Shown here one piece after another: positions 1 to 64,000 of a DNA stretch of 64,000 bases; the first letter of the stretch is position 1, and the number at the start of each line of letters is the position of its first letter. The notes beneath the pieces were generated by a model. That model was not told the DNA's origin. It did not search any database and saw only the letters and a list, made by a program, of their open reading frames with translations. The position numbers and the translations under genes were made by a program. Origin of the DNA: Micromonospora sp. WMMD1128 (GTDB taxonomy: Bacteria > Actinomycetota > Actinomycetes > Mycobacteriales > Micromonosporaceae); assembly GCF_027497235.1 (NCBI RefSeq), contig NZ_CP114902.1, positions 998,501 through 1,062,500 on the forward strand, read 5' to 3'.

Positions 1-416
1 CCGCGAAGGCGAAGCTGAGCGTACGGCTGGCGCCGGGCGACGACCCGAAGAAGGCGTACGCCGCGCTCACCGCCCACCTGGAGCGGAACGCGCCGTGGGG
101 CGCGCAGGTGACGGTGACGTTCGAGCACGACGGCGCGCCCTGCGTGATCGACGCCGGCGGGCCGATGTTCGACGCGGCGCGGGCGGCGTTCCGGGCCGCG
201 TGGGACGGCACCGACCCGGTCGACATCGGGGTGGGCGGCTCGATCCCGTTCATCGCCACGTTCCAGGAGATGTTCCCGCAGGCGGCGATCCTGGTGACCG
301 GCGTGGAGGACCCGCACGCCCGGGCGCACGGGCCGAACGAGAGCCTGCACCTGGGCGAGTTCGCCCGGGTCTGCCTGGCCGAGGCGTTGCTGCTGGCCAA
401 GGTGGCGGAGGTGTAA
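1..416 (+). CDS. M20-family metallopeptidase, C-terminal part
   Basis: This is the 3' end of a gene that begins before the window; the reading frame is already open at base 3. The visible 138 or so residues resemble the end of M20 dipeptidases/deacetylases: a small dimerisation-domain portion, then GGSIPFIATFQ, then the metal-binding segment DPHARAHGPNESL with the late His, and the helix in which M20 enzymes end. These enzymes hydrolyse dipeptides or acylated amino acids with two zinc ions in the cytoplasm. The TAA stop (414-416) is also the first three bases of a dispersed GC-rich repeat. Substrate cannot be told from this fragment. Confidence 0.85.
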   Translation, partial: AKAKLSVRLAPGDDPKKAYAALTAHLERNAPWGAQVTVTFEHDGAPCVIDAGGPMFDAARAAFRAAWDGTDPVDIGVGGSIPFIATFQEMFPQAAILVTGVEDPHARAHGPNESLHLGEFARVCLAEALLLAKVAEV

Positions 417-466
417 GGCGGGGGCCCCGCTTAACGCATTCTGCATAGGCGGGGGCCCCGCTTAAC
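414..466. repeat. GGGGCCCC dispersed repeat, copy A
   Basis: Two direct copies of a unit close to AGGCGGGGGCCCCGCTTAAC are separated by about 11 bases. The same two-unit element occurs at 9959-10010, 24727-24783, 43516-43570 and 44007-44062. This copy starts exactly at the stop codon of the upstream peptidase gene. The spacer here (gcattctgcat) differs from the usual gcctccggtat. Confidence 0.9.
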
Positions 467-563
467 GTCCGACACCGACACGTGAGGTGTCAGAACCGTA
501 ACTTCGGGATGGATGTCGGAGTTTGCGGTGTGTCGCCTGGCCGGGTGTTATAGCCTTTCGAAC

Positions 564-770
564 ATGCGTACGAACGACGAGATGGCGCGGCTCCAGGCCG
601 CCGTCCGTGCTCTGGGGGACGTCGACGTCTCCGCGTGGCCCGAGGCCACGCTCAAGGAACAGCTCGGTGAGCTCTCGGCCACGCTGGTCACGCTCGACGC
701 GCTGCTCACCCGGGTCGCCGAGGGGGTGCGCGGGCGCGGCCTGCGGGTCGAGGAGCCGGTCTCGGCCTGA
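564..770 (+). CDS. Small hypothetical protein (68 aa), DUF222-like fragment?
   Basis: An open frame from ATG 564 encodes 68 residues, predicted mostly helical: residues 5-20 and 28-55 form amphipathic helices rich in Ala, Leu and Glu. The longer in-frame start at 513 has no good ribosome-binding site, so ATG 564 was chosen. The pattern (helix, short DV-containing loop, second helix ending in an RGRG turn) weakly recalls the first helices of DUF222/13E12 HNH proteins, so this could be a truncated relic or a genuine small protein. A palindromic repeat lies directly after the stop. No function can be assigned. Confidence 0.5.
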   Translation: MRTNDEMARLQAAVRALGDVDVSAWPEATLKEQLGELSATLVTLDALLTRVAEGVRGRGLRVEEPVSA

Positions 771-786
771 CCGGCCGGGACCGCCA

Positions 787-838
787 GAGATCTTGGTACG
801 AAAGTGCCCCAGGAGGGGCCGTTTCGTACCAAGATCTC
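787..838. repeat. 52-bp palindromic element P1
   Basis: Arms GAGATCTTGGTACGAAA and TTTCGTACCAAGATCTC pair perfectly around a GGCCCCT/AGGGGCC-like core. An element of identical length and design lies at 46588-46639. It sits between the small gene at 564 and the DNA ligase, where it could end transcription. Confidence 0.85.
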
Positions 839-917
839 GGCCCGACTCCACGGACCCGCACCCGCGCGGGTTGCCGGAAGCGCCCGGGTTGTCGCAGGTG
901 ACTGGCAGGATGTGGGC

Positions 918-2501
918 GTGCGTTTCGCGGAGTTGGCGGCCACCTCGGCCGCGGTCGGCGCCACCGGCGGCCGGCGGGCCAAGGTGGAGCTGCTGGCCGC
1001 CGCGCTGCGCGGGCTCGACCCGACCGAGATCCCGGCCGGCGCCGGCTACCTCGCCGGTGAGCTGCGGCAGCGGCAGACCGGTGTGGGCTGGGCGGGCCTG
1101 CGTGACCTGCCCCCACCGGCGGCCGTGCCGACCCTGACCGTGGGCGCGGTCGACGCGGCGATCGACGAGATCTCCCGGGTCGCCGGTGCCGGCTCGCAGG
1201 CCCGGCGGCGGGAGCTGGTCGGCCGGCTCTTCGCCGCGGCGACCGCCGACGAGCAGCGGCTGCTGGCCGGGCTGTTCCGCGGCGAGCTGCGCCAGGGCGC
1301 CCAGGCCGGCCTGCTCGCCGAGGCGGTGGCCCGGGCCGCCGACGTGCCGGTCACGGCCGTCCGGCGGGCCCTGCTGCTCGCCGGTGACCTGCGGGCGGTG
1401 GCAAGCGCGGCGCTCACCGGTGGCGCCGCCGCGCTGGCCGGGTTCGGGCTCCAGGTGGGCCGTCCGCTCGCGCCGATGCTGGCGCAGAGCGCGCCCACTG
1501 TCGACGAGGCGCTCACCGCCACCGGCGCGCCGGCCGTGGTCGACGTCAAGCTCGACGGCATCCGCATCCAGGTGCACCGCTCCGGGGCGGACATCGCGGT
1601 CTTCACCCGCAGCCTCGACGAGATCACCGGCCGGCTGCCCGAGGTGGTGGCCGCCGTCCGCGCGCTGCCCGCCCGCGAGCTGGTGCTCGACGGCGAGGCG
1701 ATCGGGCTGGACGCCGCCGGCCGGCCGCTGCCGTTCCAGCAGACGTCGAGCCACGCGGCGCGGCGCACCACGCCCAGCACCACCGGCGGCAGCCCGGTCG
1801 CGCCCGCCGTGCTCGCCGCCGCCGAGCGGGCCGGCGAGCCGGTGCTCACGCCGTACTTCTTCGACCTGCTGCACCTCGACGGCGCCGACCTGATCGACCT
1901 GCCCGGGCGGGAGCGGTGGTCGACGCTTGCCCGCGCGGTCGACCCGGCGTTGCTCGTCGGCCGGGTGGAGGTGGCCGACGCGGCGCAGGCCGGCGCGGCG
2001 TTCGCCGCCGCGGTCGACGCCGGCCAGGAGGGCGTGGTGGTCAAGGACCCGGCCGCGCCCTACGACGCGGGGCGGCGCGGCGCGGCCTGGGTCAAGGTGA
2101 AGCCCCGGCACACGCTCGACCTGGTGGTGCTCGCCGTCGAGTGGGGCAGCGGCCGGCGTCAGGGTTGGCTGTCCAACCTGCACCTGGGCGCCCGCGACCC
2201 CGGCACCGGCGAGTTCGTCATGCTCGGCAAGACGTTCAAGGGGCTGACCGACGAGCTGTTGCGCTGGCAGACCGAGCGGTTCCTGTCGCTGGCCGTGGAG
2301 AAGGGCGACTGGGTGGTGCGGGTGCGGCCGGAGCAGGTGGTCGAGATCGCCTTCGACGGGGTGCAGACGAGCAGCCGCTACCCGGGCGGGATGGCGTTGC
2401 GCTTCGCCCGGGTGGTGCGCTATCGGGACGACAAGACCGCCGCCGAGGCGGACACCATCGACGCGGTCCGGGCGATCCACGCCGGCCGGGTCACCGGCTG
2501 A
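918..2501 (+). CDS. ligB: ATP-dependent DNA ligase
   Basis: The product (527 residues from GTG 918, with GGCAGGA seven bases upstream) is an ATP-dependent DNA ligase of the archaeal type that actinobacteria carry besides NAD-dependent LigA. It has an N-terminal helical DNA-binding domain (about 1-190), an adenylation domain with motif I KLDGIR (Lys211 takes the AMP), motif EGVVVKDP further on, and a C-terminal OB-fold region with WVKVKPRH (motif V). It seals nicks, probably in repair. The 3' end overlaps the convergent SURF1 gene by 11 bases. The upstream in-frame extension to 804 would run through palindrome P1 and is unlikely. Confidence 0.9.
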   Translation: MRFAELAATSAAVGATGGRRAKVELLAAALRGLDPTEIPAGAGYLAGELRQRQTGVGWAGLRDLPPPAAVPTLTVGAVDAAIDEISRVAGAGSQARRRELVGRLFAAATADEQRLLAGLFRGELRQGAQAGLLAEAVARAADVPVTAVRRALLLAGDLRAVASAALTGGAAALAGFGLQVGRPLAPMLAQSAPTVDEALTATGAPAVVDVKLDGIRIQVHRSGADIAVFTRSLDEITGRLPEVVAAVRALPARELVLDGEAIGLDAAGRPLPFQQTSSHAARRTTPSTTGGSPVAPAVLAAAERAGEPVLTPYFFDLLHLDGADLIDLPGRERWSTLARAVDPALLVGRVEVADAAQAGAAFAAAVDAGQEGVVVKDPAAPYDAGRRGAAWVKVKPRHTLDLVVLAVEWGSGRRQGWLSNLHLGARDPGTGEFVMLGKTFKGLTDELLRWQTERFLSLAVEKGDWVVRVRPEQVVEIAFDGVQTSSRYPGGMALRFARVVRYRDDKTAAEADTIDAVRAIHAGRVTG

Positions 2502-3399
2502 GCCGCTCCGCCGGCTCGGCGGCCTGGTCCGCAGGCGAAGCGGCGCGGTCCACCGGCGAAGCGGCGCGGTCCACCGGCGAAGCCCCCCGGTCCACCGGAT
2601 CGGCGGCGCGGTCCACGGGCACGCGCGGGCCGTCCAGGCCGGCGCGGCGGCGGGCCTCCCGGCGCGCCACCCAGCCGTAGCCGACCAGGCTCATCACCGC
2701 GAAGATCCACCACTGCCACACGTAGCCGAAGTTCTGCCAGTTGTTGGTGTGCCCGATCGGCACCGCCTGGAAGGCCGGGTCGGCGGCCGGGGTCTGCCCG
2801 TCCAGCAGCACGTATCCGCCGGTCACCGGGTAGGGCAACTGCTTCGCCAGGCGGGCGATGTCGATCCGCCGGGCCTCCAGCTTGCCGTCCCGCCGGGCGA
2901 CGCCACCGCCGCCGCTCTCGCTGCCCACCACCCGGCCGGTGACGGTCACCTCGCCGGTGGGCGCCGCCGGCACCGCGGGCTGGACGGTCGCGGCGCCGCC
3001 CGGGACCGGTGGGATCCAGCCGCGGTCCACGAGCACCGCGCTGCCGTCGGCCAGGACCAGCGGGGTCAGCACCTCGAAGCCGACGGTGCTGTCGACGGTC
3101 CGGCCGCGGACCAGGACGACGTTGGCGCTGTCGTAGCGGCCGGTGGCGGTGACCCGGCTCCAGGTGAGCCGCTCGGCCGGGGCGGGGCCCACGTTGCCGG
3201 GGCCGCCGGCCGGCGCGGGCAGCGCGTCACGCAGCGGCGCGGGGGTCATGGTGGCGCCGGCGTCGATCCGGTCGTTGATCGCCGTCCGGCCGTGGTAGCG
3301 GTCCAGTTGCCAGTTGCCGAGGAACACCATCACCGCGGCGGCCACCAGCGTCAGCGCCAGGTAGCCGAGCCAGCGCGGGGTCAGCAGGAACCGGTACAC
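2491..3399 (-). CDS. SURF1 family cytochrome oxidase assembly protein
   Basis: SURF1 proteins help build cytochrome c oxidase, probably in haem a insertion. The sequence has the family layout: an N-terminal membrane helix followed by the conserved GNWQLDR, a long extracytoplasmic domain with VLVDRGWIPP, and a second membrane helix beginning NFGYVWQWW. The start at GTG 3399 gives the usual VYRFLLTPRWLG beginning; a longer start at 3432 is possible. After the second helix comes a cytoplasmic tail with about four 7-residue repeats (SPVDRAA-like) encoded by 21-bp tandem repeats, which is unusual for the family. It is divergent from cobB. Confidence 0.88.
   Translation of the reverse strand: MYRFLLTPRWLGYLALTLVAAAVMVFLGNWQLDRYHGRTAINDRIDAGATMTPAPLRDALPAPAGGPGNVGPAPAERLTWSRVTATGRYDSANVVLVRGRTVDSTVGFEVLTPLVLADGSAVLVDRGWIPPVPGGAATVQPAVPAAPTGEVTVTGRVVGSESGGGGVARRDGKLEARRIDIARLAKQLPYPVTGGYVLLDGQTPAADPAFQAVPIGHTNNWQNFGYVWQWWIFAVMSLVGYGWVARREARRRAGLDGPRVPVDRAADPVDRGASPVDRAASPVDRAASPADQAAEPAERLSR
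2534..2617. repeat. 21-bp tandem repeat inside SURF1 3' end
   Basis: Four adjacent 21-bp units near ggcgaagcggcgcggtccac (2534, 2555, 2576, 2597). The first two are identical. They encode the repeated 7-residue tail motif of SURF1. Confidence 0.85.
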
Positions 3400-3533
3400 G
3401 ATTGCCAAGGCTACCCGTATGAGCGGGCACACTTCCGCGGCCGGGCGGGAAAGCGACGGCGGGCGGACCGCGTAGACCGCACCGGGCGGGTAGGGTCACG
3501 CGGGCGGAAATCCCCGGGACCCAGGAGTCGATG

Positions 3534-4904
3534 ATGACCGACGTGCCGCGCGTCGTGCTGAGCGCGCCCTCCTCGGGGCACGGCACCGGCGCACTCTCCC
3601 TCGGCCTGCTCGCGGCCCTCGGTGACCGAGGGCTGGCGGTGGCCGGGTTCAAGGTCGGGCCGGACCAGGTGGACGCGGCGTACCTCGGGCTGGCCGCCGG
3701 CCGTCCCGGCCGCACGCTCGACCCCCGGCTGGTCGGCCCGGAGCGGATCGCCCCGCTCTTCGCGCACGGCGCGGCCGGGGCCGGGTTCGCGCTGGTCCAG
3801 GGCACCATGGGGCTCTACGACTCGGTGGCCGGTCGGCCGGAGAGCGAGTCCACCGCCGCCGTCGCCACCGCGCTGCGCAGCCCGGTGGTGCTGGTGGTGG
3901 ACGTGGCCGCGATGGGCCAGTCGGTGGCCGCGCTCGTGCACGGCTTCCGGGCGTACGACGAGCAGCTCTGGCTGGGCGGCGTGATCCTCAACCGGGTGGC
4001 TTCACCGCGACACGAGACGTTGCTGCGCGAGGCGCTCGACGACGTCGGGGTGCCGGTCTACGGCGCGCTGCGCCGGCACGAGCTGCCCCCGGTGCTGCCG
4101 GCCCGCCGGCACGGCACGGCGCCTGTGGTGCGCGGTGACGCCGAGGCCGAGCGCGGGGTGCGCCGCCTCGGTGAGGCGGTGGCCGCCACGGTCGACCTGG
4201 ACCGGCTGCTGACGCTTGCCCGCTCGGCGCCCGCGTTGACCGTCGAGCCCTGGTCGCCGGAGCCGGCGGAGGGGCCGGCCACGTCCGCCGAGCGGCCGGT
4301 GGTCGCGCTCGCCGGCGGCCCGGCCGGCAGCTACAGCCACCCCGAGACCGCCGAGCTGCTGCGCGCCGCCGGGGTCGAGGTGGTCACGCTCGACCCGCTG
4401 CGCGACGAGGCGCTGCCCGCCGGGACCCGCGCGCTCGTCGTCGGTGGCGGGCTTCCGGAGGCGTACGCGGAGCAGCTCTCCACCAACCGCCGGCTCTGCA
4501 TCGCGGTGGCCGAGCTGGCCCGCTCGGGCCGCCCGGTGGTCGCCGAGGGCGCGGGCCTGCTCTGGTTGGCCCGGGAGTTGGACGGCCAGCCGATGTGCGG
4601 GGTGCTCGACGCGGTCGGCACGGTCCGGGACGGCCTGGTGGTCGGCTACCGGGAGGCGACCGCGGTCACCGGCAGCGTGGTGGCGCCGGCGGGCGTCACG
4701 GTGACCGGGCACAAGCAGCACGCCGCCGTGCTCACCCCGCGGGCCGGTGACCGGCCGGCGTGGCAGTGGGGCGGCGGCACCCCGGAGGGCTTCGTGCGCC
4801 AGGCCGTGCACGCTTCCCAGCTCGTGCCGCACTGGGCCGCGCTCCCCGGCATCGCCCACCGCCTGGCAACCGCCGCCGCAGCCCCCACCCCCACCCCAGC
4901 CTGA
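3534..4904 (+). CDS. cobB: CobB/CbiA-like cobyrinate a,c-diamide synthase homolog lacking key residues
   Basis: By overall sequence this is a CobB/CbiA protein (456 residues): an N-terminal ATP-dependent synthetase domain with KVGPDQVD and MGLYDS motifs, then a class I glutamine amidotransferase-like domain (from about residue 255) with GGGLPEAY. CobB amidates the a and c side chains of (hydrogeno)byrinic acid in corrin synthesis. Two hallmarks are missing. The P-loop, normally GSGKTT, reads GHGTGA (residues 15-20) with no lysine. The amidotransferase nucleophile, normally ECAGL or ECGGL, reads EGAGL with Gly339 in place of Cys. The frame is intact, so this looks like a conserved pseudoenzyme. 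ATG 3534 is better spaced from AGGAG than ATG 3531. Confidence 0.8.
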   Translation: MTDVPRVVLSAPSSGHGTGALSLGLLAALGDRGLAVAGFKVGPDQVDAAYLGLAAGRPGRTLDPRLVGPERIAPLFAHGAAGAGFALVQGTMGLYDSVAGRPESESTAAVATALRSPVVLVVDVAAMGQSVAALVHGFRAYDEQLWLGGVILNRVASPRHETLLREALDDVGVPVYGALRRHELPPVLPARRHGTAPVVRGDAEAERGVRRLGEAVAATVDLDRLLTLARSAPALTVEPWSPEPAEGPATSAERPVVALAGGPAGSYSHPETAELLRAAGVEVVTLDPLRDEALPAGTRALVVGGGLPEAYAEQLSTNRRLCIAVAELARSGRPVVAEGAGLLWLARELDGQPMCGVLDAVGTVRDGLVVGYREATAVTGSVVAPAGVTVTGHKQHAAVLTPRAGDRPAWQWGGGTPEGFVRQAVHASQLVPHWAALPGIAHRLATAAAAPTPTPA

Positions 4905-4938
4905 CCCCGCCCGGCCGCCCGCCCGGGGCGGCGACGTC

Positions 4939-4992
4939 GATCAAGGAGTTCGCGTCGGGGATCAGGTGGTCCCGGACGCAAACTCCTTGATC
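4939..4992. repeat. Palindromic element P2 / hairpin between convergent genes
   Basis: Arms GATCAAGGAGTT-GCGTC and GACGC-AACTCCTTGATC (one mismatch each side of the junction) enclose about 18 bases. It lies between the convergent cobB-like and penicillin-binding protein genes and could terminate both. Its sequence differs from P1 and P3. Confidence 0.75.
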
Positions 4993-5028
4993 AACTGACC
5001 CGGGCGCACCCCCGGGCAGACCGAGAGG

Positions 5029-7161
5029 TCAGCCGACGATCTGGTCGGAGGGCGGGGTGAACTGGCGGGTGGGCTGGCCCTTCAGGGCGTCGCGCAGCGT
5101 CTGCGCCACCGCGTTCACCGGGACCTGGGACTGGCCGTCGCCCACCGCGTTGAACGGATTGTCCGGATCGGCGATGAAGCTCGCCGCCGCCAGCTCCGGC
5201 GTGTAGCCGACGAACCACGCCGACCGGGTGCTGTCCGTGGTGCCGGTCTTGCCGGCGACCGGCCGGCCGACCGTCTTCCGGACGCTGTCCGCCGTCGACC
5301 AGCCGCCGCAGCTCCCCTTGGCCGGGGTGTCGCCGGTCGGGCAGCGCGCCGCGTCGGTGGCCGCCCGGGCGGCGTCGGCGCTCACGACCTGACGGCACCG
5401 GGGCTTGGCCACCTCCCGCTGCACCCCACCCGGGGTGGACCAGGTGGCCGGCGTGCCGTCCCGGTTCATGATCGCGTTGACCGGGATCGCCTCGCAGTAG
5501 CGCCCGTCGGCCGCCACGGCCGCGTACGCGTTCGCCATCTCCAGCGGGGTGGCGTCGGAGACGCCGAGCGTGAACGCGCCCCACTTCTTCGCCTTGCCCG
5601 GTGACGCCTGCTCCTTGTCCACGTCGGTGCGCCAGCGCAGCCCCAACTGCTCGGCCAGGCGCACCCCGGCGTCCGCGCCCACCTTCTCCTCCAGTTGGAC
5701 GAAGTAGGTGTTCACCGACTTGCCGAACCCGGACCACATGGTCTGCCGGCCGGTCATCGCGGCGCTGGCGTTCGACGGCGCCCACCCGTCGTAGACCGCG
5801 GACTGGTACTTGTACGGCGAGTCGTACGCGGTGGACAGCGGCATCCCGGCGTTGAGCGCGGCGAGCATCGGGAACATCTTGAACGTCGAGCCGGCCTGGT
5901 AGCCGGGGAGCGTCCCACCGCCGAGCAGCGGCGCCACCGTGTTCGGGTAGTTCGCCTTGACCTTCGGGCCGGCCTCCGGATTCGAGCTGTTCGGGTTCTC
6001 GGCCAGGTCCAGCGAGTAGTTCCGGTTCACCGCCATCGCCTTGATCCGCCCGGTGCCGGGTTCGGCGACCACGATCCCGTTGGCGAACGGGCTGCCGGTG
6101 TTGTCCTTTGCGCCCACATTCTTCTCGGCCGCCGCCTGGGCCTTCGGGTCGAGCGCGAGCACGATCCGGTAGCCGCCGCGACGCAGCTTGTCCATCCGTT
6201 CCAGGCGGTTCTCGCCGAACGCGGGCTGCGCGCTCCACCAGTTCTTCAGATAGTCGCAGTAGAAGCCCCAACTCCGGTGCGCGCCGTCGATCGCGGCGCA
6301 GTCGTTCGGCGGGTCGGTCAGCTTCAGCGTGATCGGCTGGGCCTTGGCCGACGCGGCGGCGTCCGGCGACAGGTATCCGAGGCGGGACATGTTGTCCAGC
6401 ACGTAGTTGCGCCGGGCGGTGGCGTCCTTCTGGTCGGAGGTGATCGGGTCGTACTCCGACGGGGACTTGACCAGCCCGGCCAGCGTGGCGGCCTCGACCG
6501 GGCTGAGCGTGGCGGGTGTCTTCGAGAAGAAGATCTGCGAGGCGGCGTAGATCCCGTACGCGCGGTGGCCGAAGTAGGCCGAGTTGAGGTAGCGCTCCAG
6601 GATCTGGTCCTTGGTCAGGTGCTTCTCGATGTCGAGCGCCATGCGCATCTCCTTGACCTTGCGCAGGCTGGTCTGCTGGGTGGCCTCCTGGACCTCCTTC
6701 GGGGTGCTGGCGCTGTCCCGCAGGGCCATCCGGACGTACTGCATGGTGAGGGTGGAGGCGCCCTGGGAGACACCGCCGGAGCGGGCGTTGGAGACGAAGG
6801 CGCGCGCCACGCCCTTCGGGTCGACGCCGTGGTGCTGGTAGAAGCGGTTGTCCTCGGCGGCGACGATCGCCTGCTGGATGTTCGGCGACATGTTCTCGAT
6901 CTTGGTGTACTGCCGGTACTCCTCGTAGAACATGGTCAGCACGGTCCGGCCGTCGGGCGCGTAGACGTACGAGGTCTCGGCCGGCAGGGCGGTCTTGAGG
7001 ATGCTCGTCTTCTGCTGCACGGCGTGCGCGGTGGCCTTCGCGCCGATGCCGGTAGCGGCGGCCAGCGGGTACATCGCGGCGGCGACGACGATGCCGGCGA
7101 TCAGCCCGGCGCGTAGGAGGGGCACGGCACGACCAGCAGAGGCAAGGGGTCGGTTGCTCAC
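5029..7161 (-). CDS. Class A penicillin-binding protein (glycosyltransferase/transpeptidase)
   Basis: This bifunctional peptidoglycan synthase polymerises lipid II and crosslinks stem peptides outside the membrane. One N-terminal membrane helix (about 15-40) anchors it. The GT51 domain follows with EDNRFYQHHG (Glu103 the likely catalytic acid/base) and GASTLTMQ. The transpeptidase domain carries the three expected motifs: SxxK as GSTFK (Ser425), SVN (Ser482) and KTGT (Lys638). The 710-residue length is normal; there is no PASTA tail. The GTG start lies 16 bases from a perfect 9-bp-arm palindrome (7177-7195), a candidate operator. It is flanked by corrinoid genes without obvious functional link. 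Confidence 0.93.
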   Translation of the reverse strand: MSNRPLASAGRAVPLLRAGLIAGIVVAAAMYPLAAATGIGAKATAHAVQQKTSILKTALPAETSYVYAPDGRTVLTMFYEEYRQYTKIENMSPNIQQAIVAAEDNRFYQHHGVDPKGVARAFVSNARSGGVSQGASTLTMQYVRMALRDSASTPKEVQEATQQTSLRKVKEMRMALDIEKHLTKDQILERYLNSAYFGHRAYGIYAASQIFFSKTPATLSPVEAATLAGLVKSPSEYDPITSDQKDATARRNYVLDNMSRLGYLSPDAAASAKAQPITLKLTDPPNDCAAIDGAHRSWGFYCDYLKNWWSAQPAFGENRLERMDKLRRGGYRIVLALDPKAQAAAEKNVGAKDNTGSPFANGIVVAEPGTGRIKAMAVNRNYSLDLAENPNSSNPEAGPKVKANYPNTVAPLLGGGTLPGYQAGSTFKMFPMLAALNAGMPLSTAYDSPYKYQSAVYDGWAPSNASAAMTGRQTMWSGFGKSVNTYFVQLEEKVGADAGVRLAEQLGLRWRTDVDKEQASPGKAKKWGAFTLGVSDATPLEMANAYAAVAADGRYCEAIPVNAIMNRDGTPATWSTPGGVQREVAKPRCRQVVSADAARAATDAARCPTGDTPAKGSCGGWSTADSVRKTVGRPVAGKTGTTDSTRSAWFVGYTPELAAASFIADPDNPFNAVGDGQSQVPVNAVAQTLRDALKGQPTRQFTPPSDQIVG

Positions 7162-7176
7162 TGGGTCAAGCTATGA

Positions 7177-7195
7177 CATTTCCGATTCGGAAATG
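7177..7195. promoter_or_regulatory. Perfect palindrome upstream of the PBP gene
   Basis: CATTTCCGATTCGGAAATG has 9-bp arms around a single central base. It lies 16 bases before the PBP start codon and about 90 bases before cobC, which is divergent, so a bound protein could control both. It is AT-richer than its surroundings. No regulator is identified. Confidence 0.55.
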
Positions 7196-7282
7196 AGAAG
7201 AATTCATAAACGGGTGGGCCGTGACGCGACGCACGCCCGGATGCGCTGTCCCGGGCGGCGGCTTCCCGGCAGGATCGCGGTC

Positions 7283-8428
7283 ATGCCCGCAACACCGACC
7301 GGGACCGTCGCCGCGACGGTGACGCCCGCCGCGCCCGCCGAGCCCATCGCGCCTGCCGGGCACACAGCGCCCGCCGCGCCCGCCGAGCCCGACCTGGGCC
7401 ACCACGGGGACGCCGAGGTCACGCCCGGCCTGGTGGACCTGGCCGTCAACGTGCGCCGCGCGCCGATGCCCGACTGGCTGGCCGACCCGCTCACCGCCGC
7501 GCTCGGCGAACTGGCCGCGTACCCGGACCCGGCGCCCGCCCGCGCCGCCGTCGGTCACCGACACGGGCGACCCCCGGAGGAGGTACTCCTCACCGCCGGC
7601 GCGGCCGAGGGTTTCGTGCTGATCGCCCGCGCGCTGCGCGACGCCCGCCACCCGATCGTGGTGCACCCGCAGTTCACCGAGCCGGAGGCCGCCCTACGCG
7701 CCGCCGGCCACCGGGTGGACCGGGTGCTGCTCGACCCGGCCGACGGGTTCCGCCTCGACCCGGCCCGGATCCCCGCCGACGCCGACCTGGTCATGGTCGG
7801 CAACCCCACCAACCCGACGTCGGTGCTGCATCCGGCGGACACGATCGCCGCGCTGGCCCGCCCCGGCCGGGTGCTCGTGGTGGACGAGGCGTTCGCCGAC
7901 ACCACGATCGCTCCCGGCGCCGACGGCGAGCCCGAGTCGCTCGCCGCCCGCCGCGACCTGCCCGGCCTCGTGGTGGTCCGCAGCCTCACCAAGACCTGGG
8001 GGCTGGCCGGGCTGCGGATCGGCTACCTGCTCGGCGACGCCGGGCTGCTGGCCCGGTTCGCCGCCGCCCAGCCGCTCTGGGCCGTCTCCACCCCGGCGCT
8101 CGCCGCCGCCACCGCATGCGCCGCGCCGGTCGCCGTCGCGGCCGAACGCGCGATCGCCGCCGCACTCGCCGCCGACCGCGACCACCTGGTCACCGGCGTG
8201 TCCGGCCTGCCCGGGGTACGCGTGGCGGGGCAGCCGGCAAGCGCCTTCGTCCTGATCCACACCCCCGGCGCCGCGGCGGTGCGGGACCGCCTGCGCGAGC
8301 AGGGCTGGGCGGTACGCCGGGGCGACACGTTCCCCGGCCTCGGGCCGGACTGGCTCCGGATCGCGGTGCGCGACCCGGCCACCACCGACGCGTTCATCGA
8401 CACGCTGGCACGGATCCTGGAGGCATGA
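7283..8428 (+). CDS. cobC: CobC-like PLP aminotransferase/decarboxylase (corrinoid biosynthesis)
   Basis: This fold-type I PLP enzyme (381 residues from ATG 7283, preceded by GGCAGGA) belongs to the Rv2231c/CobC group, related to threonine-phosphate decarboxylase and histidinol-phosphate aminotransferase. The group is linked to making the (R)-1-amino-2-propanol arm of cobalamin. Lys237 in SLTKTWGLAGLRIGY is the PLP-binding lysine; GNPTNPTS and VVDEAFAD are the other cofactor motifs. The first 40 or so residues are a low-complexity Ala/Pro leader. Its stop overlaps the cobT start (ATGATG), so the genes are translationally coupled. Exact substrate is inferred from context. Confidence 0.85.
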   Translation: MPATPTGTVAATVTPAAPAEPIAPAGHTAPAAPAEPDLGHHGDAEVTPGLVDLAVNVRRAPMPDWLADPLTAALGELAAYPDPAPARAAVGHRHGRPPEEVLLTAGAAEGFVLIARALRDARHPIVVHPQFTEPEAALRAAGHRVDRVLLDPADGFRLDPARIPADADLVMVGNPTNPTSVLHPADTIAALARPGRVLVVDEAFADTTIAPGADGEPESLAARRDLPGLVVVRSLTKTWGLAGLRIGYLLGDAGLLARFAAAQPLWAVSTPALAAATACAAPVAVAAERAIAAALAADRDHLVTGVSGLPGVRVAGQPASAFVLIHTPGAAAVRDRLREQGWAVRRGDTFPGLGPDWLRIAVRDPATTDAFIDTLARILEA

Positions 8429-9510
8429 TGCTGGAGTCCACCGTCGCGGCGATCCGGCCGCTGGACGAGACCGCCATGGCGGCGGCCCGCGAGCTCCAGG
8501 GCCGGCTGACCAAGCCCCCCGGCTCGCTCGGCGCCCTGGAACCGCTCTCGGAGCGCCTGGCCGGGCTGGCCGGGGCCTGCCCGCCGCCGCTGCCCGGGCC
8601 GGCTGCGGTGGCGATCTTCGCGGGCGACCACGGGGTGCACGCCCAGGGCGTCAGCCCGTGGCCGCAGGAGGTCACCGCCCAGATGATCGGCAACTTCCTG
8701 GCCGGCGGCGCGGTGGTCAACGCGTTCGCCCGGCAGGCCGGCGCCTCGGTCACCGTGGTGGACGTCGGCGTGGCCACCCCGCTCGCGCCCGCCGATCTCG
8801 TGGCGACGCCCGCCGATCCGGTCGGGCCGCGCCTGGTGGCGGCGAACGTGCGCGCCGGCACCCGGGACCTGACGGTCACCGCCGCGCTCACCCGGGACGA
8901 GACCCGGGCGGCGGTGGAGACCGGCATCCGGATCGCCGGCGAACTTGTCGACGCCGGCGCGGGCATCCTGCTCACCGGCGACATGGGCATCGGCAACACC
9001 ACCCCGGCCGCCGCGCTCGTCGCCGCGTTCACCGGCGTGGACGCGGCGGCGGCGACCGGCCGGGGCACCGGGGTGGACGACGGGACGTACGCCCGCAAGG
9101 TCGACGTGGTGCGGGCCGCGCTGGAGCGGCACGCGCCCGACCCGGCCGACCCGCTCGGTGTCCTCGCGGCGGTCGGCGGGCTGGAGCACGCCGCGCTGGC
9201 CGGGCTGATCCTCGGCGCTGCCGCGCGCCGGGTGCCGGTGCTGCTCGACGGCGTGATCGCGGTGAGCGCCGCGCTCGCCGCCGCCGCGTTCGCGCCGGAC
9301 GCCGTGGGCGCCATGGTGGCCGGGCACCGCAGCGCCGAGCCGGGCGCCACGGTGGCGCTGCGGCACCTCGGGCTCGACCCGCTGATCGACCTGGGGCTGC
9401 GGCTCGGCGAGGGGACCGGGGCGCTGCTCGCCCTGCCGGTGGTCACCGGGGCGGTCCGGGTGCTGCACGAGGTGGCCACGTTCGACGCGGCCGGGGTGGC
9501 CGAGAAGTGA
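8425..9510 (+). CDS. cobT: Nicotinate-nucleotide-dimethylbenzimidazole phosphoribosyltransferase
   Basis: CobT transfers phosphoribose from nicotinate mononucleotide to dimethylbenzimidazole, making alpha-ribazole phosphate, the lower ligand of B12. Family motifs are clear: FAGDHGV, GNTTPAAA, GRGTGVDD, and near the end GEG, whose Glu329 aligns with the catalytic glutamate. Length (361 residues) is normal. ATG 8425 follows a strong GGAGG and overlaps the cobC stop; ATG 8428 is an alternative. The stop overlaps the next start (GTGA), so cobC-cobT-cobA form one coupled operon. Confidence 0.94.
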   Translation: MMLESTVAAIRPLDETAMAAARELQGRLTKPPGSLGALEPLSERLAGLAGACPPPLPGPAAVAIFAGDHGVHAQGVSPWPQEVTAQMIGNFLAGGAVVNAFARQAGASVTVVDVGVATPLAPADLVATPADPVGPRLVAANVRAGTRDLTVTAALTRDETRAAVETGIRIAGELVDAGAGILLTGDMGIGNTTPAAALVAAFTGVDAAAATGRGTGVDDGTYARKVDVVRAALERHAPDPADPLGVLAAVGGLEHAALAGLILGAAARRVPVLLDGVIAVSAALAAAAFAPDAVGAMVAGHRSAEPGATVALRHLGLDPLIDLGLRLGEGTGALLALPVVTGAVRVLHEVATFDAAGVAEK

Positions 9511-10742
9511 GCGAGCCGAGCCCGTACCCCCTGGGGTTGCGGCTGGCCGGCCGGCGGGTGGTCGTGGTGGGCGGGGGAGCGGTGGCCACCCGGCGGGTGC
9601 CCGCGCTGCTGGACGCCGGCGCGGACGTGCTGCTGGTGTCGCCCGAGCTGACCCCGGCGCTGCGCGCGCACGCCGACGCCGGGCGGCTGCGCTGGGAGCC
9701 GCGCCGGTTCGCCGCCGCTGATCTGGACGGCGCCTGGCTGGTGCAGGTGGCGGTGGACGACCGGGCCCCCGCGGCGGCGGTAAGCGCCGCCGCCGCCGAG
9801 CGCCGGATCTTCTGCGTCCGGGCCGACGACCGGGTGGCGGCCAGCGCGTGGACGCCCGCGGTGACCCGGCACGGCCCGGTCACGGTGGCCGTCCTGGGCG
9901 GCGGCGACCCCCGCCGCGCGACGCGCGTCCGCGACGCCATCCGCACCCTCCTCAGCGCAAGGAAGGGGCCCCGGTTAACGGATTCGGTAGAGGAGGGGGC
10001 CCCGCTTAACGCCTCCGGCGGGCGGGTGGCGCTCGTGGGTTCGGGGCCGGGTGACCCGGAGCTGATCACCGTGAAGGGCTGGCGGCTGCTCACCGAGGCC
10101 GACGTGGTGGTCGCCGACCGCCTCGTCCCCGGGCTGCTCCTGGACGAGTTGCGGCCGGACGTCGAGCTGGTCGACGCCTCGAAGATCCCGTACGGGCCGT
10201 CGCGCGCCCAGGAGGAGATCAACCGCATCCTGGTGGACCGTGCCAGGGCCGGCCGGGTCGTGGTCCGGCTCAAGGGCGGCGACCCGTACGTCTTCGGCCG
10301 GGGCGGCGAGGAACTGCTCGCCTGCGCCGAGGCGGGCGTGCCGGTGACCGTGGTGCCCGGGGTGACGAGCGCGATCGCGGTGCCCGGGGTGGCCGGGGTG
10401 CCGGTGACCCACCGGGCGGTGGCGCACGAGTTCACCGTGGTCTCCGGCCACGTCGCGCCGGACGCGCCGGCCTCGCTGGTCCACTGGGAGTCGCTGGCCG
10501 GGCTGCGCGGCACCCTGGTGATCCTGATGGGCCTGAAGAACCTGGCCGCGATCGCCGCCACGCTCATCGCGCACGGCAAGCCGCCGCACACCCCGGTCGC
10601 GGTGATCCAGGAGGGCACCACGGCGGCGCAGCGCACGCTCCGCTCCACGCTCGCCGCGGTCGCCGCCGACGTCGAGGCCGCCGCGTTCCGCCCACCGGCG
10701 ATCGTGGTCGTCGGCGACGTGGTGGACGCGCTGACCCGGTGA
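9507..10742 (+). CDS. cysG: Sirohaem synthase: precorrin-2 dehydrogenase-uroporphyrinogen III methyltransferase fusion
   Basis: This 411-residue protein joins a CysG-N type NAD-binding domain (VVVVGGGAVATRR at the start) to a SAM-dependent uroporphyrinogen III C-methyltransferase (from about residue 173: VGSGPGDPELITVK, then KGGDPYVFGRGGEE and PGVTSA). It makes precorrin-2 and probably oxidises it toward sirohaem, at the branch to cobalamin. The linker (residues about 151-168) is encoded by a complete GGGGCCCC dispersed repeat read in frame. The N-terminal part is shorter than E. coli CysG-N, so ferrochelatase activity is uncertain. It ends before a bidirectional hairpin. Confidence 0.9.
   Translation: MSEPSPYPLGLRLAGRRVVVVGGGAVATRRVPALLDAGADVLLVSPELTPALRAHADAGRLRWEPRRFAAADLDGAWLVQVAVDDRAPAAAVSAAAAERRIFCVRADDRVAASAWTPAVTRHGPVTVAVLGGGDPRRATRVRDAIRTLLSARKGPRLTDSVEEGAPLNASGGRVALVGSGPGDPELITVKGWRLLTEADVVVADRLVPGLLLDELRPDVELVDASKIPYGPSRAQEEINRILVDRARAGRVVVRLKGGDPYVFGRGGEELLACAEAGVPVTVVPGVTSAIAVPGVAGVPVTHRAVAHEFTVVSGHVAPDAPASLVHWESLAGLRGTLVILMGLKNLAAIAATLIAHGKPPHTPVAVIQEGTTAAQRTLRSTLAAVAADVEAAAFRPPAIVVVGDVVDALTR
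9959..10010. repeat. GGGGCCCC dispersed repeat, copy B, inside cysG
   Basis: The two-unit element (aaggaaggggccccggttaac, spacer, aggagggggccccgcttaac) lies wholly inside the coding sequence, in the linker between the two enzyme domains, and keeps the frame open. Confidence 0.9.
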
Positions 10743-10749
10743 AACGCGG

Positions 10750-10782
10750 CGCGGCCCGGAACCGTGGTGGTCCCGGGCCGCG
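10750..10782. terminator. Hairpin between convergent cysG and trehalose genes
   Basis: Perfect 10-bp arms CGCGGCCCGG / CCGGGCCGCG with a 13-base loop, between convergent stop codons. No T-tract, as is usual in high-GC actinobacteria. Confidence 0.7.
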
Positions 10783-10794
10783 TCACGTTCTCGG

Positions 10795-13395
10795 CTACTG
10801 CTTGAGCATGTTGTCCAACAGCAGCGCGCAGCGGACCAGCCCGAGGTGGCTGTAGGCCTGCGGGTGGTTGCCCAGCCCGCGCTCGGCCAGCGGGTCGTAC
10901 TGCTCCGGCAGCAGGCCGGTCGGCCCGGCCGTGTCGACCATCTGGGCGAACAGCTCCTCGGCGTCGGTGCGGCGGCCGGTGCGCAGGTACGCCTCGATCA
11001 GCCACGCCGTGCAGATGTGGAAGCCGCCCTCCCGGCCGGGCAGGCCGTCGTCCCAGTGGTAGCGGTAGACCACCGGGCCGCTGCGCAGGTCCGCCTCGAT
11101 CCTGAGCACGGTGGAGAGGAAGCGCGGGTCGTCGCCGGGGAGCAGGCCGGACAGGCCGATCCAGAGCGACGAGGCGTCCATCTCGTCGTGCCCGTACGCG
11201 ACGCTGTACGCCTCCACGTCCTGGTGCCAGCCGTGCTCCAGCACGTTGGCCCCGATCCGGTCGCGCAGCTCGACCCACTCCGGCCGGTCCTCGCCGCCGT
11301 GCTGCCGCACCACCTGCAGCGCCCGGTCGACCGTCATCCAGAGCATGACCTTGGAGAACACGTGGTGCCGGGGTGGGAGGCGGGCCTCCCAGATGCCGTG
11401 GTCGGGCTCGTGCCAGCGGCGGCGTACCGCCTCGACCATGTTCTCCAGCACCCGCCACTCGTCGTCCCGGACCGAGCCGCGGGCGTCGGCCACGGCGGCG
11501 ATCAGGTCGGCCACCGGGCCGAAGACGTCGAGCTGGAGCTGGTGGTTGGCGAGGTTGCCGACCCGGACCGGCCGGGAGCCGGCGTAGCCGGGCAGCGTGT
11601 CGATGACCGCCTCGGCGCCCAGCTCGAAACCGTCGACGGTGTAGAGCGGGTGCAGCCGCTCCGGGTGCCCGCCGGTGCGCTCCACCACGCCGTCGATCCA
11701 GCGCAGCAGCCCTTCGGCCTCCTCGGTGGAGCCGAGGTCGACGAGCGACCGGGCGGTCATCGCCGCGTCCCGCAGCCAGCAGTAGCGGTAGTCCCAGTTG
11801 CGGACCCCGCCCAGCTCCTCGGGGAGCGACGTGGTCGCCGCGGCGAGGATCGAGCCGGTCGGCTCGTGGCAGAGCCCGCGCAGGGTCAGCGCGCTGCGGG
11901 CGACCAGGTCCCGGGCGGTGGCGGGCAGCCGCAGCGAGGCCACCCAGTCCTTCCAGGGCTGCTCGGCGGCGGCCTGCCGTTCGTGGATCGGCACCCGGTG
12001 CGGTTCCAGGCTCTGCGTGCCGAAGCGCAGCTCCAGCACCACCTGCCCGCCGACGGCGGAGAGATCCACCACCGCCTTCGCGGTCTCGTACCCGGCGTCG
12101 TTGGTGACCTCCCACTCCAGGCCGGGGGAGTGCAGCGCGACCGGCTCGTTGGAGCCGAGCACCAGCAGCCCGTCGTCGAGCGGCTGGAGCTGCACCGCGA
12201 CCTGGCCGAACTCGGGGCGCGGCGCGAACTCGACGCGGGCCCGACCGGTGCCGCTGAGCACCCGGACCAGGGTCGAGTCGCCGCTGACCACGGCGGGGTC
12301 GTCCGGCGTGGTCTGGCGGACGGGCAGGTCCAGCCAGTCCGTGACGGTCAGGCCGGACCAGCGCGTCTCCACGGTCATCGTGTTGCTGCGGTAGCGCTGG
12401 CCCAGCGGGATGCCGCCGCGCTCCGGGCCGACCGTGAAGTGCCCGGCCGGGCTGCCGCCGACCAGGTCGGCGAAGATGGCCGCCGAGTCCGGTTTCGGGT
12501 GACACAGCCAGGTGATCTTGGCTTCCGGGGTGACGAGCGCGACCGTGCGCCCGTTGGCGAGCATCGAGTGCCGTTCGATCGGCACCGCCCGCTCGCCGAA
12601 GAGCCAGTGCCGCCGGGTCTCCAGCAGCAGCCCCAGCGCGCGGGCCGCCTCGATCGGCTCGGCCACCCGGTAGTCGGCCTGGGTGTCCCCGGGACCGATC
12701 TTGATGCCGACGTCCGGCCCCTGGAGGTTGCCGAACGCGTTCTCGTCGGTGACGTCGTCGCCGATGAACAGCACCGCGCCGGCCGCGAGCTGGGTGCGGA
12801 GCTGGTCGACCGCGGTGCCCTTGTGGGTCGCCACCACCGACAGCTCGATCACCTCCTTGCCCTGGGTGACGGTGACGTCGTCCCAGGTGGCGGGGCCGTT
12901 GCGGACCGCTTCCACGGCCGCGGCGGCGATCTGCGGGTCAACCCCCCGGGTGTGTACGGCCACGCTCGCCGGCTTGCGTTCCAGGCGGACCCCGGGGTGC
13001 GCGGCGGCGATGTCCCGCAGTTCCTGGCGGAGCCGGTGCCGGACCGCGATCAGCTCGGGGGTGAGGCGCTCGACGAAACCGATGTCGAACTCCGAGCCGT
13101 GGCTGCCGACGAGGTGCACCTCGCTCGGCAGCCGGGAGAGTGTGGCCAGGTCGCGCAGCGCGCGTCCGGAGACCACCGCCACGCTTGTCTGCGGCAGCGA
13201 GGCCAGGGCGCGTACGGCGGCCACCGACTCGGGCAGCGGCACGGCCTTGGTCGGGTCCTCGACGATCGGCGCCAGCGTGCCGTCGTAGTCACAGGCGACG
13301 AGGAGTTGGGGGATCCGGGCGATGCGGCCGATGGCGGCGCGCAGTTCCGGGTCGAGCACGCCACCGGGTGCGGTGGCGGCGGCGGGCGGGGTCAC
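10795..13395 (-). CDS. Trehalose-6-phosphate phosphatase fused to GH15 glucosidase/trehalase-like domain
   Basis: Residues 1-260 are a HAD-type trehalose-6-phosphate phosphatase: DYDGTLAP (Asp36 nucleophile), VVSGR, and [10 protein letters not shown] near the end of the domain. Residues from about 270 to 866 are a GH15 enzyme with the N-terminal beta-sandwich ([16 protein letters not shown]) and the (alpha/alpha)6 barrel: [18 protein letters not shown] (likely catalytic acid) and [11 protein letters not shown] (likely base). Mycobacterial trehalase belongs to GH15, so one chain may both make and hydrolyse trehalose. Its start overlaps the otsA stop by four bases, giving a two-gene operon. Confidence 0.88.
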
Positions 13396-14792
13396 GCAGC
13401 CTCCGTATCGGGGACACCGAGCTCGCTGAGGAAGGACTTGGCCCAGTGGCCCACGTCGTGGCTGCGCAGATGGCGCTGCATGACGCGCATCCGACGACGG
13501 GCTTCGGGCTTTTCGATGTGCACGGCCCGGAGCAACGCGTCCTTCACCGCGTCCGGGTCGTGCGGATTACACAGGAACGCCTGGCGCAGCTCGGTGGCGG
13601 CGCCGGCGAACTCACTGAGCACGAGCGCGCCGCCCTGGTCGGCGCGCGATGCGACGTACTCCTTGGCCACCAGATTCATTCCGTCTCGCAGCGGGGTCAC
13701 CATCATCACGTCGGCCGCGACGTACATCGCGGCCAGTTCGGAGCGACTGTACGACTGATGGAGGTAATGCACCGCCGGCACGCCGACCCGGCCGAATTCG
13801 CCATTGATCCGGCCAACCTCGCGTTCCACCTTCACCCGAAGTGCCTGGTAGTGCTCCACGCGCTCACGGCTGGGCGTGGCGACCTGCACCATAACCGCGT
13901 CCGGAACTGTCAACTTTCCGTCAGCAAGAAGTTCGCGGAAGGCCTTGAGTCGTAGCTCGATGCCCTTGGTGTAGTCGAGCCGGTCGACGCCCAGGATGAT
14001 CGTCTTCGGGTTGCCCAGCTCCTCGCGGATCTGCTTGGCCCGGGCCTGGATCGCCGGATCCTCGGCCAGCCGCTCCATCTCCCGGGTCTCGATCGAGATG
14101 GGGAACGCGCCGGCCTTCACCTGCCGACCGTCGACCTGGATCATCTGCCCCTCGTAGCGCAGGCCGAGCAGGTGCCGGGCCAGCCGGACGAAGTTCTGCG
14201 CGGCCAGCCGCTGCTGGAAACCGACGAGGTCCGCGCCGAGCAGGCCGCGCAGGATCTCGGCCCGGAACGGCATCTGCATGAACAGCTCGATCGGCGGGAA
14301 CGGGATGTGCAGGAAGAAGCCGATCCTCAGGTCGGGCCGGAGCTCGCGCAGCATCGACGGGACGAGCTGGAGCTGGTAATCCTGCACCCAGACCGTGGCG
14401 CCCTCGGCCGCCACGTCCGCCGCGGCCTCCGCGAACCGGGCGTTGACCAGCCGGTACGCCTCGCGCCAGCGCCGCTTGTAGGCGGGTGTCTCGACCGCGT
14501 CGTGGTAGAGCGGCCAGATCGTCGCGTTCGACTGGCCCTCGTAGTAGCGCTCCAACTCCTCGGCGCTCAACGGCACCGGGTGCAGCCGGATGCCCTCCAG
14601 GTCGAACGGCTCGGGTGCGGCGCCGGTGCCACCGGCCCAGCCGACCCAGGTGCCCTTGTGTTCGGCGAGCACCGGGTGCAGCGCGGTCACCAGGCCGCCC
14701 GGGCTGCGCCGCCACTGCCGACCCTCGGGGGTGCTCACCTCGTCGACCGGCAAGCGGTTGGCCACTACGACAAAGGAGCTACGGACGGTCAC
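13392..14792 (-). CDS. otsA: Alpha,alpha-trehalose-phosphate synthase
   Basis: This GT20 enzyme joins UDP- or GDP-glucose to glucose-6-phosphate to give trehalose-6-phosphate in the cytoplasm. The chain (466 residues) shows the family signatures: ANRLPV near the N-terminus, [32 protein letters not shown] and, near the end, [16 protein letters not shown]. It is the first gene of the pair with the phosphatase-GH15 fusion downstream, which would consume its product. Trehalose serves as an osmolyte and spore or stress sugar in this group. Confidence 0.95.
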
Positions 14793-14935
14793 GATCGGCC
14801 ACCTCCGGGTGCTGACGGGTCCACCGCGATGAGCGTACTGAGCGTAGCTGCGGCGTCTGATCCCCCGTGCCGGACTCCACTACCCGTCCCGAGCCCGCCG
14901 AATCCTGATGGTGATCTTGTCGACACCGGTGGTTC

Positions 14936-15322
14936 TCACAGGTCGATGATCGGCCACTCCTTCGGCAGCACCTCACCGATCAGCTCCCGCCGATCCGTCA
15001 TGATCGGCGTGGTCGCCCGAGCGGCCTCCAGGGCAGTCTGGGCGAGGTCCATGCTGTCCAGGGTGCGCGACCAGCCGCCCAGGAACATGCACATGTCGTG
15101 CGCGACGGGCGCGACGACCACTTGGCCGAGGTCACCGAGGATGTCCAGGAGGCACCAGCCGTCGGTGCTCACCCGGCGGTACGCCTCGGCCAGACAGAGT
15201 GCGGGAACGATCACCGACTGCCCCCGGTCCGCCACCTTGGCGAGCTGCCCACCGACCGCCTCGGCGCCTTCGGAGTAGGCCAGGAGGCACGCGGTGTCGA
15301 GCACCAGACCGGCTTTAGTCAC
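14936..15322 (-). CDS. PIN-domain protein, probable VapC-type toxin
   Basis: A 128-residue PIN-domain protein. The first acidic residue is in LVLDTACLL near the N-terminus, a second is in LAEAYRR, and further acids lie in DSMDLAQ and MTDRREL, matching the usual Mg-binding set of PIN RNases. Such toxins cleave tRNA, rRNA or mRNA when the antitoxin is lost. It overlaps the upstream antitoxin-like gene by 8 bases, the classic VapBC arrangement. The sequence is otherwise unlike well-known VapC groups, so the assignment rests on motif plus context. Confidence 0.75.
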   Translation of the reverse strand: MTKAGLVLDTACLLAYSEGAEAVGGQLAKVADRGQSVIVPALCLAEAYRRVSTDGWCLLDILGDLGQVVVAPVAHDMCMFLGGWSRTLDSMDLAQTALEAARATTPIMTDRRELIGEVLPKEWPIIDL

Positions 15323-15599
15323 GGATGGCCAGCCGTCCGCGGGACGACTCGCTCAGCAGGGTTGCCGCCCGGGCGCGTAGCTCCGGCGTGATCTTCGCCT
15401 GCGCCTCGTCGAGTGCGCGACCCGCCTCGGCGAGCCCGTCCTCGGTGAGCCGGAAGCCGACCTCTCGCAGCACTCGCCGGGTGCGCTCACCCGCCATCCG
15501 CTGTCGCACGCTCTCGGTGACGAATGCGGACACGTTGGGCTCGTCGGCCAACCGCGCGGCCACGTCGTCCGGGACGCTGATCGCGATCTTTTTGGTCAT
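15315..15599 (-). CDS. VapB-like antitoxin
   Basis: A 94-residue protein that starts MTKKIAISVPDDVAARL, typical of ribbon-helix-helix DNA-binding antitoxins: a beta strand with alternating residues, then two helices. The second half is charged and helical and would wrap the toxin. It lies immediately before and overlaps the PIN-domain gene. ATG 15599 is chosen because the homology begins there; the frame stays open far upstream only because of high GC. The region just before the start (15600-15630) is locally AT-rich and may hold an autoregulated promoter. Confidence 0.8.
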   Translation of the reverse strand: MTKKIAISVPDDVAARLADEPNVSAFVTESVRQRMAGERTRRVLREVGFRLTEDGLAEAGRALDEAQAKITPELRARAATLLSESSRGRLAIRD

Positions 15600-15812
15600 A
15601 CCGAATAGGTTAGTGAGTAGTATCGAGGGGCGCAATGCGCCACGCCGTACCTCTGCTGGGGTGGGGTGATGTGGGCGTGGCGGGCCGTACCTGTCAGGAT
15701 TGACGACGGCGTGCGTGCGGCCGGCTCCCGGCCGGCGGCGGCGGGTGGAGGTCGAAGCCCGCGCCCGCAGCCCGCCAGCCCACGATCGCAACCGACGGAG
15801 GTAGCCCGCACC

Positions 15813-17489
<1,677 letters not shown>

Positions 17490-17502
17490 CCGGTGCTGAC
17501 CC

Positions 17503-17946
17503 TTGTCTGACCGGTTTGTCTACCACTGCGCGCTGCGCTGGTCCGACCTGGACGCGTACGGCCACGTCAACAACGCCCGCATCCTCACGCTCTACGAGGA
17601 GGCCCGGGTGGCGATGATGTTCGCCGGCGGCCGGGCGTGGGGGGTGGGTTCGTTCGCCGACGGGGTGGTCATCCGCCGGCACGAGGTCGACTACCTGCGC
17701 CCGGTCGACTACGCGCTGGGCCGGGCCAGTGCGGACGCGGCGCCGACCGTGCGGATCGAACTCTGGGTCGACGAGATCAGGGCCGGGTCCTTCGCGGTCG
17801 CCTACGAGATGTACGACGGGGACACGCTGGCCGGCACCGCCCGGTCGGTGCTCGTGCCGTTCGACCTGTCCGCGCAACGGCTGCGCCGGATCTCCCCGGA
17901 GGAGCGGGCCTTCCTGCTCCGCTACGCCCCCGGGCTGGCCGGATGA
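17503..17946 (+). CDS. Hotdog-fold acyl-CoA thioesterase
   Basis: A 147-residue 4HBT-type thioesterase. The active-site segment RWSDLDAYGHVNNARILTLYEEAR carries the Asp and the HVNN helix seen in 4-hydroxybenzoyl-CoA thioesterase relatives. It hydrolyses an acyl-CoA in the cytoplasm; chain preference is unknown. Start is TTG 17503, 13 bases after ettA stops; no other in-frame start precedes the conserved domain. It matches Rv2475c in position next to EttA, and its stop overlaps the next start (ATGA). Confidence 0.88.
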   Translation: MSDRFVYHCALRWSDLDAYGHVNNARILTLYEEARVAMMFAGGRAWGVGSFADGVVIRRHEVDYLRPVDYALGRASADAAPTVRIELWVDEIRAGSFAVAYEMYDGDTLAGTARSVLVPFDLSAQRLRRISPEERAFLLRYAPGLAG

Positions 17947-18611
17947 CCGGGCCGGGGGCCGGGCACGGGTTGACCGGGGTGGCCGACGCCGGCGCCTTCC
18001 TCGCCCGGCTGGTCCGGTTCGACCCGGCCGCCCTGGTCCGGCTGCGGCCGGTGCCCGGCACCGGCCGCACCGCCCTCTGGGCGCGCCTGCCCTGGGGGGT
18101 GCTCGTGGTGCGCACCGTGCCCGGCGGCGCGCCGGGTGACGCCACGGTCGCCGCGGGAGAGTTGCTCACCGAACTCTCCGCCGGCGGCGCGACGCTGCCG
18201 CGACGCCGCGACGACGGTTGGCGCTGGCCGCTGCCACCGCCGGCCAGCCGGGCGGTGGAGGTGCTTCCCGGCGCCGAGCTGCGCCGGATCGCGGACGCGG
18301 CGGCCGGGACGCTGCGCGAGGCGGTCACCCACGGGGTGGCCGGCCGGGCGGTCGGTCAGCGGGCGCTGCGGGACGCGCTGCTGGACCACGTCGCGGTGGT
18401 GGTGACCCCGGACGAGGAGCCGGGTACGCCGGTGGAGGTGTCGCAGCGGTTGGTGCAGGGCGTGGTGCGGATGGGCTTCGTCGGGACCGGTGACGTTCAG
18501 GTGCGGGCGGTCGGCCGTTGGGTCGGGCTGGTCGGGCCGTACGGGGCAGCGTGGTCGCGTACCGTCGCGGATCTTGCACTCACGCCTACCCGAATTCATC
18601 CGAACGGATGA
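17943..18611 (+). CDS. Conserved hypothetical protein (Rv2474c-like position)
   Basis: A 222-residue protein coupled to the thioesterase by an ATGA overlap. I see no catalytic motif, signal peptide or membrane helix. It has a helical start (GVADAGAFLARLVRFDPAALVRLR), then beta-rich parts with WARLPWGVLVVRTV, and a C-terminal part ending in VGLVGPYGAAW. Mycobacterium tuberculosis has a protein of similar length (Rv2474c) at the same place beside the thioesterase, so it is probably a conserved actinobacterial backbone gene of unknown role. Confidence 0.8.
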   Translation: MTGPGAGHGLTGVADAGAFLARLVRFDPAALVRLRPVPGTGRTALWARLPWGVLVVRTVPGGAPGDATVAAGELLTELSAGGATLPRRRDDGWRWPLPPPASRAVEVLPGAELRRIADAAAGTLREAVTHGVAGRAVGQRALRDALLDHVAVVVTPDEEPGTPVEVSQRLVQGVVRMGFVGTGDVQVRAVGRWVGLVGPYGAAWSRTVADLALTPTRIHPNG

Positions 18612-18742
18612 CCCGACATCGTTCTTCCGGGCTGGGGCGGTCGTTGGGGGGGTGCCTCCTGCCGGCTGTCCGGGTACCGTCCATCCTCGGATCCAACGCA
18701 CCGTAGGCGACTGGATCCGCTGGGGAGTGAGGTGCGCGAGCG

Positions 18743-19327
18743 ATGCCGTGGTGGTCATGGCGCCCCGGTCCCGCCGGTGGCGGCGATCCGGATACTCGAA
18801 GCGGGACCACAGTGGACGAACCCGTCCGGGTCGGGCCACCGACCCCACGCCAGCCGGGTGACGACGCGGCGGCGCCCGAGCGGCAGGTCATCACCGACAT
18901 GCCGGCCACCGTCGCTCCGGTCACCCTGTGCCGGGTCCGCGACGCGCTCGACCTGCTCGACGTGCGCTACCTGGCCGACGGCGACGGCAACCTGCTGGCC
19001 ATGTGGGAGCGGCACGCCGTGCTCGTCGCGCTCGAGGGTCCGGAGGACGAGATCCTGGTGATGCGGGCCCGTCCGCACGCGACCGTGCCGCCGGACTGGG
19101 CCGACCGGGCCTACCGGGTGGTCAACGAGTGGAACCACACCCGACGGTTCTGCAAGGCGTACATCGGCGACCCGACCGAGCGTGGCCAACTGCCCATCTA
19201 CGCCGAGCTCCAGGTGCCGCTCGGCGCGGGCACCCACGACGCGCTGCTGGTCGAGATGCTCGACTGCGGCGCCGCGGTGGCCACCACGTTCGTCGACTGG
19301 CTGCACGACGAGGGCGCCCTGCTCTGA
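18743..19327 (+). CDS. YbjN domain-containing protein
   Basis: A 194-residue protein. After a 50-residue low-complexity leader comes a YbjN-like domain: a helix with ALDLLDVRYLADGDGNLLAMW, then strands, then the family-typical YRVVNEWNHTRRFCKAYI and a long C-terminal helix with FVDWLHDEGALL. YbjN proteins resemble type III secretion chaperones in fold and are thought to bind partner proteins; no enzyme activity is known. It precedes the globin gene in convergent orientation with a hairpin between. ATG 18743 is the first sensible start, though a start nearer the domain is possible. Confidence 0.82.
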   Translation: MPWWSWRPGPAGGGDPDTRSGTTVDEPVRVGPPTPRQPGDDAAAPERQVITDMPATVAPVTLCRVRDALDLLDVRYLADGDGNLLAMWERHAVLVALEGPEDEILVMRARPHATVPPDWADRAYRVVNEWNHTRRFCKAYIGDPTERGQLPIYAELQVPLGAGTHDALLVEMLDCGAAVATTFVDWLHDEGALL

Positions 19328-19334
19328 GCCCGCG

Positions 19335-19360
19335 CCGGCCGCCGGTCAGCCGGCGGCCGG
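19335..19360. terminator. Hairpin between YbjN gene and globin gene
   Basis: Perfect 11-bp arms CCGGCCGCCGG / CCGGCGGCCGG with loop TCAG, between convergent genes; the loop contains the globin stop codon. Confidence 0.75.
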
Positions 19361-19753
19361 GTCGTCCTCCGCGTTCACCATGAAGTAGGCGGACCGCTCC
19401 AGGTAGTCCCAGAGCGTGGCGGCGAGCTGTGGCGGCAGGTCCAACGTGGCCACCGCGTGCCGCATGTGGCGCAGCCAGGCGTCCCGCTCGGCGGCGCCGA
19501 TCCGGAACGGGGCGTGCCGCATCCGCAGCCGCGGGTGCCCGCGTTGATCCGAGTAGTCCCGCGGGCCGCCCCAGTATTGGATGAGGAAGAGGGTCAGCCG
19601 GTCCGCCGCCGGGCCCAGATCCTCCTCCGGATACATCGGCCGCAGCAGCGGGTCGTCGGCGACGCCGGCGTAGAACTCGTCGACCAGCTTGCGGAAGGCG
19701 GGCTCACCGCCGATCGCCTCGAAGAGCGTCATCGACTCGCCTGGGGAAGTCAC
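19346..19753 (-). CDS. glbO: Group 2 truncated haemoglobin
   Basis: A 135-residue 2-over-2 globin like M. tuberculosis GlbO (Rv2470). Visible group 2 features are the MTLFEAIGGEPAFRKLVDEFYAG start with the B10 Tyr, MYPEEDL, the YWGGP motif before the F helix, the proximal His in RMRHAPF, and Trp in the G helix (DAWLRHM). It binds oxygen and may support respiration or detoxify nitric oxide and peroxide. GTG 19753 is preferred because CAGGATG precedes it; ATG 19732 directly before TLFEAIGG is the alternative. Confidence 0.92.
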   Translation of the reverse strand: MTSPGESMTLFEAIGGEPAFRKLVDEFYAGVADDPLLRPMYPEEDLGPAADRLTLFLIQYWGGPRDYSDQRGHPRLRMRHAPFRIGAAERDAWLRHMRHAVATLDLPPQLAATLWDYLERSAYFMVNAEDDPAAG

Positions 19754-19810
19754 ACGTCCATCCTGCCAGGTGCGACCCGCCACCCGCGCCCGCCCGCCGG
19801 GCGGTGGCGG

Positions 19811-21178
19811 TCACGTCACCGCGTGCCGGCGTCGGGCGGGCTCCCGCCCCCGGTCGTCCGCGCCCGGCCCCCGGTGCGGTGGGTGCTGGCTCCCGACGAC
19901 CGACTCCGCCCGCGCGCTCTGGACGGCCGCCTCGATCGCCGCCGGACGGGGCCAGGTGACCGCCGCGACGAGCATGAGGAGAACGCCCGCCGCGCTCCAG
20001 AACCCGACCACCGTCGGGATGGGGAACCGCTCGGCCAGCGCGCCGGTGGCCAGCACCGAAGCGCCCTGGATGATCTGGGTGCCGCTGGCCATCACCCCGA
20101 ACGCCCGGGCCCGGTAGCCGTCCGGCAGCGCCTGCATGAACAGGCCGTTCGACAACGGGAGGATCCCGCCGACCGCGAAGCCGCACGCGCCGGCCAACAG
20201 GGCCACCACGGCCGGCGGTGGATCGAGGAGCGCGGGCACGAGCACCGCGGGCGCGGCGACCGCCAGCGCCGGCATCAGGGCCAGCCGGCGGGCCGGGCCG
20301 ACCAGCCGCCCGATCACCAGCCCGCCGAGGACGTATCCCACCGGGTTCGCGGCCATGATGACCGCCTGTGCGGTGCCGGCGTTCATGCCGCCGCCGGTCC
20401 GCTCGGCGGCCCAGCCGGCGGCGAGCCCCTCGGGGACGATCGAGAAGACCATGGCGCTGAACACCAGCACCGCGATCGCGCGCAGCACCGGCCGCGCGAA
20501 GACGATCCGGAAACCCTCGGCGGTCTCCCGCAGGAGGTGGCCGCGGTGCGCCCCGGCGGTCGCCGGAGCGCGGTCCCGCAGGCCGAACCGGACCAGCGCG
20601 GCCGACAACGCGAACGTGCCGGCGTTGATCAGCAGGGCGGTGCTCGGGTTCAGCACCGCGATGGTCGCGCCGGCCAGGTAGCCGACGACCTGGGCGGCCT
20701 GCACCGCGCTTGTGGAGGCGGTGAGGCCCACCACCAGCCGGTCGCCGGTGAGGATGTGTGGCAGCAGCGCCGAGCGTGCCGCCTGGCTCGGCGGGTTGGC
20801 CAGCGTCGCCACGAAGATCAGGCCGATGATCGCCCAGGCCGGCATGAAGGGCATGGCGACGAGCACCATCAGCGCCATCCGGATCAGGTCACAGAGCACC
20901 ATCACCCGGCGGTAGCGGTGCCGCCCGGCGAGCGCCGACAGCAGTGGGCCGCCGATCAACCAGGGCAGGTAACTGGCCGCGAACGCGGCGGCGGAGAGCG
21001 CGACCGACTGCGTCTCGTGCAGCACGAGCACGGTGACCGCGGCCTTGGCGAGATAGTCGCCGACCCAGGACAGGACGTTGGCGGCGAAGAGCGCGCGGAA
21101 CTCCGACTGGCCGAACACGTCGCGGAAGGTGGCCGGGCTCTCCTGAGCGGGCCGCTCGTCGGACACCGTCGCCTCCAT
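19811..21178 (-). CDS. MFS transporter
   Basis: A 455-residue protein with about twelve hydrophobic helices. It resembles the enterobactin-exporter-like/DHA3 group of the major facilitator superfamily: AANVLSWVGDYLAKAAVTVLV in helix 1, a loop 2-3 with LAGRHRYRRVMVLCDLIR, and the repeated charged loop in the second half with RLVGPARRLALMP. It probably exports a drug or small metabolite using the proton gradient; the substrate cannot be read. The C-terminal 40 residues are polar and disordered. It stands alone, with no regulator beside it. Confidence 0.88.
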   Translation of the reverse strand: MEATVSDERPAQESPATFRDVFGQSEFRALFAANVLSWVGDYLAKAAVTVLVLHETQSVALSAAAFAASYLPWLIGGPLLSALAGRHRYRRVMVLCDLIRMALMVLVAMPFMPAWAIIGLIFVATLANPPSQAARSALLPHILTGDRLVVGLTASTSAVQAAQVVGYLAGATIAVLNPSTALLINAGTFALSAALVRFGLRDRAPATAGAHRGHLLRETAEGFRIVFARPVLRAIAVLVFSAMVFSIVPEGLAAGWAAERTGGGMNAGTAQAVIMAANPVGYVLGGLVIGRLVGPARRLALMPALAVAAPAVLVPALLDPPPAVVALLAGACGFAVGGILPLSNGLFMQALPDGYRARAFGVMASGTQIIQGASVLATGALAERFPIPTVVGFWSAAGVLLMLVAAVTWPRPAAIEAAVQSARAESVVGSQHPPHRGPGADDRGREPARRRHAVT

Positions 21179-21414
21179 CGTTCCGGGTCGACCACTTGTG
21201 ATGGCCCGACCGGGAACCGTCGTCGGATCGGTCGATCAGCGAGGACACGAAGCGCACTCCCCGGTGGAGCGCGTGCATCGGATTCTGCCCGATCGTCTGA
21301 CGGGTGCCTAGGGCGAACGGATCGATCGTCGCATCTCCGACTGAACCGAACGGACGATACCCGAGGGGCCGTGCGGCACGCGACCCCCGGCGAACGTCCG
21401 TACCAATCCCGACG

Positions 21415-22476
21415 TCAGGTGGCCGCGTCGGTGCCCGTTCCCCCCGCTTTGGGCTGCGGCGGCAGCCCGGGATAGAGCCGGGTCGCCGCGATCTGGGCGG
21501 TGATCCCCGAGTTCTCCAACGCCTCCGCCAGCCGGCGGCGCAGCTCGCGAGCGACCGTGAACTGCCCGTCCGCGGTGGTCTTGACCACGGTACGGATCAC
21601 CGACCCGTCGACCGTCACCTGCTCGATGCCGAGCACCTCCGGCTGTTCCACGATCTTCGGCGACAGCTCCGGGTCCAGCGCCACCGACGCCGCCGCGGTC
21701 CGCATCACCGCGGTCGCCTGCTCGGTGCCGGCGAAGCCGATCGGCAGGTCCACCACGACAAGTGCCCAGCCCTGGCTCTTGTTGCCGACCCGGACGATCT
21801 CGCCGTTGCGGATGTACCAGAGCACCCCCCGAGCGTCGCGCACCGTGGTCACCCGCAGGCCCACGCCCTCCACCACGCCTGTCGCCTCGCCGAGGTCGAC
21901 GGTGTCGCCCACGCCGTACTGGTCCTCGATCAGCATGAACAGGCCGGCGATCAGATCCTTGACCAGGCTCTGCGCGCCGAAGCCGAGCGCCACCCCGGCG
22001 ATGCCGGCGCTGGCCAGCAGCGGGGCCAGGTCGAAGCTGAACTCCTTGAGCACCATCAGCAACGCGATGCCGAAGACGAACGCGGTGACCATGCTGCGCA
22101 GCACCGACCCGATCGCCTCCGCGCGCTGCCGCCGCCGCTCCGGCACGAACTGCTCCGGCGCGAGCGTGGCGCTGGGGATCCGCTCCCGCAGCGGGCGGAG
22201 CATCGTCGGCACCGCGCCCTGGGTGGTGGTGCGCACCAGCCGGTTGATGGTCCGGTGCAGCGCCCAGCGGGCGGCCACGGCGAGCAGCAGGATCAGCGCC
22301 ACCCGCAGCGGCTTCAGCAGGACCCAGTAGCTGCTCTCGGCGAACCAGGCGGAGCCGGTGAGTCGGTACAGGAACTCGCAGGAGCTGCTGCCCTGGCAGT
22401 CGGGGCGCCGGTCGGAGATCGCGGAGAGCACGGCGGCGATCAGGTCGGAGACGTTCACCGTGCTTTCGTACCGCAT
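21415..22476 (-). CDS. MscS-family small-conductance mechanosensitive channel
   Basis: The protein (353 residues from ATG 22476) has three membrane helices in the first half (about 40-160). The pore-lining helix is followed by the MscS signature region: GIAGVALGFGAQSLVKDLIAG, then the beta domain with VGDTVDLGEATGVVEGVGLRVTTVRD and the IRNGEIVRVGN loop, and a C-terminal alpha-beta part. Such channels open on membrane tension during hypo-osmotic shock. The longer start at 22542 adds a Pro/Arg-rich leader with no support. It is divergent from the HNH gene. Confidence 0.93.
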   Translation of the reverse strand: MRYESTVNVSDLIAAVLSAISDRRPDCQGSSSCEFLYRLTGSAWFAESSYWVLLKPLRVALILLLAVAARWALHRTINRLVRTTTQGAVPTMLRPLRERIPSATLAPEQFVPERRRQRAEAIGSVLRSMVTAFVFGIALLMVLKEFSFDLAPLLASAGIAGVALGFGAQSLVKDLIAGLFMLIEDQYGVGDTVDLGEATGVVEGVGLRVTTVRDARGVLWYIRNGEIVRVGNKSQGWALVVVDLPIGFAGTEQATAVMRTAAASVALDPELSPKIVEQPEVLGIEQVTVDGSVIRTVVKTTADGQFTVARELRRRLAEALENSGITAQIAATRLYPGLPPQPKAGGTGTDAAT

Positions 22477-22730
22477 CGGCGGTGGGCGTCCACCGCGGAC
22501 CCGCCGGTCCGGTCCGCCGCCCGGGCGGAGCGAACCGGTCATCTTGGCACGCCCGGGTCAGCCCCGAAGTGGGTACCCCGGATTAGTACGTGCAATCCGG
22601 GGCGCGATCAGGGACTATTGGCCCAACGGACGTCGGTGGTCCCGCCGGCGTCGGGGCCGTTCCGCGCGGTGTGCGGGGCGGTCCCGCCCGTGGTGGTGGC
22701 GGGAGCGGCTGGACCGGGAGGGTGAGCGCG

Positions 22731-23270
22731 ATGCCTGACATACGACCCACGGCGGGCTCCGGTGCACTCGTTCTGAACGCCACCTACGAGCCCCTGTGCG
22801 TCGTGTCGGTGCGTCGTGCCGCGATCCTCGTCCTCTCCGCCAAGGCGGTCTGCGTGGCCGACGGCGAGGGCATCCTGCACAGCGCGCGCAACACGCTCCC
22901 CATCCCCTCCGTGGTGCGCCTGACCCGCTACGTCCGGGTGCCCTACCGCACCCACGTGGGGCTCTCCCGCCGAGCGATCTTCGCCCGCGACGGTTGGCGG
23001 TGCGCCTACTGCCGGGGGCCGGCGGAGACGATCGACCACGTCTTCCCGCGCAGCCGCGGTGGCCGGCACGCCTGGGAGAACGTCGTCGCCGCCTGCGCCC
23101 GCTGCAACCACACCAAGGGCGACCGGACCCCGGCCGAGCTGGGCTGGCGGCTGCACCACCTGCCGGCCGCGCCGAAGGGCAACGCCTGGCGGGTGCTCGG
23201 CCACCGCGCCCCCGACCCGCGCTGGGCGGACTGGCTAGACCTGCGCGAGCCCGAACACGAAGCGGCCTGA
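22731..23270 (+). CDS. HNH endonuclease family protein
   Basis: A 179-residue actinobacterial HNH protein. The first half (ALVLNATYEPLCVVSVRRA) is the conserved family leader. The second half is the nuclease ββα-metal fold: RDGWRCAYC with one Cys pair, TIDHVFPRSRGG with the catalytic His, and NVVAACARCNHTKGDR with the second Cys pair and final His. This chromosomal group (Rv2469c in M. tuberculosis) is widespread in actinobacteria and not tied to restriction; its role is unknown. ATG 22731 lies nine bases after GGGAGG. Confidence 0.9.
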   Translation: MPDIRPTAGSGALVLNATYEPLCVVSVRRAAILVLSAKAVCVADGEGILHSARNTLPIPSVVRLTRYVRVPYRTHVGLSRRAIFARDGWRCAYCRGPAETIDHVFPRSRGGRHAWENVVAACARCNHTKGDRTPAELGWRLHHLPAAPKGNAWRVLGHRAPDPRWADWLDLREPEHEAA

Positions 23271-23278
23271 ACCCCGGC

Positions 23279-24124
23279 TCAGCGGGCCTGGACCAGCGCG
23301 GCGTAGACGACCAGGTTGTCGGCGTACCCGGTCTCGCCGCCCACCCAGCGTCCACCGCAGGTGATCAGCCGCAGGTTGGGGCGGCTGAAGTCCCCGTAGA
23401 CCTCCCGCACCGGCAGCTTCTCCTTGCCGTACCGCTCGATCGAGGTCACCTCGAACACCGCCACCGAACGGTCCTGGCGGGTCACCTCGATCCGGTCGCC
23501 GTCGTCGAGTTTCCGCAGCCCGTGGAAGACGGCCGGGCCGGTGGTGGTGTCGACGTGCCCGACGAGCACCGCCGGGCCGTACTGGCCGGGGGTGGGCCCC
23601 TGGTCGTACCAGCCGACCTCGCCGGCACGGTTCACGTCCGGCACCGCGATGCTGCCGTCGGGCGCGATGCCGACCCGGTGCACCGGCGCCTTCAGGTCGA
23701 GCTTGCCGATCGTCAGGTCGGTCGGCGGGCTGGCGGGCAGCACCGGGAACTTCTTCGGCGGCGGGCGCAGGCCGGCCACGATCCGGTCGGGCAGCATGCT
23801 GACGCCGGTCACCCGTTCCACCCCCAGCATGGCCACGATCAGCGCCATCAACCCGGCCACCACGAGCACCGGTACGCCGGGGCCGCGCCCCGGGGCGTAC
23901 CGGCGGGTGGTGGCCGTGGTGGCGCGGGCCGTGACCGGGCGGGCCGTCGGGTCGGCGGTGGTGACGCTTGCCGAGAAGGCGTGCCCGGCGGTGTGGCCGA
24001 ACCGGCGCGCGGCGGCCGAGGCCAGCCGCAGCGCGGTCCGGAGCCGGCTCCGGTCCGGCGGCGGTCGGCCGGGGTGCTTCCGGCCGCGACCGCCGGCCCC
24101 GCCGTGGCGCGGTGAGCGGGCCAT
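23279..24124 (-). CDS. Class F sortase
   Basis: A membrane-anchored transpeptidase-like cysteine enzyme of 281 residues. A basic N-terminal tail (1-80) precedes a membrane helix (83-103). The extracellular sortase barrel follows, with His190 in VLVGHVDT and Cys256 in RLITCGG. The usual C-terminal strand reads GYADNLVVYA, where most sortases have Arg in place of the Ala; whether class F uses another Arg is not resolved here. The next gene downstream on the same transcription path, at 24137-24649, lies upstream of it and encodes a plausible substrate with a GPATG motif. Confidence 0.9.
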   Translation of the reverse strand: MARSPRHGGAGGRGRKHPGRPPPDRSRLRTALRLASAAARRFGHTAGHAFSASVTTADPTARPVTARATTATTRRYAPGRGPGVPVLVVAGLMALIVAMLGVERVTGVSMLPDRIVAGLRPPPKKFPVLPASPPTDLTIGKLDLKAPVHRVGIAPDGSIAVPDVNRAGEVGWYDQGPTPGQYGPAVLVGHVDTTTGPAVFHGLRKLDDGDRIEVTRQDRSVAVFEVTSIERYGKEKLPVREVYGDFSRPNLRLITCGGRWVGGETGYADNLVVYAALVQAR

Positions 24125-24136
24125 GGCCGCACCCCG

Positions 24137-24649
24137 TCAGACGCGGCTACCGGTCTTGCGGCGGGCGCTCACCCCGGCCACCACCGCCACGGCCACCAGG
24201 CCGCCGACCAGCAGCAGCGAGCCGGCGCCCCGGCCACCTCCCGCGGTGCCTCCGCCGCCGGTCGCCGGCCCCTTGCTCGGCTGCGACATGTTCAGCACGG
24301 TGAGCATGGTCGAGGCGGTGGCGCCGTTGGCGCAGTCCAGGTTCACCGGGTAGTCGCCGGGCGCCTTGTTGCCGGGCACGGTGACCGAGCCGGTGAGGAA
24401 GCCGTTGTTCGAGCGCAACGTCACCCGGCCGAACGCGTCCGAGGTGACCTGCGCCTGACGGTCGTTGTTGTTGTCGCAGCCGGCCCGGAGGCTCACCCGG
24501 GAACCGGCCTGGACGCTGTTCGGCGTCACCTCGATGAACACGTTCTCCCCGGCCCGGGCCGGCGCGGCCGTGGTCAGGACGAACGCCGCGATCAGGCCGA
24601 ACAGGCCGAGTACGGACGACAGCGCGCGATGTGACAGGAGCCCTCGCAT
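24137..24649 (-). CDS. Secreted, C-terminally anchored protein, likely sortase F partner
   Basis: The 170-residue product has an N-terminal signal peptide (cleavage probably after APARAG, near residue 33), an extracellular beta-rich Ig-like domain with two Cys (GCDNNN and LDCANG), a Gly-rich stretch after GPATG, a membrane helix (about 143-163) and the basic tail RRKTGSRV. That tail layout matches a cell-wall sorting signal, but the LPXTG motif reads GPATG. It is 12 bases upstream of the class F sortase and surely co-transcribed. I infer that it is anchored to or displayed on the surface. Confidence 0.8.
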   Translation of the reverse strand: MRGLLSHRALSSVLGLFGLIAAFVLTTAAPARAGENVFIEVTPNSVQAGSRVSLRAGCDNNNDRQAQVTSDAFGRVTLRSNNGFLTGSVTVPGNKAPGDYPVNLDCANGATASTMLTVLNMSQPSKGPATGGGGTAGGGRGAGSLLLVGGLVAVAVVAGVSARRKTGSRV

Positions 24650-24726
24650 GGTTCCCCCCTCCCGGTGCGACGGCGCACCGGACCCACTGACGGGCAGCGA
24701 GGGCTGCCTTCCCGGTCAGCGGGGCT

Positions 24727-24783
24727 GTTAACAGGGGCCCCCTCCGCTACCGGAGGCGTTAAGCGGGGGCCCCTCCTTTCACC
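24727..24783. repeat. GGGGCCCC dispersed repeat, copy C
   Basis: Reverse-oriented copy of the two-unit element. On the minus strand its first unit supplies the last codons (VKGGAPA) and the TAA stop of the Lrp-family gene. Confidence 0.9.
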
Positions 24784-25205
24784 ACGGGGTGCCAGGTGAG
24801 CGGCGTCGAGAGGACCATGGTGCTTGACGGCTGGCCGTAGGGGGCCAGACGGTCGATCACCGCCTCGAACTCGCCCATCGAGGTGGCCGCGACCTTGAGC
24901 ATGCTGCACGCGTCGCCGGTGATCCGGTTGATCTCCATGATCTCCGGCCACTGCGCCACCCGCGGGTCGTTGAGGATGCAGCGGGAGCCGTAGCAGGACA
25001 TCCGGATCAACGCGAGCACGGTCCGCCCGGCCCGGGCCAGGTCCACGTGCGCGTGGTAGCCGGTGATCACCCCGGACTCCTCCAGCCGCCGGACCCGTTC
25101 CGCGACCGCCGGCGGGGACAGGTGCACCCGGCGGGACAGCTCGCTGTAGGAGAGCCGGGCGTCGGCCTGGAGTTCGCGCAGCAACGCCCAGTCCATGTCG
25201 TCCAC
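24759..25205 (-). CDS. Lrp/AsnC family transcriptional regulator
   Basis: A 148-residue regulator with an N-terminal helix-turn-helix (LLRELQADARLSYSELSRRVHLSPPAVAERVRRLEE) and a C-terminal RAM/ligand-binding domain. It is divergent from the tryptophan dioxygenase gene, so it probably controls the kynurenine operon in response to tryptophan or a catabolite; this is inference from position, strengthened by two TGAAGTCAG repeats in the 144-base intergenic region. Its final seven or so codons and its stop come from repeat copy C, so the native C-terminus was replaced. Start is GTG 25205. Confidence 0.92.
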   Translation of the reverse strand: MDDMDWALLRELQADARLSYSELSRRVHLSPPAVAERVRRLEESGVITGYHAHVDLARAGRTVLALIRMSCYGSRCILNDPRVAQWPEIMEINRITGDACSMLKVAATSMGEFEAVIDRLAPYGQPSSTMVLSTPLTWHPVVKGGAPA

Positions 25206-25223
25206 GCGGCGACCTTTCTTCCG

Positions 25224-25264
25224 TGAAGTCAGTCTCCTGAGATGCTTTCAGCTCATGAAGTCAG
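25224..25264. promoter_or_regulatory. Paired TGAAGTCAG direct repeats, candidate Lrp operator
   Basis: TGAAGTCAG occurs at 25224-25232 and 25256-25264, 32 bases apart, about three helical turns, between the divergent Lrp gene and the kynurenine operon. Lrp proteins often bind spaced sites on one face of DNA. Confidence 0.5.
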
Positions 25265-25349
25265 ACCACCCTACCCCCGTTGAACAGGCATTCCATCCGG
25301 CCGTCCACCAGCGAGATCATGGCATCTACCCCGCAGGACGGAGAAGACG

Positions 25350-26228
25350 GTGGAACACACGACGGCGGTCCGCCCGGCCACCCCGGAGCAGCGGGCGGCC
25401 CGGGCGGAGCGCAACGGAGGCGAGCCGACGCTTGAGTTCGCCGAGCGCGTGCCCTACGACGCGTACGTGCACGCCAGCACGCTGCACCGGCTCCAGCAGC
25501 CGCTCAGCGACGACCCGGGCGAGATGTCCTTCCTGATGGTCAGCCAGATCATGGAGCTGTACTTCAAGCTGACCTGCCACGAGCTGCGGCACGCCCAGCG
25601 CGAGCTGCGGGCCGACCGGGTCTGGGAGGCGCTGCCGCCGCTGCGCCGGGCCGCGCTGCACCTGGAGGGGCTCAACGCCGCCTGGCAGGGGCTGCGGTGG
25701 ATGACCCCGGCCGACTTCAACCGGTTCCGCGACCGCCTCGGCGAGGGGTCCGGCTTCCAGTCCGCGATGTACCGGCACCTGGAGTTCCTGCTCGGCCTGC
25801 GCGACCCGGCGCTGATCCGCCCCTTCCGCCGGCAGACCGACGTGTACGCGGAGCTGACCGCCGCGATGGCCACGCCGAGCCTCTGGGACGACGTGGTCGC
25901 GCTGCTCGCCCGGCGCGGCTTCGACGTGCCGGCCGAACTGCTGGAGCGGGACGTGACGGCCGAGCACGAGTCCCATCCGGGCGTGGAGGCGGCCTGGGTG
26001 CGCGTCTACGGCGACAGCGGGCCGGACAACCACCTGCGGATGCTCGGCGACGCGCTGACCGAGGTGGCCGAGCAGTTCGGCGACTGGCGGTGGAACCACG
26101 TCAAGGCGGTGCAGCGCGCCATGGGCGCGAAGGTCGGCAGCGGCGGGTCGGCCGGGCTGGCATGGTTGCAGCGCAGCATGGCCCGGGTGGTCTTCCCGGA
26201 GCTGTGGTCCGCCCGTACCGCGATGTGA
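25350..26228 (+). CDS. kynA: Tryptophan 2,3-dioxygenase
   Basis: This haem enzyme opens the indole ring of L-tryptophan to give N-formylkynurenine, the first step of the operon. The 292-residue, mostly helical chain shows family features: YDAYVHASTLHRLQQP, MVSQIMELYFKLTCHELR, SGFQSAMYRHLEFLLG and, near the end, RWNHVKAVQRAMGAKVGSGGSAGLAWL, which holds the haem-ligand His and the GxGGS loop. GTG 25350 follows GGACGGAG. Sixteen bases separate it from kynU. No formamidase gene follows, although the next enzyme needs kynurenine. Confidence 0.95.
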   Translation: MEHTTAVRPATPEQRAARAERNGGEPTLEFAERVPYDAYVHASTLHRLQQPLSDDPGEMSFLMVSQIMELYFKLTCHELRHAQRELRADRVWEALPPLRRAALHLEGLNAAWQGLRWMTPADFNRFRDRLGEGSGFQSAMYRHLEFLLGLRDPALIRPFRRQTDVYAELTAAMATPSLWDDVVALLARRGFDVPAELLERDVTAEHESHPGVEAAWVRVYGDSGPDNHLRMLGDALTEVAEQFGDWRWNHVKAVQRAMGAKVGSGGSAGLAWLQRSMARVVFPELWSARTAM

Positions 26229-26244
26229 GGCGAAAGAGCAGGCG

Positions 26245-27525
26245 ATGAGGATCCCCGAGAACGAAGCCCACCGGCTCGACGCCGCCGACCCCGGCCACCG
26301 GCACCTGTTCCACGTGCCGGCCGCCGACGGCGGGCGTTACCCCGAGGCGGCCTATCTGGCCGGCAACTCGCTGGGCCTGCAACCCCGGGCCACCCGGGAC
26401 GAACTCGTCGCCGACCTGGACGCCTGGCGCCGGCTGGGCGTCGAGGGGCACCTGGAGGCGGACCGGCCCTGGCTGCCGTACCACGAGCTGTTGTCGGCCC
26501 CGGCCGCGCGACTCGTCGGCGCGTCACCCGCGGAGACCGTGGTGATGAACTCCCTCACGGTCAACCTGCACCTGCTGATGGTCAGCTTCTACCGCCCGGC
26601 CGGGGACCGCACCCGGATCGTCATCGAGGACAGCGCGTTCCCCTCGGACAGCTACGCGGTGCGCAGCCAGGCCCGCTTCCACGGCCTGGACCCGGACGTC
26701 ACGGTGGTGCGGCTGAAGCCCCGCCCGGGCGAGGACACCCTGCGCACGTCCGACGTCACCGCCTTCCTGGCGGCCGAGGGGCACACGGTCGCGCTGCTGC
26801 TGCTGGGCGGCGTCAACTACCTGACCGGCGAGCTGATGGACATCCCGGCGATCACCGCCGCCGGGCGGGCCGCCGGCGCGGTCGTCGGATGGGACCTGGC
26901 GCACGCGGCCGGCAACGTGCCGCTGGCGCTGCACGACTGGGACGTCGACTTCGCCGCCTGGTGCTCCTACAAGTACCTGAACTCCGGCCCGGGCGCGCTC
27001 GGCGGCGTCTTCGTCCACGAGCGCCACCTCGGCGATCCGTCGCTGCCCCGGTTCGAGGGCTGGTGGAGCACCGAGGCGGCCACCCGGTTCGAGATGACGC
27101 CGGTGTCCCGCCCGCCGGCCACCGTGGAGGCGTGGCAGATCTCCAACCCGCCGATCTTCGCGATGGGGCCGGTGCGCACCTCGCTGGAGCTGTTCGACTC
27201 CGTCGGCATGCCGGCGCTGCGGGAACGCAGCCTGCGACTCACCGGCTGGCTGGAACGGCTGCTCGACGACGTGACCCCGGGTCGGCCGCTGACCGTGGTG
27301 ACGCCCCGCGACCCGGCCCGCCGCGGCTGCCAGCTCTCCGTCCGGATCGGCGCGGGCAGCGCGAACGAGCTGACCAAACGGCTGCGGCACGAGCACGGCG
27401 TCATCGCGGACGCCCGGGAGCCGGACGTGGTCCGGTTCGCCCCGGTGCCGCTCTACTCGACGTACCACGACTGCTGGCGGGTGGCCGAGGCACTGGCCGC
27501 GACGGTTGCGAAGGAGGAGTCGTGA
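26245..27525 (+). CDS. kynU: Kynureninase
   Basis: A PLP enzyme (426 residues) that cleaves kynurenine or 3-hydroxykynurenine to anthranilate or 3-hydroxyanthranilate plus alanine. The N-terminal YLAGNSLGLQPRATR, the GWDLAHAAGNVPL segment with the cofactor Asp, and CSYKYLNSGPGALGG with the PLP lysine are all present. Given the monooxygenase next door, 3-hydroxykynurenine is the likely main substrate. Its stop overlaps the next start (GTGA). Confidence 0.96.
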   Translation: MRIPENEAHRLDAADPGHRHLFHVPAADGGRYPEAAYLAGNSLGLQPRATRDELVADLDAWRRLGVEGHLEADRPWLPYHELLSAPAARLVGASPAETVVMNSLTVNLHLLMVSFYRPAGDRTRIVIEDSAFPSDSYAVRSQARFHGLDPDVTVVRLKPRPGEDTLRTSDVTAFLAAEGHTVALLLLGGVNYLTGELMDIPAITAAGRAAGAVVGWDLAHAAGNVPLALHDWDVDFAAWCSYKYLNSGPGALGGVFVHERHLGDPSLPRFEGWWSTEAATRFEMTPVSRPPATVEAWQISNPPIFAMGPVRTSLELFDSVGMPALRERSLRLTGWLERLLDDVTPGRPLTVVTPRDPARRGCQLSVRIGAGSANELTKRLRHEHGVIADAREPDVVRFAPVPLYSTYHDCWRVAEALAATVAKEES

Positions 27526-28850
27526 CGGAACGCGACGAGATCGCGGTGGTCGGCGCCGGACTGGCCGGCTGCCTGTTGGCCTGCTTCCTGGCCCGGCGGG
27601 GCTACCCGGTCGCCCTCTACGAGCGGCGTCCCGACCCGCGCGGCGGCGCCGCCGAACGGGGCCGCTCGATCAACCTGGCCCTCTCCGAGCGCGGCCTGGA
27701 CGCGCTGCGCCGGATCGGCCTGGACGAGCAGGTGATGACGGACGCGCTGCCGATGCGCGGCCGGATGATCCACCCGGTGGCCGGTGAGCCGCAGTTCCAG
27801 TCGTACAGCGTCTCCGGCGACCGGGCGATCAACTCGATCAGCCGGGGCGCGCTCAACAACGCGCTGCTCGACGCCGCCGCCGCGCTACCGGGCGTGCGGA
27901 TCGCGTTCGACCACCGGCTCGTCGGCCTCGACCCGGTCGGCGGCGAGATGACGTTCGAGACCCCGCAGGGCAAGACCAGCGCCACCGCGTCGGTCGTCCT
28001 GGGCGCCGACGGCGCCGGCTCCGCGGTGCGCGGGCAACTGCTGGCGTACGGGGGGTTGAGCGAGAGCCTGGACTTCCTCGACTACGGCTACAAGGAGCTG
28101 ACCATCCCGCCGATCGGCGGGGAGTTCGCCCTCGACCCGGGCGCGCTGCACATCTGGCCGCGCGGCACCTCGATGATGATCGCGCTGCCGAACCCGGACC
28201 GCTCCTTCACCTGCACGCTCTTCTGGCCCACCCACGGCACCCGCAGCTTCGCGTCACTGAGCAGCCCGGCCGCGATCGAGCGGTTCTTCGCCGCCCACTA
28301 CCCGGACCTGGTGCCGCTCGCCCCGAACCTGGTCGACGACTACCGGCACAACCCGGTCGGCGTGCTCGGCACGGTGCGCTGCACGCCGTGGCAGGTGGCC
28401 GGCACGGTCGGCCTGATCGGCGACGCCGCGCACGCCATCGTGCCGTTCTACGGCCAGGGCGCGAACTGCGCCTTCGAGGACGTGGTCGAACTGGACCGCT
28501 GCCTCGACGAGTGCGACGACGAGTGGGCCGCCGCGTTGCCGCTGTTCGAGCGCCGCCGCCAGGACGACGCCGAGGCGATCGCCCGGATGGCGCTCGCCAA
28601 CTTCGTGGAGATGCGGGACAAGGTCGCCTCCCCGGTGTTCCGGGCCCGCAAGACCGTCGAGCACGCGCTGGAACGCGCGTTGCCCGGCCGCTACGTCTCC
28701 CAGTACGAGCTGGTCTCGTTCTCCACCACTCCGTACGCGCAGGTCCGTCGCCGGGTCCGCCGGCAGTACGCGGCGGTCGGCGCGGTCGCGGCCGGCGCGG
28801 CGGCGCTGCTGGCCGCCGGCGTGGGCGCGGCCCTGGGGCGGCGGCGGTGA
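27522..28850 (+). CDS. kmo: Kynurenine 3-monooxygenase
   Basis: A flavoprotein hydroxylase (442 residues) that uses NADPH and oxygen to hydroxylate kynurenine. The FAD Rossmann motif GAGLAGCLLACFLARRG is at the N-terminus, RSINLALSERG and VLGADGAGSAVR follow, and GLIGDAAHAIVPFYGQGANCAFED is the second FAD motif. The C-terminal 25 residues are hydrophobic (AVGAVAAGAAALLAAG) and end in RRR, suggesting a membrane tail as in eukaryotic enzymes. It is coupled at both ends by 4-base overlaps. Start is GTG 27522. Confidence 0.95.
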   Translation: MTERDEIAVVGAGLAGCLLACFLARRGYPVALYERRPDPRGGAAERGRSINLALSERGLDALRRIGLDEQVMTDALPMRGRMIHPVAGEPQFQSYSVSGDRAINSISRGALNNALLDAAAALPGVRIAFDHRLVGLDPVGGEMTFETPQGKTSATASVVLGADGAGSAVRGQLLAYGGLSESLDFLDYGYKELTIPPIGGEFALDPGALHIWPRGTSMMIALPNPDRSFTCTLFWPTHGTRSFASLSSPAAIERFFAAHYPDLVPLAPNLVDDYRHNPVGVLGTVRCTPWQVAGTVGLIGDAAHAIVPFYGQGANCAFEDVVELDRCLDECDDEWAAALPLFERRRQDDAEAIARMALANFVEMRDKVASPVFRARKTVEHALERALPGRYVSQYELVSFSTTPYAQVRRRVRRQYAAVGAVAAGAAALLAAGVGAALGRRR

Positions 28851-30352
28851 CGCTCTGGGACCCCCGGCTGATGACCGGGCACGCGCCGGACGGCCCCGGC
28901 CTGCTGCGCAACTTCGTCGACGGCGCGTTCGTCGACACCGGCACCCGGTTCACCAAGCGCAGCCCGGTCACCGGTGAACCGGTCTTCGAGGTGGTCGAGG
29001 CGTCGTCCGCGGTGGTCGACGACGCCGTCGCCGCCGGCCGGGCGGCGCTGCGCGGCCCGTGGGGCCGGATGGGGGAACGGGACCGCGCCGAGGTGCTGCG
29101 CCGGGTCGCCGACGAGTTGGAACGGCGCTTCGACGACCTGGTCGCCGCCGAGGTGGCGGACACCGGCAAGGCCATCTCGCAGGCCCGCACGCTCGACATC
29201 CCGCGCGGCGCGGCCAACTTCCGGGCGTTCGCCGAGATCGTGGCGACCGCGCCGACCGAGTCGTTCACCACGGTCACCCCGACCGGCGGCCGGGCGCTCA
29301 ACTACGCGGTCCGCAAGCCGGTCGGCGTGGTCGCGGTGATCGTGCCGTGGAACCTGCCGCTGCTGCTGCTCACCTGGAAGGTCGCCCCGGCCCTGGCCTG
29401 CGGCAACGCGGTGGTGGTCAAGCCCAGCGAGGAAACCCCGGCGTCGGCCACGCTGCTGGCCGAGGTGATGGCCGCCGCCGGCGTGCCGGACGGCGTGTTC
29501 AACCTGGTGCACGGCTTCGGCCCCGACTCGGCCGGCGAGCACCTGACCCGGCACCCGGGGGTGGACGCGATCACGTTCACCGGCGAGTCCACCACCGGCA
29601 GCGCGATCATGCGGGCCGCCGCCGACGGGGTGAAGGCGGTCAGCTTCGAGCTGGGCGGCAAGAACGCCGGCCTGGTCTTCGCCGACGCCGACCTGGACGC
29701 GGCGGTCGCCGGCTCGGTCCGCTCCAGCTTCACCAACGGCGGCCAGGTCTGCCTCTGCACCGAGCGGATCTACGTGCAGCGGCCGGTCTTCGAGGAGTTC
29801 ACCGCCCGGCTGGCCAAGCGCGCGGACGAACTGGCGTACGGCTGGCCGTCCGACGAGGCGACGGTGAACATGCCGTTGATCTCGCACGGCCACCGGGACA
29901 AGGTGCTCGGCCACTACGCGCTGGCCCACATCGAGGGCGCCGAGGTCCGCGCCGGTGGCGGGACGCCGCGCTTCGGCGACGGCCGCGACGGCGGCGCGTA
30001 CGTGCAGCCGACCGTGCTCACCGGGCTGGGGCCGGACGCCCGGACCAACCGCGAGGAGATCTTCGGCCCGGTGGTGCACGTCGCGCCGTTCGACAGCGAG
30101 GACGAGGCGTACGCGCTCGCCAACGGCACCGACTACGGGCTGGCCGCGACCGTCTGGACCCGGGACGTGGGCCGGGCGCACCGGGCCGGGATGCGGCTGG
30201 ACGCCGGCATCGTCTGGGTCAACACCTGGTTCCTGCGCGACCTGCGCACCCCGTTCGGCGGGGTGAAGGCGTCGGGCGTCGGACGCGAGGGCGGCGTGCA
30301 CTCGCTCGACTTCTACTCGGAGCTGACGAACGTCTGCGTTGACCTGGCATGA
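28847..30352 (+). CDS. 2-Aminomuconate/2-hydroxymuconate semialdehyde dehydrogenase
   Basis: An NAD-dependent aldehyde dehydrogenase (501 residues). [21 protein letters not shown], the Glu in FELGGKNAG and the catalytic Cys in [14 protein letters not shown] are intact. By homology and position it oxidises 2-aminomuconate 6-semialdehyde, made by the 3-hydroxyanthranilate dioxygenase and ACMS decarboxylase further down the operon, to 2-aminomuconate. GTG 28847 overlaps the kmo stop; ATG 28872 inside is a weaker alternative. Confidence 0.92.
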
Positions 30353-30363
30353 GAGGAGCCGGC

Positions 30364-31158
30364 ATGACCGTGGACATCGAGGCCGCCAACCGGGAACTGG
30401 CCGTGGCCCGGCAGGAGGGGAAACCCTGCCCGCCGTTGCGCGGCCGGCTGCTGCCGGAGGGCGACGTCGAGGCCGCGTACCAGGCGCAGCAGGTCTACAC
30501 CCGGCAGCGCCTGGGCAAGGGGCACCGCCGGGTCGGCGCGAAGATCGGCCTGACGTCCCGGGCGGTGCAGGAGAGCTTCGGCGTCTTCCAGCCCGACTTC
30601 GGGGTGCTCTTCGACGACATGGCCGTCGGCGACGGCGAGGAGGTGCCGATCGGTCGGCTGCTCCAGCCCCGGGTGGAGGCGGAGATCGCCTTCGTGCTCG
30701 GGGCGGACCTGCCGGACGAGCGGGTCACCACGGTGGACCTGATCCGCGCCGTGGACCACGTGCTGCCGGCCATCGAGATCGTCGACTCGCGGGTCGCCGA
30801 CTGGGACATCTCCATCGTGGACACCGTGGCGGACAACGCCTCGAGCGGGTTGTTCGTGCTCGGCACCGCGCCCCGCCGGCTCGCCGACGTGGACCTGCGG
30901 CTGTGCGGGATGGTGCTGGAGCACGCCGGGGAGCCGGTCTCGGTCGGCGCGGGCGCGGCCTGCCTCGGCAACCCGCTGCACGCGCTGCGGTGGCTGGCCG
31001 AGACCATGGCCCGCGCCGGCGACCCGCTGCGGACCGGGGACGTGGTGCTCTCCGGCGCGCTCGGCCCGATGGTGCCGGTCACCCCGGGCGCCGGGTACGA
31101 GGCGCGGATCTCCGGGCTCGGCTCGGTGCGTACCTGCTTCTCGAAGGAGACCTCATGA
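30364..31158 (+). CDS. mhpD: 2-Keto-4-pentenoate hydratase
   Basis: This FAH-fold enzyme (264 residues) adds water to 2-oxopent-4-enoate to give 4-hydroxy-2-oxovalerate. It follows MhpD closely: [35 protein letters not shown] with the metal-binding Glu pair, and [11 protein letters not shown]. The paralog at 33139 is closer to the decarboxylase, so the two roles can be separated. ATG 30364 has GAGAGGAG upstream; ATG 30349 would overlap the previous stop in the style of the rest of the operon and may also be used. Confidence 0.9.
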
Positions 31159-32087
31159 CTGTCGGCGTGGCGGTGCTCGGGTCGGGCAACATCGGCACCG
31201 ACCTGATGATCAAGGTGTTGCGGCTCAGCGACACCCTGAAGATGGTGGCGATGGCCGGCATCGACCCGGCCTCCGACGGCCTGGCCCGGGCCCGCCGGCT
31301 CGGCGTGACCACCACCGCCGAGGGCGTCGACGGCCTCGTGGCGCTGCCCGAGTTCGCCGACGTCCAGCTCGTCTTCGACGCCACCTCGGCCGGCGCGCAC
31401 AGGCGTCACGACGAGGTGCTGCGCGCGCACGGCCGCACCGTGGTCGACCTGACGCCGGCCGCGCTCGGCTCGTACGTGGTGCCGCCGGTCAACCTCGACG
31501 AGCACCTGGCCGAGCCGAACGTCAACATGGTCACCTGCGGTGGGCAGGCCACCGTGCCGATCGTGCACGCGGTCGGCCGGGTCACCCCGGTCGCGTACGG
31601 GGAGATCGTCGCCTCGATCGCCTCGAAGTCGGCCGGTCCGGGCACCCGGGCCAACATCGACGAGTTCACCGAGACCACCGCCCGGGCCATCGAGGTGGTC
31701 GGCGGCGCCGGGCGCGGCAAGGCCATCATCGTGCTGAACCCGGCCGACCCGCCGCTGCTGATGCGCGACACCGTCTACTGCCTCTGCCCGGACGCCGACG
31801 CCGACCGGGTGGAGATCGCCGCGTCGGTGGCCGACATGGTGAAGACCGTGCAGGAGTACGTCCCCGGCTACCGGCTCAAGCAGGACGTGCAGTTCGACCC
31901 GGTGGACACGTACGCGCCGGTGCTCGGCCGGCACTTCCGCGGCCTTCAGGTGTCGGTGTTCCTGGAGGTCTCCGGCGCCGGGCACTACCTGCCCGCGTAC
32001 GCCGGGAACCTGGACATCATGACGTCGGCCGCGCTGCGCACCGCGGAGCGGCTGGTGGCCCTGCGCGCCAAGGGGGTGCCGGCATGA
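31155..32087 (+). CDS. mhpF: Acetaldehyde dehydrogenase (acetylating)
   Basis: It converts acetaldehyde, NAD+ and CoA to acetyl-CoA and works as a channelling complex with the aldolase encoded next. The 310-residue chain shows the NAD motif [10 protein letters not shown], the catalytic Cys in [14 protein letters not shown], and the C-terminal dimer contact region with RYRL-like residues. ATGA overlaps on both sides couple it to its neighbours. Confidence 0.95.
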
Positions 32088-33142
32088 CCGACCTCTACAT
32101 CCAGGACGTGACGCTGCGCGACGGCATGCACGCCATCGCCCACCGCTACACGACCGACCAGGTGCGTACCATCGCCGCCGCGCTGGACGCGGCCGGGGTG
32201 GCCGCGATCGAGGTGGCGCACGGCGACGGGCTGGCCGGCTCCAGCGTCAACTACGGCCACGGGGCCGCCGCCGACGCGGACTGGATCTCCGCCGCCGCCG
32301 AGGTGCTGACGAACGCGCGGCTGACCACGCTGCTGCTACCCGGCATCGGCACCATCGCCGACCTGAAGGCGGCGAAGGCGCTCGGGGTGACGAGCGTGCG
32401 GATCGCCACCCACTGCACCGAGGCGGACATCTCCGCCCAGCACATCGCCTGGGCCCGGGAGAACGACATGGACGTCTCCGGGTTCCTGATGATGTCCCAC
32501 CTGAACGATCCGGCCGGGCTGGCCGCCCAGGCCAGGCTGATGGAGTCGTACGGCGCGCACTGCGTCTACGTCACCGACTCCGGCGGCCGGCTGCTGATGT
32601 CCGACGTGGCGCAGCGGGTCGACGCGTACCGGCAGGTGTTGGCGCCGGAGACGCAGATCGGCATCCACGCGCACCACAACCTGTCCCTGGGCGTGGCGAA
32701 CAGCGTGCTGGCGGTCGAGCACGGCCGTATCCTCGGCGCCGGCCCGCTCGGTTCTCCGTCCGGACGGACCGTCCGGGTGGATGCGTCGCTGGCCGGGATG
32801 GGCGCGGGCGCCGGCAACGCGCCGCTGGAGGTGTTCGTCGCGGTCGCCGAGCTGCACGGCTGGAAGCACGGCTGCGACGTGTTCGCGCTGATGGACGCCG
32901 CCGACGACCTGGTCCGCCCGGTGCAGGACCGGCCGGTGCAGGTCGACCGGGAGACACTCTCCCTGGGGTACGCGGGCGTCTACTCCAGCTTCCTGCGCCA
33001 CGCCGAGCGGGCCTCGGCGAAGTACGGGGTGGACGTCCGCTCGATCCTGGTCGAGTTGGGTCGCCGCCGGATGGTCGGCGGCCAGGAGGACATGATCGTG
33101 GACGTGGCACTGGACCTGGCGAGCAAGGAGAGCACCTCATGA
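32084..33142 (+). CDS. mhpE: 4-Hydroxy-2-oxovalerate aldolase
   Basis: A metal-dependent class II pyruvate aldolase (352 residues) of the DRE-TIM group. It splits 4-hydroxy-2-oxovalerate to pyruvate and acetaldehyde. [12 protein letters not shown] carries the Arg-Asp pair and catalytic His; the metal-binding [15 protein letters not shown] follows, and [17 protein letters not shown] closes the barrel. It partners the acetaldehyde dehydrogenase before it. Confidence 0.96.
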
Positions 33143-33912
33143 GCGGGCCGGACGTCGCGGGGATCGCGGAGAAGCTGGGCGCGGCGGCCGACACCGCCAC
33201 CGCGATCCCGCAGCTCGCCGCCGAGACCGGCCTCGACGTGGACGCCGCGTACGCGGTGCAGGAGGCGCTGGTGCGGCGCTGCCTCGACCGTGGTGAGCGG
33301 CTGGTCGGGCTGAAGATGGGGCTGACCAGCAAGGCCAAGATGGCCCAGGTCGGCGTGGACGAGGTGATCTGGGGTCGGTTGACCGACGAGATGCGGGTGC
33401 CCGACGGCGGCACGGTTGACACCGCCGGTTTCATCCACCCCCGGGTCGAGCCGGAGGTGGCGTTCCTGCTGGACCGGCTGCCCGAACCCGGTGAGCCGGT
33501 CGGCTCGTTCACCCGGGCCGTGCGCGCGGTCGCCCCGGCGATCGAGTTGATCGACTCCCGGTACGCCAACTTCACCTTCTCGCTGCCGGACGTGGTCGCC
33601 GACAACACCTCGGCCGCCGCGTTCGTGGTCGGACCCTGGTCGCCGGTGCCGGACGGGTTGGACAATCTGGGCGTGTTGCTGGAGGTCGACGGGCGGGTGG
33701 CGCAGGTCGGTTCGACCGCGGCCATCCTCGGCGACCCGCGCCGCGCGCTCGACGAGGGCCTGCGGCTGGCCGGCCGGCACGGCGTCCGGCTGCGCAAGGG
33801 GTGGGTGTTCCTGGCCGGCGCGGCCACCGCTGCGGTGCCGCTGCGACCGGGCGCGCACGTGCGCGCGGTCGTGGAGAAGCTCGGCACGGCGTCCCTGAGG
33901 GCCCGCCCATGA
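33139..33912 (+). CDS. 4-Oxalocrotonate decarboxylase
   Basis: A second FAH-fold enzyme (257 residues), related to the hydratase at 30364 but of the DmpH/XylI/NbaG type: [15 protein letters not shown], then [13 protein letters not shown] with the metal ligands, and [11 protein letters not shown]. It would decarboxylate 2-oxo-3-hexenedioate (4-oxalocrotonate) to 2-oxopent-4-enoate, usually in complex with the hydratase. It overlaps both neighbours by four bases. Confidence 0.9.
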
Positions 33913-34331
33913 CCAGCCGGGTGGTGGCCGGGAAGGCCGTGCCGCGCGGGGCGTTCCCGCACGTCAAGGTCGCGGGCGGCTTCGTCTTCGTCTCCGGTAC
34001 GTCGTCGCGGCGGCCGGACAACACGTTCGCCGGCGTGTCGGTGGACGAGTTCGGCACCACCGACCTCGACATCCGGGCGCAGACCCGGGCCGTGATCGAC
34101 AATCTCCGCGACCTGCTCCGCTCGGTCGGCGCCGAGCTGACCGACCTCGTGCAGGTGACCAGCTACCTGGTCAGCATGAACGACTTCGGTGGCTACAACG
34201 AGGTCTGGGCGGAGTTCTTCGACGCCACCGGTCCGACCCGGACCACGGTGGCCGTGCACCAGCTTCCGCATCCGCACCTGCTGATCGAGATGCAGGCCGT
34301 GGCCCTACTTCCGTCGGGAGGTCCGTCATGA
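33909..34331 (+). CDS. 2-Aminomuconate deaminase (RidA family)
   Basis: A 140-residue RidA/YjgF-fold protein. [39 protein letters not shown] and the terminal [23 protein letters not shown] match the subgroup that includes AmnD/NbaF, which hydrolyses 2-aminomuconate to 4-oxalocrotonate and ammonia. Generic RidA (enamine deaminase) is the alternative, but position between the decarboxylase and the dioxygenase of this pathway favours the specific role. ATGA overlaps join it on both sides. Confidence 0.88.
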
Positions 34332-34852
34332 GTGAGATCGCCGAGCCGTTCAGCTTCGCCGGCTGGATCGGGGACAACCAGCACCTGCTCAAGCCGCCGG
34401 TGGGCAACAAGGAGATGCTGCCCGGCAGCGACGACTTCATCGTCATGGTGGTCGGCGGGCCGAACCAGCGCACCGACTTCCACGTCGACCCGTACGAGGA
34501 GTTCTTCTTCCAGGTCAAGGGCAACATGCACATCAACCTGATGACGCCCGAGGGCCCGCGTACGGTGCACGTGCGCGAGGGGCAGATGTGGATGCTGCCG
34601 CGCAACACCCCGCACTCGCCGCAGCGCCCGGAGGCCGGCTCGATCGGCATGGTGATCGAGCGGGTCCGCGAGGAGGGCACGCTGGAGAAGTTCCAGTGGT
34701 ACTGCGCCGAGTGCAGCCACAAGGTGTACGAGGTGGAGTTGCAGGTGCGCGACATCGCCGCCGACCTGCCCCCGGTCTTCGCCGCGTTCTACGGCGACGA
34801 GACCGCCCGCACCTGCGACAACTGCGGCGCGCTGCACCCGGGCAAGGGCTGA
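34328..34852 (+). CDS. 3-Hydroxyanthranilate 3,4-dioxygenase
   Basis: A cupin-fold non-haem iron enzyme (174 residues) that ring-opens 3-hydroxyanthranilate to 2-amino-3-carboxymuconate semialdehyde (ACMS). The iron-binding His and Glu are in [16 protein letters not shown] and a later His in NTPHSPQRP. The C-terminus has two CxxC pairs, WYCAECS and TCDNCG, forming the rubredoxin-like second iron site known from bacterial members. It is the ring-cleavage step that connects kynureninase to the lower pathway. Confidence 0.94.
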
Positions 34853-35949
34853 TGCCGGTGCCGGTGGTGGACGTGCACACCCACGTCGTACCGAAGGGGT
34901 GGCCGGATCTCGCCGCGGCCTGCGGCGGGTCCGGCTGGCCGTGGCTGCGGGTGGACTCCGAGCGCGCCGCCATGATCATGGTGGGGGAGACCGAGTTCCG
35001 GCCGGTCGGCGCGTCCTGCTGGGACGCGCCCACCCGGCTCGCCGACATGGCCGCCGACGGCGTCGACGTGCAGGTGGTCTCGCCCACCCCGGTCTTCTTC
35101 GGCTACGACCGCCCGGCCGACCAGGCGGCCAAGGTGTCCCGGATCTTCAACGACCTCACCCTTGAGGTCACCGCGGCCGGCGACGGCCGGCTGGTGCCGT
35201 TCTGCCAGGTGCCGCTCCAGGATCCGGACGCCGCCTGCGCCGAGCTGGACCGCTGTCTCGCCGCCGGGCACGCCGGCGTGGAGATCGGCAACCACGTCGG
35301 CGACCGGGACCTCGACGACGCCGGCGTCGTGCAGTTCCTGACCCACTGCGCCGAGGTCGGCGCGCCGGTCTTCGTGCACCCGTGGGACATGCCCGGCGGC
35401 CCCCGGCTGAACCGGTGGATGGCCCGCTGGCTGGCCGGGATGCCGGCCGAGACGCACCTGTCGGTGCTGGCGCTGATCCTCGGCGGGGTGTTCGACCGGG
35501 TGCCGGAGACGCTGCGGATCTGCTTCGCCCACGGCGGCGGTAGCTTCCCGTTCTGGCTGGGCCGCGCCGACAACGCCTGGCACCGCCGGGGCGACCTGGT
35601 ACGCGGCGCGTCGGCCGCGCCACCCAGCTCCTACGTCGACCGGTTCAGCGTCGACTCGGTGGTGTTCGAGCCGGCCGCGCTGCGGCTGCTGGTGGACACC
35701 ATGGGCGCCGAGCGGGTGCTGCTCGGCAGCGACTACCCGTACCCGCTGGGGGAGCGGCCGGTCGGGCAGGTGGTGCACCGTTCGGACTTCCTCACCGACG
35801 CCCAGCGGACCGCGCTGCTCGGCGGCAACGCCCTGCGCTTCCTCGGCTCGGGCGTGCTCGCCGAGCGGAGCGAGGCGATCCGGGAGCTGCTGTCGATCGA
35901 TCGGGACTGGACCGGCATCGTCGACGACGACAAGGTGGCGCCGGCCTGA
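34852..35949 (+). CDS. 2-Amino-3-carboxymuconate-6-semialdehyde decarboxylase
   Basis: ACMSD, a zinc amidohydrolase-superfamily decarboxylase (365 residues), turns ACMS into 2-aminomuconate semialdehyde, diverting it from quinolinate and NAD. The metal ligands are VDVHTHVVP at the start, FVHPWDM in the middle and LLGSDYPYPLGE near the end, with FAHGGGSFPFWLGR between. TGATG junction with the dioxygenase stop indicates coupling. It is the last gene of the operon; a strong hairpin follows. Confidence 0.95.
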   Translation: MPVPVVDVHTHVVPKGWPDLAAACGGSGWPWLRVDSERAAMIMVGETEFRPVGASCWDAPTRLADMAADGVDVQVVSPTPVFFGYDRPADQAAKVSRIFNDLTLEVTAAGDGRLVPFCQVPLQDPDAACAELDRCLAAGHAGVEIGNHVGDRDLDDAGVVQFLTHCAEVGAPVFVHPWDMPGGPRLNRWMARWLAGMPAETHLSVLALILGGVFDRVPETLRICFAHGGGSFPFWLGRADNAWHRRGDLVRGASAAPPSSYVDRFSVDSVVFEPAALRLLVDTMGAERVLLGSDYPYPLGERPVGQVVHRSDFLTDAQRTALLGGNALRFLGSGVLAERSEAIRELLSIDRDWTGIVDDDKVAPA

Positions 35950-35960
35950 CGCGACGGGCG

Positions 35961-35987
35961 CGTCCGTCGCCGATCCGGCGACGGACG
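35961..35987 (+). terminator. Terminator of the kynurenine operon
   Basis: Perfect 11-bp arms CGTCCGTCGCC / GGCGACGGACG with a 5-base loop, 12 bases after the last stop codon. It also lies before the 3' end of the convergent hydrolase gene. Confidence 0.8.
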
Positions 35988-36012
35988 AACCCGAAACTTC
36001 CGCGTGGGCGGG

Positions 36013-36966
36013 TCAGGAGTGCGGGCAGGTGTCCCGGTACTCCTGGATGGCGCTGCCCCGGGGTGCCGGGCAGAGGAACTGCTCGTAGCGGGTGTCGTCG
36101 TCGACGAACCGCTTGAGCCAGGAGATGCTGTACTTCGCGATGGTCACGTTCGGCGAGGTCGGCGCCGAGTGGCCGGCGGCGTTCAACTCCAGGTACGCCT
36201 TGTCGAGGCTGGCCGGCAGGCTGGTGTAGAACGGCTCCGAGTGCGACGAGACCGGGGCCGTGGTGTCGTTCTCGGCGCCGATGACAAGCGTCGGCACGCG
36301 CACCGACGACCAGTTCTTCACGGTGTGCCAGCCGGTCAGCGGGATCGCCGCCTGGAGGCTCGGCCGGGCGGCTGCCGCCGAGAGGCTGCCGCCGCCGCCC
36401 ATCGAGTGTCCCATCACGGCGAGCCGGTTCCGGTCCACCCGGGTACGCACCGAGCTGCTGTTGGCCAGGTAGTCCACGGCGGCCAGGAGCTGGGTGCCCC
36501 GGCTGGCCGGCTGGTCGTAGACGGAGAGCGAGTCGATGGTGATGACCACGAAGCCCTGGGAGGCCAGGCGCGGTCCGAGCCAGGCGACCGCGGACTGGCT
36601 GGAGGTGAAGCCGGGGGAGACGGCCACCGCGCCGAAGGTCCCCTCGGCGGTGCTGGTCGGGTAGTAGATCGTCCCGCCCCGGAAGCCGCTCACGCTCGAC
36701 GCGGCGACAGTGGTCTGGGCGATGGCGAACGGGCCGCGGGTGGCCTCGATGCTCGCCACGGTGGGCGCGGGGCCCCGCTGGTAGGGGTTCGCGGCAAGTG
36801 CCGTGGCGGGCGCGCCGTCGCGGGCCCCGGCCGGCGCCACGGGCAGCGCGGCGAGGCCGGCGGCGGTCAGCGCCAGCGCGAGCAGCGGGCGCAGGGCGCG
36901 CGGTAGGCGGCGGCGCGTCGGCCGGGTCGGGGGTGGGATGCTCTGCGAGTCGGGTACGGGTTGCAC
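36013..36966 (-). CDS. Secreted cutinase / PET-hydrolase-like esterase
   Basis: A 317-residue exported alpha/beta hydrolase. A long signal peptide with twin basic start ends near PAGARD (residue 50); the mature domain starts [12 protein letters not shown], as in thermophilic actinobacterial cutinases. The triad is Ser188 (GHSMGGGG), Asp234 (AENDTTAP) and His266 (AAGHSAP). Phe120 and Met189 would form the oxyanion hole, Trp213 packs on the substrate, and Cys299/Cys314 make the family C-terminal disulfide. Unlike TfCut2 (HFAP), the residue after the catalytic His is Ser267, as in IsPETase. It probably hydrolyses cutin or other polyesters. Start is GTG 36966. Confidence 0.88.
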
Positions 36967-36995
36967 GGCACGCTCCCTGGGGTGGTGGTTGCGGC

Positions 36996-37023
36996 GACAT
37001 CAATCGGGGTCGATCGATTTGTC
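36996..37023. promoter_or_regulatory. Imperfect palindrome upstream of the cutinase-like gene
   Basis: GACA-TC-AATCG is mirrored by CGATT-TGTC about ten bases later. It lies 30 bases before the GTG start in a locally AT-richer spot, so it is a candidate repressor site. Spacing is not symmetric, which weakens the call. Confidence 0.35.
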
Positions 37024-37152
37024 AATCGTCCGCGCCCCCGCGCCGGCCGGGCAATCCCGATCCGGTCATGCCAGCCGGGTATGGCCGGGCCGCCGCCGCC
37101 GGCCGGACGTGTCGTCCGGCCGACCGACCGCCGAACGGGCAGGATGGTGGCC

Positions 37153-38616
37153 ATGGCCGAGCCGCACGACCTGACCGCGCTGGAACAGGCCGCCGCCATC
37201 CGTCGAGGCGAACTGTCCAGCCTGGAACTCGTCGAGCACCACCTGCGCCGGGTCGACGCGCTCGGCGACACCGTCGGCGCGTTCGTCACCGTCACCGCCG
37301 ACCGGGCCCGGGCCGCCGCCCGGGCCGCCGACGCCGTCCCCGCCCCGGAGCGCGGGCCGCTGCACGGGGTGCCGACCGCGATCAAGGACCTGACGCTCAC
37401 CGCCGGGGTGCGGACCACGTTCGGCTCGGCCGCCTTCGCCGACTTCGTCCCGCCCGTCGACGCCGACGTGGTGCGCTTCCTGGCCGACGCCGGGCTGGTC
37501 AGCCTCGGCAAGACCACCACCTCCGAGCTGGGCTGCTCGCTCTACTCCGAAGGGCGGGTCGCGCCGCCGGCCCGCAACCCGTGGGACCCGGCGTACACCG
37601 CCGGCGGGTCCAGCGGCGGCGCGGCGGCCACGGTGGCCGCCGGCCTGGCCCCGGTGGCGCAGGGCTCCGACGGCGGCGGTTCGCTGCGCATCCCGGCCGC
37701 GCTCTGCGGCCTGGTCGGCCACAAACCCAGCCGGGGGCTGGTCTCCGGCGGCCCGCTCGGCTTCGGCGCGTTCGGGCTGCCCACCAACGGGCCGCTCGGC
37801 CGCACCGTCGCCGACGTGGCGGCGCTGCTCGACGTGCTGGCGCAGCCGGTGCCCGGCGAGCCGTACCTGCCGCCCGCCACACCCGCCGGCGGCCATCTCG
37901 GCGCCGCCCGCCGCGCCGACCCCGGCCGGCTACGGATCGGCCGCTTCACCACACCGATGCTCGCCGACGAGCCGGTCCACCCCGACTGCGTCGCCGCCGT
38001 CGACCGGGCCGCCGCGCTGCTCGCCGACGCCGGCCACGAGGTGGTCGACGTCCCCGCACCGCTCGGCCCCGAGGTGTGGCCGATGTTCGAAACCGTCTGG
38101 TACGCGCTGGCGCTCGCCCCGGTGCCCGCCGGCCGGGAGGGCGAACTGCTGCCACTGACCCGCCTCCTGCGCGAGCGCGGAGCGGCGATCGGCGCCGGCC
38201 GGCTGATGGCCGCGCTCGGCGAGCTACAGGCCCAGGTGCGCCGCGGCGTACGCCGTACCGCCGGCTGTGACCTGCTGCTCTGTCCCACACTCGCGGCGCC
38301 GCAGGCGCGGGTCGGCGCGTTCGCCGCGCTCGACCCGGCGGAGGATTTCGACAGGCAGCGGCGCTTCTCGCCGTACTGCGCCGTCTTCAACGTCACCGGC
38401 GATCCGTCCGTTTCGCTGCCGGTCGGCCGGACCGCCGAGGGCCTGCCGGTCGGGGTGCTGCTCACCGGCCGGTACGGCGACGACGCCACATTGATCGCCA
38501 CAGCCGCGCAACTGGAGCACCGCTGTGGCGGATGGGATCAGCACCCCGCAATCTGGCGGGCCGTCGACTCCGCTAACGTGAACAGCACAAGCGAGGTCGG
38601 GCACGGCCCGTCGTGA
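37153..38616 (+). CDS. Amidase (amidase signature family)
   Basis: A 487-residue amidase-signature hydrolase. The Ser-cisSer-Lys triad is visible: Lys in TAIKDLTLT, the cis-Ser in [14 protein letters not shown] region and the nucleophilic Ser in [12 protein letters not shown]. It hydrolyses a carboxylic amide in the cytoplasm; GatA is excluded because no GatB/GatC is near and the C-terminal half differs. ATG 37153 is preferred (GGCAGGA nine bases upstream), though ATG 37144 is possible. It is divergent from the cutinase-like gene. There is no evidence that it supplies the missing formylkynurenine formamidase. Confidence 0.9.
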
Positions 38617-38670
38617 CCGTCCACCCGACCCGGAACATTCCTGGTCTCTTTCCGCCTGGGGGCGTTGGGA

Positions 38671-38973
38671 TTGTCTGTTACCGAGACGTTGGTGTTCTTC
38701 GCCGGCATCCCGCTCGCCGCGGTGCTGCTGATCGCCGGCCTGGCGGCGGCCGGCAGCCGTGGCCACGGTGGCGGCGCCAAGCGCTACCGGCCGGGCCGGC
38801 CCTTCGACTTCACTCCGGTGTGGTTCCTCGGCCGCCCGGAGCAGTTGGCCGACTCGGCCGGCGCCGCGCTGACCGCCGGCGCCCAGGCGCCGGCGCTGAC
38901 CAGCCGCAAGCAGGAGCAGGCCGGCCGGGAGGCGCCGGCCGGTGGAACCGGAGGCGCAAGTGACCGTTGGTGA
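38671..38973 (+). CDS. Small membrane protein, hypothetical
   Basis: A 100-residue protein starting at TTG 38671 (or TTG 38665). It has one membrane helix near the N-terminus (LVFFAGIPLAAVLLIAGLAAA), then a basic stretch, then a conserved-looking RPGRPFDFTPVWFLGRPEQL and an Ala/Gly-rich tail. It overlaps the following DUF5130-like gene, so the two are probably expressed together. Function is unknown. Confidence 0.78.
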   Translation: MSVTETLVFFAGIPLAAVLLIAGLAAAGSRGHGGGAKRYRPGRPFDFTPVWFLGRPEQLADSAGAALTAGAQAPALTSRKQEQAGREAPAGGTGGASDRW

Positions 38974-39373
38974 AGCGCGGCCCACGACGGGGGCGGACAC
39001 TCCGCCCGACGTGCTGGACGGGCCGTTCTCGACCCGGCAACTGCTCCGCATCGACGAGGCGCTCCGCCTGGCCGACCAGGGCACCGGCCTGATCTTCTCG
39101 ATCTACGTGGGCGGCCTCGACGAGCCGGTCCGGGAGCACGCCGAGCGGCTGCACCGGCAGCTCGCCGAGCCGGACAAGTCGGTGCTGATCGCGATCTCAC
39201 CCAACCAGCGGCAGTTGGAGATCGTCACCGGCAAGTACGCGCGCAAGCGCATCCCCGACACGTACGCCAAACTGGCCGCGCTCTCCATGGTGGCCGCCTT
39301 CGGCGGCGGCGACCTGGCCGGCGGCGTCATCCAGGGCCTCGACCAGCTCGCCAGCCACGCCGGCAAGGGCTGA
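38960..39373 (+). CDS. DUF5130 family protein
   Basis: A 137-residue protein with a TPM/DUF5130-type fold: FSTRQLLRIDEALRLADQGTGLIFSIYVG, AERLHRQLAEPDKSVLIAISPNQRQLEIVTG, and a C-terminal helix SMVAAFGGGDLAGGVIQGLDQL. TPM-domain proteins are often found on or near membranes, consistent with the overlapping membrane-protein gene. It corresponds to Rv2468c in the conserved order next to pepN. GTG 38960 is chosen for the GGAGG five bases upstream; 38942 is the longer alternative. Confidence 0.82.
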   Translation: MTVGEARPTTGADTPPDVLDGPFSTRQLLRIDEALRLADQGTGLIFSIYVGGLDEPVREHAERLHRQLAEPDKSVLIAISPNQRQLEIVTGKYARKRIPDTYAKLAALSMVAAFGGGDLAGGVIQGLDQLASHAGKG

Positions 39374-39394
39374 TCACCGGGCCGCACACCGACG

Positions 39395-39426
39395 AAGCCC
39401 GGCCCGCGTACGTGCGGGCCGGGCTT
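39395..39426. terminator. Strong bidirectional terminator
   Basis: Perfect 13-bp arms AAGCCCGGCCCGC / GCGGGCCGGGCTT with loop GTACGT and short T-runs on both sides, between convergent DUF5130 and Uma2 genes. Confidence 0.85.
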
Positions 39427-39436
39427 TCTCGCGCGC

Positions 39437-40000
39437 TCAGCGGGGCCAGGCGGACGGATCGAGCCGCATCGGCCATGGCTCGTCGAGCTGCACCGGATCG
39501 TCCGGCCCGAGAGTCCCGACCAGGTCGTAGTGCACGCCCTTCACCAAGTGGTAGCGGTAAACGACCGGGCCGAAGTCCCCCTGCTCGACCCGCCAGTAGT
39601 GCGAGATGCCAGCCTCGGCGTAGAGCGCGGGTTTGGTAAAACGATCATGCCGCCGGCTGTTGGGCGACTCCACCTCGACAACCAGCGCAACGTTCGTCGG
39701 TTCTGCCCACATCTGTTTCCGAGGTGCATCCGGCTTGAGTACGGTGATGTCCGGAATCAAGTTGCCCTCCGGCACTCGTACTCCGATCTCGCGAATCACC
39801 CGCCAACCCTCCGGGGCAACCTGTCGCAAGGCCATCCGGATATCGTCCGCGATCTCGTGGTGCTCCGGCAGGGCCGGTGGGGTCACGTGCAGGCTCCCGT
39901 CGATGATCTCGTAGTGGTTTCCGTCCTCCGGAAGGTCGGACAGATCGTCTTCCTGCCACGGCCGCTCCGGTGGGCGCCACTCGTGGGTCGGTTGTGCCAT
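39437..40000 (-). CDS. Uma2 family (DUF820) endonuclease-like protein
   Basis: A 187-residue PD-(D/E)XK-fold protein of the Uma2 group. It shows YEIIDGSLHVTPP, then the core DITVLKPD and LVVEVESPNSRRHDRFTKPALYAEAGISHYW, which hold the Asp, Glu-x-Glu and Lys/Gln positions of the nuclease fold. These proteins are common orphans in actinobacteria and cyanobacteria, with no proven substrate; association with mobile DNA has been suggested. ATG 40000 is used, with GGAGGAG nine bases upstream; an in-frame GTG at 40009 precedes it. Confidence 0.88.
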   Translation of the reverse strand: MAQPTHEWRPPERPWQEDDLSDLPEDGNHYEIIDGSLHVTPPALPEHHEIADDIRMALRQVAPEGWRVIREIGVRVPEGNLIPDITVLKPDAPRKQMWAEPTNVALVVEVESPNSRRHDRFTKPALYAEAGISHYWRVEQGDFGPVVYRYHLVKGVHYDLVGTLGPDDPVQLDEPWPMRLDPSAWPR

Positions 40001-40028
40001 CACGTCCACCTCCTCCGTACACGATAAA

Positions 40029-40072
40029 CGGCCGGGGCCGGCGCGGGCCTGCGCCCACGCCGGCCCCGGCCG
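40029..40072 (-). terminator. Long hairpin after pepN
   Basis: Perfect 15-bp arms CGGCCGGGGCCGGCG / CGCCGGCCCCGGCCG with a 14-base loop. On the minus strand it follows the pepN stop and is followed by GTTTAT, so it should end pepN transcription before uma2. Confidence 0.8.
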
Positions 40073-40084
40073 GCGTACCCCCGA

Positions 40085-42640
40085 TCAGGCGCTGCGGGCG
40101 TCCCGCTCGCGGGCCTTCAGCGCGCGGACCACGCCGTCGCGGCCCTCGGCCACCAGACGGCGCAGCGACGCCGGCCGGCCGTCCCGGGCCAGCCACCCGT
40201 CAGTGGCCGCGACCGTGTCCTCGTCGACCAGGTACGACGGGTAGGCGAGCTGCACGAACTCCTGCGCCGGCTCGCTGTCCCGCTGCGCCCAGACCTGATC
40301 CACCGCGTCGAAGTAACGCTCCCGGTAGGGCGCGGTCAGCTCCACCTGCGCCGGGTGGGTCAAGCCCTGCAACAGCGCCCGGTTGCGCCAGTTGGGCAGC
40401 GCCTCCGGGCCGGTGAGCTGTGCCCACACCGCCGCCTTGTTCGCCTCGGTCGGCACCAGCGCGTACGCGTACGCGGCCTCCCGCTCGCCGCTCGCGGTGC
40501 GGTCGTTGGCCAGCTCGGCGTCCACCTCGGCGGCCCCGGCCGCGCCGTTGGCGACGAGCGACTGCAACACGGTCCAGCGCAGCTCGGTGTCGACGGTCAA
40601 CCCGCCCGGCACCCCGCTGCCGTCCAGCCAGCCGCGCAACGTCGCCAGGTCCTCGCTGGAACGGGCCGACGAGGCGTACGCCCGGGCCCAGGCGAGCTGG
40701 AACCCGCTGCCCGGCTCGGCCGCGGCGAGCGCCGTCCGCGCGGTACGGGCCACGTCGGCCCAGCCGGTCGGCGCCCACGCCGGGTCGGCGTAGAAGGTGA
40801 GCGCGGTGGTCGCCTGCCGCAACGTGGCGGTCACCAGGTTGATGTCGGTCTCGGCGGTCAGTCCGGCCAACACCAGCGCCACGTAGTCGCGCGCCGACAG
40901 CTCGGCGTCGCGGGTCATGTCCCAGGCGGCCGTCCAGCACAACGCCCGGGCCAGCGACGAGTCGAAGCCGGCGATGTGCTGCACCACCGTCGACATGGAC
41001 CGCTCGTCCAGCCGCAGCTTGGTGTAGGTGAGATCCTCGTCGTTGAGCAGCAGCACGTCCGCGGCGGGCTTGCCGTGCAGCGCGGACAACTCGGTCAGCT
41101 CGCCGGTCACGTCCACCTCGACCAGTTCCCGGCGGACCAGCCGGCCGTCGGTCAGGTCGTAGAGGCCCACGCCGATCCGGTGGGTGCGCAGCGTCGGGTG
41201 CCCGGCCGGCGCCTCCTGCCGGACCACCACCCGCTCGTACGCGCCGTCCGCGTCGACGGTCACCTCTGGGCGCAGCGTGTTGACCTGCGCGGTCTCCAAC
41301 CACTGGGCGGCGAACTTGCGCAGCTCCCGGCCGGAGGCCGCCTCCAGCTCGGAGAGCAGGTCGTCGAAGGTGGCGTTGCCCCAGGCGTGCTTGCCGAAGT
41401 AGGCCCGCAGACCGGCCACGAACGGCTCCTCGCCCACGTACGCGACGAGCTGCTTGAGCACGCTGGCGCCCTTGGCGTACGTGATGCCGTCGAAGTTGAC
41501 CTCGACGGCCTCCAGGTCCGGCATCTCACAGTAGACCGGGTGCGTGGAGGAGAGCTGGTCCTGCCGGTAACCCCAGTTCTTCCGGATGGACAGGAACGTC
41601 GTCCAGGCGTCGGTGAAGCGGGTGGCGTGCGTGTTGCACCAGTGGCTGGCCCACTCGGCGAACGACTCGTTCAACCACAGGTCGTTCCACCAACGCATGG
41701 TGACCAGGTCACCGAACCACATGTGCGCCAGCTCGTGCAGGATCGTGTTGGCGCGCTGCTCGTACTCGAAGTCGGTGACCTGCGAACGGAAGATGTAGTG
41801 CGACTCGGCGTGCGTGACGCAGCCGAAGTTCTCCATCGCGCCGGCGTTGAAGTCCGGCACCCAGAGCTGGTCGTACTTGGGCAGCGGGTAGCGCACGCCG
41901 AACTTCTCCTGGAAGAAGTCGAAGCCCTGCGTGGTGATCAGGTGCAGCTCGTCCGCGTCCATGTGGGGCGCCATGCTGGCCCGGCAGAAGTAGCCCATGT
42001 CGATGCCGTCGTGGGTGTGCCGCACCTCGTGGTACGGCCCGGCGCAGAGCGCGGTGATGTAGGTGCTCATCCGCTCCGACACGGCGAAGTGCAGCGTCTT
42101 CAGGCCCTCACCGGCGGCCTCCTCACGGGCCACCGGCATGTTCGACACGACCTTCCAGTGGTCGGCGACGGTGGCGTGCCAGGTGTAGACGCTCTTCAGG
42201 TCCGGCTGGTCGAAGCAGGCGAAGACCCGCTGCGCGTCGGCGGTCTCGAACTGGCTGTAGAGGTAGGTCTCGCCGTCCACCGGGTCGACCGTGCGATGTA
42301 GGCCCTGCCCGCTGTTCGAGTAGCCGAAGTCGGCGTCGACCACGAGGACGTTCTCGGCCGCGAGACCGGTAAGCGTGAGGCCCTTCTCGGCGGACCAGCC
42401 GGACAGGTCGACCGCCTCGCCGTTGAGCGTGGCCGCACGCACCGAGTCGGCCGCCGCCTCGATGAAGGTGGTCGCTCCCGGCTCGGCGCAGCGGAACCGG
42501 ACCTCGGTCACCGAACGGAACGTGCGACCGGTGGGCTGCACCGCGGTCGACAGGTCAAGGCTGATGTCGTACCCGGTCACCTCGAGCAGGCGGGCCCGCT
42601 CGGTCGCCTCGACCTGGGTCAGGTTGCGCACTCCCGGCAC
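40085..42640 (-). CDS. pepN: Aminopeptidase N (M1 family)
   Basis: A cytoplasmic zinc aminopeptidase of 851 residues. GAMENFG, the substrate-recognition motif, and HELAHMWFGD with the distal Glu in NESFAEW, the HEXXH-(X18)-E zinc site, are intact. The helical C-terminal ERAP1-like domain completes the chain. It trims N-terminal residues from peptides, including those released by ClpP. Start GTG 42640 (MPGVRNLTQ) follows GGAGA; the open frame to 42742 is not supported. It matches Rv2467 in the conserved order. Confidence 0.94.
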   Translation of the reverse strand: MPGVRNLTQVEATERARLLEVTGYDISLDLSTAVQPTGRTFRSVTEVRFRCAEPGATTFIEAAADSVRAATLNGEAVDLSGWSAEKGLTLTGLAAENVLVVDADFGYSNSGQGLHRTVDPVDGETYLYSQFETADAQRVFACFDQPDLKSVYTWHATVADHWKVVSNMPVAREEAAGEGLKTLHFAVSERMSTYITALCAGPYHEVRHTHDGIDMGYFCRASMAPHMDADELHLITTQGFDFFQEKFGVRYPLPKYDQLWVPDFNAGAMENFGCVTHAESHYIFRSQVTDFEYEQRANTILHELAHMWFGDLVTMRWWNDLWLNESFAEWASHWCNTHATRFTDAWTTFLSIRKNWGYRQDQLSSTHPVYCEMPDLEAVEVNFDGITYAKGASVLKQLVAYVGEEPFVAGLRAYFGKHAWGNATFDDLLSELEAASGRELRKFAAQWLETAQVNTLRPEVTVDADGAYERVVVRQEAPAGHPTLRTHRIGVGLYDLTDGRLVRRELVEVDVTGELTELSALHGKPAADVLLLNDEDLTYTKLRLDERSMSTVVQHIAGFDSSLARALCWTAAWDMTRDAELSARDYVALVLAGLTAETDINLVTATLRQATTALTFYADPAWAPTGWADVARTARTALAAAEPGSGFQLAWARAYASSARSSEDLATLRGWLDGSGVPGGLTVDTELRWTVLQSLVANGAAGAAEVDAELANDRTASGEREAAYAYALVPTEANKAAVWAQLTGPEALPNWRNRALLQGLTHPAQVELTAPYRERYFDAVDQVWAQRDSEPAQEFVQLAYPSYLVDEDTVAATDGWLARDGRPASLRRLVAEGRDGVVRALKARERDARSA

Positions 42641-42816
42641 TGTTCGTCTCCATCCCACTCGTCTCGCCGCGCCCCGCGGCACCGGTCTCTGCCGGGTCCG
42701 CTCGTGACGGCCCGCCGAGAACCGAGTCTTCCATGCACGCACCGCATTCGGTGGTCGAGGTCACGCTCTCATTCCGCTACCGGTCGATGCGGCGCGGGGT
42801 GAGGATCGGAAGGTGA

Positions 42817-42861
42817 AGGCGTCGGAGTTCCGGCGCCGTGCAGGCGTCGGGGTTCCGGCGC
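42817..42861. repeat. Tandem 20-bp direct repeat upstream of the Rv2466c-like gene
   Basis: AGGCGTCGGAGTTCCGGCGC (42817-42836) recurs as AGGCGTCGGGGTTCCGGCGC (42842-42861), period 25 bases, one mismatch. It lies 26 bases before the start codon. Confidence 0.75.
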
Positions 42862-42886
42862 GGAAAAGACGTGAAGGGACGACACC

Positions 42887-43513
42887 GTGACCGAACGTGT
42901 CACCGCGGACATGTGGTTCGACCCGCTGTGTCCGTGGGCGTGGATCACCTCCCGCTGGCTGCTCGAGGTCGAGCAGGTCCGGGACGTGGACATCCGCTAC
43001 CACGTGATGAGCCTGGCCGTGCTCAACGAGGGCCGGGACCTGCCGGAGGAATACCAGGAACTGATGCGCAAGGGCTGGGGCCCGGTGCGGGTGTGCGTCG
43101 CCGTCGAGCAGGCGCACGGCGCCGAGACGCTGGCGAAGCTCTACACCGCGATGGGCACCCGGATCCACCTCGGCAAGGAGGAGTTGGGCCGGGACATGCT
43201 GGTGGGCGCGCTCACCGACGTCGGGCTCGACCCGGCGCTCGCCGACGCCGCCGAGTCGACTGAGTACGACGACGCGCTGCGGGCCAGCCACGAGGCCGGC
43301 ATGCGCCCGGTCGGCACCGAGGTGGGCACCCCCGTGGTCCACGCTCCGGGTCCGGACGGCAGCGGGACCGTCGCCTTCTTCGGCCCGGTGATCACCCCGG
43401 CGCCGAAGGGCGAGGCGGCCGGCCGCCTGTGGGACGGCGTCCTCCTGGTCTCCGCCACGCCCGGCTTCTACGAGCTCAAGCGCACCCGCACCCAGCCCCC
43501 CATCTTCGACTGA
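42887..43513 (+). CDS. Rv2466c-family mycothiol-dependent DsbA-like reductase
   Basis: A 208-residue thioredoxin-fold (DsbA-like) protein of the actinobacterial family that includes the mycothiol-dependent nitroreductase Rv2466c. The active-site segment reads FDPLCPWAWITSRWLLEVEQV: the first Cys is present and the second CXXC position is Ala, so it is a monothiol form that must be recycled by a second thiol such as mycothiol. A helical insert precedes the GTPVVHAPG cis-Pro loop. There is no signal peptide, so it is cytoplasmic. It sits between pepN and rpiB as in M. tuberculosis. Confidence 0.92.
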   Translation: MTERVTADMWFDPLCPWAWITSRWLLEVEQVRDVDIRYHVMSLAVLNEGRDLPEEYQELMRKGWGPVRVCVAVEQAHGAETLAKLYTAMGTRIHLGKEELGRDMLVGALTDVGLDPALADAAESTEYDDALRASHEAGMRPVGTEVGTPVVHAPGPDGSGTVAFFGPVITPAPKGEAAGRLWDGVLLVSATPGFYELKRTRTQPPIFD

Positions 43514-43515
43514 GG

Positions 43516-43570
43516 TGTAAGGAGGGGCCCCCGCTTAACGCCTCCGGTATAGGAGGGGGCCCCGCTTAAC
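43516..43570. repeat. GGGGCCCC dispersed repeat, copy D
   Basis: Begins GTGTAAGGAGGGGCCCCCGC three bases after the previous stop and contains both units with the common spacer. Copy E, in the opposite orientation, lies on the far side of the small gene at 43708. Confidence 0.92.
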
Positions 43571-43707
43571 ACCCCCGCTCAAGGCGCCGCGCCGCGCGCC
43601 GAGCCCCGTGCCGCCCGTCACCGGGCCGGTGCGGGGCTCGTTTCACCGGGTGTTCCAGCCGGCGGCCCGACCGTGGCCGCGCCACGGCAGCTCCGGGAGG
43701 CGTACTC

Positions 43708-43995
43708 ATGGGTAAGCATCGCCGTCTGTCCGACGACGCGCCGCCGTCGGCGGCCGAGGACTCCGGTGCGACGTACTGGTCGGTGGCCGAGGGTGGCTGG
43801 CCCTCCGGCGCGCCCGAGCTGGCCGACCTGCTGGCCCCGCCGATCGTGGTCGGCGTGGCCCGGGTGGCGGCCACCTCCCGGGTGCACCCGGCCGCCGTCG
43901 GGGCGACGACGGTACGCCTCCACGCCGGCTCCCGCGCGACCGTGCCGGTCCGCCGCTCGCCCGCCGTCGGCCGGCACCGCAACGTCACCGCATGA
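43708..43995 (+). CDS. Hypothetical protein (95 aa) between inverted repeats
   Basis: A 95-residue polar protein with no membrane helix or known domain: MGKHRRLSDD, a short middle segment EGGWPSGAPELADLLAPP and a basic Val/Arg-rich end. ATG 43708 follows GGGAGGCG with good spacing, which supports a real gene. It is bracketed by GGGGCCCC repeats D and E in opposite orientation. Nothing indicates a function. Confidence 0.6.
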   Translation: MGKHRRLSDDAPPSAAEDSGATYWSVAEGGWPSGAPELADLLAPPIVVGVARVAATSRVHPAAVGATTVRLHAGSRATVPVRRSPAVGRHRNVTA

Positions 43996-44006
43996 GTCGC
44001 CCGATT

Positions 44007-44062
44007 GTTAAGCGGGGCCCCCTCCTCTACCGGAGGCGTTAAGCGGGGCCCCCGCCTTTCAC
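44007..44062. repeat. GGGGCCCC dispersed repeat, copy E
   Basis: Reverse-oriented two-unit copy, starting 11 bases after the stop of the 95-residue gene. With copy D it forms an inverted pair about 490 bases apart. Confidence 0.92.
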
Positions 44063-44123
44063 TCAGTGAGAGGGGGTGAGTCCGGCGGCGAGGGCGGGGC
44101 GGGCGCGGGTAGCGTCAGCGGGC

Positions 44124-45323
44124 ATGACGGTCGTGCATCCGATCGCCCGGGCCTGGATCACCACTGGCGGCACCGGCGCGCAGAACTACGACGAGTTCGC
44201 CGACGACGCGGAGATCACCGCCATCGTCGAGGCGAACCCGCACAGTGCCCTCGGCATCGAGATGCCCCACCGGGCGCCGGGCAGCCTCGGGAGTTCGTTC
44301 CTCGAGGCGCTCCCGGACGCGGTGGACCGCCTCACCGAGGCGAAGGCGGACGGCAGCTACACCCCGGCCGAGCAGGTCGTGGTGCTCTACCGGATCAGCG
44401 CGCCGGGGGAGGAGAGCGCGTACGGGCTGTGGGCGATGGTCGACACCGACCAGATCTCCACCCGCGCCGACGAGCCCGGCCTGGTGATCCGCAACGAGGA
44501 CGTGTTCATCGCCAAGGTGCGGGAGCGCGTCGCGTTGGCCGAGGCGCTCGGTCACCTGCTCTCGCCCGTACTCCTGCTCCAGACCGGGCGCGGCGACGAG
44601 CTGCACGCGGCGCTCGCGGCGGCCACCGAGGCGGCCGGCGCTCCCGCCGCGACCGACCTGGACCAGTCCGGCCGTACCCACGCGATCTGGCTGGTCGGCC
44701 CGGGCCCGGCGCAGGACGAGCTGACCGCGTTGGCCGGCGGCGGCGAGCTGGTGGTCGCGGACGGCAACCACCGCAGCCTGGCCGCGCAGACCGGCGGTTT
44801 CCCGCGCTTCCTCTCGGTGATCACCACGCCTGCGTCGGTCGCCATCCAGCCTTACAACCGGCTGGTCAGCGAGCTGACCACCACCCCGGACGAGCTGCTC
44901 GACCGGCTCCGCGCCGCGGGCGCCGAGGTCACCCCGGCCGCCGGCCCGGTCGAGGTCCCGGCCACCGGCGGCACCGTGCACCTCCACCTCGCCAGCGGTG
45001 GGTACGCGGTGACGCTGCCGCACACCGGCGACGACCGGTTGGAGAACCTCGACCACGCGCTCGTCGAGCGGTTGCTGCTGCGTGAGGCGTTGGGCCTCGA
45101 CCCGGGCGACAAGCGGATCACGTACGTGGGCGGCGACTACCCGGCGAGCTGGCTCACCGGCGAGGTCGACGCCGGCCGGGCCGAGCTGGCCGTGCTGGTG
45201 GCGCCGGTGACCGTGGACGACTTCGTCGCGGTCAACCTGGCCCGGGAGAAGATGCCGCGTAAGAGCACCTGGTTCACCCCGAAGGCACGGGCCGGCCTGG
45301 TGGTGGCCGAGATCCCCCGTTGA
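44124..45323 (+). CDS. DUF1015 family protein
   Basis: A 399-residue member of the DUF1015 group, proteins with a SerB-like or kinase-associated fold of uncertain activity. Family traits are the early ISAPGEESAYGLWAMVDTDQ with the EDVF segment, the core ELVVADGNHRSL (the signature ADGHHR-like motif, here with Asn-His) and ITYVGGDYPASW near the end. In some bacteria such proteins lie next to serine or D-3-phosphoglycerate enzymes; none is near here. ATG 44124 follows GTCAGCGGGC; the open frame from 44076 is not favoured. Confidence 0.82.
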   Translation: MTVVHPIARAWITTGGTGAQNYDEFADDAEITAIVEANPHSALGIEMPHRAPGSLGSSFLEALPDAVDRLTEAKADGSYTPAEQVVVLYRISAPGEESAYGLWAMVDTDQISTRADEPGLVIRNEDVFIAKVRERVALAEALGHLLSPVLLLQTGRGDELHAALAAATEAAGAPAATDLDQSGRTHAIWLVGPGPAQDELTALAGGGELVVADGNHRSLAAQTGGFPRFLSVITTPASVAIQPYNRLVSELTTTPDELLDRLRAAGAEVTPAAGPVEVPATGGTVHLHLASGGYAVTLPHTGDDRLENLDHALVERLLLREALGLDPGDKRITYVGGDYPASWLTGEVDAGRAELAVLVAPVTVDDFVAVNLAREKMPRKSTWFTPKARAGLVVAEIPR

Positions 45324-45339
45324 TCGGCGTGTGACGAAT

Positions 45340-45379
45340 CCGCCTCCGGGCCGCTGCCCGGGCACCGGCTCGGAGGCGG
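45340..45379 (+). terminator. Hairpin between DUF1015 gene and rpiB
   Basis: Arms CCGCCTCCG / CGGAGGCGG with a 22-base loop that can itself fold (GGGCCGCTGCCCGG). It ends 20 bases before the rpiB start. Confidence 0.6.
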
Positions 45380-45398
45380 GCCTGTCAGACTGCGCGGT

Positions 45399-45869
45399 AT
45401 GCGCGTCTACCTGGGATCCGACCACGCCGGTTTCGAGCTGAAGGTGCACCTGGCCAATCACCTGGCCAAACAGGGCTACGAGGTGGTGGACGTGGGTCCG
45501 CGCACCTTCGACCCGGACGACGACTACCCGGCGTTCTGCCTGCACACCGGCGATCGGGTGGTCGGCGATCCGGGCAGCCTCGGCGTGGTGATCGGCGGTT
45601 CCGGCAACGGCGAGCAGATCGCCGCGAACAAGGTGGCCGGGGTCCGGGCGGCGCTGGCCTGGAACGTCGACACCGCGCAGCTCTCCCGGGAGCACAACGA
45701 CGCCAACGTCATCGCGATCGGGGCGCGGCAGCACACGCTCGACGAGGCCACCGCCCTGGTCGAGGCGTTCCTGACCACCGCGTTCTCCGGCAACCCCCGG
45801 CACAGTCGGCGGATCGCCCAGGTGGCCGACTACGAGAAGAGCCGCCGGCTGCCCGAGTTGCCCGCCTGA
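45399..45869 (+). CDS. rpiB: Ribose-5-phosphate isomerase B
   Basis: RpiB interconverts ribose-5-phosphate and ribulose-5-phosphate in the pentose phosphate pathway. The 156-residue chain has the SDHAGFELK start with the ring-opening Asp-His, GGSGNGEQIAANKVAGVRAAL with the anion-binding loop, and SREHNDANVIAIGAR. As in M. tuberculosis RpiB, the active-site base appears to be an acidic residue rather than the E. coli Cys: the loop reads GGSGNGEQ with Glu. It corresponds to Rv2465c. Confidence 0.94.
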   Translation: MRVYLGSDHAGFELKVHLANHLAKQGYEVVDVGPRTFDPDDDYPAFCLHTGDRVVGDPGSLGVVIGGSGNGEQIAANKVAGVRAALAWNVDTAQLSREHNDANVIAIGARQHTLDEATALVEAFLTTAFSGNPRHSRRIAQVADYEKSRRLPELPA

Positions 45870-45896
45870 CGGGTCGCGTCCGGGGCGGCGCGTCGG

Positions 45897-46499
45897 TCAG
45901 CGTCCGCTGCGGGGCAGTTCCTCGCGCGGCACCCAGTTGCGGCGGACCAGCACCACTCGCTGTTCCGCCTCGGCGAGGTCGTCCTCGCTGGGACGGGCGG
46001 CGTCCCGGGCCCGCATCGCGGCGGTCACGCTCACCTGCGACGATCCCGAGCCGACGAGGCCACGCAGTCCGCGTTCCCCCTCGTCGGCGGACGGTGCGCC
46101 ACGTCGGCCCCGGTGCTCCGGCTCCGACTCGGCGCGTCGAGCGAAGCGTGGTGCCCGGACGCCGTCATCCGATGGCTCGGGCTCGCCGCGTCGGACGCCG
46201 CGCCCGGGGCGGGGCGCGACGTCGTCGTGCACCGCGGCCGTGCTCGCGCTCATCTCCCCGGCGTTCACGCCGGCGTCGGGGGGACCGCTCATGTTCCGGG
46301 CGCTGGTGTCGGGGGGGCCGCTCGTCCGGGCGCTGGCGCTGGTGTCGGGGGGACCGCTCATCTCCCCGGCGCTGACGCTGGCGTCGGCGGGACCGCTCGC
46401 CTCGCCGTGATGCCGCAGCCGCCGTCGCCGTCGCTCTGCCTCACCCACCCCCCGACCGTACCGCCCCCACCGTCCACTTTCCCGCCCCCGCCCGTCCAT
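45897..46499 (-). CDS. Low-complexity hypothetical protein with SGPPDTSA repeats
   Basis: A 200-residue protein with three parts: an Arg-rich start, a region (about 35-90) of four degenerate repeats near SGPPDTSA with SAGEMS between, and a better-ordered C-terminus (about 145-200) with SSQVSVTAAMRARDAARPSEDDLAEAEQRVVLVRRNWVPREELP. The last part looks like the conserved core and could alone be the real protein, with the start moved inward. No function is recognisable. Confidence 0.6.
   Translation of the reverse strand: MDGRGRESGRWGRYGRGVGEAERRRRRLRHHGEASGPADASVSAGEMSGPPDTSASARTSGPPDTSARNMSGPPDAGVNAGEMSASTAAVHDDVAPRPGRGVRRGEPEPSDDGVRAPRFARRAESEPEHRGRRGAPSADEGERGLRGLVGSGSSQVSVTAAMRARDAARPSEDDLAEAEQRVVLVRRNWVPREELPRSGR
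46250..46405. repeat. Degenerate minisatellite inside the low-complexity gene
   Basis: The core gtcggggggaccgctc recurs four times with spacings of roughly 34-40 bases, with gcgctggcgctggtg-like fillers. It encodes the SGPPDTSA repeats on the minus strand. Confidence 0.7.
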
Positions 46500-46587
46500 C
46501 CCGCGCCGGCTCTCGCCGGTCGATCATGAGGTGGGCTGGGATAATCCAGACGAGGTGCCACAACTCCTAGATCGCCGCGTGCAGGCC

Positions 46588-46639
46588 GAGATCTTGGAGG
46601 GAAACGGCCCCTGGAGGGGCGCTTAGCTTCCAAGATCTC
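46588..46639. repeat. 52-bp palindromic element P3
   Basis: Starts GAGATCTTGGAGGGAAACGG and ends in CCAAGATCTC around CCCCTGGAGGGGC, the same design and exact length as P1 at 787-838 with different inner arms. It lies in a 285-base gap between two divergently/tail-placed genes. Confidence 0.85.
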
Positions 46640-46785
46640 TCCGGCTCCTGATATGGGAGATGGATTGTCCACCATATGGGACGGGTGCAGTGGGTGGAAC
46701 GCCATGGGTGGCCCCAGGCCGTTCAGACACCCATGACGTGCCGGCCGCGCCCACGTATAAGCCCGACGAGCAGGCCCGCAGCCAC

Positions 46786-48006
46786 TCAGAAGACCTCCAT
46801 GGGGGCGGGGGCGCGGTGCCAGGGGAAGGCCGCGGTCAGGGCGGTGAGCGTGTCCGGGTGCAGCTCGCGGACCCGGCCGGCGGCGGCCAGCGCGGCCGGG
46901 GTGACGCCGCCCAGATATAGCTCACCGAGCGCACGGACGTCGCAGGCCAGCCCGGCCGGCGCGGTGGTGGCCGTGCATTCCGCGCCGGCCGGGCCGCCGA
47001 CCAGCCGCCACCGCCCGCTGTTCTCCGGCAGCAGTTCGTCGGTGACCTCGATCACCACGTCGACGTCGGCGGCGTAGCGGCGGGCGGCGAGCGCGGCCGG
47101 CACGTCCACCACCCGCACCCAGAGCGCGTCGGCGAGTTGCGGGGCGAGCTGCCGGGGCTCGTCCACCAGGCGCAGCAGCGGCTCGTCCACGGCGGCGGTC
47201 GGGAAGGACAACCGCCGGGTCAGGTCGACCGAGAGCAGCAGCCGCCACAGCGCCAGGGACGCCTCCGGGGTGACCGCCACCACCTCGTCGACCCGCACCT
47301 CGCCCCGGGGGACGTCGCCGCTCCACCCTTCCTTCGTCCGGTAGAGCGCGTACCCGTCGAGCCCGTCCGGGCCGTCGTGCAACAGCACCCGGCGTTCGGT
47401 GGCACCGTCCCGCCGGCTCTTCACGTCCGCCAGGACGTACGCCCACCAGCGTTCGTCCCGGCGGGACCAGCCGGGACGGTCGGCGCGTGCCCGCTCGTAC
47501 AGCCGGGCCAGCTCGTGCCGGTGCGTGGCCGGTCGATCCAGGCGAAGCGTGCCCTCGGCGGGCGTCGGGGCGGGCAGCCGCAGCCCGGTGGTGTCGGCGG
47601 TCAGCATCAGTCGCTGCGCCGCCGAGCCGTAGCCGAAGCGGGGGTAGATGCGGCCCTCGCTGGCCCAGAGCACCGCGACCGGCTCGCGGCCGGCGTCGCG
47701 GATGTCGCGTAGCTGCCGCCGCATCAGCCCGGTGAGCAGGCCGCGCCGGCGGTGCGTGGGCGCGACCGCGACCATTGAGACGTGCGCGGCCGGCACGGTC
47801 GACCCGGGCACGGTCAGGTCGCGGCCGAACGCGGCGGCGTGCGCGACCGGGGCCCCGCCGTCGCGGACCAGCAGCGAGCGTTCCGGCTCGAAGATCGGGC
47901 GTTCGACCTCCTGCACCTCCGGGTCGATCTCGCCGTGGAAGGCCAGGGCCAGCAGCGCGGCGATCTCGTCGAAGTCCTCGGCCCGGGGCACCACCGCGTC
48001 GGTCAT
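46786..48006 (-). CDS. Eis-like GNAT N-acetyltransferase
   Basis: A 406-residue tripartite acetyltransferase of the Eis family: N-terminal GNAT with the acetyl-CoA loop VAVAPTHRRRGLLTGLM, a second GNAT-like domain without a cofactor loop, and a C-terminal sterol-carrier-like domain. YPRFGYG has the Tyr that acts as general acid in Eis, and the chain ends in EVF; in M. tuberculosis Eis the terminal Phe carboxylate is the general base. Eis enzymes acetylate many amines, including aminoglycosides. It stands alone in the backbone. Confidence 0.9.
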   Translation of the reverse strand: MTDAVVPRAEDFDEIAALLALAFHGEIDPEVQEVERPIFEPERSLLVRDGGAPVAHAAAFGRDLTVPGSTVPAAHVSMVAVAPTHRRRGLLTGLMRRQLRDIRDAGREPVAVLWASEGRIYPRFGYGSAAQRLMLTADTTGLRLPAPTPAEGTLRLDRPATHRHELARLYERARADRPGWSRRDERWWAYVLADVKSRRDGATERRVLLHDGPDGLDGYALYRTKEGWSGDVPRGEVRVDEVVAVTPEASLALWRLLLSVDLTRRLSFPTAAVDEPLLRLVDEPRQLAPQLADALWVRVVDVPAALAARRYAADVDVVIEVTDELLPENSGRWRLVGGPAGAECTATTAPAGLACDVRALGELYLGGVTPAALAAAGRVRELHPDTLTALTAAFPWHRAPAPMEVF

Positions 48007-48105
48007 CGCACGTGTCTACCCCACCACCGTGGGGGTCGGCACCCTATTTGCGGGGTGGCTACCCTCGGAACCGAGGCCGACGTCGGTCGAGGGGGAGGAC
48101 GGAAG

Positions 48106-48636
48106 ATGGCGGACCAGACACAACCGTGGGCGGAACGCACCGTGGAGGTGCCGCCCCAGCCGGACGTGGCACCCGGGCAGCGGGACGCGTTCCAGCGCGG
48201 GGTGGCGGCGGTCGGTCAGCCGCGTACGCCCCGAACCGAGCCCTTCCCCACGGTGGAGCACGGCGACTGGGCCGGTGAGTCGGCGCCGCGCCGGTCGATG
48301 AGCTGGCACCTCGCGCAGGCCCGTCGGGGCGGGGAGTGGAGTGCCGCCGGCGCTCTGTTCGCGTTCGTCTGCTGGGGCATCTGGGCGATCTCCGGCCGGG
48401 GGAATCTGATCGCGCCGCTGCTCACGTTCGTGCTGAGCCTGCTCACCGCGGTCGGGGTGTTCGCGCTGGTGCGGCTGCTCGGCCGGCTGATCCTGGAACG
48501 GCAACTCGGCCGGGTGCGCCGCAGCGCCCGCGGCGCGCACATGATCACCGCGTTGTTCCTGGCCGGCGTCGGCGTGGCCTATCTTCAGCAGACCGAGTGG
48601 GTGGTCTCGGCCTGGAACTGGGTCACCGGCAACTGA
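48106..48636 (+). CDS. Membrane protein, hypothetical (176 aa)
   Basis: After a 70-residue polar N-terminal region (MADQTQPWAERTVEV...) there are three hydrophobic segments: AGALFAFVCWGIWAI, LLTFVLSLLTAVGVFALVRLLG and MITALFLAGVGVAYL. A basic stretch (RRSARG) lies between the last two. ATG 48106 has GGAGGACGG upstream. No family motif is seen; it is likely an actinobacterial inner-membrane protein. A G/C hairpin follows the stop. Confidence 0.8.
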   Translation: MADQTQPWAERTVEVPPQPDVAPGQRDAFQRGVAAVGQPRTPRTEPFPTVEHGDWAGESAPRRSMSWHLAQARRGGEWSAAGALFAFVCWGIWAISGRGNLIAPLLTFVLSLLTAVGVFALVRLLGRLILERQLGRVRRSARGAHMITALFLAGVGVAYLQQTEWVVSAWNWVTGN

Positions 48637-48647
48637 GCCGCGTGGCG

Positions 48648-48679
48648 GCGGGCGGGTCGGCGTGGTGCCGCCCGCCCGC
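48648..48679. terminator. Hairpin between the membrane-protein gene and the Hsp70-like gene
   Basis: Arms GCGGGCGGG / CCCGCCCGC (9 bp, perfect) with a 14-base loop, 12 bases after the stop at 48636 and facing the convergent Hsp70-like gene. Confidence 0.65.
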
Positions 48680-48852
48680 GCGCCCGGTCGCGGTACGCCG
48701 CGACGCCGGCCGTCACTCCACCAGGACGGCGCTGGCATTACCCGGCCCGGCCCGGTTCATCCGTCGCCCATCGGGGTGAGCGGCGCTCCGCGAACTCACG
48801 GGCGGCGTCGCCCACTCCCGCTCAAGCTCACATTCGGTCACCGCCGGGTCGG

Positions 48853-51800
48853 TCACCCGGCGAACCGGTACAGCCGGAACTCCTTCTCCGCGCCGCACAC
48901 CAGCATCTCGGTGTTCCACGAGCAGGACTCGCTGCGGATCTGCGTCACCTTCCCCATCTCGTACGGCTTGCCGTCCACCGCGAGCCCGGCCAGGACGCGG
49001 TCGTCCTCGTAGCCGCTCGGCTCCTTGTCGAACAGCAGCAGGTTGCCGGCGTCCAGCCGGACCGCCACGCCGTCGCGGTCGCGCAACCTGACCGTGCCGT
49101 CCGGCGTGAACAGCGTCACCGCGTCCCGTGGGGTGTCCCGTTCGGCGAGCAGGTGGTCGCCGAGCGGGACCAGCCGCCGCGTCCGTGGCGCCGGCCAGTG
49201 CCGACTGTCCTCGCCCTCGGTGGCCACCACCACCCGGGCGTCGTCCGCGCCGGCGCTCGGCACCTCCAGCAGGCAGGCACGGTGCTCGCCGCAGCTGACA
49301 AGCGCCTGCGCCCGGCTGCCGGCCTCGGTCGCCTCGTACAGCACGTCGGGCACGCCGAGCGCGCCGAGATCGTAGGACACGAGCCGCAGGCTCCGGCCGC
49401 TCTCCGCCACGTACAACCGGTCGTCGCGGGCGGCCACCGGGTCGTCGAGGTCGGCCACGTTGCCCCGGCTGCGCAGGATCTTCCCGTCCGTCATGGCGAG
49501 CACCCGCACCGAGCGGTCCGCGCCGACCTGCACCAGCCGGTCCGCGTTGCCGGACCAGGGCGCGCGCGGCGAGCCGTCCGCGTATGCCGCGCCGTCGAGC
49601 GCCGCGCCGGTGCCGACCGGCACCACCACGGTGCGCGTGTCGCCGTACTCGCTGCGTGGGTTGTCCCGCGTCCACCGCGGCCGGCCGTCGTCCAGCCGCA
49701 GCCCGACCAGCCGGTTGCCGGCGCGGTCCACCCAGACCAGCGTGTCGGCCCCGGGCAGGATTTCGTCGTCGCCGTGGATGTCGACGGCCCACCGCTGCGC
49801 ACCGCTGCCGCCGTCGAGCACCAGCAGGGGCCGGGGCGTGCTGGAACCGGAGGCGTCGGCGACGACGGCGACCCCGTCGGGCAGCGCCCGGATCCCGGCC
49901 CACCGGTCGGCGCTCGCCGGGGTCGGCTTCTCCCAGATCTTCCGACCGGTGGCCGGGTCCACGGCGACCACGTTCAGCCGGTCGTCCGGCAGCGACCAGG
50001 CCAGGTAGGCGCGGTCGGCAAGCATCGCGGTGAACATCCCGTCCGGCCGCTCGTCACCCGCGGCGATGCTCCCGACCAGCTCCGGCGAGTGGAAGTCGAG
50101 CGCCGGGTGCCGGTCCCGGAACACCCAGAGCAGCGTCGCGGCGACCAGGCCGACCACGGTCAGGCCGGCGCCCAGCGCGATCCAGCGACCGCGCCGGCTG
50201 CGTCCCGGTCGGCCACCGCCGGCCGGCGGCGCGCCAGCCGGCGATCCGGGCCCGCCGGGACCGGCCGGCGAGGAGGGCCAACCCGGGGGTACGCCGGGCG
50301 CGGCGTACGCCGACGCGTCGGAACCGGGCGGCGGGGCAGCAGGGTACGCGTGCCCTCGCGCGTATGCGGCTGGGATGGGTGCGGGTGGTGCGGAGGTCGG
50401 GGCGTACCCGGGCGGGGTGGGGCCGGGTGGTGCGGAGGTCGGGGCGTACCCGGGCGGGGTGGGACGGGCCGGGTCGGCGACGAGCGTGCCGTGCGGGCCG
50501 CCGGGCGCGGTGGTCGCCGCGTCGGCGGCCGTGCCGTGCGGGCCGAACGCCGCGGCCCGGTCCTCCCGGGTCGGGCCGGGCGTCGCGTGGGCCACTGTCG
50601 TCCCCCCTCCGGCGGGGTCGGCCACCGTGTCGGCCGCGGCGGCGTGCGCCGGTGGTCCTTCGGGTTCCGCCGGCGGGCGCACGGGTTGCGCCGGCGCGGC
50701 GGGCCGACCGGCCCGGCGGGGCAGCGGCAGGTCGGTGAGCGCCCCCTCGGCGACCGGCAGTTCCGGCTGTTCCAGCACGGTCGGCGCGATGCCCAGCTCG
50801 GCGTGGAGCAACCGGGCCACGAGCGGCACCCGGGTCGACCCGCCGACCAGGAAGAGGCCGGAGAGCTGTTCCGGGCGCAGACCGGCGGCGGCGGTCACGT
50901 TCCGGGTCTCGGCGACGGCGCGCGCGAGCAGCGGCGCGGCGAGGCGCTCGAAGTCCGTCCGGGTCAGCGGGAACGCCGCCTCGACCCCCGGTACGGCCAC
51001 CGGCGCGACCGTGGCCCGGGAGAGCATCTCCTTCGCGCCGCGCACGTTGTCCCAGAGCTGCTGCCGGTCCCGCCGGTCGGCGGTGGCCGCCGGCTCGGCC
51101 AACCGGGCCCACTGCCGGGGGTGGGCCGGCCGCACCAGCTCACCGAGCCGTCCGAGCAGGGCCGCGTCCAGGTCGAGGCCGCCGAGGTCGGCGAGCCCGC
51201 CGGTGGCGACGAGGTGGAAGCCGGAGTCGCCCCACGGGTCGGCGCCCTCGTTGCGCAGCACGGCGATGTCGAGCGTGCCGCCGCCGAAGTCGAACACCGC
51301 CACCGCGCCGCCCACCGGCACCGGCCGGCGCAGCACCTGGGTGTAGTAGCGGGCCGCCGCCACCGGCTCGCGCAGCAGGCGGGTGCCGGGCGTGATCGGA
51401 CCGGCGAGCGTGTGTTCGGCCGCCGCCGGCCAGCCGGCGAGTTCCAGCGCGTCGTGCAGGACCTGGCGCCGGGGCGGGTCCCAGGCCGCCGGGTGGGTCA
51501 CCACCGCCGGGGGCAGCAGGCCGACCGACGCCACCGCCGCGTCCGCGACCGCCCGCAGCGCCGCGGCCAGCAGCTCCGCCGGCCGGTACGCCCGCCCGGC
51601 CAGCTCGACCGTCGGCTCGTCGATCCGGCGCTTCGGGTTCGGCTCGTAACCGACCGGGTCGGCCTGGGCCAGCCGCTGGGCGTCCCGCCCGACGTGCAGG
51701 TGGCCGTCGGTGTCGGCGTACACCCCGGACGGCAGGATCGGCTGCCCGTCCACGAGCACCGGCCGGGTGGTCCCGTCCGGCCGGCGCAGCACCGCCACGG

Positions 51801-51855
51801 TGTTCGAGGTGCCGAGGTCCACGCCCAGGGCGAAACCGTCCCGCTGGCCTGACAT
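48853..51855 (-). CDS. Membrane-spanning Hsp70-family protein with extracellular beta-propeller
   Basis: A 1000-residue chimera. Residues 1-370 are an Hsp70/actin-type ATPase: GVDLGTSNTVAVL (phosphate 1), VAVFDFGGGTLDIAVL (phosphate 2) and FLVGGSTRVPLVARLL (adenosine). No Hsp70 substrate-binding domain follows. Instead there is a Pro/Ala/Tyr-rich linker (about 370-555) with PGYAPTSAPP repeats, one membrane helix (557-579) and an extracellular PQQ/WD-like beta-propeller (590-1000) with repeated DG-W and LVVLD-type blades. It looks like a transmembrane sensor that ties outside binding to an inside ATPase. It is divergent from the trypco2/trypsin-STAND genes, 281 bases apart. Confidence 0.85.
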   Translation of the reverse strand: MSGQRDGFALGVDLGTSNTVAVLRRPDGTTRPVLVDGQPILPSGVYADTDGHLHVGRDAQRLAQADPVGYEPNPKRRIDEPTVELAGRAYRPAELLAAALRAVADAAVASVGLLPPAVVTHPAAWDPPRRQVLHDALELAGWPAAAEHTLAGPITPGTRLLREPVAAARYYTQVLRRPVPVGGAVAVFDFGGGTLDIAVLRNEGADPWGDSGFHLVATGGLADLGGLDLDAALLGRLGELVRPAHPRQWARLAEPAATADRRDRQQLWDNVRGAKEMLSRATVAPVAVPGVEAAFPLTRTDFERLAAPLLARAVAETRNVTAAAGLRPEQLSGLFLVGGSTRVPLVARLLHAELGIAPTVLEQPELPVAEGALTDLPLPRRAGRPAAPAQPVRPPAEPEGPPAHAAAADTVADPAGGGTTVAHATPGPTREDRAAAFGPHGTAADAATTAPGGPHGTLVADPARPTPPGYAPTSAPPGPTPPGYAPTSAPPAPIPAAYARGHAYPAAPPPGSDASAYAAPGVPPGWPSSPAGPGGPGSPAGAPPAGGGRPGRSRRGRWIALGAGLTVVGLVAATLLWVFRDRHPALDFHSPELVGSIAAGDERPDGMFTAMLADRAYLAWSLPDDRLNVVAVDPATGRKIWEKPTPASADRWAGIRALPDGVAVVADASGSSTPRPLLVLDGGSGAQRWAVDIHGDDEILPGADTLVWVDRAGNRLVGLRLDDGRPRWTRDNPRSEYGDTRTVVVPVGTGAALDGAAYADGSPRAPWSGNADRLVQVGADRSVRVLAMTDGKILRSRGNVADLDDPVAARDDRLYVAESGRSLRLVSYDLGALGVPDVLYEATEAGSRAQALVSCGEHRACLLEVPSAGADDARVVVATEGEDSRHWPAPRTRRLVPLGDHLLAERDTPRDAVTLFTPDGTVRLRDRDGVAVRLDAGNLLLFDKEPSGYEDDRVLAGLAVDGKPYEMGKVTQIRSESCSWNTEMLVCGAEKEFRLYRFAG

Positions 51856-52136
51856 CCTTCGCTACCTCCACCGACGTGGGCTTGTCCGGTCCCGCATCGT
51901 ACGCAGCCCGCGCCGCCGCGCTCCCCGGCCCGCGCCCCGGGCGGGAGATCGGAGATCGGGTCGTCGGAGTCGAAGCCGGTGGTCACGGCTGTCGTGTTGC
52001 CGACCCGGGCACCGCACCGACCGACCCAGCTATGGCTGTTTGCCCCGTTATGCGCGTCCTCGGCGGCGTTCCGGGACTGGGCCGGGCCGATACCCTTTCC
52101 GTCTATACGTGGGCCACCCAGACACGGAGGTAGTTC

Positions 52137-52463
52137 GTGGACGACGGCACCGTCCTGATGGATGAGTACGGCGTTTCCCTGTCGACCGCGATCGGGCTGC
52201 TCCGCGCCGAGCTCACGGAGGCCCTGGCCGACGGCGCCGACTCCCAGATCCGGTTCGCCGTCGACTCGATCGAGCTTGAGCTGGAGTTGGTGGTCGACGC
52301 CGCCCGCGACGCTTCCGGCAAGCTGACGCTGTGGCGTGTGCTGTCGGCCGGCGGTGGGCGCAAGCACACGAACACGGCCACCCATCGGATGACCCTCACC
52401 CTCAAGCCGAGGGACACCCTGCTACCGGCATCGGGGGAGACCCTCATCGGCGACGACAGCTGA
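52137..52463 (+). CDS. Trypco2-domain protein
   Basis: A 108-residue protein that fits the trypsin-co-occurring domain 2 (trypco2) pattern: a helix VSLSTAIGLLRAELTEALADGA, a strand IRFAVDSIELELELVV, a turn, LTLWRVLSAGG and the terminal THRMTLTLKPRD. Trypco2 proteins are known as small partners encoded beside trypsin-type effector genes of predicted bacterial conflict systems, and they are not enzymes. It lies 22 bases before the trypsin-STAND gene, so the pair is one operon. GTG 52137 follows CGGAGGTAG. Confidence 0.85.
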   Translation: MDDGTVLMDEYGVSLSTAIGLLRAELTEALADGADSQIRFAVDSIELELELVVDAARDASGKLTLWRVLSAGGGRKHTNTATHRMTLTLKPRDTLLPASGETLIGDDS

Positions 52464-52485
52464 GCCGACCGGGGGGACATCGGGG

Positions 52486-55400
52486 ATGCAGTCGGTCGCC
52501 TCGCACATCGCTCGCCTGGCCCTGGTGCAAGGGGCGCGGCGTGGCTCCGGACATGTGGTCGGCCGCAACCTGATCCTCACCGCCGGCCACGTGGTCGGCC
52601 CGCTGGGCGCGACCTGCCGCGTCCGCGTGCACGGGGACGCCGAACGCGACGGCGCCGTGGTGTGGCGGGCGGACCACCTGCACCTGGACGCCGCGCTGGT
52701 CCAGGTGCCGCAGTCCGGCTGGCCCGAGTCCACCCCCGACATCCGGTACGGCGAACTCGCCGGCCCGCAGCCCGTCGAATGCCTCACGGTCGGCTACCCG
52801 TTGGCGAGCGTGGACGCCGACGGACGGAGCGGGGTCGAGGAACACGCGTGGCTGGTGGCGCCCGGGACCGGCGTCGAGCGGGACCGCTATGCGCTCAACA
52901 GCGTTCTCACTCCGCCGCACGAGCGGGTGGCCACGTCAGGTGGACCGCGCTCGGGCTGGGCGGGCCAGTCCGGTGCCGCCCTGCTCAGCGGCGACGGCCG
53001 CGTCGTGCTCGGGGTGGTGGTCGCCGACCCGAACAGCTTCGGGCCGGGACGCCTGGAGGCGGTGCGGGTCAGCTCGCTGATGAGGGACGGGGTGTTCGGC
53101 AACTGGGTCGGGGTCGCCCCGGACGACGTCGTCCGCCTCACCGCGAAGGGCCAGGCCGACGAGCCGCAACTACCGCCGGGCATCGTTCCGCACGCGGACG
53201 AGGTGGCCGGCCTGGACGGGCTGTTGCGCAACCTGCAGGAGGAGTGTCTGCCCTTCGTGCCGCCGATGGACGCCACGGCGCCCACGCATCCCGACCGCCT
53301 GCTCGAGCGGCTGAACGAGTCGGCCGGACGGTCGGGCGTGCTCCTGGTCGGCGCCGCCGGGGCCGGGAAGACGCGCACCTGCTTCGAGGTCGGCATGCGG
53401 GCGGAGAAGGACGGGTGGACCGTCCTGCACGTGAAGTCCGGTGAGCCGCTGGTCACCAACGCGGATGTGGCGGAAGCGCTGCAGTCCGTGGGCAGCGAAC
53501 GGACTCTGGTGATCCTCGACTACCTCAACGAGTGCCGGGGCCTCGACCTGCCCGGCCTCCGTCAGCAGGTGCTGCCGGAGGCCAGGCGCCACGGCACCCG
53601 CGTGGCGTTGCTGGCGTCCGCGCGGCCCGGTTGGCAACTTCAGACGGCAGCCGAGCTCACTCCGCTGTTCGACCTCGTCCGCCTGGCTCCGGACGACCAG
53701 CAGGCGGCCAGGATCCGCCAGCAGGTGGTGACCTCGCTGTCCCCGACCGCGCTGGGCATGCTGGGCGAGGAACGCCTGCTGGAGCTCTGCGGCAGCCGGC
53801 CGATCATCGCCATGCTCGTCGCCCTTGAGGCGGAGACGCGCGCGAAGGCGGGGACGCTCAACCGCGCGCTCCCGAGCGTCCGTCCCGGGGAACTCGTCGA
53901 CTGGCTGAACCGGCGCCTGCGCGAGGACGGCCTGCTCCCGCAGGCGGTGAGCCTGATCAGCGACCCCGAGCCGAGCGTGGAACTCCAGACGTGTGTCGCC
54001 ATGGCGGTCGCCGCCCCGCAGGAGCGGACGAGCCTGATCGCCTGCGGGGGCCGCGTCGCGGGCGGCGACACCGAGCGGGCGGAACACCTGCTCGGGATCC
54101 TGCTCACGATGGGCTGGCTGGTGCCCAGCTTCGGCGAGTACACGACCGTGCACGACATCGTCACGGACCAGCTGACGGAGAGCACCTTCCATCGGCCCGG
54201 CAGCGGGACGGTGCGCTCCGCGGTCGCCGACCGGATCCTGGCCGCCTCGCTGACCCGAGGTCGGACGATCGGGAGGTACGCCACGAACCTGGGCCGCCTG
54301 ATGCGCGACCTCACCCTGGAGCAGCGGTCCGGCCCGTTGCAGGAACACTGCCGACACTGGCTGGAGGGTCACGAGCGGGAGGTGGGTGGTCTGCTCGCCG
54401 AGCAGCAGGACGAGGGGGCGTACGCGCTCGGCGCGGTGATGGACAACCCCTCGTGGTCGCCCGTCGCGTTCGGCAGGTGGGACACCGTCGTAGCGCCGTG
54501 GCTGGCGGTGCACGCCCGCACGTTCTCCGCCCGCCACCTGCTCTACAAGGGCCTGCGGGCCTCGGTCTCCGACGATCGGTTGGTGCGCGAGTCGATCGAG
54601 TGGCTCGCGGTCCACCATCGGGCGGAAGCCACCTTCGTCCTGCGTCCCCTGTTGCAGCGGGAGCTCTCCGACGAGCAGGCCGCAGTGGTCGTACGGCGGG
54701 CCCTGGCGTGGCTCGACGACCACGCCACCACGCTCAATGCGCAGTTCGTGCTCCAGCCGCTGCTGGACCGCGAGTTGTCCGACGAGCAGGCCGCCAAAGT
54801 CGTCCGGCACGCCCTGGCGTGGCTCGACGACCACGCCGCCACCTTCAACGCGCGGTTCGTGCTCCAGTCGCTGCTGAGCCGTGAGTTGTCCGGCGGGCAG
54901 GCGGACGTCGCCGTCCGGCACGCCCTGGCGTGGCTCGATGATCACCTGGCCGCTCTCGACGCCGGCTTCGTGCTGTGCCCGCTGCTGGGTCGTGAGTTGT
55001 CCGGCGGGCAGGCGTGCGTCGCCGTCCGGCACGCCCTGGCGTGGCTCGATGATCACGCGGCCACCTTCAGCGCGCGGTTCGTGCTGCGCTCGCTGCTGGA
55101 TCGTGACTTGTCCGGCGAGCAGACCAGCGGCGTCGTCCGGAACGCCGTGGCCTGGCTCGATGACCACGCGATGACTCTCGACGCGCAGTACGTGCTGCGT
55201 TCGCTGCTGGAGCGCGAGTTGTCCGACGAGCAGGCCACCAAGGTCGTCCGGCATGCTCTGGCGTGGCTCACCGACTACGCCGACATCGCCGACGCCGGTT
55301 TCGTGTTGCGTCCGTTGCTGCAACGTGAGCTGTCCGGCGGGCCGGCCACCAGCGTGGTCCGGCAGGCGTTGGTGTGGCTCGACGTCCACGCCGCCACCCT

Positions 55401-57000
55401 TGAGGGGCAGTTCGTGTTGCGGCCCCTGCTCCAACGCGAGCTTCCCGACGAGCAGGCCGGACCAGCCGTCCGGCACGCCCTGGTGTGGCTCGACGTCCAC
55501 GCCGCCACCCTCGACGGGCAGTTCGTGTTGCGGCCCCTGCTCCAACGCGAGTTGCCAGACGGGCAGGCCACCAGCATCGTCCGGCACGGCCTGGCGTGGC
55601 TCACCGATTACGCGGACATTGTCGACGCCGGTTTCGTGTTGCGTCCGTTGCTGCAACGTGAGCTGCCGGACGGGCAGGCCGCCACGGTCGTCCGGCATGC
55701 CCTGGCGTGGCTCGATGATCACTCGGTCGTTCTCGACGCCGGTTTCGTGTTGCGTCCGTTGCTGCAACGTGAGCTGCCGGACGGGCAGGCCGCCACGGTC
55801 GTCCGGCATGCCCTGGCGTGGCTCGCCGAGCATGCCGCCACCCGCAACGCCGGCTTCGTGTTGCAACCGCTGCTGCACTGTCCCCTGTCCGACGGGCAGG
55901 TCAGCGCCGTTGTCCGGCACGCCCTGGCGTGGCTCACCGAGTACGCGGCCACCCTTGACGCGCAGTTCGTCCTGCGCCCGTTGCTGGATCGCGAACTGCC
56001 CGCAGAGCAGGCCGCCACCGTGGTCCGGCACGCCCTGGCCTGGCTCACCGGGTACGCCGACACCGTCGACGCCGGCTACGTGCTGCAACCGTTGTTGCAA
56101 CGTGAGCTGTCCGACGATCAGGTCACCACGGTCGTCGGGTACGCGTTGGCGTGGCTCACCGCGCACGCCGGCATTCTCAACGCCGGCTTCGTCCTGCGAC
56201 CGTTGCTGCAACGTGAGTTGCCCGGTGAGCAGGCCGCCACCGTGGTCCGGCACGCCCTGGTGTGGCTCACCGCGTACGCCGCCACGTTCAACGCCAGCTT
56301 CGTGTTGCAACCGCTGCTACGACACCGGCTGCCCGGTGAGCAGGCCGGCACGGTCGTCCGGCACGCCCTGGCGTGGCTCGCGGGGCACGCCACCGACATC
56401 GGCGCGCGGTTCGTGCTGCGCCCCCTGCTGCAACGACCGTCCCGCGGCGAGCAGGCCGCCTCGGTGGTCCGGTACGCGTCGGCGTGGCTGGCCGTGCACG
56501 CGGTCACGCCCGGGGCGCGGTTCGTGTTGCAGCCGTTGCTGCAACGGGAGCTGTCGGACGAGCAGGCGGCTTCGGTGGTCCGGTACGCGTCGGCGTGGCT
56601 GGCCGTGCACGCGGTCACGCCCGGGGCGCGGTTCGTGTTGCAGCCGTTGCTGCAACGGGAGTCGCCGGACGAGCAGGCCGTTCCGGTCGTTCGGCACGCG
56701 TCGGCGTGGCTCGCCGTTCACGCCACCACGTCCGGTGCCGGTTTTGTCTTGCAGCCGCTGCTGCGGCGTGAGCTGTCGGACGAGCAGGCGGCTTCGGTGG
56801 TCCGGTACGCGTTGGCGTGGCTGGCCGCGCATGCCGGCACGTCCGGGGCGCGCTTCGTGTTGCAGGCGTTGCTGCAGCGTGAGCTGTCGGATGATCAGGC
56901 CGCCTCGGCCGTCGGACATGCCCGGGCGTGGCTCGCCGACCACGCCGCCGCCCCGGCCGCCGGCACGCTGCGCGCCCAGCTGGATCGGATGACCACCTGA
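52486..57000 (+). CDS. Trypsin-like protease-STAND NTPase with 37-residue repeats
   Basis: A 1504-residue chain in three parts. Residues 1-210 are a trypsin-like serine protease with triad His35 (LTAGHVV), Asp68 (LHLDAAL) and Ser162 (GQSGAAL), and no signal peptide, so it acts inside the cell. Residues about 270-620 are a STAND-type NTPase: Walker A GAAGAGKT (289-296), Walker B LVILDYLN (Asp345), a sensor-1-like Arg380 in SARPGW, and a winged helix with VHD (555-557) in the MHD position. Residues about 720-1500 are twenty full and two partial 37-residue two-helix repeats, the likely ligand sensor. By analogy with antiviral STAND proteins, ligand binding would assemble the NTPase and unleash the protease, killing or arresting an infected cell. 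Confidence 0.9.
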   Translation: MQSVASHIARLALVQGARRGSGHVVGRNLILTAGHVVGPLGATCRVRVHGDAERDGAVVWRADHLHLDAALVQVPQSGWPESTPDIRYGELAGPQPVECLTVGYPLASVDADGRSGVEEHAWLVAPGTGVERDRYALNSVLTPPHERVATSGGPRSGWAGQSGAALLSGDGRVVLGVVVADPNSFGPGRLEAVRVSSLMRDGVFGNWVGVAPDDVVRLTAKGQADEPQLPPGIVPHADEVAGLDGLLRNLQEECLPFVPPMDATAPTHPDRLLERLNESAGRSGVLLVGAAGAGKTRTCFEVGMRAEKDGWTVLHVKSGEPLVTNADVAEALQSVGSERTLVILDYLNECRGLDLPGLRQQVLPEARRHGTRVALLASARPGWQLQTAAELTPLFDLVRLAPDDQQAARIRQQVVTSLSPTALGMLGEERLLELCGSRPIIAMLVALEAETRAKAGTLNRALPSVRPGELVDWLNRRLREDGLLPQAVSLISDPEPSVELQTCVAMAVAAPQERTSLIACGGRVAGGDTERAEHLLGILLTMGWLVPSFGEYTTVHDIVTDQLTESTFHRPGSGTVRSAVADRILAASLTRGRTIGRYATNLGRLMRDLTLEQRSGPLQEHCRHWLEGHEREVGGLLAEQQDEGAYALGAVMDNPSWSPVAFGRWDTVVAPWLAVHARTFSARHLLYKGLRASVSDDRLVRESIEWLAVHHRAEATFVLRPLLQRELSDEQAAVVVRRALAWLDDHATTLNAQFVLQPLLDRELSDEQAAKVVRHALAWLDDHAATFNARFVLQSLLSRELSGGQADVAVRHALAWLDDHLAALDAGFVLCPLLGRELSGGQACVAVRHALAWLDDHAATFSARFVLRSLLDRDLSGEQTSGVVRNAVAWLDDHAMTLDAQYVLRSLLERELSDEQATKVVRHALAWLTDYADIADAGFVLRPLLQRELSGGPATSVVRQALVWLDVHAATLEGQFVLRPLLQRELPDEQAGPAVRHALVWLDVHAATLDGQFVLRPLLQRELPDGQATSIVRHGLAWLTDYADIVDAGFVLRPLLQRELPDGQAATVVRHALAWLDDHSVVLDAGFVLRPLLQRELPDGQAATVVRHALAWLAEHAATRNAGFVLQPLLHCPLSDGQVSAVVRHALAWLTEYAATLDAQFVLRPLLDRELPAEQAATVVRHALAWLTGYADTVDAGYVLQPLLQRELSDDQVTTVVGYALAWLTAHAGILNAGFVLRPLLQRELPGEQAATVVRHALVWLTAYAATFNASFVLQPLLRHRLPGEQAGTVVRHALAWLAGHATDIGARFVLRPLLQRPSRGEQAASVVRYASAWLAVHAVTPGARFVLQPLLQRELSDEQAASVVRYASAWLAVHAVTPGARFVLQPLLQRESPDEQAVPVVRHASAWLAVHATTSGAGFVLQPLLRRELSDEQAASVVRYALAWLAAHAGTSGARFVLQALLQRELSDDQAASAVGHARAWLADHAAAPAAGTLRAQLDRMTT
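54658..56989 (+). repeat. 111-bp tandem repeat array in the STAND gene
   Basis: Twenty-one units of 111 bp (37 codons), each starting near RELSDEQAA and containing VVRHALAWL and FVLRPLLQ. A degenerate unit precedes them. Units at 56437-56658 include two that are almost identical at the DNA level (the stretch ggtccggtacgcgtcggcgt recurs 111 bases later), a sign of recent duplication or gene conversion. Confidence 0.92.
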
Positions 57001-57030
57001 GCGGGCGGCCATCGGCACGCGAGATCGCGG

Positions 57031-57101
57031 AGCGGGCGACGGGAATCGAACCCGCGTAGTCAGTTTGGAAGACTGAAGCTCTACCATTGAGCTACGCCCG
57101 C
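57031..57101 (-). tRNA. tRNA-Gly(TCC)
   Basis: On the minus strand: acceptor stem GCGGGCG/CGCCCGC, D arm GCTCAATGGTAGAGC, anticodon arm TCAGT-CTTCCAA-ACTGA with anticodon TCC, variable CTACG, T arm CGGGTTCGATTCCCG, discriminator T. 71 nt, no encoded CCA. It is convergent to the trypsin-STAND gene, 30 bases past its stop. Confidence 0.95.
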
Positions 57102-57243
57102 GAGCCCCCCACCGCGGCGGGGCGCATGCGACAGCGTACCCAATCTCCGGCCCCGGCGCGCAGCGCCCACCCGGCCGGCGCCGCCGCCCACGGCGCGGAT
57201 CCCACGGTGCGCCCCGGTCACCCACGCGGGGGCCCGGACGGCA

Positions 57244-57249
57244 TACACT
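57244..57249 (+). promoter_or_regulatory. Candidate -10 box of tRNA-Pro
   Basis: TACACT, 12 bases before the mature tRNA 5' end, close to the sigma-A TANNNT consensus. No clear -35 element. The same hexamer stands before tig. Confidence 0.5.
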
Positions 57250-57260
57250 CTTCGTCGCCA

Positions 57261-57334
57261 CGGGGTGTGGCGCAGCTTGGTAGCGCACTCGCTTTGGGAG
57301 CGAGGGGCCGTGGGTTCAAATCCCGCCACCCCGA
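57261..57334 (+). tRNA. tRNA-Pro(TGG)
   Basis: Acceptor stem CGGGGTG/CACCCCG, D arm GGCGCAGCTTGGTAGCGC, anticodon loop TTTGGGA with anticodon TGG, T arm with GTTCAAATC, discriminator A. 74 nt, CCA not encoded. Confidence 0.95.
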
Positions 57335-57420
57335 CTGTCGTTCGCGACCGGATCGTCCCGGGAACCACCGGTTTCTCCGTGTGCTGCCCGGGCGCTGCCG
57401 ACGCCGCAGCCCGACTCGCC

Positions 57421-57426
57421 TACACT
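57421..57426 (+). promoter_or_regulatory. Candidate -10 box of tig
   Basis: TACACT 58 bases before the tig start codon, in a short AT-richer spot; the start of transcription would lie near 57433. Confidence 0.45.
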
Positions 57427-57483
57427 CGATGCGCGCAATCCCGCCCCAGACTTCAACACCCAGATCCGTCAAGGAGTACGCCT

Positions 57484-58830
57484 GTGAAGAGCACCGTCGA
57501 GACTCTGAGCCCGACGCGCGTGCGGCTCGCCATCGAGGTGCCGTTCGTCGAGCTCGAGCCGAGCCTCAAGAAGGCGTACCGGGAGATCGGCCAGCAGGTC
57601 CAGGTTCCCGGCTTCCGCCGGGGCAAGGTTCCCAGCGCGGTGATCGACCAGCGGGTGGGCCGGGGGACCGTCCTCAACGAGGCGATCCAGGAGGCCATCC
57701 CGCAGAACATCCTCGCCGCGGTCCGGGAGCACGACCTCAAGACGCTCGGCCGTCCCGAGGTCGACATCACCGAGTTCAACGACGGCGACTCGCTCAACTT
57801 CACCGCCGAGGTCGACGTCCGCCCGGAGATCACCCTGCCGGACCCGGCCACCATCGAGGTGACCGTCGACGAGCTTGAGATCGCCGACAGCGAGATCGAC
57901 GAGCAGGTCAGCAGCCTGCGTGAGCGGTTCGCCACGCTGAAGACCGTCGAGCGGGCCGCCCAGGAGGGTGACTTCGTCCAGATCGACCTGAACGCCACGG
58001 TCGACGGCGAGGACGTGCCCGGCGGTTCGGCGAGCAACATCTCCCACGAGGTGGGCAGCAAGCAGCTCCTGCCGGGCCTGGACGAGGCGCTCGTCGGCCT
58101 GGCCGCCGGCGACAGCACCACCTTCACCACGCAGCTCGTGGGCGGCGACTACGCCGGCCGGGACGCCGAGGTGGCGGTGACCGTCCGCACGGTCAAGGAG
58201 AAGGAGCTGCCCGAGCTGGACGACGACTTCGCGCAGATGGCGAGCGAGTTCGACACGATCGAGGAGCTCCGCGCCGACCTGCGGGAGCGGGTCACCCGGG
58301 GCAAGCAGGTCGAGCAGATCTACGCCGCCCGCGACAAGGCCCTGGAGCAGCTGGTGGCCGCCGCCGACGTGCCGGCGCCGGAGGGCGTCGTCAAGGACGA
58401 GGTCGAGAGCCGCAAGGCCGCGATGGTCGACCAGCTCGAGCGCATCGGCGCCTCGCTGGAGGAATACCTCGCCGCGGAGGAGAAGACCGAGGAGCAGATC
58501 GACACCGAGCTGACCGAGGCCGCGACCGACGGCGTCAAGATCCAGCTCCTGCTGGACACGCTTGCCGACGCGGAGGACGTGCAGGTCTCCGACGACGAGT
58601 TCGGGCACGAGATCGTGCACCGGGCGCAGCGCGCCGGGATGGCCCCGCAGCAGTACTACGACCAGCTCGCCCGCTCCGGCGCCGCGGCGGCCGTCTTCGG
58701 TGACGTCCGCCGGGGCAAGGCGCTGGCCGCGGTGATGGAGAAGATCAAGATCAAGGACTCCGCGGGCAACGAGGTCTCCCTCGACGCCCTGCGGGCCCAG
58801 AACGAGGCCGAGCACGACCACCAGCACTGA
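57484..58830 (+). CDS. tig: Trigger factor
   Basis: A ribosome-bound chaperone and peptidyl-prolyl isomerase (448 residues) that shields nascent chains. The N-terminal ribosome-binding tail has the signature VPGFRRGKVPSAVI (GFRxGKxP). The FKBP-type PPIase domain (about 155-240) contains QIDLNATVDGE and LVGLAAGDSTTFT. The C-terminal domain is helical. The chain ends in a His-rich tail DHHQH. GTG 57484 after AAGGAG. It precedes the clpP1P2 operon as in most actinobacteria. Confidence 0.96.
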   Translation: MKSTVETLSPTRVRLAIEVPFVELEPSLKKAYREIGQQVQVPGFRRGKVPSAVIDQRVGRGTVLNEAIQEAIPQNILAAVREHDLKTLGRPEVDITEFNDGDSLNFTAEVDVRPEITLPDPATIEVTVDELEIADSEIDEQVSSLRERFATLKTVERAAQEGDFVQIDLNATVDGEDVPGGSASNISHEVGSKQLLPGLDEALVGLAAGDSTTFTTQLVGGDYAGRDAEVAVTVRTVKEKELPELDDDFAQMASEFDTIEELRADLRERVTRGKQVEQIYAARDKALEQLVAAADVPAPEGVVKDEVESRKAAMVDQLERIGASLEEYLAAEEKTEEQIDTELTEAATDGVKIQLLLDTLADAEDVQVSDDEFGHEIVHRAQRAGMAPQQYYDQLARSGAAAAVFGDVRRGKALAAVMEKIKIKDSAGNEVSLDALRAQNEAEHDHQH

Positions 58831-58843
58831 TCGTTCCGGTGAC

Positions 58844-58878
58844 GGCCGCCGTCCCGCGCTGCGCGCCGGGCGGCGGCC
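58844..58878 (+). terminator. Hairpin after tig
   Basis: Arms GGCCGCCG / CGGCGGCC (8 bp) enclosing a GC-rich loop with GCGCTGCGC, 14 bases after the tig stop. Confidence 0.65.
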
Positions 58879-58909
58879 GAAACCCTTTCCGGGGTACGCC
58901 GAACGGGTG

Positions 58910-58927
58910 ACTGCGCTGAGAGCGAAC
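58910..58927. promoter_or_regulatory. Candidate ClgR operator upstream of clpP1P2
   Basis: CGCTGAGAGCGAAC (58914-58927) fits the core of the ClgR consensus known from actinobacteria (CGCYNANRGCGWWS): CGC-T-GAG-A-GCG-AA-C. It lies 78 bases before clpP1. ClgR activates clp genes in Streptomyces and Corynebacterium. Confidence 0.6.
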
Positions 58928-59004
58928 AGTGCCCCGACCGGGAGTGCGCCCGGAGGCCGAGCGGTTAGTGTCGGACAGGACGGTACGGAGAGCGAAGGGC
59001 TGCC

Positions 59005-59646
59005 ATGACCGACATGCACATCCCCAAGAAGTCGCTCCGGGCGATCGAGGCCCGCGGTGGCGACTCCATTGGCAACCTCGACGACTCGGTCTACAACCGG
59101 TTGCTCAAGGAACGGATCATCTTCCTCGGCAGCGAGGTGAACGACCAGGTGGCCAACCGCATCTGCGCGCAGCTCCTGCTGCTCGCCGCGGAGGACCCGG
59201 ACCGCGACATCTTCCTCTGGATCAACTCGCCGGGCGGCTCGGTCTACTCCGGCATGGCGATCTACGACACCATGCAATACATCGACAACGACGTGTCCAC
59301 CGTGGCGATGGGCATGGCCGCCTCCATGGGCCAGCTGCTGCTGTGCGCGGGCACCAAGGGCAAGCGTTACGCCCTGCCGCACGCGCGGATCATGATGCAC
59401 CAGCCCTCGGGCGGCCTCGGCGGCACCGCGTCGGACATCGCGATCCAGGCCGAGCAGATGCTCTACACCAAGCGGATGTTCCAGGAGCGGGTCGCGCACC
59501 ACACCGGCCAGAGCCAGGCCCAGATCGAGGCGGACTCGGACCGTGACCGCTGGTTCACCGCCCAGGAGGCCATGGACTACGGCTTCATCGACAAGGTGAT
59601 CATCGGGGCCGCGCAGGTTCCGGATGGCGCCGGGACCCTGAGCTGA
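59005..59646 (+). CDS. clpP1: ATP-dependent Clp protease proteolytic subunit ClpP1
   Basis: One of two tandem ClpP subunits (213 residues). Catalytic Ser in [10 protein letters not shown], His in [10 protein letters not shown] and Asp in DSDRDRWF are present. It forms a ring that pairs with the ClpP2 ring and degrades proteins fed by ClpX or ClpC. ATG 59005 follows GAGCGAAGGGC; ATG 59014 is possible. Fourteen bases separate it from clpP2. Confidence 0.96.
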
Positions 59647-59660
59647 TCGAGGAGCTGACG

Positions 59661-60323
59661 ATGACCGACCTGAGCCTGCCGCCCCAGTTCGCGGCCGTGC
59701 ACAACCGTTACGTCCTGCCGTCGTTCGTCGAGCGCACGTCGTACGGGATGAAGGAGTCGAATCCCTACAACAAGCTCTTCGAGGACCGGATCATCTTCCT
59801 CGGGGTCCAGGTGGACGACGCGTCGGCGAACGACGTGATGGCCCAGCTGCTGACGCTTGAGGGCACCGACCCGGACCGCGACATCATCATGTACATCAAC
59901 TCGCCGGGCGGCTCCTTCACCGCCATGACGGCGATCTACGACACGATGCAGTACGTCCGGCCGGACATCCAGACCGTCTGCCTCGGGCAGGCGGCCAGCG
60001 CGGCGGCGGTGCTCCTCGCCGCCGGCACCCCGGGCAAGCGGATGGCGCTGCCCAACTCCCGGATCATCATCCACCAGCCGGCCACCGAGGGCGGCTACGG
60101 CCAGGGCTCGGACATCGAGATCCAGGCCCGGGAGATCCTGCGGATGCGGACCCAGTTGGAGGACATGCTGTCCCGACACTGCAACCGGCCGATCGAGCAG
60201 GTCCGTAAGGACATCGACCGTGACAAGATCATGACGGCCGAGGAGTCGAAGGACTACGGGCTGGTCGACACCATCCTGACCAGCCGTAAGAAGGGCCTGC
60301 TGGCGACTCACGCCGCGGGCTGA
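59661..60323 (+). CDS. clpP2: ATP-dependent Clp protease proteolytic subunit ClpP2
   Basis: The second ClpP (220 residues), with Ser in GQAASAAAVLL, His in RIIIHQPATEG and Asp in DIDRDKIM. The N-terminal extension with NRYVLPSFVERTSYGMKESNPYNK is typical of actinobacterial ClpP2, which docks the ATPase. ATG 59661 follows GAGGAG. It is co-transcribed with clpP1; a hairpin separates it from clpX. Confidence 0.96.
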   Translation: MTDLSLPPQFAAVHNRYVLPSFVERTSYGMKESNPYNKLFEDRIIFLGVQVDDASANDVMAQLLTLEGTDPDRDIIMYINSPGGSFTAMTAIYDTMQYVRPDIQTVCLGQAASAAAVLLAAGTPGKRMALPNSRIIIHQPATEGGYGQGSDIEIQAREILRMRTQLEDMLSRHCNRPIEQVRKDIDRDKIMTAEESKDYGLVDTILTSRKKGLLATHAAG

Positions 60324-60337
60324 GCACTTGTGGTTCG

Positions 60338-60371
60338 GAGGTCGGCCGGGGCATCGATCCCGGCCGGCCTC
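60338..60371 (+). terminator. Hairpin between clpP2 and clpX
   Basis: Arms GAGGTCGGCCGGG / CCCGGCCGGCCTC (13 bp, one G-T pair) with an 8-base loop, 14 bases after clpP2. clpX then has its own 180-base leader. Confidence 0.75.
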
Positions 60372-60548
60372 TGACACACCCGTTTTGGGGGTCGGAGAAA
60401 ACCCGGCCACCGGGTAACGTCGGGTCTGTACCGCTCCGGGGTCGGATCGGTGGATCCGGCAGCATGGTGACACGACAGGACGGACGAGTGCCGAGGCGCT
60501 CGCAGGTCAGGGCCGGCGCTTCGGCCGATGAGTGCAGGGAGAACGTAG

Positions 60549-61841
<1,293 letters not shown>

Positions 61842-61864
61842 TCGTCGTCGCGACCGCGCCCGGG

Positions 61865-62488
61865 TCAGCTCGGGCGCGGTCCGCGTGACCGGGTTCGGCG
61901 GTCCCACTCGCCCGACGGGGTGACCACCACCATCATCAGGCGCACCGGCTCGTCGCCGGCCGTGCGGTAACCGTGTTCCCGGTCGGCGTGGAACTCGACC
62001 GTCTCGCCGGCGCCGACCTGATGGTCGACTCCGTCGACGGTGACCGTGACGGCGCCGTTCAGCACGTGCAGGACCTCCCGGGTGCCGTGTGCGTGGTCGG
62101 CGGAGCGCAGCGCCTCCCCGGGGCGCATCCGCCAGTCCCAGAGCTCGACCAGGTCGGGTTCGCCGAGACCGCTGAGCAGACGCGCCGCGCCGCCGTGCTC
62201 GCCGCGCCACAGCACCGGCGCCTCGTCCGCCGGGGTGATCCGCACCGGGGCTTCCTCGGCCGGTTCCAGCAGCCGGGCGATGCTGACGCCGAACGCGTCG
62301 GCGACGCGGCAGAGGGTGCCGATGCTCGGATTGGTCCGTCCGCCCTCGATCTGCACCAGCATGCCCTTGCTCACTCCGGAGCGGCCGGCCAGTTCCTCGA
62401 AGGACCAGCCGCGGGTGGCCCGCAACTCGCGTACCTGCTGGGCGACCGCGGCGGTCACCGCGCCCACCCGCCCACCGGTGTCGGTCAT
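61865..62488 (-). CDS. XRE-family regulator with cupin domain
   Basis: A 207-residue regulator: an N-terminal helix-turn-helix (TRGWSFEELAGRSGVSKGMLVQIEGGRTNPSIGTLCRVADAFG) and a C-terminal cupin (EVLHVLNGAVTVTVDG, GETVEFHADREHGYRTAG) with metal- or ligand-binding His residues. ATG 62488 is preferred, seven bases after GAAGGA; 62491 and 62509 are in frame. It is divergent from the EamA transporter, 41 bases away, and probably controls it; the cupin may sense the transported compound. Confidence 0.9.
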   Translation of the reverse strand: MTDTGGRVGAVTAAVAQQVRELRATRGWSFEELAGRSGVSKGMLVQIEGGRTNPSIGTLCRVADAFGVSIARLLEPAEEAPVRITPADEAPVLWRGEHGGAARLLSGLGEPDLVELWDWRMRPGEALRSADHAHGTREVLHVLNGAVTVTVDGVDHQVGAGETVEFHADREHGYRTAGDEPVRLMMVVVTPSGEWDRRTRSRGPRPS

Positions 62489-62529
62489 CATACTGTCCTT
62501 CACGGTCACTATTATGGTACGACTGCGGT

Positions 62530-63363
62530 ATGCTTCCCATTGTGCTCGCCGCGGTCTCCGCGATCGCGTTCGGCACGGCCGACTTCTCCGGCGGCAAGGC
62601 GTCCCGGCACGCCGACCCGATCGCCGTGACCGTGGTGTCCCAGTTGCTCAGCCTGCCGCTGCTGATCGTCCTGGTGCTCGTCGTACCCGGCTCCCCGGGC
62701 AAGGCCGACCTGGCGTGGGGCCTGCTCGCCGGGGTGGCCGGCGCGGCCGGCGTCATGCTGCTCTACCGCGCGCTGGCCACCGGCGTCATGTCGGTCGTGG
62801 CCCCGGTCACCGCGATCACCGCCGCGGTGGTGCCGATCGTCGCCGGGCTGGTCTTCGCCGCTTCCCCGGGCGCGGTCGCGCTCGGTGGCGCCGGGCTCGC
62901 GGTGGTGGCGATCGCGCTCGTCAGCCTGGGCGAGCGCGGCGGCGCCGGCCGCGTCTCCGGCCGGGTGGTCGGCATCGCCCTCGCCGCGGGTCTGCTCTTC
63001 GGCGTCTTCTTCGCCCTGCTCGGCCAGGCCGACGAGCGCGCCGGCATGTGGCCGGTGCTCGCGGTGCGTGTCAGCTCCATCGCGTTCGGCCTCGCGCTCG
63101 CCGCCCGCACCGGCGCCCGCCTGCGCCTCGGCCGCCGGGTGCTCGGCTGGGCCGCCGCCGCCGGACTGCTCGACTCCGCGGCGAACGCGCTCTTCCTGGC
63201 CGCCGCCGGACGTGGCCACCTCAGCGTGGTGGCGGCCATCGCCTCCCTCTACCCGGCGAGCACCGTCCTGCTCGCGCTCGCCGTCGACCGGGAGCGGCTG
63301 CGGCCGGTCCAGCTGGCCGGGCGCGGCTTCGCCGCCGCCGCGCTCGTCCTGGCCAGCGTCTGA
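62530..63363 (+). CDS. EamA family (DMT) transporter
   Basis: A 277-residue membrane protein with about ten hydrophobic helices in two EamA halves: LAAVSAIAFGTADFSGGKAS in the first and LYPASTVLLALAVDRERLR near the end of the second, the usual helix pair of drug/metabolite transporters. It probably exports an amino acid or metabolite. It is divergent from the cupin regulator; the 41-base gap must hold both promoters. ATG 62530 is used. Confidence 0.88.
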   Translation: MLPIVLAAVSAIAFGTADFSGGKASRHADPIAVTVVSQLLSLPLLIVLVLVVPGSPGKADLAWGLLAGVAGAAGVMLLYRALATGVMSVVAPVTAITAAVVPIVAGLVFAASPGAVALGGAGLAVVAIALVSLGERGGAGRVSGRVVGIALAAGLLFGVFFALLGQADERAGMWPVLAVRVSSIAFGLALAARTGARLRLGRRVLGWAAAAGLLDSAANALFLAAAGRGHLSVVAAIASLYPASTVLLALAVDRERLRPVQLAGRGFAAAALVLASV

Positions 63364-63402
63364 GCCTGTCCTCCGGCCGCCCGCGCCCGTACCCTCGATC
63401 TC

Positions 63403-64000
63403 ATGCGCGTCGCCGTCTGCCAGCTCAACACCCGTGACGACCGGGCGGCGAACCTCGCCGCCGCCGAGGCCCTGCTGATCCGGGCCGCGGCGGCCGGCGC
63501 CGACCTCGCCCTCCTGCCCGAGTACGTCGACTACCTCGGCCGTGCCGACCGGATGCCACCGGCCGAACCGGTCGACGGCGAGGTGGGGCGGTTCTTCGCC
63601 GAGACCGCCCGCCGGCTCGGCCTCTGGGTGATCGCGGGCTCGTTCCACGAGGCCGGCCCGGACCGGGCCCACACCTGGAACACCTCGCTGGTCTTCGACC
63701 GTGAGGGCGCGCTCGCCGCCGCGTACCGGAAGATCCATCTGTACGACGTGGAGATCCCCGGCCGGGTCTCCTACCAGGAGTCAGCCACGGTCGCGCCGGG
63801 GGAGAAGCCGGTGGTGGTCGATGTGGAGGGTCTCCGGGTCGGTCTGTCGATCTGTTACGACCTGCGGTTCCCCGAGCTCTACCGGCAGCTCGCCGTCGAC
63901 GGCGGCGCCGAGCTCCTGGTCGTGCCGGCCGCGTTCATGATGCACACCGGGCGGGACCACTGGGAGGTGCTGCTCCGGGCCCGGGCGATCGAGAACCAGT
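63403..64000 (+). CDS. Carbon-nitrogen hydrolase (Nit family), N-terminal part
   Basis: A gene cut by the window end: 199 codons are seen from ATG 63403, starting MRVAVCQLNTRDDR. The nitrilase-superfamily triad is visible: Glu in LLPEYVDY, Lys in YRKIHLYDVE and Cys in SICYDLRFPELYR. Of the branches, the Nit1/Nit2 omega-amidase or deaminated-glutathione amidase group fits best (KIHLYD followed by SYQES). It hydrolyses amides in the cytoplasm. It stands 40 bases after the EamA gene. Confidence 0.9.
   Translation, partial: MRVAVCQLNTRDDRAANLAAAEALLIRAAAAGADLALLPEYVDYLGRADRMPPAEPVDGEVGRFFAETARRLGLWVIAGSFHEAGPDRAHTWNTSLVFDREGALAAAYRKIHLYDVEIPGRVSYQESATVAPGEKPVVVDVEGLRVGLSICYDLRFPELYRQLAVDGGAELLVVPAAFMMHTGRDHWEVLLRARAIENQ

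Follow-up and report, generated by a model that had tools for sequence, protein, structure and literature searches.

Organization of the locus

The window analyzed here, a 64,000-nucleotide stretch of the genome of Micromonospora sp. WMMD1128, contains two closely spaced genes on the forward strand. The first encodes a Trypco2 protein of 108 aa (52137..52463), starts with GTG and is preceded by GGAGGT; 22 bases downstream begins the frame for a trypsin-STAND-repeat protein of 1504 aa (52486..57000), defined by its open reading frame, Pfam matches and AF2 models. This is the layout of the original prediction, a small trypco2 gene followed by a 1504-residue chain, and the two adjoining tRNA genes that it mentioned are also present. 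The gene for tRNA-Gly (57029..57101, reverse strand) begins 28 bases past the end of the long frame and forms the edge of a variable slot, and that for tRNA-Pro (57261..57335, forward strand) lies beyond it. A scan of 51700-52300 for promoters and terminators found nothing.

The Trypco2 protein matches PF19631 at E 1.9e-23 (82.9 bits versus a cut-off of 24.2), with the trypsin domain encoded in the next gene. It has eight homologues and is the sole Trypco2 match in its genome. In the alignment, Trypco2 proteins of this type retain TLIGD as their C-terminal tail even at 55-58% identity, and the tail could dock into the protease. One Trypco2 protein (P0046, on a 6.59 Mb contig) differs from that of the window at two positions besides the start.

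The long chain carries a trypsin-like domain (residues 11-199; 52516..53082), a STAND-type NTPase (residues 269-455; 53290..53850), a winged-helix-like segment (residues 498-568; 53977..54189) and a repeat array, all on the forward strand. Trypsin_2 (PF13365) is matched at E 1.6e-9, exceeding its cut-off, and the catalytic triad (H35, D68 and S162) is intact. The match to nSTAND_NTPase5 (PF25199) has E 8.5e-7 and 29.3 bits for the single protein against a cut-off of 34, and 34.3 bits in a genome search where it was summed with frame neighbours. Walker A (residues 289-296) reads GAAGAGKT, the Walker B-like LVILDY contains D345, and the winged-helix-like segment, modeled by AF2 as helices and a hairpin, carries TVHD (VHD at 555-557). 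K295, T296, D345, H556 and D557 show no variation across 30 aligned sequences. The chain has all three marks of a STAND NTPase (Walker A, Walker B and a winged-helix HD motif), and these motifs and the protease triad were located as the original prediction had described them.

Structure prediction had been suggested as a check, and the AF2 model of residues 1-1160 (mean pLDDT 87.3, pTM 0.64) recovers the protease fold: the 50 matches listed by VIA-align for the full model are all protease-fold entries, so that comparison does not address the other domains. With the same model, Foldseek ranked Avs4 bound to a phage portal protein (8dgf) first at E 2.2e-6, with a TM-score of only 0.14 and an rmsd of 37, and its first match among viral models was an archaeal-virus trypsin-like protein. 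Sequence searches of the PDB found no match with an E of 1 or less for either the STAND part or the array.

Repeat array and concerted evolution

The array comprises 21 tandem units of exactly 37 aa, starting at residue 712 and ending at residue 1488 (54619..56949, forward strand). One degenerate unit precedes it by eye, which makes the earlier count of about 22 two-helix repeats a fair one. At the nucleotide level, TRF reported 20.9 copies of 111 bp with 77% matches (54634-56953). In the AF2 model of residues 1-1160, each unit consists of a short helix A (columns 4-12) followed by a longer helix B (columns 18-35). Residues 690-1081 modeled alone reached pLDDT 91.3 and pTM 0.79, and the array is predicted to be an alpha-solenoid. 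No second repeat donor was found in the genome. With two or fewer mismatches allowed, an 18-base pattern occurred at four sites in the array and at two elsewhere, the control frequency, and a protein search for a second repeat copy found one place only. Draft assemblies may miscount near-identical units; the genome of the window is a single contig. At L042 (the same place as L006), the contig ends within the array; such a break is to be expected if near-identical units are too much alike for short reads to span. A 369-aa repeat-only frame (L013:1495-2577, forward strand), about 57% identical, has no NTPase, trypsin or Trypco2 match within 4 kb.

A protein of another Micromonospora (P0003) is 79% identical to the window's chain over residues 1-720 and has 18 units versus 21, and the units of the two proteins, compared by position, are only 0.43-0.69 identical. 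All 21 units of the window are closest to their own array, as are 16 of 18 in the reverse comparison; against all other arrays the figure for the window is 20 of 21, in a partial count. Across 13 arrays with an internal identity of at least 0.60, the nearest relative lies in the same array for 113 of 125 units (units with more than seven gaps dropped, 125 of 132 kept), and L040 is the exception, with three of seven. This threshold, by which an array is called homogenized, was set after the identities had first been seen and was left unchanged for a later set. One duplicate (P0014, of L030), two near copies (P0070 and P0067) and loci repeating a species were dropped before the counts. The units, as judged from these sequence comparisons, evolve in concert. 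Internal identity is 0.65 in the window, 0.92 in P0004, 0.88 in P0029 and 0.87 in L030; the latter three lie above the 85% unit-identity threshold of PMC4986451 and the window's array lies below it.

Variable columns of helix A

Helix A has the pattern A4-x5-F6-V7-L8-x9-P10-L11-L12, in which columns 5 and 9 are one helical turn apart. These are the most variable columns of the 13 homogenized arrays (mean ranks 4.1 and 5.2 of 34), and among the 18 columns that vary between arrays their mean ranks are 3.6 and 4.5 (P about 1e-4 by a permutation that shuffles columns within arrays and leaves recombination unmodeled). Removal of three arrays related to others changed little (P 1.5e-4). At column 5, 84% of 132 units have G, Q or R. 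Eight arrays of identity 0.45-0.60, apart from the first test but with values already seen, gave 9, 13 and 5 as top columns. A later search, taking the best 120 of 173 matches, yielded 106 new proteins, 104 with at least five units, and 12 homogenized arrays, 10 of them nonredundant. In these 10, the ranks out of 18 are 1.8 for column 5, 3.1 for column 9 and 7.1 for the next column, with 0 of 10000 shuffles as extreme, and columns 9 and 5 also come first in 27 new arrays of identity 0.45-0.60. Across the family, the variability left in homogenized units thus lies mostly in columns 5 and 9. This observation is new: among the matches listed in a mostly open-access literature search, no paper described hypervariable positions within alpha-solenoid arrays of STAND proteins from bacteria.

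The six most variable columns of the window's own array are 23, 2, 22, 34, 3 and 13 rather than 5 and 9, which counts against a receptor, and so the two-column claim concerns the family: concerted evolution with few variable positions is found at family level and only moderately in the window's array. The protein is nevertheless probably an NLR-like receptor, in which a predicted protease would be unleashed once a fast-evolving solenoid binds a foreign ligand.

Variability at these columns could also arise if the array were a scaffold or assembly surface for homo- or hetero-oligomerization on which columns 5 and 9 are exposed and under the weakest constraint. Surface positions of a helix tolerate substitution. 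In 10 of 12 arrays, pN at the pair is higher than pS elsewhere in the array, but synonymous divergence at the pair is also high (pS 0.67 versus pN 0.46), so diversifying selection is not proven. The pair is not prominent in arrays below 0.45 identity (32 arrays, and a further 65 with P 0.30), which counts against a receptor; column 9 is still among the more variable columns there (3rd and 4th of 18, respectively), which favors a scaffold. Column 5 falls to 14th of 18 in both of these sets, with columns 23 and 27 more variable, which argues that it is not simply least constrained. The ratio of within-array to between-array entropy in homogenized arrays divides the pair in the same way. For column 9 it is 0.54, near several other columns, but for column 5 it is 1.0, versus 0.25-0.6 for most columns differing between arrays (exceptions include 3, 24 and 10). 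A scaffold is possible, if somewhat unlikely.

Possible resemblance of the array to PUF domains

Alternatively, the array might bind nucleic acid in a PUF-like manner, one base per unit, with foreign or phage RNA as the ligand. PUF domains occupy ranks 1-23 in the Foldseek search with the array model (best E 1.1e-6, TM-scores of about 0.3-0.45, rmsd of about 9-16). The base-reading residues of PUF proteins flank a Tyr, and the variable columns likewise flank an aromatic residue (x5-F/Y6-x-x-x9), placed by hhalign in the PUF base-reading register; chain 2yjy differs from Pumilio 1 just at those two places in the 65-residue piece compared. Arrays are net acidic, whereas columns 5 and 9 tend to be basic or neutral and contain more K/R than D/E, a pattern that does not discriminate between kinds of ligand. 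VIA-align preferred importin-alpha over PUF for the same model. PUF and ARM solenoids share the helical geometry modeled for the array, and no sequence kinship to PUF was found by Pfam or hhalign (hhalign probability 0.1%); the five matches of the repeat profile to PDB sequences (E 0.11-1.8) are not credible. RNA reading of this kind is distinctly improbable.

Distribution and genomic slot

The 1504-aa chain was matched in 13 of 160 Micromonospora genomes, its own included, with some matches partial and with at most three candidates scored per genome, so that remote relatives may be missed; Trypco2 is present in 28 of the 160. To the left of the pair lies an HSP70/PQQ-repeat gene, and to the right follow tRNA-Gly, tRNA-Pro, tig, clpP1, clpP2 and clpX. 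The left flank is kept in 16 of 24 same-genus relatives searched, and the slot was compared in 13 of these 16 (G004, G016 and G022 left out). All 13 lack the 1504-aa protein, and in the nine with both edges reached the interval ranges from 997 to 10071 bp (1.0-10.1 kb), with frames that differ by eye. The site beside tRNA-Gly is a variable slot. That the pair interrupts an otherwise conserved gene order therefore holds for the left flank, but the slot itself varies among relatives. Neither an integrase nor a reverse transcriptase was found among 10 neighbour proteins scanned. As to a tRNA attachment repeat, the left edge and the tRNA-Gly region have no 9-base word in common, and no tRNA-Gly words of at least 12 bases occur in 45000-57010. 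The same slot in another species (L123:4428-5438, forward strand, and neighbours) holds a frame that is caspase-like by eye and an NTPase-like frame.

The original prediction implied that homologs would not be universal in Micromonosporaceae at this locus, and indeed 147 of the 160 genus genomes have no match. The protein could instead regulate Micromonospora proteolysis in a housekeeping or developmental role, with its position next to tig-clpP being functional. That reading would suit the proximity of these genes (tRNA-Pro and tig within about 0.5 kb of the frame end, clpP1, clpP2 and clpX within about 3.6 kb) but is highly improbable given this sparse distribution and the differing frames in the slot of nine of 13 relatives.

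Effector exchange and partner genes

When species genomes were scanned with the alignment of 30 homologues, 59 loci were found; most are actinobacterial and a few belong to other phyla. The NTPase-array module carries a trypsin N-terminus in 28 of these and a caspase-like or other N-terminus in 31. Trypsin was confirmed by Pfam in all nine scanned of the 28. Fourteen loci match a caspase HMM at E <1e-50, the only matches counted, as the HMM contained a linker common to the family that makes the label loose; seven of the 14 had built the HMM. A Pfam check of 11 of the 14 N-termini (L034, L035 and L041 left out) confirmed seven, with L049, L066, L067 and L078 lacking a Pfam match. Other N-termini include SMEK (L063), DUF4062 (L064) and, in protein P0030, EAD8.

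Trypco2 accompanies 20 of the 28 trypsin loci versus none of the 31 others (Fisher P 1.1e-9), and in those 20 it sits directly upstream, with a gap of -68 to +48. The remaining trypsin loci have a relative of a pentapeptide-repeat predicted membrane protein (six), Trypco1 (one) or no partner found (one, L074); a Trypco1 gene also occurs at L062, which was classed with the other N-termini. Since Trypco2 is found with trypsin loci only and the array with several N-termini, Trypco2 follows the protease and the NTPase-array module serves several effectors.

The membrane-protein assignment is based on Pfam for L025 and L003 and on hydropathy for L003, L025 and L026. At L025, in a sister group, this protein (7129-7986, forward strand) replaces Trypco2 and its gene overlaps the start of the protease gene; relatives are encoded at L003, L024, L026, L027, L040 and L042. 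It is a candidate protease substrate or pore.

The combination of Trypco2 and trypsin is also found elsewhere in the genus, with NB-ARC/TPR (L126), CHAT/TPR (L129) and nSTAND5/TPR (L127) proteins, and among the frames scanned L128 has trypsin alone and L125 and L130 have TPR only. L126 (1-6147, reverse strand) combines Trypco2 with a 2049-aa trypsin/NB-ARC frame that is truncated where the retrieved sequence ends and in which 22 TPR_12 stretches were found. It is another long repeat sensor on the same Trypco2-trypsin effector pair.

Proposed mechanism

The original prediction of an abortive-infection-type system, in which ligand sensing releases a cytoplasmic protease, is supported in part, by the domains, the sporadic presence, the variable slot and the exchange of effectors. 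In the NLR-like receptor favored here, the N-terminal protease is predicted to be kept inactive as long as no foreign ligand is bound to the C-terminal array. The ligand-reading surface of the array, built from two-helix units of 37 residues, would be formed by columns 5 and 9 in helix A. Unequal recombination between units would alter the number and identity of the aligned readers. The general STAND model runs from ligand binding through NTPase exchange and assembly to an effector that is switched on. By this model and by analogy with Avs1, for whose trypsin-fused STAND protein such a switch is reported (PMC12799240), binding along the array would lead to NTPase exchange or release, then to oligomerization and to activation of the protease, and the assembled protein may then cut cellular or partner proteins. 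Because Trypco2 tracks the protease rather than the sensor, it may be the protease's own partner, and because Pfam shows no enzyme family in it, it may act as adaptor or substrate. Growth arrest or death of the infected cell would be the likely outcome.

A fungal-NLR-like signature, repeats that are alike with few variable positions, in a mostly actinobacterial family suggests that recombination and mutation diversify a receptor surface. A bolder form of the receptor, unlikely as it stands, is that the array reads a linear foreign peptide or nucleic acid element by element, one per unit, via columns 5 and 9, with recombination rewriting the string and the array plugged into trypsin, caspase and other executioners. 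If true, this modular array would be to bacterial immunity what TALE, PUF or designed armadillo arrays are in their own settings. Columns 5 and 9 offer a concrete handle for a ligand search and for the question of modular recognition.

Comparison with known systems

In PADLOC, which includes Avs models, the window's chain matched only SspF (E 0.028, not credible) and Trypco2 matched nothing, which counts against a receptor; the chain is not assigned to Avs (AVAST) by the PADLOC model. Among six relatives' proteins, L053 matched RT-Protease_XI (1.4e-8, over the protease domain), OloA (1.2e-5) and PDC-M35A (3.2e-4), L031 matched a caspase model (0.0022) and the other four matched nothing.

Similar in gene content are the Trypco2-trypsin conflict systems of Kaur et al. 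2020 (PMC7159879), in which a Trypco2 gene likewise adjoins a trypsin-bearing core protein and trypsin and caspase effectors exchange. Those systems sit beside VMAP with vWA and MoxR, whereas neither vWA nor MoxR genes were found among the 10 neighbour proteins scanned in the window, which sets the locus apart from VMAP ternary systems, and its core is a STAND-solenoid fusion. Avs1 also has trypsin at the STAND N-terminus and a partner gene directly upstream, and its STAND-fused trypsin cleaves the upstream-encoded pro-nuclease after infection (PMC12799240). The Avs1 partner is an MBL-fold nuclease, whereas that of the window is Trypco2, with no credible PADLOC match. CARD-NLR and LypABC systems (PMC13236601) also combine trypsin-like peptidases, an NLR-like ATPase and helical repeats, but place the trypsin-like and NLR-like parts on separate proteins rather than in a fusion; array homogenization is not mentioned in the portion of PMC13236601 consulted. 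In characterized bacterial STAND defence proteins, as described in PMC10907252, C-terminal sensors bind conserved phage proteins.

Two groups resemble the window's family in how their repeats evolve. WRAP-like STAND proteins, with near-identical beta-propeller blades (PMC9218822), are likewise bacterial and carry recently amplified C-terminal repeats, but form a propeller rather than a helical solenoid; per-position variability was measured in the window's family. Fungal NLRs such as HET-D and HET-E have repeats that resemble one another and contain variable codons, which lie at the interaction surface (PMC4986451, PMC12222747), and share with this family concerted evolution, few variable codons per repeat and an NLR-like layout. 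Unlike HET-D and HET-E, the family is bacterial, its repeat is a 37-aa alpha-solenoid unit without a credible Pfam repeat family, and it has two main variable columns and several effector classes. On sequence grounds, the window's system is a Trypco2-trypsin STAND protein whose solenoid family combines a fungal-NLR-like pattern with a repeat-variable pair.
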